Shown: positions 1 to 35,772 of the stretch, piece after piece
Layout of the letters: each line of letters opens with the position of its first letter
Numbering within the stretch: position 1 is the first letter of the stretch
Assembly: GCA_903930225.1 (NCBI GenBank)
Contig: CAIYXV010000098.1
Location: forward strand, 1 to 35,772
Direction of reading: 5' to 3'
Length of the DNA: 35,772 bases
From: an uncultured bacterium
GTDB taxonomy: Bacteria > Margulisbacteria > WOR-1 > XYC2-FULL-46-14 > WPAF01
The notes under the pieces: model-generated
What the model saw: only the letters and a program-made list of their open reading frames with translations
What the model was told of the DNA's origin: nothing
Databases searched by the model: none
Position numbers and translations under genes: made by a program

Positions 1-1
1 C

Positions 2-1027
2 TCGGCGACGAGAGCGCCGAAAGCGGTTAAGGACAGCCTGACCGCGGAACAATACAAGCTCTATTCGCAGATCTGGAACCGGTTCGTGGCCTGCCAGATG
101 AACTCGGCGATCGTGGACGTTACCGCGGTCGATATCACCGCCGGGGCGCATAACTTCCGCGCCAACGGCCAGGTCATAAAATTCAAGGGATTTCTCGAAC
201 TCTATGCCGAATCGACCGATAAAAAGGAAGAAGAAGCAGTAACCCTGCCTGAACTGACAGCCGGGGAGAAGCTTAACCTGGCCAAGCTTGACCCGAAACA
301 GCACTTCACCGAACCGCCTCCCCGCTACAACGAGGCTTCGCTCATCAAAGAGATGGAAGAAAAAGGGATCGGGCGCCCTTCCACCTACGCCCCCATTATC
401 GGCACGATCGAGGACCGCGGATACGTGATCCGGGAGAACCGCGTGTTCACGCCGACCGAACTGGGAATGATCACCAATGACCTGCTGATAAAACACTTCC
501 CGGATATAATGGACTATAAGTTCACCGCGCATATGGAAGACGAGCTTGACGATATTCTGGAAGGGAAGATGACCTACGTCGAGGTCCTCTCTGAATTTTA
601 CAAGCCCTTTGCCGCAGCCCTGGCGCTGGCCGAGACACAGATGGAAAAAGTTAAAAAAGAGATATTAACCGACGAAAAATGCCCGGAATGCGGGAACCGG
701 CTGATGATCCGCTCCGGAAGGTTCGGAGATTTCATGGCCTGCTCCGGATTTCCCAAATGCAAGTTCACCAAGCCGATCATCAAGTCCATAAACGTCCAGT
801 GCCCGCGCGAGGGCTGCGACGGAGAGATCCTGATCCGCCGGACCAGAAAGGGAAAGATCTTCTATTCCTGCAGCAACTATCCCAAATGCACGGTCGCGTT
901 CTGGGACAAGCCGACCGGTGAAAAATGCCCGAATTGCGGATCTTTACTGGTTGAGAAAAGGGCCAAAGGCGGGATCACCGTAAAATGCAGCAAGCTGGAT
1001 TGTAAATACACCAAAGAATCGCAATGA
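2..1027 (+). CDS. topA: DNA topoisomerase I, C-terminal part (5' end outside window)
   Basis: The reading frame is open from base 2, so the gene begins before the window; 341 residues are visible. Type IA topoisomerases relax negative supercoils through a transient 5'-phosphotyrosine break. The visible part holds the end of the core: LYSQIWNRFVACQM near the start and the family motif GIGRPSTYAPII around residues 123-134. The core is followed by three C-terminal four-cysteine zinc ribbons beginning CPECGNRL, CPREGCDG and CPNCGSLL, the usual TopA tail. The catalytic tyrosine and Toprim domain lie upstream and cannot be checked. The stop overlaps the next start as ATGA, so the downstream peptide and panC are probably translationally coupled to topA. 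Identification is secure from the motif and the zinc-ribbon tail. Confidence 0.95.
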   Translation, partial: SATRAPKAVKDSLTAEQYKLYSQIWNRFVACQMNSAIVDVTAVDITAGAHNFRANGQVIKFKGFLELYAESTDKKEEEAVTLPELTAGEKLNLAKLDPKQHFTEPPPRYNEASLIKEMEEKGIGRPSTYAPIIGTIEDRGYVIRENRVFTPTELGMITNDLLIKHFPDIMDYKFTAHMEDELDDILEGKMTYVEVLSEFYKPFAAALALAETQMEKVKKEILTDEKCPECGNRLMIRSGRFGDFMACSGFPKCKFTKPIIKSINVQCPREGCDGEILIRRTRKGKIFYSCSNYPKCTVAFWDKPTGEKCPNCGSLLVEKRAKGGITVKCSKLDCKYTKESQ

Positions 1028-1122
1028 AAGACCTCTTATTAAAGAACCTCCCGCTCAAGCTCCTGGCTATTCTGCTGGCAGTGCTCTTATGGGCGCTTAC
1101 CCGCGGCCAATTTTTAAAATGA
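1024..1122 (+). CDS. 32-residue YbbR/CdaR-like single-pass membrane peptide
   Basis: A 32-codon frame starts in the ATGA that ends topA and stops in the ATGA that starts panC, so it fills the gap exactly and looks translationally coupled on both sides. It is one amphipathic/hydrophobic segment: KDLLLKN, then a run rich in leucine ending LLWALTRG. This matches the N-terminal anchor of YbbR/CdaR proteins (typically a basic N-terminus, 'LKLLSLLLAILLW', then extracytoplasmic YbbR domains). Here no YbbR domain follows. It may be a degenerate ybbR reduced to its membrane anchor, or a genuine micropeptide. The coupled overlaps and residue bias favour translation. The YbbR link is my reading from the sequence pattern, not a search result. 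Confidence 0.55.
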   Translation: MKDLLLKNLPLKLLAILLAVLLWALTRGQFLK

Positions 1123-1967
1123 AGCTGATCAGCTCCTTAAGCGAAATGACCCGATACTCAAAAAAGGCCGGAGCGCGCGACCAGACCATCGCCCTTGTCC
1201 CGACCATGGGCGCTCTGCACGAAGGGCACCTGTCGCTGGTCGGCGCGGCCAAAACCAAAGCCAATATCACGGTCGTTTCGATCTTTGTCAACCCGATCCA
1301 GTTCGGCCCCGGCGAGGATTTTTTGCGCTACCCCCGTGAACTGGGAAAAGACAAGAAAAAACTGGCCGCTTTCGACCCCGTCGTCATTTTTAATCCCGCG
1401 GCGGAAGATATGTACGCGAAAGGCTTTTCAACCGATGTCCGGGTAAATGAGCTTGGTGAAAAGCTCTGCGGCAAGTTCCGGCCGGGGCATTTTGACGGCG
1501 TCGCCACGGTGGTGGCAAAATTATTCAATATCGTGAAGCCGGACTTCGCCTTTTTTGGCCAAAAGGACTACCAGCAGCAGGTGATCATCAAAAGAATGGC
1601 CCGCGACCTGAACTTCGATCTGGAGGTGATCTCGCTGCCGACCGTGCGCGAATACGACGGTTTGGCCTTGAGCAGCCGCAATCAGTACCTCTCACCGGAA
1701 GAGAGGAAAGCCGCGCCCGCGCTTTACCGAGCGCTGGTCCGGGCAAAAGGATCCGCAAACAGAGGGATCAAGGACCCGCGCAAGCTGGCTGATCTTATAA
1801 AGGAAACGCTCGCGGCCGAACCGCTGATTAAGACCGAATATGTTTCGGTCGTCGATCCGGACACGCTAGATGATATCCATTCGATCAAGGGCAAAGCGCT
1901 GATCGCGGCCGCGATCTTTATCGGCCGGACCAGGTTGATCGACAATATCCTTATCAAGGAAAAATGA
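1119..1967 (+). CDS. panC: Pantothenate synthetase (pantoate--beta-alanine ligase)
   Basis: PanC condenses pantoate with beta-alanine using ATP, the last step of pantothenate (coenzyme A precursor) synthesis. The ATP-binding signature VPTMGALHEGHLSL with its HxGH motif is near the N-terminus. FVNPIQFGPGEDF, FGQKDYQQ and the LSSRNQYLS loop follow, all classic PanC blocks. Length (282 residues) is normal. I start the gene at 1119 rather than the upstream in-frame ATG at 1089 because MKLISSLSEM aligns with the usual PanC N-terminus and because 1119 forms an ATGA overlap with the preceding peptide. The 3' end overlaps the next gene by 4 bp. coaBC, in the same pathway, lies elsewhere in this window (12660). 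Confidence 0.96.
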   Translation: MKLISSLSEMTRYSKKAGARDQTIALVPTMGALHEGHLSLVGAAKTKANITVVSIFVNPIQFGPGEDFLRYPRELGKDKKKLAAFDPVVIFNPAAEDMYAKGFSTDVRVNELGEKLCGKFRPGHFDGVATVVAKLFNIVKPDFAFFGQKDYQQQVIIKRMARDLNFDLEVISLPTVREYDGLALSSRNQYLSPEERKAAPALYRALVRAKGSANRGIKDPRKLADLIKETLAAEPLIKTEYVSVVDPDTLDDIHSIKGKALIAAAIFIGRTRLIDNILIKEK

Positions 1968-2365
1968 AAAAATATTCGAACGGCTATACCCTGATCGAGC
2001 TTATGGTCGTCATCGTCATTATCGCGATCGTGGCCGGTTATTTCTCCTTTAAATTTTCCGGCTTCCTGGATACGATCAAGCTTCGCTCCGCCGCCCGCGC
2101 CGTAGCCGTGGACCTAAGGTCCGCGCAAATGAGCGCCCTCGCCCAGCATACCGAAAAAGAAATAATTTTTAATGCCCATAATTACACAAAAGACGAAAAA
2201 ACCAGATCTTTACCATCCGCGGTATCGGTCGCAAACCCGCAAAAAATTATTTTTGGGGCGACTGGAATGCCGAAACCGGGGAATTTTGGCACGGTGATCC
2301 TCTCCTGCCACGGAAAAACGATCTCCATTATCATTTCTTCCGCCGGAAGGATCAGGATCGAATGA
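1964..2365 (+). CDS. Type IV pilin-like protein, GspH/FimT type (minor pseudopilin)
   Basis: This is a prepilin with a short basic leader and cleavage site SNG/YTLIE, glutamate at mature position 5, followed by one hydrophobic helix (LMVVIVIIAIVAGYFSF). Residues after the helix include AARAVAVDLRSAQMSALAQ, the pattern of GspH/FimT minor pilins, and the C-terminal part is beta-rich. At 133 residues it fits the family. A prepilin peptidase, not encoded here, would cleave and methylate it. It is the first of four pilin-type genes linked by short overlaps, so it likely serves as a tip or initiation pseudopilin of the pilus machine encoded at 19691-27580 or of a related one. Family is firm; exact subtype is inferred. 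Confidence 0.85.
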   Translation: MKKYSNGYTLIELMVVIVIIAIVAGYFSFKFSGFLDTIKLRSAARAVAVDLRSAQMSALAQHTEKEIIFNAHNYTKDEKTRSLPSAVSVANPQKIIFGATGMPKPGNFGTVILSCHGKTISIIISSAGRIRIE

Positions 2366-2727
2366 AAAATGCTTTGCCGGCCGGCGATACGGCTCGTATA
2401 AACAGGGAGGGGTTCACGCTGATCGAAGCCGCCATTTCGGTCGCGATCCTGCTTATTACCATTGCTTCTTCCGTGTATCTTATGAAAAATATCATGGCAA
2501 CAAAGTGGAACGCGCAAAGATTCTACGGACAGATCAATCTGGCACAGGGAAAAATGGAAGAGCTGCGGTCGCAGCCGTTCGACAATCTTACCAATGGAAC
2601 GTTCGATAACGGCCGCGGGCGGATCGAGGTCAAAGACATCACTTCCGACCTCAAGGAAATCTCGCTCACCCTGTTCTGGGACGCGGGAAAGCGCCCGATC
2701 GCGCTGTACACCATGAGGTCGAAGTGA
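2362..2727 (+). CDS. Type IV pilin-like protein, PilV/GspI type
   Basis: This 121-residue prepilin has an unusually long leader of 17 residues before the cleavage site REG/FTLIE; mature glutamate 5 is followed by the helix AAISVAILLITIASSVYLM. The segment AQGKMEELRSQPFDNL is the recurring PilV/GspI pattern ('A..k.eel...'). The leader contains a G+C-rich patch (gccggccggc, 2377-2386) resembling the palindromes found in two other prepilin leaders of this window. It overlaps the genes on both sides by 4 bp (ATGA). Likely role: minor pilin in the priming complex. No other function is suggested. Confidence 0.82.
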   Translation: MKNALPAGDTARINREGFTLIEAAISVAILLITIASSVYLMKNIMATKWNAQRFYGQINLAQGKMEELRSQPFDNLTNGTFDNGRGRIEVKDITSDLKEISLTLFWDAGKRPIALYTMRSK

Positions 2728-3164
2728 ACAATAAAGCCGTACCTGCCGGCAGGCAGGGTTTCACCCTGATCGAACTGATCGTCGCGCTTACTCTGGCTTC
2801 AATGCTTTTTATCGCCGGCATGTTCTCCTTCCTGAATTATATGAAGACCTACGACCGGGTGAGCCGGGAAGCTGAGCTGGCGCAGGTCAGACAATCGGTT
2901 CTTTTAAGGATGACCAGGGAGATCCGATCCGCCGACCAAATATTGGCCTCAACCCCGGATCGCATCCAGATCAAATCGGATAAAAGCGTCATTTCCTATT
3001 ACCGGTATGACAATAAGATACGCAGAGTGGAGAATTCCTATGCCTCCTATCTGACCGAACCGGGGCAGATAAAAAAGCTGGCCTTTTTATATCCCGCAAA
3101 AGGTCTGGTAATGATCACCGTCGACCAAGACACTACGGAGGTTTACTGCCGTAATGAAAAATAA
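2724..3164 (+). CDS. Type IV pilin-like protein, PilW/GspJ type
   Basis: A 146-residue prepilin with cleavage site RQG/FTLIE and helix LIVALTLASMLFIAGMF. The following VSREAELAQVRQSVLLRMTREIRSADQI is typical of PilW/GspJ minor pilins ('r...emtreIr.A'). The 13-residue leader is partly encoded by a perfect 12-bp palindrome (2742-2753) giving the residues PAGRQ, which looks like a small repeat inserted in frame. The leader is removed on processing, so such an insertion would not affect the mature protein. It overlaps the previous gene by 4 bp and the next by 11 bp. Confidence 0.85.
   Translation: MNNKAVPAGRQGFTLIELIVALTLASMLFIAGMFSFLNYMKTYDRVSREAELAQVRQSVLLRMTREIRSADQILASTPDRIQIKSDKSVISYYRYDNKIRRVENSYASYLTEPGQIKKLAFLYPAKGLVMITVDQDTTEVYCRNEK
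2742..2753. repeat. 12-bp perfect palindrome inside a prepilin leader
   Basis: CCTGCCGGCAGG is its own reverse complement and is followed by a further GCAGG. In frame it encodes PAGRQ just before the prepilin cleavage site. It resembles a minimal palindromic repeat that has landed in coding sequence without breaking the frame. Confidence 0.6.
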
Positions 3165-3576
3165 TGGGTTTTCGCTTATCTTTTCCCTTTTTCTCATCGC
3201 CGCCCTGATGATAATATCAGTGTCGCTGATCACGGTGGTCTTTGGCGTCGCCTCATCTTATCGCTTGGAACTTGATTATCAAAAGGCATACTACCTGGCG
3301 GAAGCGGGGATCGAGTACGGTAAATCCCACTTATTATCCAACCCGGAGTGGAATACGCCGGGAGAAACGATCGTCGCCGGGACCGGACGATTCACGGTCA
3401 TAAGAGAGCCGGGAAAGTCCTTTCTGATCTGCAATGGTAACGCGGGCGGAGCCCGTGTTATAATAAGAGCGAATGTTATCGATCATAGTTCCTACATACA
3501 ACGAGAAGAGCAATCTTTCCGAACTAACCTCCCGCATAAGATCACTCGCCAAGGACGCGGAGATCATAATCGTTGA
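3154..3576 (+). CDS. PilX-like minor pilin
   Basis: The N-terminus KNNGFSLIFSLFLIAALMII is a prepilin helix in which the usual glutamate 5 is replaced (FSLIF), as is common in PilX/GspK-like proteins. It is followed by the PilX signature region YQKAYYLAEAGIEYGKSHLL ('A.yaAeaGie.a'). At 140 residues it is a short member. Its last 104 bp overlap the following glycosyltransferase gene in another frame, whereas the neighbouring overlaps are only 4-11 bp. The natural end was probably near residue 105 (GGARVIIRANV) and the original stop has been lost. A similar PilX-type gene lies at 22078-23247. Confidence 0.78.
   Translation: MKNNGFSLIFSLFLIAALMIISVSLITVVFGVASSYRLELDYQKAYYLAEAGIEYGKSHLLSNPEWNTPGETIVAGTGRFTVIREPGKSFLICNGNAGGARVIIRANVIDHSSYIQREEQSFRTNLPHKITRQGRGDHNR
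3459..3464 (+). promoter_or_regulatory. Candidate -10 box of a leaderless glycosyltransferase transcript
   Basis: TATAAT sits 8 nt before the ATG at 3473, inside the 3' part of the PilX-like gene, with no convincing Shine-Dalgarno sequence in between and no good -35. The same spacing occurs before def (17082-17087). A hairpin (GGGCggaGCCC, centred near 3449) lies just upstream. Confidence 0.4.
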
Positions 3577-4156
3577 CGATAATTCGCCCGATGGGACGGC
3601 CGATTTTGCCCGGCATCTTGGATTGAAAGTGCTGGTGCGGCCCACCCGGCAGGGACTGGCTTCGGCCGTGATCGACGGTTTTAAGATCGCGCGGGGAGAC
3701 ATACTTTGCGTGTTGGACGCCGACCTCTCCCACCCGCCCGAGATCATCCCCGAAATGCTGCGGATGATAAAATCGGAGGAAGCCGACCTGGTGATCGGTT
3801 CCCGCCTGGTCAAGGGCGGAGGATCGAGGGATTGGACGTGGTACCGCCGGCTGTTCTCGCAATTTGCCCGCCTGCCCGCCCAGCCGCTGACCGGCATCAG
3901 AGACATAACCTCCGGCTACTTCATGCTTAAAAAATCGGTAATCGACGGGGTTGAGCTCAATCCTATCGGCTTCAAGATCTGCCTCGAGATCATCGCAAAA
4001 GGGAAATACAAAAAAGCGGCCGAAGTCCCCATTATCTTCGCCGACCGCCAGGTCGGACGCTCAAAAATGGGCGCGATCGAGATCGCGGAGTATTTCCTCC
4101 AGCTCGGCCTGCTTTATAAGGACGCTATGCTCGGTAAATTAAGAAGGCGGGGATGA
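3473..4156 (+). CDS. GT2 glycosyltransferase, polyprenol-phosphate mannose/glucose synthase type (Dpm1-like)
   Basis: Members transfer a sugar from a nucleotide donor to a polyprenyl phosphate at the cytoplasmic face of the membrane. Motifs in order: SIIVPTYNEKSNL at the N-terminus, IIVDDNSPDGTADFA, RQGLASAVIDGF, the metal-binding LDADLSHPPE, and VIGSRLVKGGG. The later blocks DITSGYFMLKK and GFKICLEII are also typical of Dpm1-type enzymes. At 227 residues it lacks the C-terminal membrane domain of longer homologues. The next gene overlaps by 4 bp and encodes a 4-TM SMR-like protein, suggesting a pair that makes and flips a lipid-linked sugar. The donor sugar cannot be told from sequence alone. 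The start at 3473 matches the family N-terminus exactly. Confidence 0.9.
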   Translation: MLSIIVPTYNEKSNLSELTSRIRSLAKDAEIIIVDDNSPDGTADFARHLGLKVLVRPTRQGLASAVIDGFKIARGDILCVLDADLSHPPEIIPEMLRMIKSEEADLVIGSRLVKGGGSRDWTWYRRLFSQFARLPAQPLTGIRDITSGYFMLKKSVIDGVELNPIGFKICLEIIAKGKYKKAAEVPIIFADRQVGRSKMGAIEIAEYFLQLGLLYKDAMLGKLRRRG

Positions 4157-4518
4157 AAGTGGCAAATTACCTGATCCTGTTCGTATCGGTCCTGTTGGCG
4201 GTGATCGGCCAACTCCTAATGAAGCAGGGAATGAACCAGTTCGGATCATTCCCTATAACCCAGATCGTCCAAAAAACCATTCCGATGCTGCTTAACCCGT
4301 GGGTATTCTTTGGTTTTGTTTCTTTCGGCGTTTCATCCATCTTCTGGCTGGCAGTCCTTTCAAGATTGAATCTTAGCATCGCCTACCCTATGGTTTCGCT
4401 TGCTTATGTTGTCGTGGCAATCGCTTCGGTTATATTCTTTAAAGAAAATGTTACACTCGCGCGCTGGCTCGGGATCCTGGTTATCGTTTTCGGAGTGTTC
4501 TTGATCTCGCGGTCATAA
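4153..4518 (+). CDS. Small 4-TM SMR/EamA-like membrane protein (ArnE/ArnF-like)
   Basis: The 121 residues form four hydrophobic helices: ILFVSVLLAVIGQLLMKQG, WVFFGFVSFGVSSIFWLAVL, YPMVSLAYVVVAIASVIFF and WLGILVIVFGVFLIS. The conserved 'GQlLmKqGm' in helix 1 and 'A.Pm.slayv.vai.s' in helix 3 are typical of half-size EamA/SMR proteins such as ArnE/ArnF. It overlaps the upstream GT2 gene by 4 bp (ATGA). Because ArnE/F proteins flip undecaprenyl-phosphate sugars, a flippase for the GT2 product is the best guess; a small multidrug exporter is less likely in this context. The gene ends three bases before a dispersed repeat. Confidence 0.75.
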   Translation: MKVANYLILFVSVLLAVIGQLLMKQGMNQFGSFPITQIVQKTIPMLLNPWVFFGFVSFGVSSIFWLAVLSRLNLSIAYPMVSLAYVVVAIASVIFFKENVTLARWLGILVIVFGVFLISRS

Positions 4519-4520
4519 AT

Positions 4521-4633
4521 AAATCCTAAATCCGAATCACCTAAATCCGAACATGGTGCGCATTACATTAAATAAATCCCGAACGGAGCTAGGGATACAA
4601 TGTTCGGAATTCGGATTTCGGTTATTCGGATTT
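4521..4633 (-). repeat. Stop-codon-abutting palindromic repeat family A, copy 1
   Basis: About 113 bp lying between two convergent genes, 2 bp after the stop of the SMR-like gene and 4 bp before the stop of the nuclease-domain gene. The arms are degenerate iterations of AAATCCGAA and, on the other side, TTCGGATTT. The core on the minus strand reads CCGAACATTGTATCCC, GTTCGGGATT, then TGCGCaccaTGTTCGG. The other copies are at 8945, 12541 and 16952. Read from the minus-strand gene it follows, it has the same polarity as the other three. Confidence 0.85.
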
Positions 4634-4637
4634 TATG

Positions 4638-5129
4638 TCAATCCTTCTTATAGTATTTGGTGAAGTCTTCGGGCTTTATGTTCTCGATGAAGTCCTTGAA
4701 TTTCTTTGATTCCTCGGCGTCCTTTTCGGCGTTGACCAGCTTCGCCTGCACCATTACCGCTTCGGAAACGAAGATCGGCACGTTAAGACGTAAAGCCAGG
4801 GCGATCGCGTCCGACGGCCGCGAGTCAACGCTGTTCTTTTTTCCTTCCTTATTGGTATATTCGATGAGCGAGAAGAAGGTCCCGTCTTTTATATCATTGA
4901 TCAGGACGCGGTCTACCTGGCCGCCCAGTTCGTGGATGAAAGTCGCCAGCAGATCGTGGGTCATGGGACGGGGAGGGGTCATTCCCTGAAGCACCATCGC
5001 GATGCTGGCCGCCTCAAAAACGCCGATCCAGATCGGGAGGAAGTTCATTTCTTCCGCGTCGCGGAGCAGGACCAGGGGGGACAAGTTGCGCGGATCAAAA
5101 CCCAATCCGCCGACCTGCATCTGTATCAT
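4638..5129 (-). CDS. Bifunctional nuclease (BFN/DUF151) domain protein
   Basis: A 163-residue protein matching the BFN (DUF151) family: FDPRNLSPLVLLRD, LPIWIGVFEAASIAMVLQG, RPMTHDLLATFIHELGG, VDRVLINDIKDGTFFSLI and the signature SRPSDAIALALRLNVPIFV. Some members have been reported to have DNase and RNase activity; many bacterial members are uncharacterised. A C-terminal lysine/glutamate-rich tail follows the domain. It starts at TAATG, overlapping the rplT stop by one base, so it is the last gene of the thrS-infC-rpmI-rplT operon. Why a BFN protein should be coupled to ribosomal genes is not evident. Confidence 0.88.
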   Translation of the reverse strand: MIQMQVGGLGFDPRNLSPLVLLRDAEEMNFLPIWIGVFEAASIAMVLQGMTPPRPMTHDLLATFIHELGGQVDRVLINDIKDGTFFSLIEYTNKEGKKNSVDSRPSDAIALALRLNVPIFVSEAVMVQAKLVNAEKDAEESKKFKDFIENIKPEDFTKYYKKD

Positions 5130-5473
5130 TATTTTATGCTCTCGACGACCTTCTTGAACGCGGCGGGATCAAATACCGCCAGATCGGCCAGGACCTTGCG
5201 GTTAAGCGAGATTTTCTTATTTTTCATTCCGTTGATGAACTTGCTGTAAGAGATGTTCATCTCTTTGAGGGCGGCGCCGATGCGCGTGATCCAAAGCTTC
5301 CGGAAATCGCCTTTCCGCGTCCTGCGGTCGTCGGTAGAATACTTCATAGCATGCACTACCGCCTGCTTGGCGGGCCGGAAGATCTTGCCGAGCGATCCTC
5401 TAAAGCCGCTCGCTCTTTTTAAAACCTTTTTTCTGCGCCGGCGCGCGACATATCCTCTTTTTACCCTAACCAT
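5129..5473 (-). CDS. rplT: 50S ribosomal protein L20
   Basis: L20 binds 23S rRNA early in large-subunit assembly. The N-terminus VRVKRGYVARRRRKKVLK, the GFRGSLGKIFRPAKQAV block and YSTDDRRTRKGDFRKLWI are diagnostic, and 114 residues is a normal length. It overlaps rpmI by 8 bp and is followed by the BFN gene with a one-base overlap. In many bacteria L20 represses its own operon at the rpmI or infC leader; no specific leader structure is claimed here. Confidence 0.98.
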   Translation of the reverse strand: MVRVKRGYVARRRRKKVLKRASGFRGSLGKIFRPAKQAVVHAMKYSTDDRRTRKGDFRKLWITRIGAALKEMNISYSKFINGMKNKKISLNRKVLADLAVFDPAAFKKVVESIK

Positions 5474-5663
5474 AAGGCATCATCACCTTTATTCTTTTTT
5501 CATCCGATCCGGACAATACCAGATCCCTTCCGAGCGCTCTTTTGTGTCTACCGCTCTTGCATTCAAGCAGATGCCGTGTCTTGGCCTGCCTGCGCATGAT
5601 TTTTCCGGTCCCTGTTATCCTAAACCGCTTGGCCGCGGCCTTGCGGGTTTTCATTTTTGGCAT
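5466..5663 (-). CDS. rpmI: 50S ribosomal protein L35
   Basis: A 65-residue, very basic protein with the L35 signature MPKMKTRKAAAKRF at the N-terminus and GKIMRRQAKTRHLL in the middle. It lies 3 bp after infC and overlaps rplT by 8 bp, the standard infC-rpmI-rplT order. The C-terminus (LSGSDEKRIKVMMPYG) matches the family. Confidence 0.97.
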   Translation of the reverse strand: MPKMKTRKAAAKRFRITGTGKIMRRQAKTRHLLECKSGRHKRALGRDLVLSGSDEKRIKVMMPYG

Positions 5664-5666
5664 AAT

Positions 5667-6158
5667 CTATTTAGGTACCAGGAGCAGTACCATGTTCCTC
5701 CCTTCTATCTTCGGCGGCGCTTCCGGCTTGCCCAGTTCGGCAACCGCATCCACCAGCCGGTTTAAAACTCTTTCCCCGTATTCCCGGTGCGTCACTTCCC
5801 GCCCCCGGAAATATACGCTTATCTTAACCTTGCCCTTTTTCTCAAGAATCTCTCTCGTCTTACCGATACGCACGTTCAGGTCGTGTTCCCCGATCTTGGG
5901 CGTGAGCTTGACTTCCTTAAGAACGGAAGCTTTTTGGGATTTTTTTGCCTCTTTTTCGTGCTTGATGATCTCGTACTTGAACTTGCCGTAATCCGCAAGC
6001 CGGGCTACCGGCGGCGAGGCACCAGGAGAAATAAGGATGAGATCCACCCCTTTTTCCACTGCCATGGTCAACGCTTCGGATGTTCTTTTAACCCCCAGCT
6101 GGCTGCTGTCGGTATCGATCAGTCTGACCTCCGGAACGCGGACTCTTTCATTTATCAA
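5667..6158 (-). CDS. infC: Translation initiation factor IF-3 (TTG start)
   Basis: IF-3 binds the 30S subunit and proofreads start-codon selection. INERVRVPEVRLIDTDSSQ opens the N-domain, the YGKFKYE motif follows, and the C-domain contains IGEHDLNVRIGKTREILEKKGKVK and FRGREVTHREYGERVLNR. I place the start at a TTG (6156-6158) with AGGG a few bases upstream. An in-frame TAA lies shortly upstream, and no ATG or GTG gives the conserved INER start. Rare start codons are usual for infC because IF-3 discriminates against them and thereby regulates itself. The gene is 55 bp downstream of thrS and has its own candidate promoter. Confidence 0.96.
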   Translation of the reverse strand: MINERVRVPEVRLIDTDSSQLGVKRTSEALTMAVEKGVDLILISPGASPPVARLADYGKFKYEIIKHEKEAKKSQKASVLKEVKLTPKIGEHDLNVRIGKTREILEKKGKVKISVYFRGREVTHREYGERVLNRLVDAVAELGKPEAPPKIEGRNMVLLLVPK

Positions 6159-6201
6159 ATATTCCCTAACTACTTATCGCCCTCCAGTGAATTGTCCTCT
6201 G

Positions 6202-6230
6202 ATTATAGCAAATTTATGCTTTCGTGTCTA
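6202..6230 (-). promoter_or_regulatory. Sigma-70 type promoter for infC-rpmI-rplT
   Basis: On the minus strand TAGACA (6225-6230) and TATAAT (6202-6207) are separated by 17 bp. The -35 lies in the last codons of thrS. Transcription would start about 40 nt before the TTG of infC, letting the ribosomal-protein part be expressed separately from thrS. Confidence 0.65.
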
Positions 6231-7929
6231 TTTCTTTTCTTAGTTTATCGAGGAACTCTTCCAGTCCGGATTCCCCGATGTCTCCGCCATGCCGCGATCT
6301 TACCGCTACCTTCCCCGCCGCTTCTTCCTTATCCCCCACGATCAGCATATAAGGTATCTTCTGAACCTGTGCCTCCCGGATCTTGAGATTTATCTTTTCC
6401 CGCCGCGGATCAACTTCAACCCTGATTTCAGAATCCAGCAGTTTCTGTTTCAGCTTTTCGGCGTATCCCAGATGCCGGTCGGCGATCGGGAGAATAATGA
6501 CCTGGGTCGGCGCGATCCAGAGCGGGAACGCCCCGCCGTAATTCTCGATCAACGCGCCCAAAAACCTTTCCATTGATCCGAGCACCACCCGATGGATCAT
6601 GACCGGCCGCTTTTTGCTCCCGTCTTCCGCTATATAATGTAAATCGAACCTTTCGGGAAGGTTGAAATCCACTTGAATGGTGGGTCCTTGCCAGGGCCGT
6701 CCCAGCGCGTCCTTCATCTTTACGTCGATCTTTGGGCCGTAAAACACGCCTGCGCCGGGATCGGTCGCGTATTTTATTCCTTTTTTCTGCAGCGCGTTGA
6801 TCAGGGCGTCGGTGGCATGCGCCCAGTTTTCATCTGACCCCACGGAATTTTCGGGACGGGTCGAGAGGTAAACCTCGTAATCGAAGCCGAACGTCTTCAG
6901 CATCTCGAACGCGAAATCTATCACCGCGATGATCTCATCCTGCAGTTTTTCCGGCGTGGTGAAAATATGAGCGTCATCTTGGGTAAATCCCCGGACCCTA
7001 AGCAGTCCGTGAAGGACGCCGGACCTTTCGTAACGGTAGACGGTCCCCAGTTCAAAGAACCGGACCGGCAGGTCGCGGTAACTGTGCAATTTACTGTTGT
7101 AGATCAGGATGTGGCCAGGGCAGTTCATAGGTTTGAGCACATATTCCTGCTTGTCGATCTCCAGGAAATACATGTTCTCCCGGTAATATCCGGAATGCCC
7201 GGAAGTATTCCAGAGGTTGATCCGCGCGATATGGGGGGTGATCACGAATTCATACCCGCGTTTTAGATGCTCCTTCCGCAGAAAATCTTCGATCAAGAGG
7301 CGCAGTCTCGCCCCGCGGGGATGATAATAAACCAGGCCGGCGCCGGCTTCCTCGTGATAGATGTTAAAAAGGTCGAGTTCGCGTCCCAGTTTCCGGTGGT
7401 CCCGCTTGAGCGCTTCTTCCAGCTTCAGGATATGGGTCTTAAGGTCTTCTTCCTTTTCGAACGCGGTGCCATAGATGCGCTGCAACATGGGATTGGTCTC
7501 AACCCCGCGCCAGTAAGCCCCGGCAATGGTCAAAAGCTTGAACGCTCCCGCCTTGCCGGTCGAATCGATATGCGGCCCGCGGCAGAGGTCGATAAAGTCA
7601 CCGGTCCTGTAGACCGTGACGTTTGCATCCGGTATCTCTTTGATCAGCTCGACCTTGTATTTTTCGCCCTTTTCTGTAAAAAGCTTGACCGCGTCCTCTT
7701 TGGACATGGGGACCTTTATGAATTTTTCATCTTTCTTTACGATCTCCCGCATTTTCTCTTCGATCTTCACGAGGTCTTCTGGCGTGAGGGTTGTACCCGG
7801 TATGTCAAAGTCGTAGTAAAATCCTTCCTCGATCGCCGGGCCGATACCCAGTTTGGCGCTGGGGTAAAGCTGCTGTACGGCCGCGGCTAAAATATGAGAG
7901 GTCGAATGCCTTAAAAGTTCAAGCTCCAT
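6214..7929 (-). CDS. thrS: Threonyl-tRNA synthetase lacking the N-terminal TGS domain
   Basis: ThrRS charges tRNA-Thr and clears mis-charged serine. The protein starts almost directly with the editing domain (LLRHSTSHILAAAVQQL, then GIGPAIEEGFYYDFD). The second editing block follows with CRGPHIDSTGKAGAFKLL. The class II catalytic core shows MNCPGH, VYRYERSGVLHGLLRVRGF, TQDDAHIF and IHRVVLGSMERF, with the cysteine and histidines that bind the zinc. A C-terminal anticodon-binding domain ends the protein. At 571 residues it is about 65 shorter than typical ThrRS because the TGS domain is absent. I use the ATG at 7929, not the in-frame GTG at 7953, because a TATAAT lies 7 nt before this ATG and would be inside the longer form. 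Confidence 0.95.
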   Translation of the reverse strand: MELELLRHSTSHILAAAVQQLYPSAKLGIGPAIEEGFYYDFDIPGTTLTPEDLVKIEEKMREIVKKDEKFIKVPMSKEDAVKLFTEKGEKYKVELIKEIPDANVTVYRTGDFIDLCRGPHIDSTGKAGAFKLLTIAGAYWRGVETNPMLQRIYGTAFEKEEDLKTHILKLEEALKRDHRKLGRELDLFNIYHEEAGAGLVYYHPRGARLRLLIEDFLRKEHLKRGYEFVITPHIARINLWNTSGHSGYYRENMYFLEIDKQEYVLKPMNCPGHILIYNSKLHSYRDLPVRFFELGTVYRYERSGVLHGLLRVRGFTQDDAHIFTTPEKLQDEIIAVIDFAFEMLKTFGFDYEVYLSTRPENSVGSDENWAHATDALINALQKKGIKYATDPGAGVFYGPKIDVKMKDALGRPWQGPTIQVDFNLPERFDLHYIAEDGSKKRPVMIHRVVLGSMERFLGALIENYGGAFPLWIAPTQVIILPIADRHLGYAEKLKQKLLDSEIRVEVDPRREKINLKIREAQVQKIPYMLIVGDKEEAAGKVAVRSRHGGDIGESGLEEFLDKLRKEIDTKA

Positions 7930-7936
7930 AATAATA

Positions 7937-7967
7937 ATTATATCATACCTCACCCACTCTCCAGCAA
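7937..7967 (-). promoter_or_regulatory. Candidate thrS promoter with -10 box 7 nt from the start codon
   Basis: On the minus strand TATAAT occupies 7937-7942 and a weak TTGCTG (7962-7967) lies 19 bp upstream. The -10 is only 7 nt from the ATG, so the mRNA would be leaderless or nearly so, and no Shine-Dalgarno sequence is visible. Confidence 0.5.
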
Positions 7968-8000
7968 AGATGGGACGGCTGAAAAGTAATAGTAAGTGGA

Positions 8001-8089
8001 CCCCAGACTGAAGTCTGGGGAATATTTTTTCAGCAGATTCCCCACACTTTTCCTCCCGAGGCGGATCCGCCTTTGGCGGAAGTGTGGGG
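8001..8089. repeat. Double-hairpin repeat family B, copy 1 (with nested palindrome)
   Basis: A 20-base hairpin CCCCAGACTgAAGTCTGGGG (8001-8020) is followed by GAATATTT and a second hairpin with arms CCCCACACTT (8040-8049) and AAGTGTGGGG (8080-8089). Between the second arms lies a further palindrome, GGCGGATCCGCC (8060-8071). The same two hairpins recur at 14796-14864, where the nested insert is absent. The stretch 7930-8175 contains this element, the thrS promoter and a terminator, but no gene. Confidence 0.85.
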
Positions 8090-8122
8090 TTCTCTTTCTT
8101 CCCCTTTTCCAGCTGTCTCAGG

Positions 8123-8155
8123 CAAAAAAAAGCGTCCCGACATTGTCGGGACGCT
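8123..8155 (-). terminator. Rho-independent terminator of the lipoprotein gene
   Basis: On the minus strand AGCGTCCCGAC-aat-GTCGGGACGCT (11-bp perfect stem, 8131-8155) is followed by a run of T residues. It lies about 20 bp after the stop of the gene at 8176-8916 and points the right way. Confidence 0.9.
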
Positions 8156-8175
8156 TAAGCTAAAAAGAAATCAGC

Positions 8176-8916
8176 TTATGACGGATATACAGTAAAACTT
8201 GTGGAGGTACCTCCATAAGTAAAGGTCCCAATCGCAGTACCGTCAAATACAAGGGTTATCCCGGTCTGCGACACGTTGTCATAAGTGGAAGAGATACTGA
8301 TCGTTCCGGTAGGATAATCAGCCACTGTCGATCTGGGCAAAGAAAAACTGGTCGTTGTGAATGTCATTGCCAGCGTGTGGCTGACGTTTGATGCATCTGC
8401 GACATTCATGCTTATACCGACCGAACCGCTGATAACAACATTGGTCACTATTCCGCTGACAAGGGTATAATCAGCATGATAAGGATTGCTGCTGCTCCCG
8501 TAAGTCAGGGTCATGGCATATACGGCTGAAGAATATTTATAAGTGCCATAAACATCAACGGTTTTACCGGCGGTATCCACTTTGGCATGCAGATCAACCT
8601 CAATTGTCACGCCGCCTGCCGTCTCGGTTCCGGCAATGGAATACCAACCGCTTGTAGGACCGCTCACGACTATATCTTTTGAGCTGACATCCTTTATGCC
8701 AAAAGTGCTCACTCCTCCCGTGCCTGCCCATCCAGACATTGAACCGGCCATGCCTTGGGCCAGCGACGCGCCAAGGGTGGAATAGGTTTGCGCGGTCGTG
8801 GCCGGAAGCGCGGCGGTAGTTGAGTTATTGGAGCTTGCCTGCTGACAGCCGGTCAAGGCCGCAAGAGACATTACTACTACCCCCAATACCATAATGATCG
8901 CGAATATTTTTTTCAT
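8176..8916 (-). CDS. Putative lipoprotein of unknown function
   Basis: A 246-residue protein with a clear lipoprotein signal peptide: KK at the N-terminus, a hydrophobic stretch, and the lipobox LTGC with cysteine 24, followed by a serine/threonine/alanine-rich linker. The rest is rich in serine, threonine, glycine and valine and predicted beta-rich, for example STFGIKDVSSKDIVVSG and AMTFTTTSFSLPRSTV. I do not recognise a family. A strong ribosome binding site (AAAGGAGGTG) precedes the ATG and a rho-independent terminator follows, so it is probably a well-expressed single-gene unit. It would be anchored in the outer or inner membrane. Confidence 0.8.
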   Translation of the reverse strand: MKKIFAIIMVLGVVVMSLAALTGCQQASSNNSTTAALPATTAQTYSTLGASLAQGMAGSMSGWAGTGGVSTFGIKDVSSKDIVVSGPTSGWYSIAGTETAGGVTIEVDLHAKVDTAGKTVDVYGTYKYSSAVYAMTLTYGSSSNPYHADYTLVSGIVTNVVISGSVGISMNVADASNVSHTLAMTFTTTSFSLPRSTVADYPTGTISISSTYDNVSQTGITLVFDGTAIGTFTYGGTSTSFTVYPS

Positions 8917-8944
8917 ATTAATTCACCTCCTTTTGATTTATTTT

Positions 8945-9046
8945 AAATCCGAATTTCCTAAATCCTAAATCCGAACATTGTGCGCCTTGCGCATTATATA
9001 ATAAAAATACATCGTTCGGATTTCGGTAATTCGGATTTCGGATTTT
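8945..9046 (-). repeat. Stop-codon-abutting palindromic repeat family A, copy 2
   Basis: About 102 bp, ending 6 bp from the stop codon of the TrpB2 gene (minus strand). It has the AAATCCGAA-type arms and, on the minus strand, the core CCGAACGATGTAT, then TAATGCGCAAGGCGCACAAT and GTTCGG. It lacks the inner TTTGTTCGGGATT part of the longer copies. Relative to trpB2 its polarity is the same as the other copies have to their genes. It also separates trpB2 from the lipoprotein gene upstream region. Confidence 0.85.
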
Positions 9047-9052
9047 CTCCCC

Positions 9053-10402
9053 TTATACCTTCGGGACTTTTTTTAGCGATTCTTTGATCAGTTCCATCGG
9101 ATACTCGTAATCTTCCATCTTTCCGGAAAGATATTTTTCGTACGACGCCAGATCAAAATGCCCGTGTCCGCTCAAATTGAAGATTATAACCTCGCCTTCC
9201 TTCGCTCGCTTCGCTTCCTCGATCGCGCAGTGGATGGCGTGCGACGATTCGGGCGCGGGAATGATCCCTTCGGTCCCGGCAAACAGGATCGCCGACGCGA
9301 AGCATTCTTTTTGATGGTACGCTCTGGCCTCGATCACCTTGTCTTTTGCCAGATTGGAGACCAGCGGCGCCATGCCGTGGTAGCGCAATCCGCCGGCGTG
9401 AATGCTCGGTGGCATAAAATCATGGCCCAGCGTGTACATCTTTACCAGCGGGGTCATCCCGGCGGTATCGCCAAAATCGTATTCATAAAGCCCCTTGGTC
9501 AGCGTCGGGCAGGCCATCGGCTCGACCGCGATCACCCGGGGATTGGTCCTTCCCTTCAGTTTGTCCTTGAGGAACGGGAACGCGAGGCCGGCAAAGTTGC
9601 TGCCGCCGCCGACGCACGCGATCACCACGTCAGGATCTTTCTCCCCGATTAGTTTCAGCTGTTCGATCGCCTCCAAACCGATTATGGTCTGATGGAGCAG
9701 GACATGGTTCAATACGGAGCCGAGCGAATATTTGGTATCTTCCCTTCCCACCGCATCCTCAACCGCTTCCGAGATGGCGATGCCAAGGCTCCCCGGATTG
9801 TCGGGATTCTCTTTCAGTAGCGCCTGGCCGTATTTGGTCTTTTTACTGGGAGAGGCATCAACGATCCCGCCCCAGGTCTGCATCATCAGCTTGCGGTATG
9901 GCTTCTGGTCAAAGCTGACCCTTACCATGTAGATCTGGCATTCCAGATCGAACAGCTTGCAGGCAAAAGCCAAAGCCGAACCCCACTGCCCCGCCCCGGT
10001 CTCGGTCGCGATGCGCTTAACCCCTTCTTTTTTATTGTAGTAGACCTGCGCCACCGATGTGTTCGGTTTATGCGAACCGGCCGGCGAAACGCTCTCGTTC
10101 TTATAATATATCCGGGCTTTGGTCTTGATCGCTTTTTCCAGGCTAAGCGCGCGGTGCAAAGGCGTCGGCCTCCAGAGCTTTAGGATATCCAGCACTTCCT
10201 GGGGAATATCGATCCAGGGATCCGCGCACATTTCCTGCTGGATCAGCGCCATCGGGAAAAGAGGCGCCAGGTCCGCAGGGCCAAGCGGCTGGTGGGTTGC
10301 CGGATGGAGCGGAGGCGCGAGGGGAGTTTTAAGATCGGGAGCGATGTTGTACCACTGTTTGGGAATATCCTTTTCGCTGAGCAATATTTTTCTGTCTGTC
10401 AT
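9053..10402 (-). CDS. trpB: Tryptophan synthase beta chain, TrpB2 type
   Basis: A PLP enzyme that condenses indole and serine to tryptophan. The 449-residue length, the N-terminal [20 protein letters not shown], and [13 protein letters not shown] mark the TrpB2 subfamily rather than the shorter TrpB1. The PLP lysine is in SHKPN (K112), followed by [14 protein letters not shown]; the phosphate-binding loop is [11 protein letters not shown]. TrpB2 enzymes often work without TrpA, as indole salvage or stand-alone enzymes, and no trpA is present here. A GGAGGG ribosome binding site precedes the ATG. The gene starts 19 bp after the stop of the outer-membrane protein gene and may be co-transcribed with it. 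Confidence 0.94.
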
Positions 10403-10421
10403 GGTTTCCCTCCGTTGATTA

Positions 10422-11504
10422 TCAGAACCCGCCCGCCAGGTCGAGCACGATCGAATTATTGTTGCTGATCTTCCCGTCCATTACATACGCCGCGTTAAGC
10501 GTTAAGAAAGGGATCCCCAACTTGCAGCCGATCGTGGTAAGGGACAGGTTCGTGCCGGAAGCAATACCCCCGCGCAGTGTGACCAGGCCCAGGAGAAGAG
10601 GATATTCAAGACCTAAATGGGTGTTGCTGTAGCCGTTGCCCGATTCCAGATCGCCCGCGAGAAGAATTCCCACCACCGGGATCGTTCCTGACGCTCCTAG
10701 GGCAAACGATGAATCAGTGGTACGGGACGAGCTTGGGATATCGACGTCAGGCCCTTGGGTATAGGTGCTGCTGCCGGCGGCCGCAGTTAGAGTTTTGGTC
10801 TTTCCGGAGGTCGTGATCGATTCGGCCAGGTCGCGGATCACCGCGCCCACGGAAATGGAGGTTACTAACGGCACGTCAAATGTCATCAAAGCCCCCAGGT
10901 CGACTCCGACCCCCGTGCTGTTCAAGACGCTCTGGTTGCCCGCGGCTCCGCCCAGAGGGTTTGCGGTAACATTGACCAGGCCCATGGTTGAGCCCAGGTA
11001 TTTTAAATTGGCCCCGACATTAAGCGAAGGCAATAACGCCGGCATGCCAAAGGTATAGCCGAACGTCATAACGCCGGTATACATTAAACCGGCCTCGCCG
11101 TTAGCTGCCAGACTGTTGGCCGGTTTTGATATGTTGACCCCTACGTTGGGAAGCAAGGTTAATCCGATCTTGTTGATGTTCGCTCCGATCAAACCGCTAA
11201 AGCTTCCGTTCACGTTCATATCCTTTGAAAAATTATCGGTCACAAGCTTAGCGGGATCGCCGGAATTGGCAAGCGCGCTGGCCAGCTGGTCCATTCCCGA
11301 ATATGCCACGCTGCCGGATGCCATGAAACCAATCTTACCCTGTGCCATCAGCGCGGCGGGATTATAGTAAGCGGCAGAAAGGTCCCGGCAGGCCGCCACG
11401 CCGGCGCCGCCCATGCCCGATGCCCGCGCGCCGACCAGGTATTGTCCGAACGAAGCCGAAGCCATAACCAGCAGAAGCAGAAGTCCGCACATTAACCTTT
11501 TCAT
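10422..11504 (-). CDS. Outer-membrane beta-barrel protein, PorV/TraF-like family
   Basis: A 360-residue protein with a signal peptide ([20 protein letters not shown]) and the motif [27 protein letters not shown]. That motif is shared by FadL-like, PorV-like and 'TraF-type' outer-membrane barrels, whose first strands carry 'a.lG.aG.a...d..a.y.NPA.L'. The remainder alternates hydrophobic and polar residues and ends with a typical barrel strand (IVLDLAGGF). I start at 11504 because the signal peptide begins there and AGGAGG lies directly upstream; the frame extends upstream to 11621 but that part has no signal features. The ligand or role is unknown. It is read divergently from gmk. Confidence 0.8.
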
Positions 11505-11538
11505 ACCGTACCTCCTAAAAATACTCGTCCCGGCAAGC

Positions 11539-11567
11539 AGGTTATCAAAGCATCTTGCCAAAGTCAA
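11539..11567 (-). promoter_or_regulatory. Candidate promoter of the outer-membrane protein gene
   Basis: On the minus strand TTGACT (11562-11567) is 17 bp from a weak TAACCT (11539-11544). The -35 abuts the gmk -35 on the other strand, so the two divergent promoters are back to back. Confidence 0.4.
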
Positions 11568-11583
11568 GCGATTTTGATATAAT
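11555..11583 (+). promoter_or_regulatory. gmk promoter
   Basis: TTGCCA (11555-11560), a 17-bp spacer and TATAAT (11578-11583) form a good sigma-70 type promoter. The -10 ends 11 nt before the ATG of gmk, leaving a leader of about 4-5 nt. Confidence 0.7.
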
Positions 11584-11594
11584 TTACTAGGTTT

Positions 11595-12206
11595 ATGCCA
11601 AAAAAAGCAAAAGGGAAGCACGGCCTTTTGGTCGTGATCTCCGGCCCGTCCGGCGTCGGTAAGTCCACGGTCGTCAAAAAGCTTTTGTCATCCAATCCAA
11701 AACTGAAGCTGTCGATCTCGGCCACGACCCGGCCGCCGCGCCCTAACGAGACGCACAATAAAGATTACCAGTTCGTGACCGAAGAGGAGTTCTTCGACCG
11801 CGAAAAAAAAGGCATGTTCCTGGAGTGGGCGCAGGTCCACGGGTATTATTACGGGACATCAAAATCTTTCATCGAGGACCAGTTGCTGAAAAATAACATC
11901 GTCGTTTCAGAGGTCGATGTGCAGGGCGCGGCTTCAATAAAAGAAGCGGTGTCGCTGGGACACGTAAAGACCTCGGCCGTTTTTATTTTTCTGATCCCGC
12001 CGTCGGTCGATATTCTCGCCTTCCGGCTAAGGAGAAGAAAGACCGAGAACGAAGAAGTGGTCAATTACCGCCTGCGGGCGGCGATCGCCGAACTGCAGGT
12101 AATGGAAAAATACGATTACATAGTGGTGAATGATAAGGTCGATACCGCTTCGGAAAAGATAAAAGCTATAATCAATGTTGAAAAAGAGAGGGTGTTATTG
12201 AACTAA
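11595..12206 (+). CDS. gmk: Guanylate kinase
   Basis: Phosphorylates GMP to GDP with ATP. The P-loop GPSGVGKST is at residues 17-25. SISATTRPPRPNE and the YQFVTEEEFF-FLEWAQVHGYYYGTS region form the GMP-binding domain, and EVDVQGAASIKE and FLIPPS follow. At 203 residues it has the usual length, with a short lysine-rich N-terminal extension. It heads the conserved gmk-rpoZ-coaBC-priA-def cluster and its stop overlaps the rpoZ start by one base. Confidence 0.97.
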   Translation: MPKKAKGKHGLLVVISGPSGVGKSTVVKKLLSSNPKLKLSISATTRPPRPNETHNKDYQFVTEEEFFDREKKGMFLEWAQVHGYYYGTSKSFIEDQLLKNNIVVSEVDVQGAASIKEAVSLGHVKTSAVFIFLIPPSVDILAFRLRRRKTENEEVVNYRLRAAIAELQVMEKYDYIVVNDKVDTASEKIKAIINVEKERVLLN

Positions 12207-12535
12207 TGGAAGAAACAATCGATACATTACTGTCCAAGGCCAAGAACAAGTTCCTGTTGAGCAACGCCGTTGCCGGACGGGCAAAGCAGATCGCCGAGGG
12301 GTCCCTGCCCTACGTGGATAATTTTGATCCGACCAATCCCATAATCACGGCCATCCGCGAGATCGCGAACGACAAGATCAAGATCCGCATGATCGCTCCC
12401 GGAAGCAAAAAAGCGCATGATGTGGACGTGCTCGCGCCTGCCGAAGAAGCTCCTTCCGCCCTGGTAAGACTGGCCAAGGACGCGAAAGAAAAAAAGAGCG
12501 CGGCGCCGAAGAAAGAAAAGAAGAAGAAAAAGTAA
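12206..12535 (+). CDS. rpoZ: RNA polymerase omega subunit
   Basis: Omega assists folding and assembly of the beta' subunit. The 109-residue protein starts at TAATG immediately after gmk, the usual position of rpoZ. KNKFLLSNAVAGRAKQIAEG is the recognisable omega motif ('nRfeL...a..RArql..G'), followed by NPIITAIREIANDKI. A long C-terminal tail ends in an almost pure lysine stretch (KKEKKKKK), which is longer than in most omegas. Length and position support the call; the sequence is divergent. Confidence 0.88.
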   Translation: MEETIDTLLSKAKNKFLLSNAVAGRAKQIAEGSLPYVDNFDPTNPIITAIREIANDKIKIRMIAPGSKKAHDVDVLAPAEEAPSALVRLAKDAKEKKSAAPKKEKKKKK

Positions 12536-12540
12536 ATCTG

Positions 12541-12652
12541 AAATCCTAAATCCGAGATCCGAACTTAGTATCCCTCACTTTGTTCGGGATTCATTATAAT
12601 AATGCGCAAGGCGCACAATGTTCGGACATTCGGATTTCGGAAATTCGGATTT
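12541..12652 (+). repeat. Stop-codon-abutting palindromic repeat family A, copy 3
   Basis: About 112 bp beginning 5 bp after the rpoZ stop and ending 7 bp before coaBC. The 5' arm is AAATCCTAAATCCGAGATCC. The core contains GTATCCCTCACTTTGTTCGG, GATTCATTATAATAA and TGCGCAAGGCGCACAATGTT. The 3' arm repeats ATTCGGATTT-like units. It closely matches copy 4. An in-frame ATG inside it (12618) would extend CoaBC by 14 repeat-encoded residues, which I do not accept. Confidence 0.88.
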
Positions 12653-12659
12653 AATTAAT

Positions 12660-13838
12660 ATGCTAACAAAAAAAACCATTATCCTCGGTGTAACCGGCGG
12701 CATCGCCGCGTATAAGTCCTGCACGCTGGCCTCAAGGTTAAAAGACCTGGGGGCGGAGGTGTGGGTAGTAATGACAGATGCAGCCACCAAACTGGTCGGG
12801 CCCCAGACTTTCAGAACGCTGACGGGAAATCCCGTTGTCACGGACCTTTTCTCCCAGGAGATCGCTAACCTCCCGGTCCCGCATATCTCCTTAGCGGAAA
12901 AAGCGGACCTGATCGTCATCGCGCCCGCGACCGCCAACATCATCGGGAAGATCGCTTACGGCATAGCGGACGACGCGCTTACCACGATCGTAATGGCCTC
13001 CCGGGCGAAAAAGCTGATCGCTCCGGCCATGAACGCAAACATGTGGAGAAACCAGATCGTAAAAGATAACGTGAGGAAGCTCAACGAGCACGATTTCCAC
13101 TTTGTCGGCCCGGTCAAGGGCAAGCTCGCCTGCGGAGAAGACGACATGGGCCGGATGTCTGAGCCGGAAGAGATCATTGAGAAGATCGAGGAATTGCTGA
13201 AACCGAACGCCGATCTGGCCGGTAAGACATTTTTGATCACGGCCGGGGGAACGCGGGAAGCGATCGACCCGATCAGGTTCATCGGGAACCGTTCGTCCGG
13301 GAAAATGGGATTTGCCCTGGCGGAAGCCGCCGCGGCGCGCGGCGCGAAAGTAATTCTTATCTCCGCCCCAACCTCCCTTACCCCGCCCGAAACGGTTACA
13401 ATGATAAATGTAATAAGCGCCAAAGATATGTATGAAGCGGTAATGAAGCACCGCCACGATCAGGATGTCATCATCATGGCGGCGGCGGCGGCCGACTTCC
13501 GCCCCAAGATCACATTCTGGCAGAAGGTAAAAAAAGACCGCGACGGCCTGCAGCTTGAGCTCGCCAACACGGTCGATATTTTAAAGGACCTGGGGAATTT
13601 GAAGAACGGATCGAAGCTTATCGGGTTCGCGGTCGAGACCGAGAACCTCGAAGAAAACGCCAGAGAGAAACTGCAGAAAAAGAACCTCGACCTGATCGTC
13701 GCCAACGACACGGCGGCGTTTGAATCCGACTCTTCGCAGGTCAAGCTGATCGATCGGACGGGGAACGTGGAAGATCTCCCCGAACTCCCCAAAAAAGAGG
13801 CCGCCCACCGGATCCTCGATGCCATTCTACGACTATAA
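12660..13838 (+). CDS. coaBC: Bifunctional phosphopantothenoylcysteine decarboxylase / phosphopantothenate--cysteine ligase
   Basis: CoaBC performs two coenzyme A steps: ligation of cysteine to 4'-phosphopantothenate (CoaB) and decarboxylation to 4'-phosphopantetheine (CoaC). The FMN-dependent CoaC half comes first: GVTGGIAAYKS, the active-site histidine in PHISLAEKADLIVIAPAT, and APAMNANMW. The CoaB half begins around residue 190 with LITAGGTREAIDPIRFIGN and RSSGKMGFALAEAA, and contains MAAAAADFRP. The total of 392 residues is normal. The start at 12660 gives the standard N-terminus (LTKKTIILGVTGG). No Shine-Dalgarno sequence is seen. The 3' end overlaps the FmdB-like gene by 20 bp. Confidence 0.96.
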   Translation: MLTKKTIILGVTGGIAAYKSCTLASRLKDLGAEVWVVMTDAATKLVGPQTFRTLTGNPVVTDLFSQEIANLPVPHISLAEKADLIVIAPATANIIGKIAYGIADDALTTIVMASRAKKLIAPAMNANMWRNQIVKDNVRKLNEHDFHFVGPVKGKLACGEDDMGRMSEPEEIIEKIEELLKPNADLAGKTFLITAGGTREAIDPIRFIGNRSSGKMGFALAEAAAARGAKVILISAPTSLTPPETVTMINVISAKDMYEAVMKHRHDQDVIIMAAAAADFRPKITFWQKVKKDRDGLQLELANTVDILKDLGNLKNGSKLIGFAVETENLEENAREKLQKKNLDLIVANDTAAFESDSSQVKLIDRTGNVEDLPELPKKEAAHRILDAILRL

Positions 13839-14037
13839 ATGCAAAAAGTGCGGGACCAAGTTTGAGGTCTCGCATGGAATGAACGATAAGCCTTCGGTTA
13901 AATGCGATTCGTGCGGTTCGGATGATACCTCCAGGATATTCAATACCTTCGGACGCAGCGGCGGCGACAGCGGACACTCACATGGAAGCGGATGTTCTTC
14001 CTGCGCCAGCGGCGGCTGCTCCACCTGCGGGCATTAA
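13819..14037 (+). CDS. FmdB-family zinc ribbon protein
   Basis: A 72-residue protein starting MPFYDYKCKKCGTKFEV, with CxxC pairs at CKKC and CDSC, which is the FmdB/CxxC zinc-ribbon family (putative regulatory proteins of unknown mechanism). The C-terminal third is a glycine/serine/histidine/cysteine-rich tail (GHSHGSGCSSCASGG), which may bind additional metal. It starts within the last 20 bp of coaBC, so it is probably translated from the same mRNA. It is not a usual member of the gmk-priA cluster. Confidence 0.85.
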   Translation: MPFYDYKCKKCGTKFEVSHGMNDKPSVKCDSCGSDDTSRIFNTFGRSGGDSGHSHGSGCSSCASGGCSTCGH

Positions 14038-14075
14038 TTTTATTATTCTTTTTTTCTTCCCCTCTTTTTTAATGA

Positions 14076-14081
14076 TATAAT
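14076..14081 (+). promoter_or_regulatory. Candidate -10 box for the small gene at 14101
   Basis: TATAAT lies 19 nt before the ATG at 14101, with GAGGTG between as a ribosome binding site. The upstream region is a pyrimidine-rich tract with no recognisable -35. Confidence 0.4.
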
Positions 14082-14100
14082 ATATTTGAGGTGATTCAAT

Positions 14101-14391
14101 ATGCCGCAGATTCCAGGTGTTAGTCCCACTTCTCCAGCAAAACCTGCTCCGCCATCGTTTGAAGTCGTAAATGCAAGAAGCGTTGTCGGGTCATATAAAT
14201 ACGCCGCCGCAATGCCGTTTATGACTAAAGAGGAGTTAAATGCAGCCGCAAGCGCATTGAAAAAGGACGGCAAGGTAAGAATTCCAAATCAAAAAACCAT
14301 AAACGATCGTATTGTCGCAAGAACCGCAGAACAATTGCAGGAAATACAGCTAAGGATGACTGAACAAATAATAAAGCAATTGTCATCATAA
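14101..14391 (+). CDS. Hypothetical 96-residue protein
   Basis: I do not recognise this protein. The first 20 residues are proline/alanine/serine-rich (PGVSPTSPAKPAPPS). The middle contains MTKEELNAAASALKKDGKV, and the C-terminal third is an amphipathic helix (AEQLQEIQLRMTEQIIKQLS) that could form a coiled coil. There is no signal peptide or membrane segment. A good ribosome binding site (GAGGTG) and a -10 box support expression. It sits between fmdB and priA. In the same frame after its stop are 22 sense codons ending in TGA (14392-14460). Confidence 0.6.
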   Translation: MPQIPGVSPTSPAKPAPPSFEVVNARSVVGSYKYAAAMPFMTKEELNAAASALKKDGKVRIPNQKTINDRIVARTAEQLQEIQLRMTEQIIKQLSS

Positions 14392-14460
14392 GCCATTTCA
14401 TATCTTAAAGGTTTTCCCGGCTTTACCAGCGGCGGTTGCTCCAGCGGCTGGCCCCACTGA
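14392..14460 (+). pseudogene. Possible remnant of a cysteine/glycine-rich C-terminal tail
   Basis: Directly after the TAA at 14389-14391 the same frame stays open for 22 codons and ends SGGCSSGWPH before TGA. Its 18-mer at 14426-14443 matches the fmdB tail at 14006-14023 with one mismatch (CCAGCGGCGGYTGCTCCA). This may be a fragment of a second FmdB-like gene or a lost end of the 14101 gene. The evidence is thin and the match could be chance in G+C-rich codons. Confidence 0.25.
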
Positions 14461-14531
14461 CCTAAAATATTTTTCGCTCCTTACAAGTTTTTAACCGACC
14501 GCCCCGATATACTTTATGGAGGACGATTTAA

Positions 14532-14753
14532 ATGGGAGAATTTTCTTTTCCGGGGACCGCGAGCGGTTTATACGGAACTTACAATTTATTAAACCAGGGG
14601 GCGACGATCACTGACGTAAAAGGAAAAGTCGTGGTCTCCAGTAAAGGCAAAGAGAGCATACTCGATCTTTCTGATCCCAAACTGCTTGAGCAATTGCAAA
14701 GCATAAACGGCCACATTGAGGTCATCCCGCACGAGATAAAGCTGACGGTCTGA
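14532..14753 (+). CDS. Hypothetical 73-residue protein
   Basis: Not recognised. The ATG is preceded by GGAGG at good distance and by TATACT (14508-14513). The sequence begins MGEFSFPGTASGLYGTYNLL, then shows a beta-like segment (ATITDVKGKVVVSSKGKES) and LSDPKLLEQLQSINGHIEVI. There is no membrane segment, signal peptide or cysteine. It may be a small cytoplasmic protein. It is one of two unknown genes placed between coaBC and priA, which are adjacent in many genomes. Confidence 0.6.
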   Translation: MGEFSFPGTASGLYGTYNLLNQGATITDVKGKVVVSSKGKESILDLSDPKLLEQLQSINGHIEVIPHEIKLTV

Positions 14754-14795
14754 CCATAGGATCAAAATAACGCCTTTGGAAACTATCTTTGAGAA

Positions 14796-14864
14796 CCCCA
14801 GACTAAAGTCTGGGGAATATTTGGAAATTTTCCCTTCGGGAATTCCCCACACTTTAGTGTGGGG
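14796..14864. repeat. Double-hairpin repeat family B, copy 2
   Basis: CCCCAGACTaAAGTCTGGGG (14796-14815) and CCCCACACTTTAGTGTGGGG (14845-14864) are two perfect hairpins. A small hairpin TTCCC-ttc-GGGAA (14830-14842) lies between them. The first hairpin and the following GAATATTT are nearly identical to copy 1 at 8001. It lies between the 73-residue gene and priA and holds no coding sequence. Confidence 0.88.
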
Positions 14865-14887
14865 TGCATTATGCAACAACCCCCTCT

Positions 14888-14919
14888 GATAACCTGATAT
14901 CCGGATAATCTGATATACT
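14888..14919 (+). promoter_or_regulatory. Tandem 16-bp repeat containing the priA -10 box
   Basis: GATAACCTGATATCCG (14888-14903) is followed directly by GATAATCTGATATACT (14904-14919). The second unit ends in TATACT (14914-14919), 6 nt before the priA ATG, with no Shine-Dalgarno sequence. This is probably a leaderless promoter; the duplication may be an operator or simply slippage. Confidence 0.4.
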
Positions 14920-14925
14920 ATCCGC

Positions 14926-16953
14926 ATGTACGCCGAGATCGTCCTCTCACGGGCAACCCCCCAGTTAGACCGGATCTACCATTACCGGGTCCCGGATGAA
15001 CTGCTAAATCAGCTAAAGGTCGGCCATCAGGTATCGATCCCGTTCGGCAGGAGCGCCACCGTCGGGTATGTGGTTGGTTTCACCGAAAAGCCGGGCATTC
15101 ACGAATCGTTGATCAAAAACATCGAAGGCATTAAAGCGGAAGTACCTTTGTTTACCGAGAACTCGCTTATCCTTGCAAAATGGATGGCAGAATACTACGG
15201 CTGTTTTTTTATCTCCGCATTAAGGGCGGTTATGCCGCCCGGGACCGCGGGAAAAGAAAAAAGAACCTCACCCCTTTCTTCTCCGCCTTCGGCGAAGAAT
15301 TCATTCCCCTCTCCATCTTTGATGGAGAGGGGTGCAGGGGTGAGGAATTCTTCCCTCACTCTTACCACTCACCAGCAAAATGCGCTGGACTCAATTATCG
15401 GATCGGTAAATAAAGGGCAGAAAGAGACTTTTCTCCTTTACGGAGTAACGGGTTCTGGAAAAACCGAGATCTATATCCGATCGATCGCTCATGCGTTGAG
15501 CAAAGGGCGGGGATCGATCATGATGGTGCCGGAGATCAGCCTGACCGCCCAGCTGATCCGGCGGTTCAAAGAGAGATTTACAGACCAGATCGCAGTCCTG
15601 CACAGCAACCTGACCGCCAAGCAGAGAGAGACGGAATGGATGAGGATCGCCCGGGGAGACGCCTTAATCGTGCTCGGCGCGCGGTCCGCCGTTTTTGCTC
15701 CGGTCAAAGACCCGGCGCTTATCATTCTCGACGAAGAATACGAAACGACCTATAAACAGGAAAAGAACCCCCGCTACCACGCCCGCGAAGTCGCGGAACA
15801 GCTCAACGCGACCATCGTGCTTGGTTCCGCCACCCCGTCGATCGAAACATATTATAAAGCGCAAACTGGTGTATACCAATTGGCGTCCCTTCCCGAAAGG
15901 ATCGACCGCCGCCCGCTCCCGCCGGTCGAGCTGGTCGATATGCGAAACGAAAGCGGACGGGTGCTTTCAGAAAAGCTCCAGCAGGAAATAACCGAAACTC
16001 TTTCCCGGGAAGAAAAAGTGATCCTCTTTTTAAACCGCCGCGGATATTTTACTTTTTCGATCTGCAAAGGATGCGGGCACGTTTTAGAATGCCCTCAATG
16101 CTCCGTCTCTCTCGTCTACCACTCCGATGACAAAAAGCTTCGCTGCGGCCATTGTGATTATACCTCCGAGGCGAAATTGATCTGCCCCAAATGCCATAAC
16201 GCTTCGATGGGATTTTTTGGCACCGGCACGCAGAGGATCGAGAAAGAAGTGTCGGAAGCGTATGCCAGCGCTAAGATCGTCCGCTGGGACCGCGACTCGG
16301 TCATAAAAAAAGGCTCGCATGAAATGATCTTTGCCGCGTTCGCCGAAGGCAACGCCAATGTGCTGATCGGGACGCAGATGGTGACCAAGGGGCTGGATAT
16401 CGCATCAGTTACACTGGTGGGCGTGGTCTCCGCGGACACTTCCCTCAACCTGCCCGATTTCCGGGCGGCGGAGCGGACGTTCCAGCAGATCACCCAGGTG
16501 GCGGGGCGCGCGGGAAGGCATCACCTGCCGGGAAAGGTAATCATCCAGTCACTCAACCCTGATCATTACGCTTTAAGATACGCGCTCACCCACGATTACG
16601 ACGGATTTTACAGGGAAGAGATCGAATTCAGGAAGGCTCTTTTTTATCCTCCGTTCAGCCGGCTGATCAATATCGTTTTCGCAAGTAAAAATGAACCGAA
16701 GCTGATCGAGATCGCAAATAAAATCGCAAAAGGGCTGGACCGGTTTTTGGAGGGAAAAGGGAACAAGCATATCGTGCTCGGCCCGGCCAAAGCGCCAATC
16801 TCAAAACTGCGGGGTCAATACAGATACCAGATACTTGTAAAAGCGGAAGATATCGAACCGGCAAGACAAAAACTGTTCGACCATCTTAAGAAAGCCAATT
16901 ACCCGTCGGACATCAGGATCACCGTTGATGTTGATCCGATAAACCTGCTATAA
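14926..16953 (+). CDS. priA: Primosomal replication helicase PriA with an in-frame palindromic insertion
   Basis: PriA recognises stalled forks and restarts replication. The N-terminal 3'BD domain opens with YAEIVLSRATPQLDRIYHY. The helicase core has Walker A GVTGSGKTE (residues 173-181) and a Walker B variant DEEY (269-272) where most PriA proteins have DEEH. The zinc-binding region includes CKGCGHVLECPQC, CGHCDY and CPKCHN. The later helicase motifs are IGTQMVTKGLD and QVAGRAGR. At 675 residues it is of normal length. Residues about 114-140 are encoded by a nested palindrome (15266-15345) between the DNA-binding part and the helicase core. A family A repeat overlaps its stop codon. Confidence 0.95.
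   Translation: MYAEIVLSRATPQLDRIYHYRVPDELLNQLKVGHQVSIPFGRSATVGYVVGFTEKPGIHESLIKNIEGIKAEVPLFTENSLILAKWMAEYYGCFFISALRAVMPPGTAGKEKRTSPLSSPPSAKNSFPSPSLMERGAGVRNSSLTLTTHQQNALDSIIGSVNKGQKETFLLYGVTGSGKTEIYIRSIAHALSKGRGSIMMVPEISLTAQLIRRFKERFTDQIAVLHSNLTAKQRETEWMRIARGDALIVLGARSAVFAPVKDPALIILDEEYETTYKQEKNPRYHAREVAEQLNATIVLGSATPSIETYYKAQTGVYQLASLPERIDRRPLPPVELVDMRNESGRVLSEKLQQEITETLSREEKVILFLNRRGYFTFSICKGCGHVLECPQCSVSLVYHSDDKKLRCGHCDYTSEAKLICPKCHNASMGFFGTGTQRIEKEVSEAYASAKIVRWDRDSVIKKGSHEMIFAAFAEGNANVLIGTQMVTKGLDIASVTLVGVVSADTSLNLPDFRAAERTFQQITQVAGRAGRHHLPGKVIIQSLNPDHYALRYALTHDYDGFYREEIEFRKALFYPPFSRLINIVFASKNEPKLIEIANKIAKGLDRFLEGKGNKHIVLGPAKAPISKLRGQYRYQILVKAEDIEPARQKLFDHLKKANYPSDIRITVDVDPINLL
15266..15352. 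repeat. Nested palindromic element inserted in frame in priA
   Basis: Outer arms CCTCACCCC (15266-15274) and GGGGTGAGG (15337-15345) enclose a perfect 12-bp stem, CCCCTCTCCATC / GATGGAGAGGGG (15306-15332, loop TTT). They also enclose a smaller hairpin around CGCCttCGGCG. GAAGAATTC (15294-15302) also recurs inverted as GAATTCTTC (15344-15352). In the priA frame it encodes SPSLMERGAGVR and flanking residues without a stop. Its form resembles the protein-coding palindromic elements known from Rickettsia and similar elements elsewhere. Confidence 0.85.
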
Positions 16954-17078
16954 ATCCGAATAACCGAAATCCGAATTCCGAACAATGTATTCCTCACTTT
17001 GTTCGGAATTTATTGATTTAATGCACAAAGCGCACAATGTTCGGATTTAGGATTTGGGATTTAGGAATTTAGGATTTA
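16952..17078 (+). repeat. Stop-codon-abutting palindromic repeat family A, copy 4
   Basis: About 127 bp; its first bases are part of the priA stop codon. The 5' arm runs AAATCCGAATAACCGAAATC. The core has GTATTCCTCACTTTGTTCGG, AATTTATTGATTTAA, then TGCACAAAGCGCACAATGTT. The 3' arm is TTCGGATTTAGGATTT-like and longer than in other copies. The def -10 box begins 4 bp after it. Confidence 0.88.
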
Positions 17079-17081
17079 TGT

Positions 17082-17087
17082 TATAAT
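17082..17087 (+). promoter_or_regulatory. Candidate -10 box of a leaderless def transcript
   Basis: TATAAT lies 8 nt before the def ATG, with TTCCCCAA in between and no ribosome binding site. No clear -35 is seen; upstream is the repeat arm. Confidence 0.45.
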
Positions 17088-17095
17088 TTCCCCAA

Positions 17096-17593
17096 ATGCG
17101 GTTAAAGATAATCCAGCTGCCGAATCCGATCTTAAGAAAGAAGGCGAAATCGATCGCCAAGGTCGACGCCCGGATCCATAAGCTTATCGGAAACATGATC
17201 GAAACCCTGCACGCCGCCCCCGGGGTCGGCCTCGCCGCCCCGCAGGTAGGAGAAAGCATCCGGCTGATCGTGATTGACATCGGCGAAGGCGCCTTTGCCG
17301 TGGTCAATCCGAAAATAAAAAAAAGAAGCCGCGCCACGCAAACTTTTGACGAAGGATGCTTAAGCATGCTCGGATTGGTCGGGACGGTCATCCGTCCATC
17401 AAAAGTAACAGTCGAGGGGCTCGACAAGAACGGGGAAAAGATCACGATCGAGGCCGAAGGTTTTCTGGCAACCGTGCTCCAGCATGAGATCGACCATCTT
17501 GATGGGATTATGTTCGTCGACCATATCGAAGACAAATCGCTCATCCGCCTGGTCACTAAAAAAGAGGAAGAAGACAAGCAGGAGCTTATATGA
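17096..17593 (+). CDS. def: Peptide deformylase
   Basis: Removes the formyl group from nascent N-terminal methionine. All three metal-site motifs are present: GVGLAAPQVG, EGCLS with the metal-binding cysteine, and QHEIDHLDG with both histidines and the catalytic glutamate. At 165 residues it has a usual length. It follows priA, separated by a family A repeat. Its stop overlaps, as ATGA, the start of a fragment that begins exactly like Fmt, the enzyme that adds the formyl group. This shows the ancestral def-fmt order. Confidence 0.97.
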   Translation: MRLKIIQLPNPILRKKAKSIAKVDARIHKLIGNMIETLHAAPGVGLAAPQVGESIRLIVIDIGEGAFAVVNPKIKKRSRATQTFDEGCLSMLGLVGTVIRPSKVTVEGLDKNGEKITIEAEGFLATVLQHEIDHLDGIMFVDHIEDKSLIRLVTKKEEEDKQELI

Positions 17594-17664
17594 AAATCAT
17601 TTTCATGGGCACCCCGCCCGTTCGGGCCTTCCCCCTCCGCCTAGCAGCCGCCGCCGGGATTTAA
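17590..17664 (+). pseudogene. fmt: Truncated 5' fragment of methionyl-tRNA formyltransferase
   Basis: A 24-codon frame starts in the ATGA that ends def. Its first nine residues, MKIIFMGTP, are the canonical Fmt N-terminus; the sequence then departs into a low-complexity stretch and hits TAA. A small palindrome (GCCCGttCGGGC, 17616-17627) starts right where Fmt similarity ends, and a perfect 14-bp palindrome GGGATTTAAATCCC lies at 17655-17668. The intact fmt is at 28429-29358, and both share the 12-mer ATGGGCACCCCG (17605-17616; 28444-28455). This looks like the remains of fmt at its ancestral site next to def. The bases to 17732 carry no recognisable gene. Confidence 0.7.
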
Positions 17665-17732
17665 ATCCCCGCCGGCAAAATGGGAACCGCCCTCCAATTC
17701 AAAGAGATCCCGCTTTGGCAATAAAATAGTGG

Positions 17733-17738
17733 TAGAAT
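17733..17738 (+). promoter_or_regulatory. Candidate -10 box of the histidine kinase gene
   Basis: TAGAAT lies 6 nt before the ATG at 17745 with no ribosome binding site. A TTGGCA at 17715-17720 is too close to be a normal -35. Confidence 0.35.
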
Positions 17739-17744
17739 AAAATC

Positions 17745-19685
17745 ATGGAAGAGCTGTTTAAACAGACCATCGTACTAAGATCGGGGATGCTATATAATAT
17801 CACTATATCGGCCTTGATCTTTGTGGTGTGCTTATATTGCGCGCTCTCGATCATCCTAAAAACAAGAAGGACCCCTCAAAACCGTTCCTTCGCGGATTTC
17901 CTCCTGCTTCTGGGACTTTATTTTTTCATCCATGGGCTGGCCAATTTATTCGCCTGGTACGGGCTGACCTCATTTTACAAGAACCTCGACATATTTCTCC
18001 GTCTTGCTATCGTGCTGCAAGTCGTTCCACTGGCGTTCTGCCTTTTCAGTTCGATCTCGGAAAAAGAATCTTCAGTCTTTATCCCGACCTTTTTGCTGGG
18101 GATCCTTTCACTTGTGTTCTTCATGGTCTCCCTGTTTGATCGGGGCAGCATAGCTTACAGCTACTGGGGCCTCCATTTTTCGCTCGGGGTCTGGTCGGCC
18201 GGCGCTTATCTTGTCTTTGTTCTTTTCCCGATCGCGGGGACCTATGCTTATCTCATGATCTTAAAGATCAAAAAATCCGAGAACATCTTGATCCCGCTTT
18301 CCGTATTCATTTATATTTTGCTTGAAACGACTCAGCATCTCACCGCAACCTCTGATTGGTCCATATTATTATATCGATTGATCTATCTTCTGGTGGCGTC
18401 TGCCGGATATCTGTATTTTATAGACGAAGAGATCAAAAGCCAGGAGTTCATCCCGGTCGGAGCGCTCGCCCCCTCAAAACCCAAACTGCGCTTTCCCTTT
18501 TTTACCAAACTGCTGTTCCTGTTAATTTTAATCTCGGTGATACCGATTGTGATTTCCTCTTTTCTCATGCTGTTCACCTTCAGAGAGGTCATCGATCTTT
18601 ACATATATAAGCCGCTTTTCTGGGGAATGAAGGCCAGCCGGGAGCAGTTCATGACCGCTCTCACCAATGCCCAGTTCCAGACCTTTTTCCTGATGTCTAT
18701 TACCGTAATACTGGTTATTATCGCCGCTGCGATCATTTCCTTCAGCATCGCTCAGTCTTTAAGAAGGATCGGAAAAGGGATGGAACGGATATCCAGCGGG
18801 GACTTCAGCTTCCGGATCTTGCAGGAAAGCAACGATGAGATCGGCGATCTGGTCGTCTACTTCAATAACATGTCCGCCGAGATAAAACGGGCGCGCGACA
18901 TACTTGAGAACTGGAACCAGCAGCTCGACGCCGAGGTTAAAAAGAAGACCCGGCAGCTTAAAGAAGCCTATGAACAGTTGATCTCGCTCGACAAGCTCAA
19001 GACTGAATTTGTCTCGATGGTATCCCATGAATTGCGCACTCCTCTCACCAATATCGAGAATTTTGTAAGCCTGTTCGCGGACGGCATCCTGGGACCGGTG
19101 ACCGAAGAGCAAACAAAATCCTTAAAGACCATAAGTACCGCCAACCATAAAGAGCTGGCGCTGGTCAACCGGCTCCTCAATTTCTCGGACATGGAATCAG
19201 GCAAATTCTTTATCACCAAGGAACCGCAGGAGATGAACAAGATAATCCAAAGTGTTTTGGACAATTTAAGCGAGAAGATCAAAGAAAAGGGGGTTAAAGT
19301 AACCCTGAAACTTGATGCTCAAAACGACCGGTTCGCCGGGGACAAAGAAAAGATCTCCTTTGCCGTTCAGGACATCCTCGATAACGCCGTCAAGTTCTCG
19401 CCTGAATCGCCCCGGATAACGATCGAGACCAAAAACCGGGAGGAGCAATTGGAGATCAATATCTCGGACAATGGGATCGGCCTACCCGTCGATAAACTTG
19501 AGAACATCTTCGAAAAGTTTTATCAGGTCGATAGCAGCTGGACCAGAAATTTCGGGGGGACCGGCTTGGGCCTGGCGGTGGCAAAGGACATAATCCAGTC
19601 ACACGAAGGCACGATCCGGGCTGAATCCGAAGGCGAGGGACGGGGTACGACCATCAAGATATCGCTGCCGCTTATCCTCGCTTGA
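17745..19685 (+). CDS. Membrane-bound sensor histidine kinase
   Basis: The 646 residues start with about seven hydrophobic helices over roughly residues 15-230. A cytoplasmic linker and a second pair of helices follow (LLFLLILISVIPIVISSFLM near 255 and FFLMSITVILVIIAAAIISF near 310). A HAMP domain (SLRRIGKGMERISSGDFSF), a coiled linker and a HisKA domain with SHELRTPL (His428) come next. The HATPase_c domain shows DILDNAVKFSP, ISDNGIGLP, IFEKFYQVD and GGTGLGLAVAK. It is a complete kinase with an unusual two-part membrane sensor. It converges on the pilus operon, whose first gene is a receiver-only response regulator, so that regulator is the obvious candidate partner. It directly follows the fmt fragment. 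Confidence 0.93.
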   Translation: MEELFKQTIVLRSGMLYNITISALIFVVCLYCALSIILKTRRTPQNRSFADFLLLLGLYFFIHGLANLFAWYGLTSFYKNLDIFLRLAIVLQVVPLAFCLFSSISEKESSVFIPTFLLGILSLVFFMVSLFDRGSIAYSYWGLHFSLGVWSAGAYLVFVLFPIAGTYAYLMILKIKKSENILIPLSVFIYILLETTQHLTATSDWSILLYRLIYLLVASAGYLYFIDEEIKSQEFIPVGALAPSKPKLRFPFFTKLLFLLILISVIPIVISSFLMLFTFREVIDLYIYKPLFWGMKASREQFMTALTNAQFQTFFLMSITVILVIIAAAIISFSIAQSLRRIGKGMERISSGDFSFRILQESNDEIGDLVVYFNNMSAEIKRARDILENWNQQLDAEVKKKTRQLKEAYEQLISLDKLKTEFVSMVSHELRTPLTNIENFVSLFADGILGPVTEEQTKSLKTISTANHKELALVNRLLNFSDMESGKFFITKEPQEMNKIIQSVLDNLSEKIKEKGVKVTLKLDAQNDRFAGDKEKISFAVQDILDNAVKFSPESPRITIETKNREEQLEINISDNGIGLPVDKLENIFEKFYQVDSSWTRNFGGTGLGLAVAKDIIQSHEGTIRAESEGEGRGTTIKISLPLILA

Positions 19686-19690
19686 ACCGA

Positions 19691-20530
19691 TCAGATGGAA
19701 ATTCTCAGTTCTTTCTTTATCCTGCCTTTCTGTAAGATGACCCGGTTATCCCCTATCTCTATCACGGTATAACCGTTGACCGTTCCGCCTTTGGTCACGA
19801 TCTTATCGTTTATCAGCGCCATTTTTGATGACTTGACGGAAAATATTCCCTGAAGTTTTATCGCTTCCGGAGTGACCACGCGCGTGATCACCGGCGCTGC
19901 CGCCGGCGCCGCCGCCGGCAAGTTCTTTTTGGAATAAAATGGATTAGCAGAAGAAGCTGCGTATTCTTTTGGCTTAGCTGCGGATGCCGCTCTTATCGCC
20001 TCCGGAAGAACAAATACTGATATTGCCATCTGGACCGAAATCCCGCCCGATCCGGCGGCCGGCGTCTGTATGTTCAAATTATCGATGCGGACGGCGGTAG
20101 GCAGGTGCTTTAGCTGAGAAAGATATCTATCAAACGAAGAAAACGTGGTCGCGAACCTAAGGTCGATTGAAAGCCTTTTATAATTATTTTCGGTCACGAT
20201 ATTCTTTACCTGTATAAGGTCATAATCGATCTTGATGCCCTTGCCCGCCTGCGCCACGATCTGGTCTATTACCCTCGGGATCTCTTTATCGGTCGGTATC
20301 TTTGCCTTCAGGATGGCCAGCTCTTTCTCGAATTTTTTCTGTTCCGCCGGCCCTCCCGTGGAAAAGGTCTCATTGCCCGTGATGGTTTTTATCTGCGATC
20401 TCATCCTTGTGATATTTTTTCTTAAGTTCGCGACCACTTGTTTCTTGGGAGCGATCAGAATGCCATATATGAGCAGGCCCAGCACCAGGGCCAAAACCAC
20501 GGTCGCTATTTTTATTATGTTTTCTTTCAT
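19691..20530 (-). CDS. PilO-PilP fusion protein (type IV pilus alignment subcomplex)
   Basis: The 279-residue protein has a short cytoplasmic N-terminus, one membrane helix (ATVVLALVLGLLIYGILIA), a coiled coil, and a PilO-type ferredoxin-like domain (LKAKIPTDKEIPRVIDQI, then YKRLSIDLRFATTFSSFDRYLSQL). An alanine-rich linker follows. The last 80 residues resemble PilP/GspC homology domains: LQGIFSVKSSKMALINDKIV, GGTVNGYTVIEIGDNRVILQ and KGRIKKELRI. In most bacteria PilO and PilP are separate, PilP being a lipoprotein that links the inner-membrane platform to the secretin. Here the PilP part would be tethered through PilO. It follows PilM-PilN directly (TAGATG). Confidence 0.82.
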   Translation of the reverse strand: MKENIIKIATVVLALVLGLLIYGILIAPKKQVVANLRKNITRMRSQIKTITGNETFSTGGPAEQKKFEKELAILKAKIPTDKEIPRVIDQIVAQAGKGIKIDYDLIQVKNIVTENNYKRLSIDLRFATTFSSFDRYLSQLKHLPTAVRIDNLNIQTPAAGSGGISVQMAISVFVLPEAIRAASAAKPKEYAASSANPFYSKKNLPAAAPAAAPVITRVVTPEAIKLQGIFSVKSSKMALINDKIVTKGGTVNGYTVIEIGDNRVILQKGRIKKELRISI

Positions 20531-22081
20531 CTATTCCACCGTAAAAGTCATTCTAAAAAATGTGGCATCGCCCATCTTTTTTATCTCTTGCAGCCTGGTA
20601 TCGGAAAAATAAGGCGAATCCTCTATCCGGTTGAGCAGCTGGCTGGCGACCTTTGCGTCCGGGACTTCACCCGTTATCTCCATTTTTCTTTTTTCATTCT
20701 CGTATGATAGGCTGGTCAGCGTGGTATCTGCCGGTAAAATGGCCACCAATTGTTTCAGGATCTCCTGGACCTTGATCTCTCGTTTTTCTATTATTGACAG
20801 GATTGTCTGCCTCTCCTGCAGCTTGGTTACGCGGTCCATCAGAATGGTTGCGTTATCTATTTCCCGTTTGGCTGAATCCAGCGAGTAATTATAGTAAAGA
20901 TTGATCCCCACCATCAGCGCGATCACAAGAATCGGAAACCCCACAACCAGGGCGGTCGGGAGGGATAACGTTTCCAGGATCTTGGCGAATTTGATCTGGG
21001 GGAGAGAGATTTTTTTGCTTTCCTTGACCTTGACGAGGTTGGTCTCCCGGCACTGGTTAAGCGCCAGCCCGATCGCCAGCGCCAGCCTGGGCGCAGCTTC
21101 CTTTAATTTATTCTGGTCGATCTCCGGGGCGATCGTGAGGTTTAAAAGCGGATCGACCGTCTCAACTTTGATCAGCATGTTCTCCATGAGATACTCGGGC
21201 AGGTTCATGGTTACGGATGATCCTCCGCAAAGATAGATCTGCCTTATTTTTTCCTCAAAATACTGGTTGCGGTAATAATCAAAAGAGGATATGAACTCCT
21301 TCAACAGACCGCCAAATGACCCGATCATCGCGGTCTTTATCTCACCCGGGGTGAATGGTTCATTGGTTTGATCCGATTGCTGTGCGCCGGGCAGACCGTA
21401 TTTATTTTTTATCCCTTGCGCCGCCGGTGTCTCTATCTTCAAAGCTGAAGCCAGATTATCGGTTATATCAGATCCCCCAATGTAGATATCGCGGGTAAAT
21501 TGAAGGATGTGATTTTTGAAAAGGCTAAGCCCGGTTGATTTCTGCCCGATATCTATCAGCGCCACCGCCTCGTCTTTTGGCACGTCCAGTTTGGTTTTTA
21601 TCAGCTCATAAAGCGGCAGCGGATTGATCGTTACGCCGGCGCATTTTAGATTTGCCCGTTCGATGATCGCGACCAGTTCCTTGAGGGTCTGGGATTGGAC
21701 CGCGATCGCGATCACTTCCAGCATATGCGCGCCCTTTGACACCGTTTCTCCCAATAAGTAGTAATCAACCACCGCGTCCTCGATCGGGAAAGTTATAAAA
21801 TTCTTCGCTTCCCAGTATACGGCGTTCTTGATCTCGTCTTCGGGCATGGGGGGGAGGGTTATTCTTCTGGTCATAACCTTTGAACCATTAAGAGAGGTAA
21901 ATACCTCTTTTTCCTCGATCCCTAATTCCCTAAAAGCTTCAATTATGGTGCGGGTTATGGTTTGAGAAAGGGATTCTTCCGGTCTCGGCAGGATATCCGA
22001 GATCTGGTATCTGGAGAGGATACTGTCTTCCGTTACCTCAACTATCTTTATTGATTTTTCGCCTATATCCAGCCCGATCAT
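20531..22081 (-). CDS. PilM-PilN fusion protein (GspL-like architecture)
   Basis: The 516-residue protein begins with an actin-like PilM domain: IGLDIGEKSIKIVEV, VFTSLNGSKVMTRRITLPPM, AVYWEAKNFITFPIEDAVVD, the phosphate loop LIDIGQKSTGLSLF, and LCGGSSVTMNLPEYL. Around residues 375-400 comes a membrane helix (VVGFPILVIALMVGINLYYN), then a coiled coil and a PilN periplasmic domain (LVAILPADTTLTSLSYE, QLLNRIEDSPYFSDTRL). PilN normally carries the short peptide that docks on PilM; here both are one chain, as in GspL of type II secretion. It overlaps the upstream PilX-like gene by 4 bp. Confidence 0.88.
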   Translation of the reverse strand: MIGLDIGEKSIKIVEVTEDSILSRYQISDILPRPEESLSQTITRTIIEAFRELGIEEKEVFTSLNGSKVMTRRITLPPMPEDEIKNAVYWEAKNFITFPIEDAVVDYYLLGETVSKGAHMLEVIAIAVQSQTLKELVAIIERANLKCAGVTINPLPLYELIKTKLDVPKDEAVALIDIGQKSTGLSLFKNHILQFTRDIYIGGSDITDNLASALKIETPAAQGIKNKYGLPGAQQSDQTNEPFTPGEIKTAMIGSFGGLLKEFISSFDYYRNQYFEEKIRQIYLCGGSSVTMNLPEYLMENMLIKVETVDPLLNLTIAPEIDQNKLKEAAPRLALAIGLALNQCRETNLVKVKESKKISLPQIKFAKILETLSLPTALVVGFPILVIALMVGINLYYNYSLDSAKREIDNATILMDRVTKLQERQTILSIIEKREIKVQEILKQLVAILPADTTLTSLSYENEKRKMEITGEVPDAKVASQLLNRIEDSPYFSDTRLQEIKKMGDATFFRMTFTVE

Positions 22082-23247
22082 TGCTGCTCCTCCCAGGTGT
22101 CTTCTATCATCCCATATCCAGCCTGCAGCCCGATTGGAAAAATGCCCGGATATTTTGTGCGGTCATGGGTCAGCCGGCTGCTGCTATTATATGCCGAGCT
22201 CCCAAGGGTCCCCGACTGTATGCTCCCGCTAAAACTGGCATTATCCCCCAGCGTCACCTTTCCGCAATAGATTATACCATCCATCGTCCAGTTATTTCCA
22301 ATGGTAATATTAGCATTCGGGGCAATAAGCGCTACCCCGGGCCCAAAAGTGCCGGGAGCTGACAGATCGTCAAAAATGATATTGTTTTTGGCGAATAAAA
22401 GCCCGCTGCTTCCGATCGTCACATTATCCTGTATATTCAGATCATCATTGCAGATCAGTTTTACGTTGTCCCCTATTGAGCAGTTATTCATAATCTCAAT
22501 CCCTCCTCCCGCCACAACCGCGCCCGGTCCGGCAAGCGAATGGATCTTGATATCGTTCTGAAAATAGACCGTCCCGCCCGCCAAGTTTAAAAAGGCGATA
22601 TTGGTCTGGGAACTGCCGATCGCCTGAGCGGTAGTGATCTCGCCATTATAATAGGAAGGATCAAAATTAGGATAGCCGGGCGCCGGGTTGGGCATTGTTC
22701 CCTGCGTCCAACTGCCTGCTCCGCTGATGCTGTGTCCTGCAGTTACAACTACCTTGCCATTGACCACGCGCGCTCCGCTGTTTATCACTACGTTGCCGTC
22801 ACAGAAGACATCCCCGGAAACTAAGCTGCCGATATCTGCCGTCAGGTCCGATAGGCCAAATGAAGCATAGTCAAAAGCGGACGGATACTGGCAAATGTTC
22901 ATCGTAAGCGTTCTCTTGATCCCCAAAAAAGTTCCCTCGGAGGTGATAATGACATTTGCTTGAGGCGCGCCGGCGACATAGATGGTGAAGCTTCCTCCGC
23001 TAAAATTTTCGGTATATCCGGTCGTCCGCCATTCGCTCCCCATCCCCCCCTGGGAGGCGGGCGTCTTAAGATACCAGAGCGCCTTTTGCAGTCCGCCGTC
23101 CGCGATATATAAGGCCTTGGCCCGGTTCACGTAATATCCGATATTTTTTATGCCGGTCGAGGTCAGGTAGACAACGCTCCCCACGATCATGGAGAGTCCC
23201 ACCATCAGGATAAAGGTCAAAAGCATGTTGCCGCTTTTATGGTTCAT
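22078..23247 (-). CDS. PilX-like minor pilin with a long beta-rich C-terminal domain
   Basis: The N-terminus has a hydrophobic prepilin-type helix (MLLTFILMVGLSMIVGSVVY) without the FTLIE motif, followed by the PilX pattern NRAKALYIADGGLQKALWYL. At 389 residues it is much longer than the 140-residue PilX-like protein at 3154. The extra part, about residues 130-360, is a glycine/asparagine/valine-rich ladder with short repeats such as GDVFCDGNVVINSGARVV, NCSIGDNVKLICND and ANITIGNNWTMDG. This suggests a beta-roll or bactofilin-like solenoid. It could present an adhesive tip. It overlaps the genes on both sides (11 bp and 4 bp). Confidence 0.78.
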   Translation of the reverse strand: MNHKSGNMLLTFILMVGLSMIVGSVVYLTSTGIKNIGYYVNRAKALYIADGGLQKALWYLKTPASQGGMGSEWRTTGYTENFSGGSFTIYVAGAPQANVIITSEGTFLGIKRTLTMNICQYPSAFDYASFGLSDLTADIGSLVSGDVFCDGNVVINSGARVVNGKVVVTAGHSISGAGSWTQGTMPNPAPGYPNFDPSYYNGEITTAQAIGSSQTNIAFLNLAGGTVYFQNDIKIHSLAGPGAVVAGGGIEIMNNCSIGDNVKLICNDDLNIQDNVTIGSSGLLFAKNNIIFDDLSAPGTFGPGVALIAPNANITIGNNWTMDGIIYCGKVTLGDNASFSGSIQSGTLGSSAYNSSSRLTHDRTKYPGIFPIGLQAGYGMIEDTWEEQQ

Positions 23248-23722
23248 TTCTTACCTTTGCCTTTGACTCGATCGTTGCCGCCTCATTCGCGCTGTTCAAT
23301 CGTAAAGTAATGGTCACGAGCCTCGGACGGGGGGTAATATTATAATCGAATCCTAAAAAGCTGACCCCGCCGGCAATATTCTGGCTTGCGCCTCCGCTGG
23401 ACCTGATCAGATTATTGCCGGAAAGCGAATAAGTGACGATCTCTCCGGATTCGGATGTGCCGTTTAAATTAAAGTCCTTCCACCAAAAGCTAATATTGCC
23501 CGCTCCCGGATCGGTCACCATGAGGGATTCGCGGATCTCGGTCGTCATCCGGTTCATCGCGAGCTGGCCATTCCAAAAAACATCAGAACGGCTGAGCACC
23601 TGCGAGAATAACCTTAAACTTATGCTGTAGATCGAAACGATCATGGCGATCATTATTATGGAAATTGACATCGCCAGGATCAGCTCGAATATGGTAAAGC
23701 CTTTATTAGAAGCTTGTGACAT
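23237..23722 (-). CDS. Type IV pilin-like protein, PilW/GspJ type
   Basis: A 161-residue prepilin with cleavage site NKG/FTIFE, glutamate 5 in place, and helix LILAMSISIIMIAMIVSIYS. WNGQLAMNRMTTEIRESLMV is the PilW/GspJ block, and the C-terminal half is beta-rich (ISFWWKDFNLNG, VSFLGFDYNI). It overlaps the upstream PilV-like gene by 17 bp and the downstream PilX-like gene by 11 bp, so the three minor pilins are tightly coupled. Confidence 0.84.
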   Translation of the reverse strand: MSQASNKGFTIFELILAMSISIIMIAMIVSIYSISLRLFSQVLSRSDVFWNGQLAMNRMTTEIRESLMVTDPGAGNISFWWKDFNLNGTSESGEIVTYSLSGNNLIRSSGGASQNIAGGVSFLGFDYNITPRPRLVTITLRLNSANEAATIESKAKVRNEP

Positions 23723-24095
23723 AGGTCTCCATGGAAACTTGTTCCTCCCCGCCCCGGGACGGCGTCCAGTAAACGATCACCGACACATCCTTTAGATTTG
23801 CGTCTGGCGCGGCAATCGTTACCTCTCTTTTAAACTGGGGAAAGTTCGATACGACCGTTTTGGCCTCCGGCGTGACATTGCTGAACGAAAGGCTTTTGAT
23901 CTCCTCCATCTTCGACTGCGCCAGGTTCAAGGCGATGATCTCTGAATTGGAGAACGAGGAAACAAGCATGGTCGCGCTGAGAGCGCTTAGCAGCGGGACA
24001 AACACCAATACAACAAAGCTTATGGTTAGGAGAAGTTCAAAAAGAGTAAAACCACGCTCACGCCTGCAGTCAGGCGGATAAGCTTGGTCACCCAT
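23706..24095 (-). CDS. Type IV pilin-like protein, PilV/GspI type
   Basis: A 129-residue prepilin with cleavage site RERG/FTLFE and helix LLLTISFVVLVFVPLLSALS. The pattern ALNLAQSKMEEIKSLSF is typical of PilV/GspI. The 15-residue leader is partly encoded by a palindrome (24061-24077) that gives PPDCRR, another case of a palindrome in a prepilin leader. It begins 25 bp after the major pilin gene and overlaps the next gene by 17 bp. Confidence 0.84.
   Translation of the reverse strand: MGDQAYPPDCRRERGFTLFELLLTISFVVLVFVPLLSALSATMLVSSFSNSEIIALNLAQSKMEEIKSLSFSNVTPEAKTVVSNFPQFKREVTIAAPDANLKDVSVIVYWTPSRGGEEQVSMETYVTSF
24061..24077. repeat. Short palindrome inside a prepilin leader
   Basis: CGCCTG-CAGT-CAGGCG forms a 6-bp-arm inverted repeat (24061-24076). 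On the minus strand it encodes part of PPDCRR in the leader just before the cleavage site RERG/FTLFE. Confidence 0.55.
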
Positions 24096-24120
24096 GCATT
24101 TCTAAATCTTTTATGCCCGA

Positions 24121-24561
24121 TTAATGCCCGTAAACGTAGCCGTTGGTTATATAGACCGGGCTTCCGGCTGTTACTTCAGGCGAACCGGTATCGGTGATGT
24201 CCATGGCTCCGTCGCGGCCTGTGCCGATCGAATATACCACATAATACTTGCCGCTCGGTGATGACAGCACATATATATATTGAGTGGTTGCGGGGGCGAA
24301 CGGATCATACAGGTTCGACTCTAATACCGGATTGGTCTCGGCTAAAAGAGCTGCCTGGTAATTAGCCACATCCGGATACTTACTATTTTTAAGTAAATAA
24401 TTTTCAAGAGCCAGCTTCATCACCCTCAGATCTCCCATTGCCCGCGCTTCCTTCGCCTGATTTTGCATGCTGCGGAAACTGGGGATGGCAATTCCTACTA
24501 ACAGCGCGATAACCGCCATGACGATCAGCAACTCGATGATGGTAAAACCTCTTTTCCCCAT
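24121..24561 (-). CDS. Major pilin / pseudopilin (PilA/GspG type)
   Basis: A 146-residue prepilin with a minimal leader (MGKRG), cleavage before FTIIE and the canonical helix LLIVMAVIALLVGIAIPSF. ARAMGDLRVMKLALENYLLKN and the C-terminal YYVVYSIGTGRDGAMDITDTG resemble GspG-type calcium-loop pilins. There is no cysteine pair, so it would be stabilised otherwise. I start at 24561 because AAGGAG lies just upstream and the leader is canonical; the frame extends to 24642 but would cover the promoter. It has its own sigma-70 type promoter inside the operon, which fits high expression of a major subunit. Confidence 0.9.
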   Translation of the reverse strand: MGKRGFTIIELLIVMAVIALLVGIAIPSFRSMQNQAKEARAMGDLRVMKLALENYLLKNSKYPDVANYQAALLAETNPVLESNLYDPFAPATTQYIYVLSSPSGKYYVVYSIGTGRDGAMDITDTGSPEVTAGSPVYITNGYVYGH

Positions 24562-24613
24562 TTTTCTTTCTCCTTTTTTCCTTAACTGCTTAACTATTGA
24601 TTGAACCAATGAC

Positions 24614-24642
24614 ATTCTCGCAAACGCGATAAAATTTGTCAA
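24614..24642 (-). promoter_or_regulatory. Internal promoter of the major pilin gene
   Basis: On the minus strand a perfect TTGACA (24637-24642) is 17 bp from GAGAAT (24614-24619), between the pilC stop and the pilin start. The leader would be about 45 nt and contains AAGGAG. Confidence 0.65.
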
Positions 24643-24671
24643 GCGGTTTTCAAATTACTTTTACTTATTAT

Positions 24672-25892
24672 CTACCTCCGGATGGTCTCCACCATCCGGA
24701 AAATAGGCAGTATCACCGAAGCCATGATCATCCCCACGATCCCCCCGATAAGGACCAGAAAGATCGGTTCAACCATGGCGGTAAGTCTTTCGAGCGAATA
24801 ATCAACGGCTGACTCATAAAAATCCGCCACTTTAGACAGCATCTTGTCCAAAGATCCGGCTTCCTCTCCCACCGCGATCATCTTGACCGGCATGGGAGGG
24901 AATTCCCCGCTTATCCTGAATTGTTCGGCCAATGCGCCGCCCTTGCCGACCTTGTCCCGCGCCTCCTTGATCACGCCGGAATAGATAGCGTTGCCGGTGG
25001 TCTTTTCCAGCGTATCCAGCGCCTGCAGCATGGGGATCCCGGAAGAAAGCAAAGACGCCAGCGTTCTTGAGATGCGCGCGATCTCAACCTTCCGGGTCAA
25101 TTTGCCCAAAACCGGAAGGTCCAGCATTATTCTATCCATTATCGGTTTTATCCTTTTTCCGATCCTCATGAATCTAAAGATCAGAACCATGGCCGCGATC
25201 ACCGACAGGATCAAAGGCCACCAGGCCCGGATAAATAAATTCAGGTTGTACAGTATCAAGGTCGGCAGCGGCAAGCGGACGCCCGCGTCCTTATAGATGC
25301 TGACGAAGCTCGGAAGAACGGTAAGGACCACTACCACTATCACTACCACGCTAAACACAAGGAGTATGACCGGATAGAACAGCGCGCTGATCACCTTTTG
25401 CGAAAACTGGGCCTGTTTTTCAAAAAAGACCGCGACCCTCAGCAAGACCTCATCCAGGTTGCCGGCCACCTCTCCCGCCGCCACCATATTGACGAACAAC
25501 TGGGGAAAAATATCCGGATACTTTAGCAGGGCATTGGCAAACGATGTCCCCCCTTTGATATCAGCTGAAACTTTCTGGATGGCTTCTTTAAGCCTGGCAT
25601 TCTCGGTTTGATCCGCCAGAATATCGATCGCCGTGCTCAAGGGGATGCCGGAGCCGAGCATGGCGGAAAGCTGATTGGTGCACATGATCAGGTCTTCGAG
25701 CTTTATCTTGATGAACATGGTCAAAGGAATGGAAAATTGGAAAGAGAATGCCGGCGATTCCGGCTTCACTGAGACTACAACATATCCCTGTTTGCGCAGG
25801 TAATCAACGGCCGCTCCCATGGAAGCGGCGTCCATCTTGCCGTTTATCGCCCTGCCCTTATTATCTCTTGCTTTATATTTATAATTTGCCAT
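24672..25892 (-). CDS. pilC: Type IV pilus inner-membrane platform protein PilC (GspF family)
   Basis: The 406-residue protein has the two-fold GspF structure: an N-terminal YKYKARDNKGRAINGKMDA segment, the first domain with LEDLIMCTNQLSAMLGSGIPLSTAIDILADQ, and a membrane segment. The second domain repeats the pattern as KVEIARISRTLASLLSSGIPMLQALDTLEKTTGNA. It ends with the motif MVEPIFLVLIGGIVGMIMASV. Length and both F-domain repeats are complete. It is the platform that PilB turns during pilus assembly, and it begins 8 bp after pilB. Confidence 0.95.
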   Translation of the reverse strand: MANYKYKARDNKGRAINGKMDAASMGAAVDYLRKQGYVVVSVKPESPAFSFQFSIPLTMFIKIKLEDLIMCTNQLSAMLGSGIPLSTAIDILADQTENARLKEAIQKVSADIKGGTSFANALLKYPDIFPQLFVNMVAAGEVAGNLDEVLLRVAVFFEKQAQFSQKVISALFYPVILLVFSVVVIVVVVLTVLPSFVSIYKDAGVRLPLPTLILYNLNLFIRAWWPLILSVIAAMVLIFRFMRIGKRIKPIMDRIMLDLPVLGKLTRKVEIARISRTLASLLSSGIPMLQALDTLEKTTGNAIYSGVIKEARDKVGKGGALAEQFRISGEFPPMPVKMIAVGEEAGSLDKMLSKVADFYESAVDYSLERLTAMVEPIFLVLIGGIVGMIMASVILPIFRMVETIRR

Positions 25893-25900
25893 ATCTATCG

Positions 25901-27580
25901 CTACATCGTGATCTGCAATATCTCGTCCAGCGTCGTGATCCCGTTGACCGCCTTTAACAATCCATTCTCCCTTAGCGTCTTCATCCCCGCCGCCTGCGCC
26001 GCTTTTTTTATTGCCGCGTCGGATGCCTTGGTGGTCACCAGCTCTTTTAGCTGGTCGTTCAATATCAGCAATTCATAAATGCCGGTCCGGCCCTTGTATC
26101 CAATATCCTTGCATACTTTACACCCTTTTCCGGTGAAAAAAGCGGCATCCTTGATATCCGGCGGGAGTTCTTTTTTCACCTGCGGCGGCGGATCGTACGG
26201 GACCTTGCAGGAAGGGCAGATGATCCGGACCAGCCTCTGGGCAACGATCCCGACCACGGAAGAGGCGATCAGGAACGGCTCGATCCCCATATCGATCAGG
26301 CGGGTAAGGGCGGAAGGAGCGTCATTGGTATGCAGGGTGCTTAAGACCAGGTGGCCGGTCAGGGCGGATTGCACCGCGATCTCGGCAGTTTCCCTGTCCC
26401 TGATCTCCCCGACCATGATGATATCCGGGTCCTGCCGCAGGATCGACCGCAGGCCCGAAGAAAATGTAAGTCCGGCCTTGATGTTTATCTGCGCCTGTCT
26501 TATGCCGAACAGATGATATTCGACCGGGTCTTCGATCGTCATTATATTTTTCTTGGTCGAGTTCAAAATATTCAAATTCGAATACAGGGTCGTGGTCTTC
26601 CCTGATCCGGTGGGTCCGGTCACCAATATTATGCCGTGCGGAGCTTGAAGCAATCTTTCATATTTTAGCCGGTCCTCGTCGGAAAATCCGAGCTCGTCAA
26701 GGGTCATCAGGATGCTGTGGGTATCCAGGATCCTCATCACCACGTTCTCGCCGTAGACCGTGGGATAAGTTGAAACCCTCACGTCGATCGGGTTCCCCTC
26801 TATGTTTAACTGAAAACGCCCGTCCTGGGGAGCGCGTTTTATCGCGATGTTCAGGTCGGACATGATCTTGGCGCGCGAGATCACCGCGGCCTGCAGGTAC
26901 TTCGGCAAAGCGGCGATATCATACAAAACCCCGTCAATGCGGTTTCGGATCCGCACGATATTTTCATCCGGCTCGATATGGATGTCGGAAGCCCGGTCCC
27001 GGAAGGCCTGGGTGATGAAATGGTTGACCAGTTTGATGATCGGCGCTTCCTCGGCTATGTTTTGGAGGCGCGCGACTTCGGTATCCTCATTGACCACGGA
27101 AACGCTTTTTGAGTCTATCGACTTGATTATTTCGCCGATGGTCCCGGTCATGGCGACATAACTCTGATTTACGGCCTGAAGGATCTCCGAATACGGCGAG
27201 ACCTGAGGTTCGATGTCCATTCCCGTCCGGAACTTCAACTCGTCGATCACGATAATGTTCAAAGGATCCGCCATGGCAACGACCAGTTTGCCTTCGTTCT
27301 TGAAAAGGGGGAGAAGGTGATAACGGCGGGCCGTATTTTCCGGAATGATGCTGGTGACCAGAGAATCGGCTTTACCAAGGTCCGCGCGCGGGATGCCGCA
27401 GATCTCAACATAGTAGATCAAGATCTTTTCTTCTGCTACCAGTCCCTGTCTTATTAAAACCTGCCCGAGCGGTTCGCCGGTCTTTTCCACTTCAAAATGC
27501 ACGGTCTCAAGCTGGGCCGTGGTTATGAGCTTGTTCTCAATCAGGTATTCGCTAAGAGTTTTTCTTGACATAGCCGCCAT
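25901..27580 (-). CDS. pilB: Type IV pilus assembly ATPase PilB (GspE family)
   Basis: The 559-residue ATPase has an N-terminal MshEN/GspE_N domain (LSEYLIENKLITTAQLETV, LGQVLIRQGLVAEEKIL), then the catalytic domain. That domain carries Walker A GPTGSGKTTTLYS (around residue 320), the Asp box TIEDPVEY, Walker B DPDIIMVGEIRD and the His box LSTLHTNDAPSAL. The tetracysteine zinc motif is CPSCKVPYDPP and GCKVCKDIGYKGRTGIYE. It powers pilus extension. There is no pilT retraction ATPase in the window. Either the ATG at 27580 or that at 27571 could be the start; the family N-terminus fits both. Confidence 0.96.
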   Translation of the reverse strand: MAAMSRKTLSEYLIENKLITTAQLETVHFEVEKTGEPLGQVLIRQGLVAEEKILIYYVEICGIPRADLGKADSLVTSIIPENTARRYHLLPLFKNEGKLVVAMADPLNIIVIDELKFRTGMDIEPQVSPYSEILQAVNQSYVAMTGTIGEIIKSIDSKSVSVVNEDTEVARLQNIAEEAPIIKLVNHFITQAFRDRASDIHIEPDENIVRIRNRIDGVLYDIAALPKYLQAAVISRAKIMSDLNIAIKRAPQDGRFQLNIEGNPIDVRVSTYPTVYGENVVMRILDTHSILMTLDELGFSDEDRLKYERLLQAPHGIILVTGPTGSGKTTTLYSNLNILNSTKKNIMTIEDPVEYHLFGIRQAQINIKAGLTFSSGLRSILRQDPDIIMVGEIRDRETAEIAVQSALTGHLVLSTLHTNDAPSALTRLIDMGIEPFLIASSVVGIVAQRLVRIICPSCKVPYDPPPQVKKELPPDIKDAAFFTGKGCKVCKDIGYKGRTGIYELLILNDQLKELVTTKASDAAIKKAAQAAGMKTLRENGLLKAVNGITTLDEILQITM

Positions 27581-27620
27581 ATTATTTTATCCCGGCCAAT
27601 GCCCGTGAACGGGCCTCCGG

Positions 27621-27989
27621 TTATTGCTCCTTAAGAAGTTTTTTTACTTCATCAACCAGGATCTCTGATTCAAATGGTTTGGCAATGTATACTTGGGCCC
27701 CCGCCTGCAATCCTCTTTGGCGGTGCTCCGCTCCGCCGGCAACCGTTAAAAATATGATGGGGATGCTGGAGGTCTCCGGATCATGGCGAATTCTCCGGCA
27801 GACCTCAAATCCGTCGAGACCGGGCATCATAACATCAAGAATGATCAGATCGGGCTTCTCAGTTTTGGATTTTTCGATCGCTTCCAGCCCGTTAATTGCC
27901 TTGATGATATCATAACCATAGTTTTCCAATCTCATTTTAACGGCCTCAACTATGTCCGGCTCATCATCCACGATCAATATTCTCGCCAT
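27621..27989 (-). CDS. Receiver-only response regulator (CheY/PilG/PilH-like)
   Basis: The 122-residue protein is a single receiver domain: ARILIVDDEPDIVEA with the acidic pair, phosphoacceptor Asp52 in LIILDVMMPG, the threonine in IIFLTVAGG and the lysine K104 in IAKPFES. There is no output domain, so it must act by protein contact, as PilG/PilH or CheY do. It is the first gene of the pilus operon, and the kinase gene 17745-19685 lies at the other end. The ATG at 27989 has GAGGTG at ideal spacing; the GTG 9 bp upstream (27998) is less likely. Confidence 0.93.
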   Translation of the reverse strand: MARILIVDDEPDIVEAVKMRLENYGYDIIKAINGLEAIEKSKTEKPDLIILDVMMPGLDGFEVCRRIRHDPETSSIPIIFLTVAGGAEHRQRGLQAGAQVYIAKPFESEILVDEVKKLLKEQ

Positions 27990-28056
27990 TTGATCCACCT
28001 CTTTACGGCATCACGACCCAATTTTATCATATCCTGGATTTTTTACCATTATCAGT

Positions 28057-28085
28057 TTGACTTTAAAATAATTTGAAATTATAAT
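28057..28085 (+). promoter_or_regulatory. Promoter for the 28105 gene and fmt
   Basis: TTGACT (28057-28062), a 17-bp spacer and TATAAT (28080-28085) form a strong sigma-70 type promoter. A GGGGTG ribosome binding site follows before the ATG at 28105. The response regulator is read divergently from the same gap; candidate minus-strand -10 sites lie at 28021-28031 but are weak. Confidence 0.7.
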
Positions 28086-28104
28086 AATCAGGGGTGTTTG
28101 AAAA

Positions 28105-28425
28105 ATGATCCCATTGTCTTTTCTGGACTTTTTAAACGACATAAAAGTGACCATGGCTTTTGGGGCGGCTTTCATTATATTTGGGATCCTGCTGAACTTT
28201 GGGATCCGAAGGTCATCGCTTTCTTCAAAGGCCTGGCTCTTCTTTTTTCCCGCGATCCTGGTCCTGACCTTTATAATGTTGCAGGAGTTTCTCGTGGAAT
28301 ACGGCACGTTCACGCCGTTCAAGATGATGATCGTATTATTGAATTTTACGGTCATAACGCTCTTTTTCGCCGGCCTGCTGACGCATTACTTTGAAATATC
28401 AAAGAATCAGAAATCCAACAAATAA
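28105..28425 (+). CDS. Small 3-TM membrane protein of unknown function
   Basis: The 106-residue protein has three hydrophobic segments: VTMAFGAAFIIFGILLNFGI, AWLFFFPAILVLTFIMLQEF and MIVLLNFTVITLFFAGLLTH. It has a basic C-terminal tail (EISKNQKSNK). I do not recognise a family. It has a clear promoter and ribosome binding site and ends 3 bp before fmt, so the two are co-transcribed. The link with fmt may be accidental, arising from the rearrangement that separated fmt from def. Confidence 0.7.
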   Translation: MIPLSFLDFLNDIKVTMAFGAAFIIFGILLNFGIRRSSLSSKAWLFFFPAILVLTFIMLQEFLVEYGTFTPFKMMIVLLNFTVITLFFAGLLTHYFEISKNQKSNK

Positions 28426-28428
28426 TAA

Positions 28429-29358
28429 ATGCGGTTAATTTTTATGGGCACCCCGAAGCACGCGGCGGTCTGCCTGGAAGCGCTGATCGCGGCGGAGGAG
28501 CAGATCATACTGGCGGTCACCCAGCCCGACCGGCCCAAAGGGAGACACCTTCACACTACCCCTTCCCCCGTCAAAGAACTGGCGCAGAAATACAAGATCC
28601 CCGTCGAAACTCCGGAAAAAGCGAAGGACGCGGTCTTCATCGATCGGATCCGTTCGCTAACGCCGGACCTGATCGTGGTGGTCGCTTACGGAAAGATCCT
28701 GCCTAAGGAACTGATCGATATCCCAAAATTTGGCGCGATCAATGTTCACGCTTCGCTTTTGCCAAAATACCGCGGGGCCGCCCCCGTGCAGTGGGCAATA
28801 TTAAAAGGTGAAGCGGAAACCGGCGTGACGGTGATGCAAATATCCGAAACGCTAGATACCGGCGACATCATCATGCAGGACAAGTTATTGATCGACCCGA
28901 AGGATACGGCTGAAAGCCTGCTCGATAAATTGTTCGACCGCGGCGCGCAGACGCTGCTCTTGGCGGTCGATCAAATAAAAAAAGGAACGGCCGGAAAGAC
29001 GCCACAGAGAGAAGCTGACGCAACCTTCGCGCCCGCGCTCGCGAAAGAGAGCGGGGAAATAGACTGGAAGAAACCGGCGGTCCAGATCAACAATCGCGTC
29101 CGCGCCCTGATCCCCTGGCCGGTCGCCCACACTTTTTACAAAGGAAAAATGCTCAAGCTCTGGTCCGCGAAACCGGTATCGCTTCCGGGAAAATTCCAGC
29201 CGGGGGAGATCGTTGATGTAAAGGACGACCTGATCGTCGCCTGCGGAGTGGGGTCGCTTCTGGTACGCGAAGTACAGCTCGAAGGCGGGAAAAAAATGAG
29301 CGCACATGATTTTGTGCGAGGACATCGCCTATCCATCGGCGATTCCTTTCCCTGCTAG
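28429..29358 (+). CDS. fmt: Methionyl-tRNA formyltransferase
   Basis: Formylates initiator Met-tRNA with 10-formyl-THF. The N-terminus RLIFMGTPKHAAVCLEAL is canonical, followed by AVTQPDRPKGR, VVAYGKILPKELI and the catalytic block NVHASLLPKYRGAAPVQWAI with the conserved asparagine and histidine. ETGVTVMQISETLDTGDI follows. The C-terminal tRNA-binding domain includes INNRVRALIPWPVAHTF. At 309 residues it is complete. It is not next to def, the usual neighbour; a truncated fmt start is found at def instead. Confidence 0.97.
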   Translation: MRLIFMGTPKHAAVCLEALIAAEEQIILAVTQPDRPKGRHLHTTPSPVKELAQKYKIPVETPEKAKDAVFIDRIRSLTPDLIVVVAYGKILPKELIDIPKFGAINVHASLLPKYRGAAPVQWAILKGEAETGVTVMQISETLDTGDIIMQDKLLIDPKDTAESLLDKLFDRGAQTLLLAVDQIKKGTAGKTPQREADATFAPALAKESGEIDWKKPAVQINNRVRALIPWPVAHTFYKGKMLKLWSAKPVSLPGKFQPGEIVDVKDDLIVACGVGSLLVREVQLEGGKKMSAHDFVRGHRLSIGDSFPC

Positions 29359-29404
29359 AGAACAAAACCGATAAAACCCCCAATTAGCAAGGCAAAATTC
29401 TGTA

Positions 29405-29434
29405 TTGACAGCCCAACATCTAGTAGCATATAAT
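29405..29434 (+). promoter_or_regulatory. Promoter of the nrdR-nrdD-nrdD-grx operon
   Basis: A perfect TTGACA (29405-29410), an 18-bp spacer and a perfect TATAAT (29429-29434) lie upstream of nrdR. Transcription should start near 29441, inside the downstream palindrome. Confidence 0.82.
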
Positions 29435-29456
29435 CCTCAAACCTACTAAATGTAGT
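29413..29456. promoter_or_regulatory. Pair of NrdR-box-like operators
   Basis: The downstream box ACTAAATGTAGT (29445-29456) lies in a perfect palindrome with arms ACCTACTA and TAGTAGGT (29441-29460). The upstream box CCAACATCTAGT (29413-29424) lies between -35 and -10. As I recall the consensus core (ACWAYATRTWGT), they match 11 and 10 of 12 positions. They are exactly 32 bp apart, about three helical turns, the arrangement known for NrdR. They flank the -10 box, fitting repression. Confidence 0.7.
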
Positions 29457-29474
29457 AGGTGGAGATGTTTTTAA

Positions 29475-29921
29475 ATGAAATGCCCGGCCTGCGATATAGA
29501 CAACGATAAAGTTCTCGATTCCCGTCCTACCGAAGACGCCTTAGCCATCAGAAGAAGAAGGGAATGCCTGGAATGCGGCAACCGCTTCACTTCATATGAA
29601 AGGGTCGAAGAAAAACCCCTGCTGGTAATCAAGCGCGACGGCCGCCACGAAGAGTTCAACCGGGACAAGATCCTGGCCGGACTGGTCCGCGCCTGCGAAA
29701 AAAGGCCGGTCGACCTGGACGTGATCGAGAACATCGTCGACCAGGTAGAGAAAATGGTCCGCAAATCAAATAAGGAGATCAAAACCGCCCAGATCGGCGA
29801 GTTCATAATGGAAAGAATGCAGAAGGTTGACCAGATCTCTTATGTCCGCTTCGCTTCGGTTTACCGGCAGTTCACGGATGTCACTGATTTCGTACAAGTC
29901 GTAAAGGAGGTTTCAGCATGA
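29475..29921 (+). CDS. nrdR: Transcriptional repressor NrdR
   Basis: NrdR is the nucleotide-sensing repressor of ribonucleotide reductase genes. The N-terminal zinc ribbon has CPACDIDNDKVLDSRPTED and RRRRECLECGNRFTSYER, and the ATP-cone follows with VIKRDGRHEEFNRDKILAGL. VRFASVYRQFTDVTDF is the conserved C-terminal block. The 148-residue length is standard. It is the first gene of the operon it presumably controls, and its stop overlaps the nrdD start by 4 bp. GGAG upstream is the probable ribosome binding site. Confidence 0.97.
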   Translation: MKCPACDIDNDKVLDSRPTEDALAIRRRRECLECGNRFTSYERVEEKPLLVIKRDGRHEEFNRDKILAGLVRACEKRPVDLDVIENIVDQVEKMVRKSNKEIKTAQIGEFIMERMQKVDQISYVRFASVYRQFTDVTDFVQVVKEVSA

Positions 29922-32062
29922 GCGTAGTAGCGGAAGATAAATCGTCAAAGTCCCAGGAATTAAATGAACTGATAAAGGCGCGCGCGTCGTCTAACAACGA
30001 CGCTACCGACTTGGCCCTGTTCGTCAGGACCTCGTCCGAAAGCATCGTGAGCTGGGATCGGGAAAGGATCATCGAGGCGCTGATCAAGGAGACCGAGATC
30101 AGCCGCGACATCGCGGAAATAATCGGCCACGAGGTCGAGCGCCAGATCAGTAATTTGAGGATCGGCATCATCACCGCGCCGCTGATCCGCGAGCTGGTGG
30201 ACGTAAAACTTTTGGAATACGGGTTGGAAGAAGCCCGGCGCAAGCACACCCGCCTCGGCTCGCCGTTATATGACGTAAAGCAGATCATTCTCTCCCCCAA
30301 CAAGGAGAACGCCAACGTTCCGCACGGGCCGGAAGCGACCAACCTTTCGCTTGCCGAGGGGATCAAAAAAGAGTTCGCCCTGCTCCATGTGTTTTCCCAG
30401 GACATCGGCGACGCCCACATGAGAGGAGACCTCCATCTCCATGATCTCGGTTTTATCGATCGCCCTTACTGCTCCGGACAATCCATCGAATATGTAAAGA
30501 AGTTCGGGCTCGATCTCCCCAACGCGCTTTCGATCGCCAAGCCGGCCAAGCACGCCGAGGTATTGCTGGCGCAGATGGTCAAGTTCTCGGCCGCTCTGCA
30601 GGGCGTGTTCGCGGGCGCGATCGGCTGGGACGCGGTCAATCTTTTCTTCGCGCCGTTCCTGGTGGACATGCCCGACCGTGATGTCCACCAGCTCGCGCAG
30701 ATGATGATCTACGAATACAGCCAGCAGGCGGTGGCCCGCGGCGGACAGGCGATCTTCTCCGACATCAATCTCTATTACGAGATCCCCAAGCATTTTGAGA
30801 ACGTGCCGGCGATCGGCCCCGGCGGCCAGTACACCGGAAAGACTTACGGCGAATACCAGAAGGAATCGCAGAAATTCGCCTGGGAGCTGTTTAATGTATA
30901 TAGAGACGGCGACGGCTCCGGCCGGCCCTTTTTCTTCCCGAAGCCGCTGGTCCATATGACCGAGAAGTTCTTCAAGACCGAAGGGCACGAAAAATTCCTG
31001 CGCCACATCAGCGAGGTCGCGTCAGAAATGGGCAATACCTATTTTGTTTTTGACCGCGGCGATACCGCCAAGATCTCCGAATGCTGCCGGCTCTCGTTCA
31101 AGCTCGAGCAGTCGGACCTGGATGACGCCAAGGAACCGTGGCGGATGCGCTACTCCGCTCTGCAGAACGTCACCATCAACCTTCCCCGGATCGCGTTCCG
31201 GGCCGGCGGATCGGACGAAAAGCTTTACGAATATCTGGCGGACATGCTGGAGATGGCGGCCAAGGCGCACGTCCAAAAAAAGCGCTTCATCGAAGAGCTG
31301 CTGGCCAGCGGCAAGAATGGCCCGCTCTCGATGCTTACCATGCAAAGGGACGGCCAGCCTTATCTTAGAATGTTCCGGGTTTCCTACCTGATGGGGATCC
31401 TGGGACTTAACGAAATGACGCAGGCGCACATCGGCCAGGAACTGCACGAGAGCAAGGAGGCGCTCAAGCTCGGCCTCAAGGTCATCTCGTTCATGAGGAT
31501 CAAATGCGAAGAGATGACGAAAAAATACGGCATCCACTTTGTGCTGGAGCAGACCCCGGCCGAGTCGACCGCTTATCGCTTTGCCAAGCTCGATCTTACG
31601 CAGTTCACCGGCCAGGCGCGCAACGTGGTCAAGGGCAACTTCGAGACGGGAGAGATGTATTATTCTAACTCGACCTACTTCAACGTCTCTTGTGCCATGA
31701 ACCCGATCGACCGCGTCCAGCAGGAAGGGCTCTTCCATCCGTTGATCGACGCCGGCGCGCTGACCCACGTCTGGATGGGCGAGAGCAAGCCCAATCCCGA
31801 CAGCATCGCCAATTTCGTGATCAAGACCATGCGCGAGACCCAGAACAGCCAGATCGCGTTCTCCCCCGAATTCACCTCGTGCAACGACTGCGGAAAGATT
31901 GTCCGCGGTTTAAAGGACAACTGCCCGAGCTGCCAGTCCCAAAACATCGACGGCATCACCCGCATCACCGGATATTTCTCCAAGATCTCCGGCTGGAACA
32001 AAGGGAAGCGCGCGGAACTGAAGGACCGTTACCGCTCGTCGGAGTACTTCAATGCCCGCTGA
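29918..32062 (+). CDS. nrdD: Anaerobic (class III) ribonucleotide reductase, first of two tandem copies
   Basis: Reduces ribonucleoside triphosphates to deoxy forms with a glycyl radical. A 35-residue extension precedes an ATP-cone (SWDRERIIEALIKET, APLIRELVDVKLLEYGL). The reductase core has HLHDLGFIDRPYCSG with Cys185, ISECCRLSF with Cys389 and Cys390, and VLEQTPAESTAYRF. The C-terminal zinc site uses CNDC (655, 658) and CPSC (669, 672). The radical glycine is Gly685 in TRITGYF, followed by the family's WNKGK. At 714 residues it is complete. Cys592 (NVSCAMNP) has no counterpart in the second copy. It overlaps the second copy by 11 bp. No NrdG activase gene is near. The glutaredoxin downstream hints at a redoxin-using subtype. 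Confidence 0.95.
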   Translation: MSVVAEDKSSKSQELNELIKARASSNNDATDLALFVRTSSESIVSWDRERIIEALIKETEISRDIAEIIGHEVERQISNLRIGIITAPLIRELVDVKLLEYGLEEARRKHTRLGSPLYDVKQIILSPNKENANVPHGPEATNLSLAEGIKKEFALLHVFSQDIGDAHMRGDLHLHDLGFIDRPYCSGQSIEYVKKFGLDLPNALSIAKPAKHAEVLLAQMVKFSAALQGVFAGAIGWDAVNLFFAPFLVDMPDRDVHQLAQMMIYEYSQQAVARGGQAIFSDINLYYEIPKHFENVPAIGPGGQYTGKTYGEYQKESQKFAWELFNVYRDGDGSGRPFFFPKPLVHMTEKFFKTEGHEKFLRHISEVASEMGNTYFVFDRGDTAKISECCRLSFKLEQSDLDDAKEPWRMRYSALQNVTINLPRIAFRAGGSDEKLYEYLADMLEMAAKAHVQKKRFIEELLASGKNGPLSMLTMQRDGQPYLRMFRVSYLMGILGLNEMTQAHIGQELHESKEALKLGLKVISFMRIKCEEMTKKYGIHFVLEQTPAESTAYRFAKLDLTQFTGQARNVVKGNFETGEMYYSNSTYFNVSCAMNPIDRVQQEGLFHPLIDAGALTHVWMGESKPNPDSIANFVIKTMRETQNSQIAFSPEFTSCNDCGKIVRGLKDNCPSCQSQNIDGITRITGYFSKISGWNKGKRAELKDRYRSSEYFNAR

Positions 32063-34127
32063 TACCATCGCGCGCGAAGCGACCGACCTTTCGCTTTTTG
32101 TCCGGACCTCGACCGACAACATCGAGGCCTGGGACCGGGGAAAAATATCCGAGGCGCTGGTGCGGGAGACCGGGCTCAAGCCGGAGATCGCGAACATCAT
32201 CGGGGTCGAAGTGGAAAAAGAGATCATGGGGCTTAACCTTACCAACATCACCGCCCCGCTGATCCGCGAACTGGTGGACGTAAAACTCCTCGAATACGGG
32301 CTGGAAGAGGCGAGAAGGAAGCACACCCGCCTCGGCTCGCCGGTGTTCGACGTCAACAAGATCCTGTTCCATAAGAACAAGGAGAACGCCAACACGCCGC
32401 ACACTCCCGAAGCCACCAACCTCACCCTGGCGGAGAATATAAAGAAGGAATTCGCTCTGCTTAACGTGTTCTCGCCTGACATTGCCGACGCGCACATGCG
32501 CGGGGACATCCACCTGCACGATCTCGGATTTATCGACCGCCCCTACTGCTCGGGACAGTCGATCGAATACATAAAGAAATTCGGCCTTGACCTGCCGGAC
32601 GCTCCCGCATCCGCCCGTCCGCCCGAAGACGCGGAAGACCTGATCTCGCAGATCGTAAAGTTCTCGCTCGCTCTCCATGGCCACTTCGCCGGTGCGATCG
32701 GCTGGGACGCGGTCAATATGTTCATTGCTCCCTTCATCGTCGGCATGAACAAGGAACAGCTGCGCAAGCTCGCCCGCCAGCTTATAACCGAATTCTCGAC
32801 CGTCGCCATCTCCCGGGGAGGACAGGGACTGTTCTCGGACCTGAACGTCTATTACGAGATCCCGAAGCACTTCGAGAATACCCCCGCCATCGGCCCGGGC
32901 GGAAAGTACACCGGAAAACCTTATAAGGATTACAAGAAGGAATCACAATCGTTCGCTTACGCGATGTTTGAGATCTACGCCGAAGGCGACGGGGCCGGAA
33001 GGCCGTTCTTTTTCCCGAAACCCCTCCTCCACATGACTGAAAAATTCTTTACCGAAGAGGGGCACGAGGATTTTCTCCGCGCGGCTTCGGATGTCGCGGC
33101 AAAAATGGGAAATACCTATTTTGTTTTTGACCGCGGTGAGACCGCCAAGATCTCGGAATGCTGCCGGCTCGCTTTCAAGCTTGAATATTCCGATCTACAA
33201 GACGCCAAGGAGCCCTGGAGAATGAGGTACTCGGCCATCCAGAACATAACCATCAACCTGCCCCGGATCGCCTATCTGGCAGCGGGCGATGAGGAGCAGC
33301 TGCTAAAGTTCCTTGAGTCCCGGCTTGACATGGCCGCGCGGGCGCACAAACAAAAGAGGATCTTCATTGAAAAGCTCCTTGCGGAAGGCTCCGAGGGACC
33401 GCTTTCGCTTCTGGCCATGAACCGCGACGGGGAACCTTATTTGAGACTGCGGCGCGTCACCCACCTGGTAGGGATCCTGGGGCTCAACGAAATGGTCCAG
33501 TCCCATACCGGCTTTGAGCTGCACCAGTCTCCCGAAGCGCTAAAGCTCGGCCTTAAGATCGTTTCTTTTATGAAGATAAAATGCGAGGAACTCTCTGAAA
33601 AGTACGATCTCCGCTTCGTGCTCGAGCAGACCCCGGCCGAGTCGACCGCCTACCGGTTCGCCAAGCTCGACCTCCAGCATTATCCGGATAAAACGGTGAA
33701 AGTGATAAAAGGAGACCTTAGCAAGGGAGAGATCTATTACACCAATTCGACCTATATTAATGTTTATCATCCATTGAACCCGATCGATCGGGTAACACAG
33801 GAAGGCCTATTCCATCCGCTGATCGACGCCGGGGCGCTGACCCACATCTGGCTGGGCGAAAGCCGTCCGGACGCCGAAAGCATCAGTAATTTCGTGGTGA
33901 AGGTGTTCCGTGAAACGCAAAGCAGCCAGATCGCTTTTTCCCCCGAATTCACGGTCTGCAATGACTGCGGAAAGACCGCGCGCGGGCTTTTGGACCGCTG
34001 CCCTTTCTGCCGGTCCGAAAAGGTGGAAGGGATCACCCGCATCACGGGTTATTTTTCGAGAATATCGGGCTGGAACAAGGGAAAGATCGCCGAGTTAAGA
34101 GATCGGCACCGGACCCCAAATATTTAA
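32052..34127 (+). CDS. nrdD: Anaerobic (class III) ribonucleotide reductase, second tandem copy
   Basis: A close paralogue of the preceding gene, colinear from the ATP-cone (AWDRGKISEALVRET) to the end, but without the 20-odd extra N-terminal residues. Key residues are kept: Cys166 in PYCSG, Cys370 and Cys371 in SECCRL, zinc cysteines 636, 639, 650 and 653, and Gly666 in TRITGYF. His573 replaces the first copy's Cys592 (NVYHPLNP). Variable parts are the region after the active-site strand (residues 180-200) and the segment near 405-450. So it is not decayed and should be catalytically competent. It may differ in allosteric control or reductant, or form heterodimers with the first copy. Starts 11 bp before the end of copy 1. 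Confidence 0.95.
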   Translation: MPADTIAREATDLSLFVRTSTDNIEAWDRGKISEALVRETGLKPEIANIIGVEVEKEIMGLNLTNITAPLIRELVDVKLLEYGLEEARRKHTRLGSPVFDVNKILFHKNKENANTPHTPEATNLTLAENIKKEFALLNVFSPDIADAHMRGDIHLHDLGFIDRPYCSGQSIEYIKKFGLDLPDAPASARPPEDAEDLISQIVKFSLALHGHFAGAIGWDAVNMFIAPFIVGMNKEQLRKLARQLITEFSTVAISRGGQGLFSDLNVYYEIPKHFENTPAIGPGGKYTGKPYKDYKKESQSFAYAMFEIYAEGDGAGRPFFFPKPLLHMTEKFFTEEGHEDFLRAASDVAAKMGNTYFVFDRGETAKISECCRLAFKLEYSDLQDAKEPWRMRYSAIQNITINLPRIAYLAAGDEEQLLKFLESRLDMAARAHKQKRIFIEKLLAEGSEGPLSLLAMNRDGEPYLRLRRVTHLVGILGLNEMVQSHTGFELHQSPEALKLGLKIVSFMKIKCEELSEKYDLRFVLEQTPAESTAYRFAKLDLQHYPDKTVKVIKGDLSKGEIYYTNSTYINVYHPLNPIDRVTQEGLFHPLIDAGALTHIWLGESRPDAESISNFVVKVFRETQSSQIAFSPEFTVCNDCGKTARGLLDRCPFCRSEKVEGITRITGYFSRISGWNKGKIAELRDRHRTPNI

Positions 34128-34138
34128 GGAGAAAAGAT

Positions 34139-34411
34139 ATGGAAGTTAAAATTTTCGGCAAACCGGGATGCGAGTACTGCAAGACCACAATAAAGAAGTT
34201 CGAAACTTTTTTTGACCGGTGGTCAATCGACAAGAACATAATTCCGCTCTTATTTTTTGATATGGAGCAGGTCGACGGACTGGCCGAGGGCGCTTTTTAT
34301 TCGGTTTCCAAGATCCCCTCGACCATCATTGAAAAGGATGGGAGGATCCTCGCCCGCTGGGACGGGCAGGTGCCGCTGTCAGAAGAATTTAAAAAGTATT
34401 TCGAGGCTTGA
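34139..34411 (+). CDS. Glutaredoxin/NrdH-like thiol-disulfide protein
   Basis: The 90-residue protein has a thioredoxin fold: the strand VKIFGKPG, the redox motif CEYC (residues 11-14), and the cis-proline block SKIPSTII followed by DGRILARWDG. The CEYC pair resembles glutaredoxin/NrdH. It has its own ribosome binding site (AAGGAG), 11 bp after the second nrdD, and is the last gene of the operon. This placement suggests it is the electron donor for the NrdD enzymes, as described for redoxin-dependent class III reductases. Its 3' end overlaps the convergent gene by 23 bp. Confidence 0.85.
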   Translation: MEVKIFGKPGCEYCKTTIKKFETFFDRWSIDKNIIPLLFFDMEQVDGLAEGAFYSVSKIPSTIIEKDGRILARWDGQVPLSEEFKKYFEA

Positions 34412-35772
34412 TTATTATTGCGTCGCCGACCGACTGCTCGTAACCGTTGGCCGGGCGGTTCACCACCGAACCGTTTATCACCATCGTGGTCGATCCTCCC
34501 CCATCCAGGTTAAGAGCCTCGACCGCGCCCAATGATTTTAAAAAGTAAGCCAGCTCGGTGAGGCTCATGCCGATGCTGAAGCCCTCTCCTTTTTTGATCT
34601 TCCGTCTCGGCTTCCCGTCAACCGTCACGAACAGCAGTTTCCCGTCATCGGTGATGCCCACCGCCGTCCGCGCCGCCCTCCCCCGCGCCACATCGGGCCG
34701 GAACTTTTCTTCATATTTTGAGATATAAACCGTCCCGTTCTTAAGCAGGCGGGGCCCGCCTCCGATCAGGTGCACGGCCTTTCCGGTAATAGAGGATGAA
34801 TACGGGATCAGATTGATGACCGTTCGGATGTCGTCTCCGGTTTTTACCGCCGAAGAAAGGATCTCCGCGTACAGCGAGCCGGCAGAAAGGACATAGCCGT
34901 TTTCCGGGATGCGCGAATTGCCGATCCGGGTCCCGGTAACTTTGCCGTCGACCACCGTTATATCAAAACCGCTGCTGTCGGTCTCGGTAAGGTCTCCGTA
35001 ATTGTGGTTGTAGATGATGATATCTTTTTTCTGGTCACGCGGTTCGTTGATCCCGGTTATTTCATATTTGGCCCCGCTATATTCAAAGTACGAATCCATT
35101 ATGATATTATCGATATAACAGCTGTTGTCTTCGGTCAAAATCAGGGAAGTGCGGTCGGAGATCGGGTAAGAGACCGGGTCTCCGTTCACCATCAGGACGC
35201 CCAGCGGACGCCCGGAACCGGAAAAATAAGTGGCATTGACCGCGGCCGCCGCTCCGTTATGTGAGGCGATCTCGCTGGTCCGCTCGCGGTAAAAGTGCTT
35301 GCGCGTTTTTTTGGCCCAGGGCATTAAGAAATCAAAGAACGATCCTTTCGGCTGGGCGATCGCGGGAAATATATCGGCCTTTTTGGGGTCCACTCTTAGC
35401 ACCTGCGCCGAGGTGTACCCGCTCTCCCCGCCTCTTATGACCCGGTAATATTCGATCGCGTCGGTGATCGTGCCGCCGTGCTCGGTCTTGTTGAAAATGC
35501 GGCCGAAGTCGATCACCAGGCGGCTCGGACCGCCCATGGGGAACAGGTTAAAAGAGACCGGATAGAGGATGGGGATGGAAGCGAACACGTAATCGCCCGA
35601 CCGCTTCAGCTCGACGTTTTTGACCACCCAGTCGTTGATCTCGATATTATCGGTAAGCTTTGGGGAAACTTCGCAGGACGGGAACGCGATGGTCAGCGTG
35701 CCTTCGGTGGTCACCACTCCGTAATACGCCTGGCCGTCAAAATCAAATACCACCCGTACTTTTTCCGGATAA
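34389..35772 (-). CDS. Phosphodiester glycosidase (NAGPA/DUF2233) domain protein with AMIN-like N-terminal region (5' end outside window)
   Basis: The frame is open to the window end, reading YPEKVRVVFDFDGQ upstream of the first GTG, so the true start lies beyond. The visible N-terminal part (VVFDFDGQAYYGV, SRLVIDFGRIF) resembles AMIN-type beta domains that bind peptidoglycan or polysaccharide. The rest is a NAGPA domain: AAVNATYFSGSGRPLGVLMV, RAARTAVGITDDGKLLFVTVDG, FLKSLGAVEALNLDGGGSTT and MVINGSVVNRP. Such proteins hydrolyse phosphodiester-linked sugars and are often called exopolysaccharide biosynthesis proteins. It is probably exported and acts on the envelope. It converges on the glutaredoxin gene. 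Confidence 0.88.
   Translation of the reverse strand, partial: YPEKVRVVFDFDGQAYYGVVTTEGTLTIAFPSCEVSPKLTDNIEINDWVVKNVELKRSGDYVFASIPILYPVSFNLFPMGGPSRLVIDFGRIFNKTEHGGTITDAIEYYRVIRGGESGYTSAQVLRVDPKKADIFPAIAQPKGSFFDFLMPWAKKTRKHFYRERTSEIASHNGAAAAVNATYFSGSGRPLGVLMVNGDPVSYPISDRTSLILTEDNSCYIDNIIMDSYFEYSGAKYEITGINEPRDQKKDIIIYNHNYGDLTETDSSGFDITVVDGKVTGTRIGNSRIPENGYVLSAGSLYAEILSSAVKTGDDIRTVINLIPYSSSITGKAVHLIGGGPRLLKNGTVYISKYEEKFRPDVARGRAARTAVGITDDGKLLFVTVDGKPRRKIKKGEGFSIGMSLTELAYFLKSLGAVEALNLDGGGSTTMVINGSVVNRPANGYEQSVGDAIIIKPRNTF

Follow-up and report, generated by a model that had tools for sequence, protein, structure and literature searches.

Dispersed palindromes with heptad-repeat arms adjoin stop codons and enter reading frames in a WOR-1 (Margulisbacteria) genome

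Four related palindromes in one contig

The window analysed here is the whole of one contig (35,772 nucleotides) among the 137 that make up the 1.69 Mb genome assembly of an uncultured WOR-1 bacterium. Four full copies of a repeat lie in it where a sequence-only reading had placed them (first delimited as starting at 4521, 8945, 12541 and 16952), with arms composed of repeated AAATCCG/AAATCCT heptads. The first (about 4519-4635, minus strand) is located between the convergent stops of a gene for an ArnE/ArnF-like (EamA-type) small membrane protein (4153-4518, plus strand; stop at 4518, 0 bp from the copy) and a bifunctional nuclease (BFN) domain gene (4638-5129, minus strand; PF02577, E 7e-41; stop 3 bp from the copy), and contains a nested TATCCCTAGCTCCGTTCGGGAT palindrome. 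The second (about 8943-9048, minus strand) is the base form, without nested palindrome, and is separated by 6 bp from the stop of a gene for a TrpB-like PLP enzyme (9053-10402, minus strand). The third (about 12533-12654, plus strand) lies between rpoZ (RNA polymerase omega; 12206-12535, plus strand; PF01192) and coaBC, and the fourth (about 16951-17079, plus strand) between priA (14926-16953, plus strand; normal C-terminus VDPINLL) and def, a TAA being held in common by element and gene stop at both rpoZ and priA. These two copies fall within a gmk-rpoZ-coaBC...priA-def cluster, and the right flank of the fourth retains ATGTTATAATTTCC, as in the same junction of a relative (G001). The copies thus abut stop codons as had been claimed, and rpoZ, priA and BFN had been named correctly, while the gene called trpB belongs to a TrpB-like family.

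The window contains 42 AAATCCGAA-like words where 20.9 would be expected, and the surplus falls in the four copies. The core sequence TGCGCAAGGCGCACAATGTT, earlier attributed to all four, was exact only in the second and third; the fourth has 2 mismatches and the first is more diverged. As DNA, all four copies folded better than each of 200 shuffles (z -4.6 to -5.7). As RNA, three copies likewise beat all 200 shuffles, the fourth being weaker (z -2.8, with 4 of 200 shuffles equally good). An Rfam search of the window returned no matches. Apart from the full copies, a 20-bp palindrome of the nested type, CGTACCTGCCGGCAGGCAGG, is found at 2738-2757 and differs from CCTGCCTGCCGGCAGGCAGG by 2 mismatches.

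Hairpins directly after stops, several of them at convergent gene pairs, could act as intrinsic transcription terminators or attenuators, and a termination structure had been among the explanations first offered. However, on the sense strand of the abutting gene the T-run after the long hairpin is missing at 4/4 window copies, the only match of a terminator scan being weak and lying in an element core on the antisense strand (12617-12603). Two copies stand inside the gene cluster, at rpoZ-coaBC and priA-def, and elsewhere in the genome (contig C97) a GC hairpin with T-run belonging to a GroEL-like gene precedes the element. A role in termination is therefore highly improbable.

Genome-wide census, stop adjacency and orientation

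The covariance-model search that had been proposed was run against the bacterium's own genome with a model built from seven copies, and recovered about 17 full-length copies (E ≤ 8e-5), the training copies among them and a divergent copy on contig C37 being the weakest. Some 30 partial copies were found besides, arm-only fragments being hard to delimit. The copies, which fold as long hairpins, come from 13 or more contigs. A full copy measures 105-134 bp and begins with an (AAATCCG/T) heptad arm, GAACAATGTA and an optional nested palindrome, followed by the AT-rich TTATTATATAAT, a small variable GC hairpin, CAATGTTC and a second heptad arm. The termini are inverted, the heptad arms pairing end to end, and nearly all copies read have the ends (T)AAATCC...GGATTT(A). 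The arm words GTTCGGATTT and TTNGGATTTNGGATTT occur 36 and 67 times in the genome, as against 1 and 2 occurrences of their respective reversed controls. Cores vary by small interchangeable palindromes (for example, ATCCCTCACTTTGTTCGGGAT) and by variable GC stems, the latter keeping their pairing (TGCGC/GCGCA, CCGCC/GGCGG, TATGCC/GGCATA and TCGCC/GGCGA). The 20-bp CCTGCCTGCCGGCAGGCAGG, which sits in the arm of one copy, has 12 perfect copies genome-wide.

With genes called by a simple home-made hexamer caller, 17/17 full copies in the bacterium's own genome either overlapped a stop codon or had one no more than 7 bp from their end; at the copy on contig C13, one neighbouring gene reads 38 bp into the element. 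Between 6 and 19% of random intergenic points fell equally close to a stop, the share varying with the limit set on gaps and with whether the 18 bp before starts were excluded, which gives p of about 4e-13 for a null drawn from about 240 kb of the genome that were partly chosen around the copies. The adjacency had been noticed on four copies before the test was designed, and the remaining thirteen are independent of those four. The other genomic copies accordingly do not lie in random positions relative to genes. The TAAATCC end of the element often supplies the same TAA as the gene stop, and TGA stops are abutted too. In most frames a full copy is interrupted by stops, and 0/17 are located inside genes.

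The sequence-only reading had further stated that the repeat always faces the same way relative to its gene. Orientation was read from the core, in which the AT-rich segment precedes the small hairpin, since the score of the covariance model is dominated by the arms and had put two copies the wrong way round. Among copies next to a single stop, seven run in the same direction as the gene (three on the window's contig, C98, and those designated C89, C131, C97a and C27) and four in the opposite direction (C28a, C105, C97b and C56). Five further copies lie between convergent genes, and the C37 copy is too diverged to be oriented. The first window copy touches both of two convergent stops, so that its polarity is undefined and its assignment to the BFN gene arbitrary. 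Strict polarity is thus ruled out by the 7:4 split across the genome and by the convergent site at 4521; the uniform polarity in the window was a small-sample effect.

Occupied and empty junctions, and arms inside genes

Abutting genes for which NCBIfam models exist match their profiles to, or almost to, the last position (PriA 788/788, NadA 304/306, RlmB 240/240, PykF (pyruvate kinase) 476/476, PckG 608/612, GlcD 412/413, GlmU-like 394/394 and TrpB-like 440/441), and their stops are therefore ancestral. Truncation of genes by stops borne on the element is ruled out for the genes with profiles, which have normal C-termini. In the nearest relatives compared, which belong to other genera, the corresponding junctions contain no element and leave little or no gap: the rpoZ-coaBC spacing is 3 bp in G001 (where the junction reads GTAAATC|ATG) and 2 bp in G002, and priA and def are 9 bp apart in G001 and joined by an ATGA overlap in G003. 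The copies are therefore insertions at gene junctions. Three copies in G001 with a spacing of 4 kb similar to that in the window were considered as possibly syntenic, which was ruled out, as they adjoin different genes.

To the right of the priA copy lies ATGTTATAATTTCCCCAAATG, which agrees with the G001 junction at 20/21 bases and spans the last two priA codons plus stop of that genome. The similar CTGCTATAA is the priA end to the left of the copy, giving a stop-containing sequence on both flanks, and the pair has the appearance of an approximately 9-bp duplication. Across the family no signal of target-site duplication was obtained (permutation p 0.25), the priA copy alone suggesting one.

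An enzyme with a site preference for stop-codon/TAA contexts, acting independently of selection, would account for the excess over the intergenic null, for the frequent use of the gene's own TAA by the TAAATCC end, for the GTAAATC|ATG of the empty G001 junction and for the stop-containing sequence on either flank of the priA copy. Arm fragments inside genes, away from stops, nevertheless speak against such targeting, as do the lack of a consistent duplication and the abutment of TGA stops, and we regard it as possible but doubtful.

About fifteen partial copies are located inside reading frames, mostly consisting of one heptad arm plus at most the first core bases. Stop-free (AAATCCG)n arms are in frame in ValS, IleS, CysS, DXS, AroA, GcvPB, RimO, HemW and others. 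Compared with solved homologues, the in-frame additions amount to about 15 residues in IleS, 8 in GcvPB, 6 in DXS and 5 in AroA; ValS and CysS also show additions, and the inserts in HemW and EtfA are less clear-cut. The arm peptides read as the hydrophilic KSEIRNPKSE in 11/15 cases and as FGFRISD in 4/15, a bias toward the hydrophilic reading that is suggestive only (11:4, p 0.12). One FGFRISD reading falls in a membrane prepilin peptidase. The idea that the heptad is specially open in all six frames was ruled out, about half of all 7-mers being equally open.

The sequences could also be read as a mobile palindrome adapted to being tolerated, in which arm units of 7 bp (not divisible by three) would give the same harmless hydrophilic peptide, KSEIRNP, in any frame and TAA-bearing ends would coincide with natural stops, so that the element could colonise gene interiors and ends class-wide and repeatedly add peptide loops to essential enzymes. 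We consider this proposal rather unlikely.

Relatives of the same class carry divergent heptad palindromes, with AAATTCG, AAATCCC and AATGACC arms. Among their non-coding copies, 23/36 have a stop no more than 7 bp away, against a null of 11% (p about 1e-12 with a stricter denominator of 40 non-coding copies), G007 and G017 being exceptions. The AAATYCG triple-heptad word is confined to the class (12/74 genomes of the phylum); a pattern scan for named carriers gave four chance-like matches in unrelated taxa. A literature search for this heptad family in candidate phyla found nothing.

Origin of the placement and relation to known palindromes

The recurrence at stops in several genera would also be expected of functional, REP-like hairpins at mRNA 3' ends, stabilising upstream mRNA or stalling ribosomes, with a position that is positively selected. 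The distance of at most 7 bp in 17/17 copies, inside the <16-nt range of translational effects of REPs in Escherichia coli (PMC12306157), and the conserved pairing of the variable core stems are consistent with this. Yet the abutting genes are unrelated, orientation is mixed, many copies occupy convergent junctions, no orthologous copy was present at the same junction in the relatives compared, and relatives lack copies at rpoZ and priA, all of which makes such a function an unlikely source of the placement.

A dispersed family of non-autonomous palindromic mobile elements, of the REP/RPE/MITE sort, whose placement is what survives in a compact genome, is the probable explanation. This reading is favoured because of the dispersed copies, the empty sites in relatives, the stop adjacency above the null and the in-frame arms. 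The family would spread by a copying mechanism; full copies, with stops in most frames, would be tolerated only at the 3' junctions of a very compact genome, and arm fragments may be tolerated when in frame. Counting against it, neither a mobilising enzyme linked to the family nor a family-wide duplication was found, and there are fewer copies in longer intergenic gaps than selection alone predicts. Tight junctions have more copies, relative to longer intergenic DNA, than would be left by elements that insert uniformly and are kept clear of ribosome-binding sites. This suggests a further bias, which could be an insertion preference near TAA/gene ends or the retention of hairpins with a REP-like function at mRNA 3' ends. 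Of the three explanations put forward in the sequence-only reading, a mobile palindrome with 3'-end preference is thus the best, without the strict polarity.

REPs, too, lie just behind the 3' end of the gene upstream or in the space between converging genes, at <20 bp, their termini sometimes provide the stop codon, and some are intragenic (PMC3733652). The heptad family resembles REPs/BIMEs in being made of dispersed palindromes near gene 3' ends, with some intragenic. It differs in length (about 100-134 bp versus palindromes of 20-40 bp), in its iterated arms, in lacking the GTAG/CGTC tag and an associated RAYT that could be found, and in its stop adjacency (17/17, versus 260/496 in one set of E. 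coli REPs and 11% in another; PMC12306157). Mobilisation by a RAYT, as in REPs/BIMEs in the strict sense, would agree with the palindromic, dispersed, 3'-proximal and intragenic copies (PMC3733652), and a search for a RAYT-type transposase, which had been suggested, found two Y1_Tnp genes in the genome. These are, however, bordered by different, unrelated hairpins (CCCCATACTAAAGTATGGGG and ATACCCACGATTTAAATCGTGGGTAT), neither is flanked by a heptad element, and the element ends are without the tag, so that this origin is very unlikely. No mobilising enzyme tied to the family was found in the bacterium's own genome.

In size and placement the family can be likened to the Rickettsia palindromic elements (RPEs), which measure 105-146 bp and occur in frame in conserved enzyme genes with a recurring peptide (PMC2229807, PMC10969869): both combine palindromes of about 100-150 bp with in-frame insertion into conserved protein genes. 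In the heptad family, in contrast, only stop-free arms enter genes, and full copies stay at stops. The same partition between genic stop-free and intergenic stop-rich forms is seen in the Correia/NEMIS elements of Neisseria, the shorter, stop-free form of which occurs in genes and the longer, stop-rich form between them (PMC2229807). NEMIS have defined TIRs and duplications, whereas the heptad family has iterated arms and no clear duplication. YPAL/RU-2 and ERIC are likewise small hairpin elements (MITEs), some cotranscribed with upstream genes and with occasional in-frame fusions (PMC2229807). They differ from the heptad family in size and sequence. Neither YPAL/RU-2 nor ERIC is known to have heptad arms or nested palindromes. 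Palindromic inserts that code for protein are, to our knowledge, mostly a feature of Rickettsia and of some genomes rich in REPs.

Placement at 3' ends and stops supplied by the repeat have already been described for REPs and hence are not new in themselves; new are the construction from heptads, the distribution across the class, and the occurrence side by side of full copies that hug stops and arms that lie in frame. Both faces of one element are present in one genome, full copies at stops and arms in tRNA synthetases and core metabolic enzymes, which provides a clean system for separating insertion preference, selection and a retained mRNA function as sources of stop adjacency. For annotation, KSEIRNPKSE-like loops in proteins from MAGs can derive from repeats.

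Nested palindrome and Y1 transposase genes

The source genome contains 12 copies of a perfect 20-bp palindrome, CCTGCCTGCCGGCAGGCAGG; allowing up to two mismatches gives 20 sites (control, 0). Sites lie on contigs C6, C14, C27, C42, C56, C71, C89, C91, C106, C112, C117 and C130, and at window 2738-2757. The palindrome is in some cases nested in the heptad arms of the repeat element, and GcvPB carries it in frame, read as SPACRQAG. Two Y1 (IS200/REP-type) transposase genes are located on a single contig of this genome (C89:775-1125 and C89:10901-11248; L095, L094), and each has its own type of hairpin, several copies of which flank the gene (ATACCCACGATTTAAATCGTGGGTAT and CCCCATACTAAAGTATGGGG). 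Window 8001-8020 (CCCCAGACTGAAGTCTGGGG) resembles the second of these hairpin types.

Coding and possibly promoter-like sequence in the element

The RluA/RluD-family gene at L071 2074-3054 runs into the adjoining copy and terminates within it, giving the protein an element-derived C-terminal tail (...NPNNEKSEYPKSEQ). The reading frame of coaBC is open upstream into the element (window 12618-12660); since an ATG in the core (12618) shares the frame of the likely start at 12660, the element may encode an N-terminal extension, MFGHSDFGNSDLIN. Most cores contain ATTATATAAT or TATAAT (for example, window 8993-9003), possibly a -10-like motif or possibly just an AT palindrome.

Follow-up and report, generated by a model that had tools for sequence, protein, structure and literature searches.

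The type IVa pilus machine consists of PilB, PilC, PilM, PilN, PilO, PilP, PilQ, PilD and PilT. Each of the two gene fusions described below is already in print for other bacteria. PilM and PilN of the C. difficile type IV pilus are fused, according to an excerpt of PMC6916266; this species is a monoderm, and PilP and the secretin are said in general statements to be absent from monoderms. PilO and PilP form one chain in Pseudomonas putida (UniProt Q88CU9), which was reported as one of a few cases in the part of PMC3169554 that also argued the PilO:PilP subunit ratio from such fusions. In the type II secretion system (T2SS), GspL combines a PilM-like and a PilN-like part in a single polypeptide, and the HR domain of GspC is PilP-like (passages of PMC4471445). 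The Thermus thermophilus pilin ComZ was reported to bind DNA and was argued to be a tip pilin, with FfIBP named as its closest solenoid relative, whereas the inserted domain of GspK was described as α-helical (extracts of PMC6561018).

The window analyzed here, a stretch of 35,772 nucleotides from a Candidatus Margulisiibacteriota MAG, contained a single minus-strand operon (27998-19691) that encodes a receiver, PilB/GspE, PilC/GspF, a GspG-like pilin, I, J and K minor pilins, PilM-PilN and PilO-PilP. The ten genes proposed in a sequence-only reading of this DNA were all found in place. They are listed below with the two flanking genes, which we presume to be def and fmt.

17096..17593, plus strand: def (peptide deformylase), left flank of the probable insertion site
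17745..19685, plus strand: membrane histidine kinase, 646 aa, HAMP-HisKA-HATPase (Pfam domains), converging on the operon
19691..20530, minus strand: PilO-PilP fusion, 279 aa; PilO 46.1 bits (residues 63-173, cut-off 22)
20531..22081, minus strand: PilM-PilN fusion, 516 aa; PilM_2 139.3 bits (residues 3-342, cut-off 27), PilN 38.9 bits (residues 441-512, cut-off 22.8), both Pfam
22078..23247, minus strand: K-position minor pilin, 389 aa, putative tip pilin from its AlphaFold model
23237..23722, minus strand: GspJ-position minor pilin, 161 aa; N_methyl 18.5 bits and ComGF-like 21.4 bits, both under cut-off
23706..24095, minus strand: GspI-position minor pilin, 129 aa; N_methyl 17.5 bits; gspI 24.6 bits, under the cut-off of 44.35
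24121..24561, minus strand: GspG-like major (pseudo)pilin, 146 aa, leader MGKRG/FTIIE; N_methyl 29.4 bits (on the longer ORF 24121-24642)
24672..25892, minus strand: PilC/GspF platform protein, 406 aa; T2SSF (PF00482) 212.1 bits, two copies
25901..27580, minus strand: PilB/GspE-type assembly ATPase, 559 aa, with MshEN domain; T2SSE 462.7 bits, MshEN 66.7 bits
27621..27998, minus strand: stand-alone receiver (REC) encoded by the operon's first gene, 125 aa with a GTG start (ATG at 27989); PF00072 107.5 bits
28429..29358, plus strand: fmt (methionyl-tRNA formyltransferase), right flank, adjoining def in most relatives

The minus-strand genes were closely packed, with gaps of 40 (REC-E), 8 (E-F), 110 (F-G), 25 (G-I) and 0 (MN-OP) bases and overlaps of 17 (I/J), 11 (J/K) and 4 (K/MN) bases, and the end of the plus-strand kinase gene was 5 bases from OP. 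For the major pilin, the ATG at 24561 (146 aa) is a more likely start than the TTG at 24642. A promoter and terminator scan gave consensus matches only. The locus probably encodes a second machine for a type IVa-like pilus (or a short pseudopilus), with a two-chain PilMNOP complex and with outer-membrane and processing parts that are encoded elsewhere. Sequence or modeling revealed a PilB-like motor with MshEN, a PilC platform, pilins, and an alignment complex in which the four PilM, PilN, PilO and PilP chains are reduced to two.

The domains of PilM, PilN and PilO known from the type IVa pilus all exceeded their Pfam cut-offs, and an alignment of PilM-PilN (A4) against the PDB matched the PilM chain 3jc8_Ma with an E-value of 4.8e-56. 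The second fusion contained a transmembrane segment and coil (residues 2-51), the PilO domain, a disordered linker and a PilP/GspC-HR-like domain (residues 226-276). Its AlphaFold model (pLDDT 84, pTM 0.47) resembled PilO 2rjz (Z 14.4), GspC-HR 3oss (Z 9.6) and PilP 2lc4 and 2y4y (Z 8.6). The PilP part was thus recognized by fold, and it reached no Pfam cut-off (best CdsD_C, 19.0 bits against 27). The Pfam PilP family was listed neither for this C-terminus nor for six stand-alone small ORFs at the PilP position in other phyla, two of which scored above cut-off in the related CdsD_C and T2SSB families; the PilP assignment is therefore based on fold and gene position. For the PilP alignment with MAFFT, the P rows were trimmed because full-length rows misplaced the DPF motif. 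Full-length relatives of the fusions were found in three genomes (G027, G009 and G053), which excludes chance or a frameshift for both. The fusions proposed in the sequence-only reading were thus confirmed, PilN by Pfam and PilP by model fold rather than by Pfam, and its parallel between PilM-PilN and GspL and its PilP domain tethered by the transmembrane helix of PilO in place of a lipid were both supported.

The PilM-PilN fusion was class-wide, and the PilO-PilP fusion was present in 4 of the 74 genomes of the phylum. One of these, G053, belongs to another class and has an ATPase outside the window clade, with the other PilB type (93/69); the PilO-PilP fusion may have arisen once or more than once. 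The operon of G009 was ordered E-F-G-I-J-K-MN-OP-Q-REC-HK, that of G012 was E-F-PilT-G-G'-I-J-K-K'-MN-O followed by the contig end, and in G053 a secretin lay inside the same kind of operon. All 24 clusters encoding PilP (22 separate, 2 fused) had a secretin with the N0 domain, whereas all eight clusters without PilP had a secretin without N0, a concordance that is statistically weak because it reflects one event in the secretin tree.

The ATPase had the Walker A motif GPTGSGKT at 322 and two CxxC pairs. It scored 632.7 bits against the GspE model TIGR02533, just above the cut-off of 630.25, and 617.8 bits against the PilB model TIGR02538, below the cut-off of 675.65, under which the other PilB of the genome also fell (622.4 bits). 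These scores, and a gene order that also fits a T2SS, count against a type IVa-like reading. The best PDB match was PilB 5zfr (507 bits), and in the ATPase tree the window protein grouped with those of G009 and G012 (100/96).

Could the locus instead encode a T2SS-like pseudopilus of the order E-F-G-I-J-K-L-M/C, in which PilM-PilN would play the part of GspL, PilO-PilP would be a fused GspM-GspC, and folded proteins would be pushed out by way of a secretin from another locus? The margin of 2.4 bits over the GspE cut-off and a gene order as in gspC-O of E. coli K-12 are consistent with it. The best scores of the pilins were against GspG and GspI, though under cut-off (58.8 bits for the major pilin against TIGR01710, cut-off 88.85), and the PilP part was nearest in fold to GspC-HR, by a difference in Z close to a tie by the rule of the tool. 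However, the five T2SS GspE references lay together on one side of a branch (92/81) with the window ATPase outside, the PilM part spanned positions 1-338 of the 340-position PilM_2 model, the operon lacked a secretin, and the related operon of G012 contained PilT. The K protein also argued against a T2SS, since its model showed a β-solenoid instead of the α-helical insert of GspK. A secretion pseudopilus is therefore unlikely, and the type IVa-like machine is preferred.

None of the ORFs read in the window encoded a secretin, PilT or a peptidase, which had suggested a minimal, non-retracting pilus working without them. The absence held for the window, but all three families were encoded elsewhere in the genome. 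One peptidase and one PilT-family ATPase (449.1 bits against the PilT model, cut-off 319.1) were both on contig C72, and two secretins, both with the N0 domain, were on C9 and C103, so that candidate PilQ, PilD and PilT proteins appear to be available from outside the operon. In addition, the prepilins had peptidase sites, the PilP domain was retained whereas a related clade without PilP also lacked the secretin N0, and the same kind of operon carried PilT in G012 or a secretin in G009 and G053. The minimal pilus was rejected as very improbable. The genome also held a second PilM-PilN pilus cluster, and the suggestion that the window encodes a distinct pilus or pseudopilus set was supported. 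The orphan secretin on C103 was considered as a dedicated partner. It was present in 30 of the 31 genomes of the class (G000-G030; E 1e-61 or better), with or without the fusion operon, the exception by that count being G023 (best match 4.3e-17). This distribution did not support dedication, and the protein remains a candidate.

The kinase and the receiver at the two ends of the operon were considered as a dedicated two-component pair controlling the pilus. HK-REC-ATPase runs occurred within the class in clusters of the third type (G005, G015 and G025) and in six further loci, mostly of Patescibacteria, and REC-HK adjoined OP-Q in G009. Receivers recur next to PilB: of the 24 ATPases with enough upstream sequence, 11 were immediately preceded by a REC-only ORF. 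The "regulator" read as the first gene was indeed a response regulator receiver, but consisted of the receiver domain alone, without an output domain. Against the pair, the def-fmt interval was occupied by a full-length kinase orthologue in G027 and G019 and by a shorter orthologue in G022, and none of these sites contained a pilus operon; that of G027 was located away from its kinase. The window and G009 kinases also had no sensor region in common. A kinase and receiver conserved together with the operon were not found at these def-fmt sites, and such a unit was rejected. Judged by these sequences, the kinase probably occupied the def-fmt site before the operon did, and the frame of kinase and receiver, correct as a description of position, probably results from insertion of the operon beside the kinase. 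Dedicated control by the two proteins is thus doubtful.

The AlphaFold model of K (pLDDT 81, pTM 0.67), built on four sequences, consisted of a pilin helix and strands (residues 5-119) and a β-solenoid (residues 129-360). It aligned with ComZ (6qvi) with Z 14.8 and an rmsd of 3.5 over 215 residues at 14% sequence identity, and with ice-binding proteins, FfIBP among them, with Z up to 17.9. On this model, K would be a tip pilin whose β-solenoid resembles that of ComZ; its N-terminus lacks the Glu usual in prepilins. The ComEA- and ComEC-family genes of the genome were both on contig C89. The other pilus cluster of the genome also encoded a K protein of the same family, matching the K proteins of relatives, which prevents an assignment of DNA capture to the window machine.

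In the type IVa-like machine, the fiber would be primed by the minor pilins I, J and K, with K capping the tip, and the ATPase would add GspG-like pilins at PilC. Across the inner membrane, PilM-PilN would connect the ATPase with PilO. The PilP end, attached by a disordered linker of some 40 residues, would bind the N0 domain of a secretin, and other loci of the genome would supply that secretin along with the peptidase and the retraction ATPase. The machine is perhaps used for adhesion or DNA capture; the likeliest use, and the weakest step, would be a tip-adhesive fiber catching a ligand, possibly DNA. A broader proposal is that the class rebuilt PilM-N-O-P in three ways (PilM-PilN with separate O and P; PilM-PilN with PilO-PilP; and PilM-PilN with O, PilP and the secretin N0 being lost together) and that the window machine is a dedicated ComZ-type DNA-capture pilus borrowing a secretin, perhaps that of C103. 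This is offered tentatively and is rather unlikely.

These findings do not overturn established knowledge of pili. A limited literature search found no operon with both fusions, and one statement that a few PilO-PilP fusions exist. With such an operon, the ratios PilM:PilN and PilO:PilP would both be set to 1:1 within a single machine, and purification and structure determination may be simpler for a two-protein complex. Within the class, machines whose PilP is separate, fused or missing lend themselves to comparison, PilP and the secretin N0 varying together among them, and K would add, from its model, a β-solenoid tip pilin outside Thermus. With the type IVa pilus machine, the locus shares a PilB-like ATPase, PilC, the PilM, PilN, PilO and PilP domains and class III prepilins, and the PilT, PilQ and PilD families are also present in the genome. 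It differs in its single-chain PilM-PilN and PilO-PilP, in an operon without secretin or PilT, and in a GspG-like major pilin and putative solenoid K pilin. The PilM-PilN fusion is shared with C. difficile, which has no PilO-PilP; the P. putida protein is like PilO-PilP by description rather than by sequence. In the T2SS of E. coli K-12, GspM and GspC are separate genes, unlike PilO-PilP. K, which may bind DNA, resembles in model fold the larger ComZ of the T. thermophilus ComZ/PilA2 competence pilus tip.

The window formed contig C98 of a genome of 1.69 Mb (137 contigs, 99.2% complete). A scan of named genomes revealed two Candidatus Margulisiibacteriota MAGs as the closest named relatives, and the host is therefore presumed to belong to this phylum. 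The minus-strand operon ran in the order receiver, ATPase, platform protein, GspG-like pilin, three further pilin-like proteins, PilM-PilN and PilO-PilP, with the following landmarks.

27998-27621, minus strand: receiver, first gene of the operon
operon's end at 19691, minus strand: PilO-PilP
17745-19685, plus strand: histidine kinase, stopping 5 bases from the operon

A 516-aa chain carried both PilM_2 (139.3 bits) and PilN (38.9 bits), each above the Pfam cut-off. PilO in the 279-aa chain also exceeded its Pfam cut-off (46.1 bits), and no Pfam family reached the cut-off in the PilP part. The 279-aa protein was modelled on an alignment of 26 rows, with a mean pLDDT of 84 and a pTM of 0.47. 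The model had a long N-terminal helix (residues 2-51) and a PilO-like domain; some 40 residues (185-224) were of low confidence and led to a domain of six strands (226-276) whose pLDDT block means were 90 to 97. Against solved structures, residues 78-174 of the model matched P. aeruginosa PilO (2rjz; Z 14.4, 1.8 Å over 95), residues 221-278 matched the GspC HR domain (3oss; Z 9.6, 2.2 Å over 57), and P. aeruginosa PilP was matched by residues 216-279 (2lc4; Z 8.6, 4.5 Å over 64) and 220-278 (2y4y; Z 8.6, 2.4 Å over 59). A fused-family profile of five rows, four of which spanned the PilP part, also matched small ORFs located 3' of PilO, mostly directly before the secretin, in Nitrospirae and Deltaproteobacteria MAGs (E 1e-9 to 1e-12 mostly). 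As modelled, the C-terminal part of the 279-aa chain is a real PilP part. The sequence-only reading had placed PilN and PilP folds in the two chains, and both were recovered, PilN over the Pfam cut-off and PilP by model match.

The fused-family profile had matches in 42 of the 74 phylum genomes, and complete PilO-PilP frames were found in four: the window's own genome (279 aa) and its relatives G027 (278), G009 (283) and G053 (293). The G012 frame was interrupted by the contig end, and each remaining listed match covered one half of the fusion. Among 46 named loci found by PilM-PilN, one held a complete PilO-PilP chain, the cut G012 copy being the other Margulisiibacteriota locus; a PilM ORF longer than 500 aa occurred in only two, both Margulisiibacteriota. 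The window PilM-PilN was matched in 29 of the 31 class genomes (G000-G030), and the best-matching open frame was at least 527 aa in 28 of these 29 (361 aa in G028); judged from these frames, the PilM-PilN fusion is class-wide. PilN was above the Pfam cut-off in the window and in G027 (28.9 bits) and weak in a second copy on contig C9 of the same genome (19.2 bits vs cut-off 22.8). The NLLP motif, which we take to mark the start of ordinary PilN, was kept at the PilM/PilN joint in the C9 and G008 copies and decayed in copies from operons like the window's.

The reported absence of PilT, secretin and peptidase was true of the window but not of the genome, in which contig C72 encoded the single prepilin peptidase and the one PilT-like protein (449.1 bits, cut-off 319.1) among four GspE-family ATPases, and two secretins were located on C9 and C103. 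C9 carried a second pilus cluster with three pilin-like genes and a K protein (K naming the position of the candidate tip pilin), in which PilM-PilN and a secretin were accompanied by PilO and PilP-like proteins encoded separately; C39 ended with receiver, PilB, receiver and PilC. The window lacked parts that relatives hold in place in the operon. The similar operon of G012 (L043:2267-3325, L043:3398-7661) contained PilT between the platform protein and the major pilin, with the major pilin and K genes doubled; that of G009 had PilO-PilP followed by secretin, receiver and kinase; and G053 showed the order kinase, PilM-PilN, PilO-PilP, secretin, receiver, ATPase, platform protein and pilins. 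Unrelated-looking ORFs were inserted beside K in G027 (151 aa, L041:4167-4622) and G009 (318 aa, L042:12495-13451). The C9 PilP-like protein had a hydrophobic N-terminal stretch, and its first 60 residues contained no cysteine; therefore, the lipid anchor was missing already in the unfused form. The C103 secretin (L013:9688-10809; 373 aa, with N0, the domain to which PilP docks) was an orphan distant from other pilus genes, and 30 of the 31 class genomes had a match to it with E 1e-61 or better. An orphan GspE-type ATPase on C130 (L014:6543-7523; 326 aa) lacked both the N-terminal domain and the CxxC pairs and shared 56% identity with its window counterpart across 324 columns.

N0 was scored in 32 pilus clusters of the phylum with a profile built in this analysis, the orphan C103 secretin being excluded from the count. 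PilP was encoded in 24 clusters, separately in 22 and in fused form in 2, and each of these 24 had a secretin with N0. The other eight represented a third kind of cluster in the class, with PilM-PilN, PilO and secretin but without PilP (L196, L197, L198, L199, L200, L202, L203 and L204, in G008, G015, G025, G009, G005, G010, G020 and G023, respectively). N0 was found by this profile in none of their secretins, and a Pfam scan of five of them was concordant. These eight secretins formed one clade (100/100), so the concordance amounts to one event. The accessible part of one report describes the globular domain of PilP as the partner of N0 (PMC4471445); the concordance fits this role and suggests that the fused PilP of the window would still dock to a secretin.

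The window ATPase reached the cut-off of the GspE model (632.7, cut-off 630.25) and fell below that of PilB (617.8, cut-off 675.65); its best match among solved chains was PilB (507 bits, vs 431 for GspE). In a tree of 34 ATPases, support was 100/96 for its grouping with those of G009 and G012 and 92/81 for a separate group of the five T2SS references, with the deeper branching order unsure. The presence of PilT in the G012 operon and a K protein that does not resemble GspK favour a type IVa-like pilus over T2SS without proving it.

The operon lay in a conserved run whose genes we take to be priA-def-fmt-nrdR-nrdD. The presumed nrdR-nrdD run continued after fmt in many relatives; in the window, a tandem nrdD-like pair (714 and 691 aa, 29918-34127) lay 3' of nrdR. 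In 20 of the 30 fmt loci read, own genome included, def was within about 220 bases of fmt. A kinase lay between them in G027, G019 and G022, a kinase with additional genes in G021, and other genes in G005 and G018; def was not found at the G024 fmt locus, a receiver adjoined fmt at the contig end in G003, and the G029 locus was cut. The kinases of G027 (35% over 315 residues) and G019 (32% over 339) resembled the window kinase, sensor region included. The G027 pilus operon was located away from def-fmt, and the fused-family profile detected no fused PilO-PilP in G019 or G022. Since kinase orthologues occupy def-fmt with no pilus operon there, the likeliest history is insertion of the operon between fmt and a kinase already resident at the site. 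The framing of the operon by kinase and receiver thus stands as a position but probably not as a unit, a kinase being present there in three genomes with no pilus operon at that site. The def-fmt gap (window 17593-28429; L170-L181) was a recurrent insertion site, occupied by a lone kinase, by a kinase plus further genes, by unrelated genes only or by the window's pilus operon. Of 24 ATPase loci with sufficient upstream sequence, 11 had a receiver next to the ATPase, and because this place recurs, the receiver probably acts on the pilus. The order kinase-receiver-PilB-PilC was common to six mostly Patescibacteria pilus loci (L103, L111, L112, L114, L120, L124).

A model of K (389 aa, four rows; pLDDT 81, pTM 0.67) showed a pilin helix, pilin strands up to residue 119, a beta-solenoid (129-360) and a low-confidence final strand. 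It matched Thermus ComZ with Z 14.8 (3.5 Å over 215) and ice-binding proteins with Z values as high as 17.9. The solved minor pilin 7o5y aligned across residues 34-389 (99 residues), by which the solenoid would sit within the pilin fold, ahead of the last strand. The predicted arrangement is like that of ComZ, whose solenoid is inserted before the last strand and for which, in the accessible text, DNA binding is reported and a tip location argued (PMC6561018). ComEA- and ComEC-family genes lay together on contig C89 (518-2417) of the same genome, which suggests natural competence in the lineage. DNA capture by the window machine in particular is a guess, since the C9 cluster also encodes a related K.

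A literature search, mostly short of full text, did not find an operon that combines both fusions with a solenoid K pilin, and the combination is apparently new within the literature searched. Each fusion is already known elsewhere: as far as the accessible portions of the sources go, the PilM-PilN fusion is shared with C. difficile, where it has been reported (PMC6916266), and the PilO-PilP fusion with P. putida, the example among the few such fusions reported (PMC3169554).

Follow-up and report, generated by a model that had tools for sequence, protein, structure and literature searches.

A conserved tandem of redoxin-type class III ribonucleotide reductases in Saganbacteria and a putative detached glycyl radical

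Results

An operon of nrdR, two nrdD genes and a redoxin gene

The stretch of DNA analysed here (35,772 nucleotides, referred to as the window) belongs to a Saganbacteria/WOR-1-like genome, and its closest relatives are Saganbacteria, WOR-1 and Margulisbacteria genomes assembled from metagenomes. On the forward strand, positions 29475-34411 hold an operon of nrdR, two nrdD genes (A and B) and a redoxin gene, with a candidate pair of NrdR boxes over the promoter (Table 1). NrdR itself contains a genuine ATP-cone (79 bits). The two boxes lie 32 bp apart, matching the spacing of about three helical turns between paired boxes at promoters of the NrdR regulon. The pair in the window scored 22 against a mean of 18.1 and a maximum of 21 for shuffled sequences, a modest margin, and stronger pairs with an equal spacing of 31-32 bp were found in related loci (L004, L016, L019, L027 and L072).

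Table 1. Features of the operon and its promoter, with positions in the window
Feature	Position	Strand	Details or basis
-35-like element TTGACA	29405..29410	+	sequence; 18-bp spacer to -10
Candidate NrdR box 1	29411..29426	+	inside promoter spacer; 32 bp from box 2
-10-like element TATAAT	29429..29434	+	sequence
Candidate NrdR box 2, palindrome CTACTAAATGTAGTAG	29443..29458	+	box-pair scoring
nrdR, dATP/ATP-sensing repressor	29475..29921	+	TIGR00244 181 bits (cut-off 125)
nrdD-A, class III ribonucleotide reductase, slow-evolving paralogue, 714 aa	29918..32062	+	
A residues 202-283: αA (213-228), αB (253-274), loop 2	30521..30766	+	
A finger-loop motif SECCR, residues 387-391	31076..31090	+	
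A radical glycine G685 in ITRITGYFS	31970..31972	+	alignment to characterised NrdD
nrdD-B, class III ribonucleotide reductase, derived paralogue, 691 aa	32052..34127	+	
B residues 183-264, matching A 202-283; H209, K239, R242, G259, L260, L264	32598..32843	+	
B finger-loop motif SECCR, residues 368-372	33153..33167	+	
B radical glycine G666	34047..34049	+	alignment
Thioredoxin-fold redoxin, active site CEYC, 90 aa	34139..34411	+	PF13192 1.5e-7

An earlier note, made from the letters of this stretch, had described two adjacent nrdD genes that overlap by 11 bp and resemble each other throughout, with nrdR upstream, a CEYC redoxin downstream and no nrdG in the operon. Coordinates and family matches agree with this description, and a gap-free alignment of A and B spans 680 residues with 70% identity. 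The gene for an NrdG2-type activase is located elsewhere in the genome (G000:C38; TIGR02495 218 bits, cut-off 131). The 11-bp overlap of the nrdD-B start with the nrdD-A stop probably couples their translation, and the two reading frames overlap or abut in most related loci. The PDB relatives of the last protein are redoxin/PDO proteins, and from its CEYC site and position it is the probable electron donor. The arrangement goes far beyond what chance would produce: the NRDD E-values are on the scale of 1e-145 and 1e-137, and over 20 related loci keep the gene order.

Both copies retain the residues of an active NrdD

Both proteins match PF13597 (NRDD) over their whole length (8.5e-145 for A, 1.1e-137 for B) and TIGR02487 well above the cut-off of 326 bits (421 for A, 425 for B). 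The βA cysteine (A C185, B C166), the finger-loop cysteine pair (A389-390, B370-371), all four zinc cysteines and the radical glycine are present in both copies, and the catalytic, zinc and radical residues are aligned and invariant in the complete A and B orthologues. The AlphaFold model of A has a pLDDT of 83 and its best PDB matches are all NrdD; formate-type enzymes from Prevotella copri, Streptococcus thermophilus and phage T4 share the fold (Foldseek E 2.5e-28 to 8p2s). Every hallmark of an NrdD was found: the NRDD match, the βA and finger-loop cysteines, the Cys4 zinc site, the glycine, the fold and an available activase. Both copies are under purifying selection, with dN/dS of about 0.07 for A and about 0.10 for B (L009-L020). 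The intact residues and these ratios rule out that the second copy is a decayed gene, as had been anticipated from the sequence.

The earlier claim that both copies keep the ATP-cone did not survive. The Pfam ATP-cone scored 22.4 bits in A, under the cut-off of 25.8, and was not detected in B, and the KRDG nucleotide motif of a canonical cone is absent from both. In relatives with proteins of 820-890 aa, a canonical outer cone is combined with a degenerate inner one, and only the latter is left, as a vestige, in A and B; inner cones have been described as drifted from function in a 2022 RNR survey (PMC9669993). Enzyme-level control of A or B through an ATP-cone is rejected, given the sub-cut-off score and the undetected cone of B.

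The motifs SECCR and LEQTPAE are shared by A, B and their subfamily, so that CCR is not preceded by Met and an active-site Glu is present. A double Cys, no Met and an active-site Glu mark enzymes that use a thioredoxin-type reductant only (PMC9669993). From these motifs and the conserved redoxin neighbour we infer that A and B are redoxin-dependent, as had been proposed, and that formate use is unlikely. The idea that A and B use different reductants is not supported, since their active sites are the same: no difference was found among the catalytic positions compared.

The duplication is ancient and shared across the class

In the phylogenetic tree, A and B form reciprocally monophyletic groups that span the class (support 98 for A, 100 for B and 99 for A+B), and therefore the duplication predates the class; a recent, strain-specific duplication is ruled out. 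The B stem (0.38) is about four times as long as that of A (0.089). By our own count, the tandem is present in about 24 of the 31 class genomes searched, and the order nrdR-A-B-redoxin in more than 20 loci, some of them cut by contig ends. The tandem is thus conserved in relatives, although copy A is frameshifted in one locus (L038, genome G009), possibly through an assembly error. B is absent and nrdR-A-redoxin is kept in L019 (genome G025) and L062 (genome G020); the sister A sequences of these two come from B-keeping loci, so B has been lost twice independently. Members of the same subfamily outside the class are encoded singly, often next to a small redoxin gene. PF02867, the class I/II reductase family, is missing from 26 of the 31 class genomes, and the window genome also encodes a class II NrdJ.

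B has diverged in the specificity-effector region

Among 295 alignment columns conserved in A and the outgroups, 29 are altered in B, and 18 of these 29 fall within A residues 202-283 (18 of 45 columns there vs 11 of 250 elsewhere). The hypergeometric p for this region, which was picked after inspection, is 7.6e-10; in an unbiased scan for clustering of B changes, 0 of 5000 permutations reached the observed value. The converse set comprises 4 columns only. Q228H, A278G, I279L and I283L are fixed in all 22 B sequences, and Q258 and Q261 of A are replaced by K/R in B. The predicted structure of A has helices at 213-228 and 253-274. In the NrdD of Thermotoga maritima, the effector dATP is bound at the dimer interface, alongside helices αA and αB, and its signal reaches the substrate through loop 2 (PMC4493059). 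In profile alignments, the Gln that binds the metal at that site falls on A Q258 or Q261, and in the pairwise alignment it falls on M263; at about 20% identity to the solved structures the αB register shifts by a few residues between alignments, while the region is firm. In the B-less lineages L019 and L062, A keeps the ancestral sequence of the region and shows no compensating change.

Because the changes in B cluster at the effector site while A keeps the ancestral sequence, we favour that A and B differ in allosteric specificity. Of the alternatives that had been raised from the sequence, two enzymes with different nucleotide control is thus the one best matched by a divergence concentrated in the effector helices and loop 2. 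The heterodimer put forward beside it fares differently in its two versions. An obligate heterodimer is unlikely because B was lost independently in two lineages, in one of which (L019/G025) no reductase besides A was detected. A facultative A/B heterodimer is possible, and divergence at the dimer interface would be expected of it as well. It could be an asymmetric version of the behaviour of P. copri NrdD, in which catalysis would fall mainly to one chain and regulation mainly to the other. The overlapping or abutting frames, the placement of the divergence in interface helices and the finding that only one monomer of a P. copri dimer is active at any moment (PMC11226230) all fit such a division. 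However, a regulatory subunit would need none of the catalytic, zinc and radical residues that B keeps under strong constraint, and A functions in the B-less lineages with its region unaltered. We consider a heterodimer of this kind unlikely.

It is quite improbable that the duplication was kept for dosage only, with A and B interchangeable. The identical active site, the shared operon and the fact that either copy can be missing would suit this explanation, but asymmetric rates and a B signature fixed in 22 of 22 sequences and clustered in one functional region would be unexpected of interchangeable copies.

A free-standing protein carries an NrdD-type glycyl loop

The window genome has a third, short NRDD match outside the operon, a protein of 97 aa (G000:C107; L003:1312-1605). 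Its last 35 residues correspond to the NrdD glycyl loop, and the zinc cysteines are absent. The gene has a strong Shine-Dalgarno sequence and overlaps by 4 bp with a gene for an Rrf2-type regulator. PF13597, through the NRDD C-terminus, is the sole Pfam match of the small protein under E=1, and it lacks the PFL-type glycine radical domain of the GrcA/YfiD family. A single-sequence fold prediction gave low confidence (pLDDT 54). Public genomes also contain very short proteins that bear the annotation anaerobic ribonucleoside-triphosphate reductase.

Free-standing proteins of about 97 aa occur in 19 of the 31 class genomes, and for 13 of these 19 an Rrf2-type gene is present in the fetched locus. 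The long free-standing glycyl protein was not found in the tandem genomes G001, G013 and G021, and therefore it is not essential where NrdD bears its own glycine. A search of phages yielded no match to the small protein, and a search of plasmids one weak match, inside an annotated nrdD. In the Omnitrophota locus L070, a homologue of the small protein lies directly 3' of an nrdD that ends at its zinc finger; this nrdD also has a frame break, which makes the evidence weaker.

A second split form is present in three Saganbacteria loci (L118, L120 and L121), where an MCCR-type NrdD is followed by a glycyl protein of 48-57 aa that is translated separately; genome G004 has this enzyme alone. The small overlapping ORF is in the +1 frame in all three loci. 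A +1 frameshift joining it to the split NrdD was set aside and is not preferred: each small ORF has its own Shine-Dalgarno sequence and ATG, and the joined product would have an odd zinc-finger spacing.

NrdDs without a glycine co-occur with the small protein

In an Eisenbacteria-like clade, NrdD takes one of three forms: it stops exactly at the glycine in L056-L059 (...ITNRTT*), has RVSDY in place of RVTGY, a Gly to Asp change, in L032 and L069, or reads KVTS*FS in L035. According to the tree, the glycine was lost at least three separate times in this Eisenbacteria-like phylum. The cysteine and zinc sites of these enzymes are intact, the same C-terminus recurs in separate genomes, and dN/dS across what remains of the protein is 0.065-0.08, with 0.16 for the pair L032 and L069. 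In a survey of this phylum the small protein was found, by our own count, in 12 of 13 genomes with a glycine-less or interrupted NrdD, the exception being a 1.7-Mb assembly, and in 2 of 20 other-phylum genomes with an intact NrdD. For counts outside Saganbacteria, Fisher's test gave p of about 1e-4, the genomes not being phylogenetically independent. Each of the 13 genomes has one NrdD, and in the 12 that carry the small protein it holds the only NrdD-type glycine found. No class I/II reductase (PF02867) was found in the 12 genomes searched, eight of which have a glycine-less NrdD.

From this co-occurrence we infer that the glycyl radical may be supplied in trans to glycine-less NrdDs. A replacement in trans is made plausible by the natural mobility of the glycyl domain in P. 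copri NrdD (PMC11226230). By analogy, the small protein would be a class III counterpart of the spare part YfiD, and would have become an obligate subunit in lineages whose enzyme no longer has a glycine. We think it likely that a class III glycyl radical can reside on a separate, diffusible protein of about 95 aa. In Saganbacteria, the window genome included, this protein would be a spare part for the tandem pair; in the Eisenbacteria-like phylum and some Omnitrophota it would be the sole radical source, and their only detected reductase would be an obligate two-component glycyl radical enzyme.

Alternatively, the small protein might have nothing to do with NrdD; it might serve some other glycyl radical enzyme as spare part or subunit, or have a regulatory role. 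In Saganbacteria it is encoded on another contig, beside the Rrf2-type gene and not beside nrd genes, as this would predict. We give the alternative little credence, since the radical loop is NrdD-type with PF13597 as the sole family match, in Omnitrophota the gene next after a truncated nrdD encodes a homologue, and the protein holds the only NrdD-type glycine found in 12 of the 13 glycine-less genomes. It is very improbable that the NrdDs lacking a glycine represent gene decay or faulty assembly while an enzyme that escaped detection makes the DNA precursors: all these genomes are metagenome-assembled with completeness unstated, and stop codons can be artefacts, but the three independent loss routes, the recurrent C-terminus, the low dN/dS with intact cysteine and zinc sites and the lack of PF02867 in all 12 searched genomes, eight of them with a glycine-less NrdD, argue against it.

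Discussion

The explanation that best accounts for these data, to which we assign a probability of roughly 0.6, is that the operon encodes two redoxin-dependent NrdDs that arose by one duplication, have diverged in effector control and are governed by NrdR, with the small protein acting as a tail in trans. A single duplication in the Saganbacteria/WOR-1 ancestor produced A and B, which would have been co-transcribed since then behind NrdR with the redoxin. The chemistry would be the same in both: the NrdG2 activase encoded elsewhere would generate the glycyl radical, the radical would be transferred to the finger-loop cysteine, and the CxxC redoxin would re-reduce the active-site disulfide. 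A has kept the ancestral specificity site and B has an effector site remodelled in αA, αB and loop 2, with basic residues at the position expected for the effector metal. A and B may thus answer dNTP effectors differently and jointly keep the four dNTPs in balance, in cells whose relatives mostly lack a class I or II enzyme. Total activity would be set by NrdR at the promoter and no longer by an ATP-cone on the enzyme. The glycyl protein of about 97 aa beside the Rrf2-type regulator might stand in for a damaged tail in trans, in the way that YfiD serves pyruvate formate-lyase.

NrdD, NrdR, redoxin-dependent NrdD and spare parts are kinds already known. Redoxin-dependent class III enzymes (NrdD2 in part; Neisseria bacilliformis, T. 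maritima NrdDh) share with A and B the double-Cys, Met-less finger loop, the active-site Glu, the C-terminal zinc finger and the radical glycine. Among structures having such a finger loop, those of T. maritima come closest, at about 20% identity. A and B have SECCR in place of the SCCR/MCCR of published NrdDh, in which S or M directly precedes CCR, and, unlike NrdDh, they are encoded as a pair of paralogues in each operon, next to a redoxin of their own, and have a vestigial inner cone. The formate-type NrdDs likewise have their effector site along αA/αB with loop 2; they differ from A and B in having a single-Cys finger loop, one gene and, in P. copri and S. thermophilus, a functional ATP-cone.

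YfiD/GrcA and phage T4 Y06I, spare parts of pyruvate formate-lyase, are likewise small and free-standing; their glycyl-radical loop and C-terminal helix show homology with the enzyme's tail, and they are proposed to replace an oxygen-cut tail (PMC8683613). Unlike YfiD, the small protein described here has an NrdD-type radical loop and a different conserved sequence in its N-terminal ~60 aa, and in one phylum the glycine is missing from the enzyme itself, which makes the partner look obligatory. Class I RNR, with its catalytic subunit NrdA and a separate radical-bearing subunit NrdB, offers an analogy only: NrdB belongs to the ferritin-like metalloproteins and is unrelated to the glycyl protein. 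Aminoacyl radical enzymes (Ala, Ser or Thr for Gly; PMC11528403) are also homologues of glycyl radical enzymes without the canonical glycine. Unlike in those enzymes, the loop is here truncated or the Gly is Asp (L032, L069), and the radical loop persists on another protein. In the open-access literature we found no account of a redoxin-type NrdD pair in tandem with divergent specificity sites, nor of an NrdD glycyl domain with a gene of its own in cellular genomes, and split nrdD genes are known from phages; we provisionally regard the tandem pair and the detached glycyl radical as new.

Validated spare parts are known for pyruvate formate-lyase only, and others for glycyl radical enzymes were an open suggestion in 2021 (PMC8683613). 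Glycine-less NrdDs that co-occur with a kept free-standing glycine would make the spare-part question testable for an enzyme that makes DNA precursors. The tandem pair, in turn, amounts to a matched allostery experiment, in which the same active site is combined with two enzymes that differ mainly in their specificity-effector machinery.

The NrdD pair and its surroundings

In one relative (G009), a frameshift together with a small deletion breaks NrdD-A, and the adjoining NrdD-B is intact. The interruption could reflect either real decay or an assembly error. Among the genes of the window's genome is one for a short class II ribonucleotide reductase of 533 aa, an enzyme that is missing in most of the class.

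Within the window, the redoxin gene converges with a gene for a phosphodiester glycosidase domain, and the two share 23 bp at their 3' ends. Immediately 5' of fmt lies a 106-aa ORF with no match in a Pfam search, whose product is apparently a small membrane protein.

The radical glycine of NrdD

At several of the fetched loci NrdD lacks the radical glycine, in three forms, namely truncation at the glycine, replacement of Gly by Asp, and replacement of Gly by Ser followed by a stop. The residue was lost independently at least three times, and the glycine-less protein is the sole NrdD in each of its genomes.

A second, MCCR-type NrdD, present in several other genomes, has a canonical ATP-cone and is split, and the radical glycine lies on a separate ORF forming the final 48-57 aa and preceded by its own Shine-Dalgarno. 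No other ribonucleotide reductase was detected in one of these genomes, G004. The NrdD of genome G070 terminates mid-zinc finger, and a 65-aa protein on a different contig bears both the radical glycine and the remaining CxxC. The arrangement looks like a zinc site divided over two chains; a second split NrdD is also present in this genome. An NrdD-type glycyl-radical protein of 90-99 aa is encoded as a separate gene in 19 of the 31 class genomes, and in 13 of those 19 the fetched locus contains an Rrf2-type regulator gene.

Positions of the features (L, fetched loci; G, genomes; C, contigs; G000, the window's genome)
Feature	Location	Genomes or remarks
Interrupted NrdD-A	L038:5253-7291 (G009:C35)	
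Class II (adenosylcobalamin) ribonucleotide reductase	L144:3392-4993 (G000:C103)	NPCGE motif
Overlapping 3' gene ends	window 34389-34411	
106-aa ORF	window 28105-28425	
NrdD without radical glycine	L056, L057, L058, L059, L064, L032, L069, L035	
Split second NrdD, MCCR-type	L118, L120, L121, also L119	G004, G018, G020, G022, G028
NrdD divided within zinc finger	L071 + L134	G070
Free-standing NrdD-type glycyl-radical protein	L003:1312-1605 = G000:C107:2640-2933	relatives L080-L098
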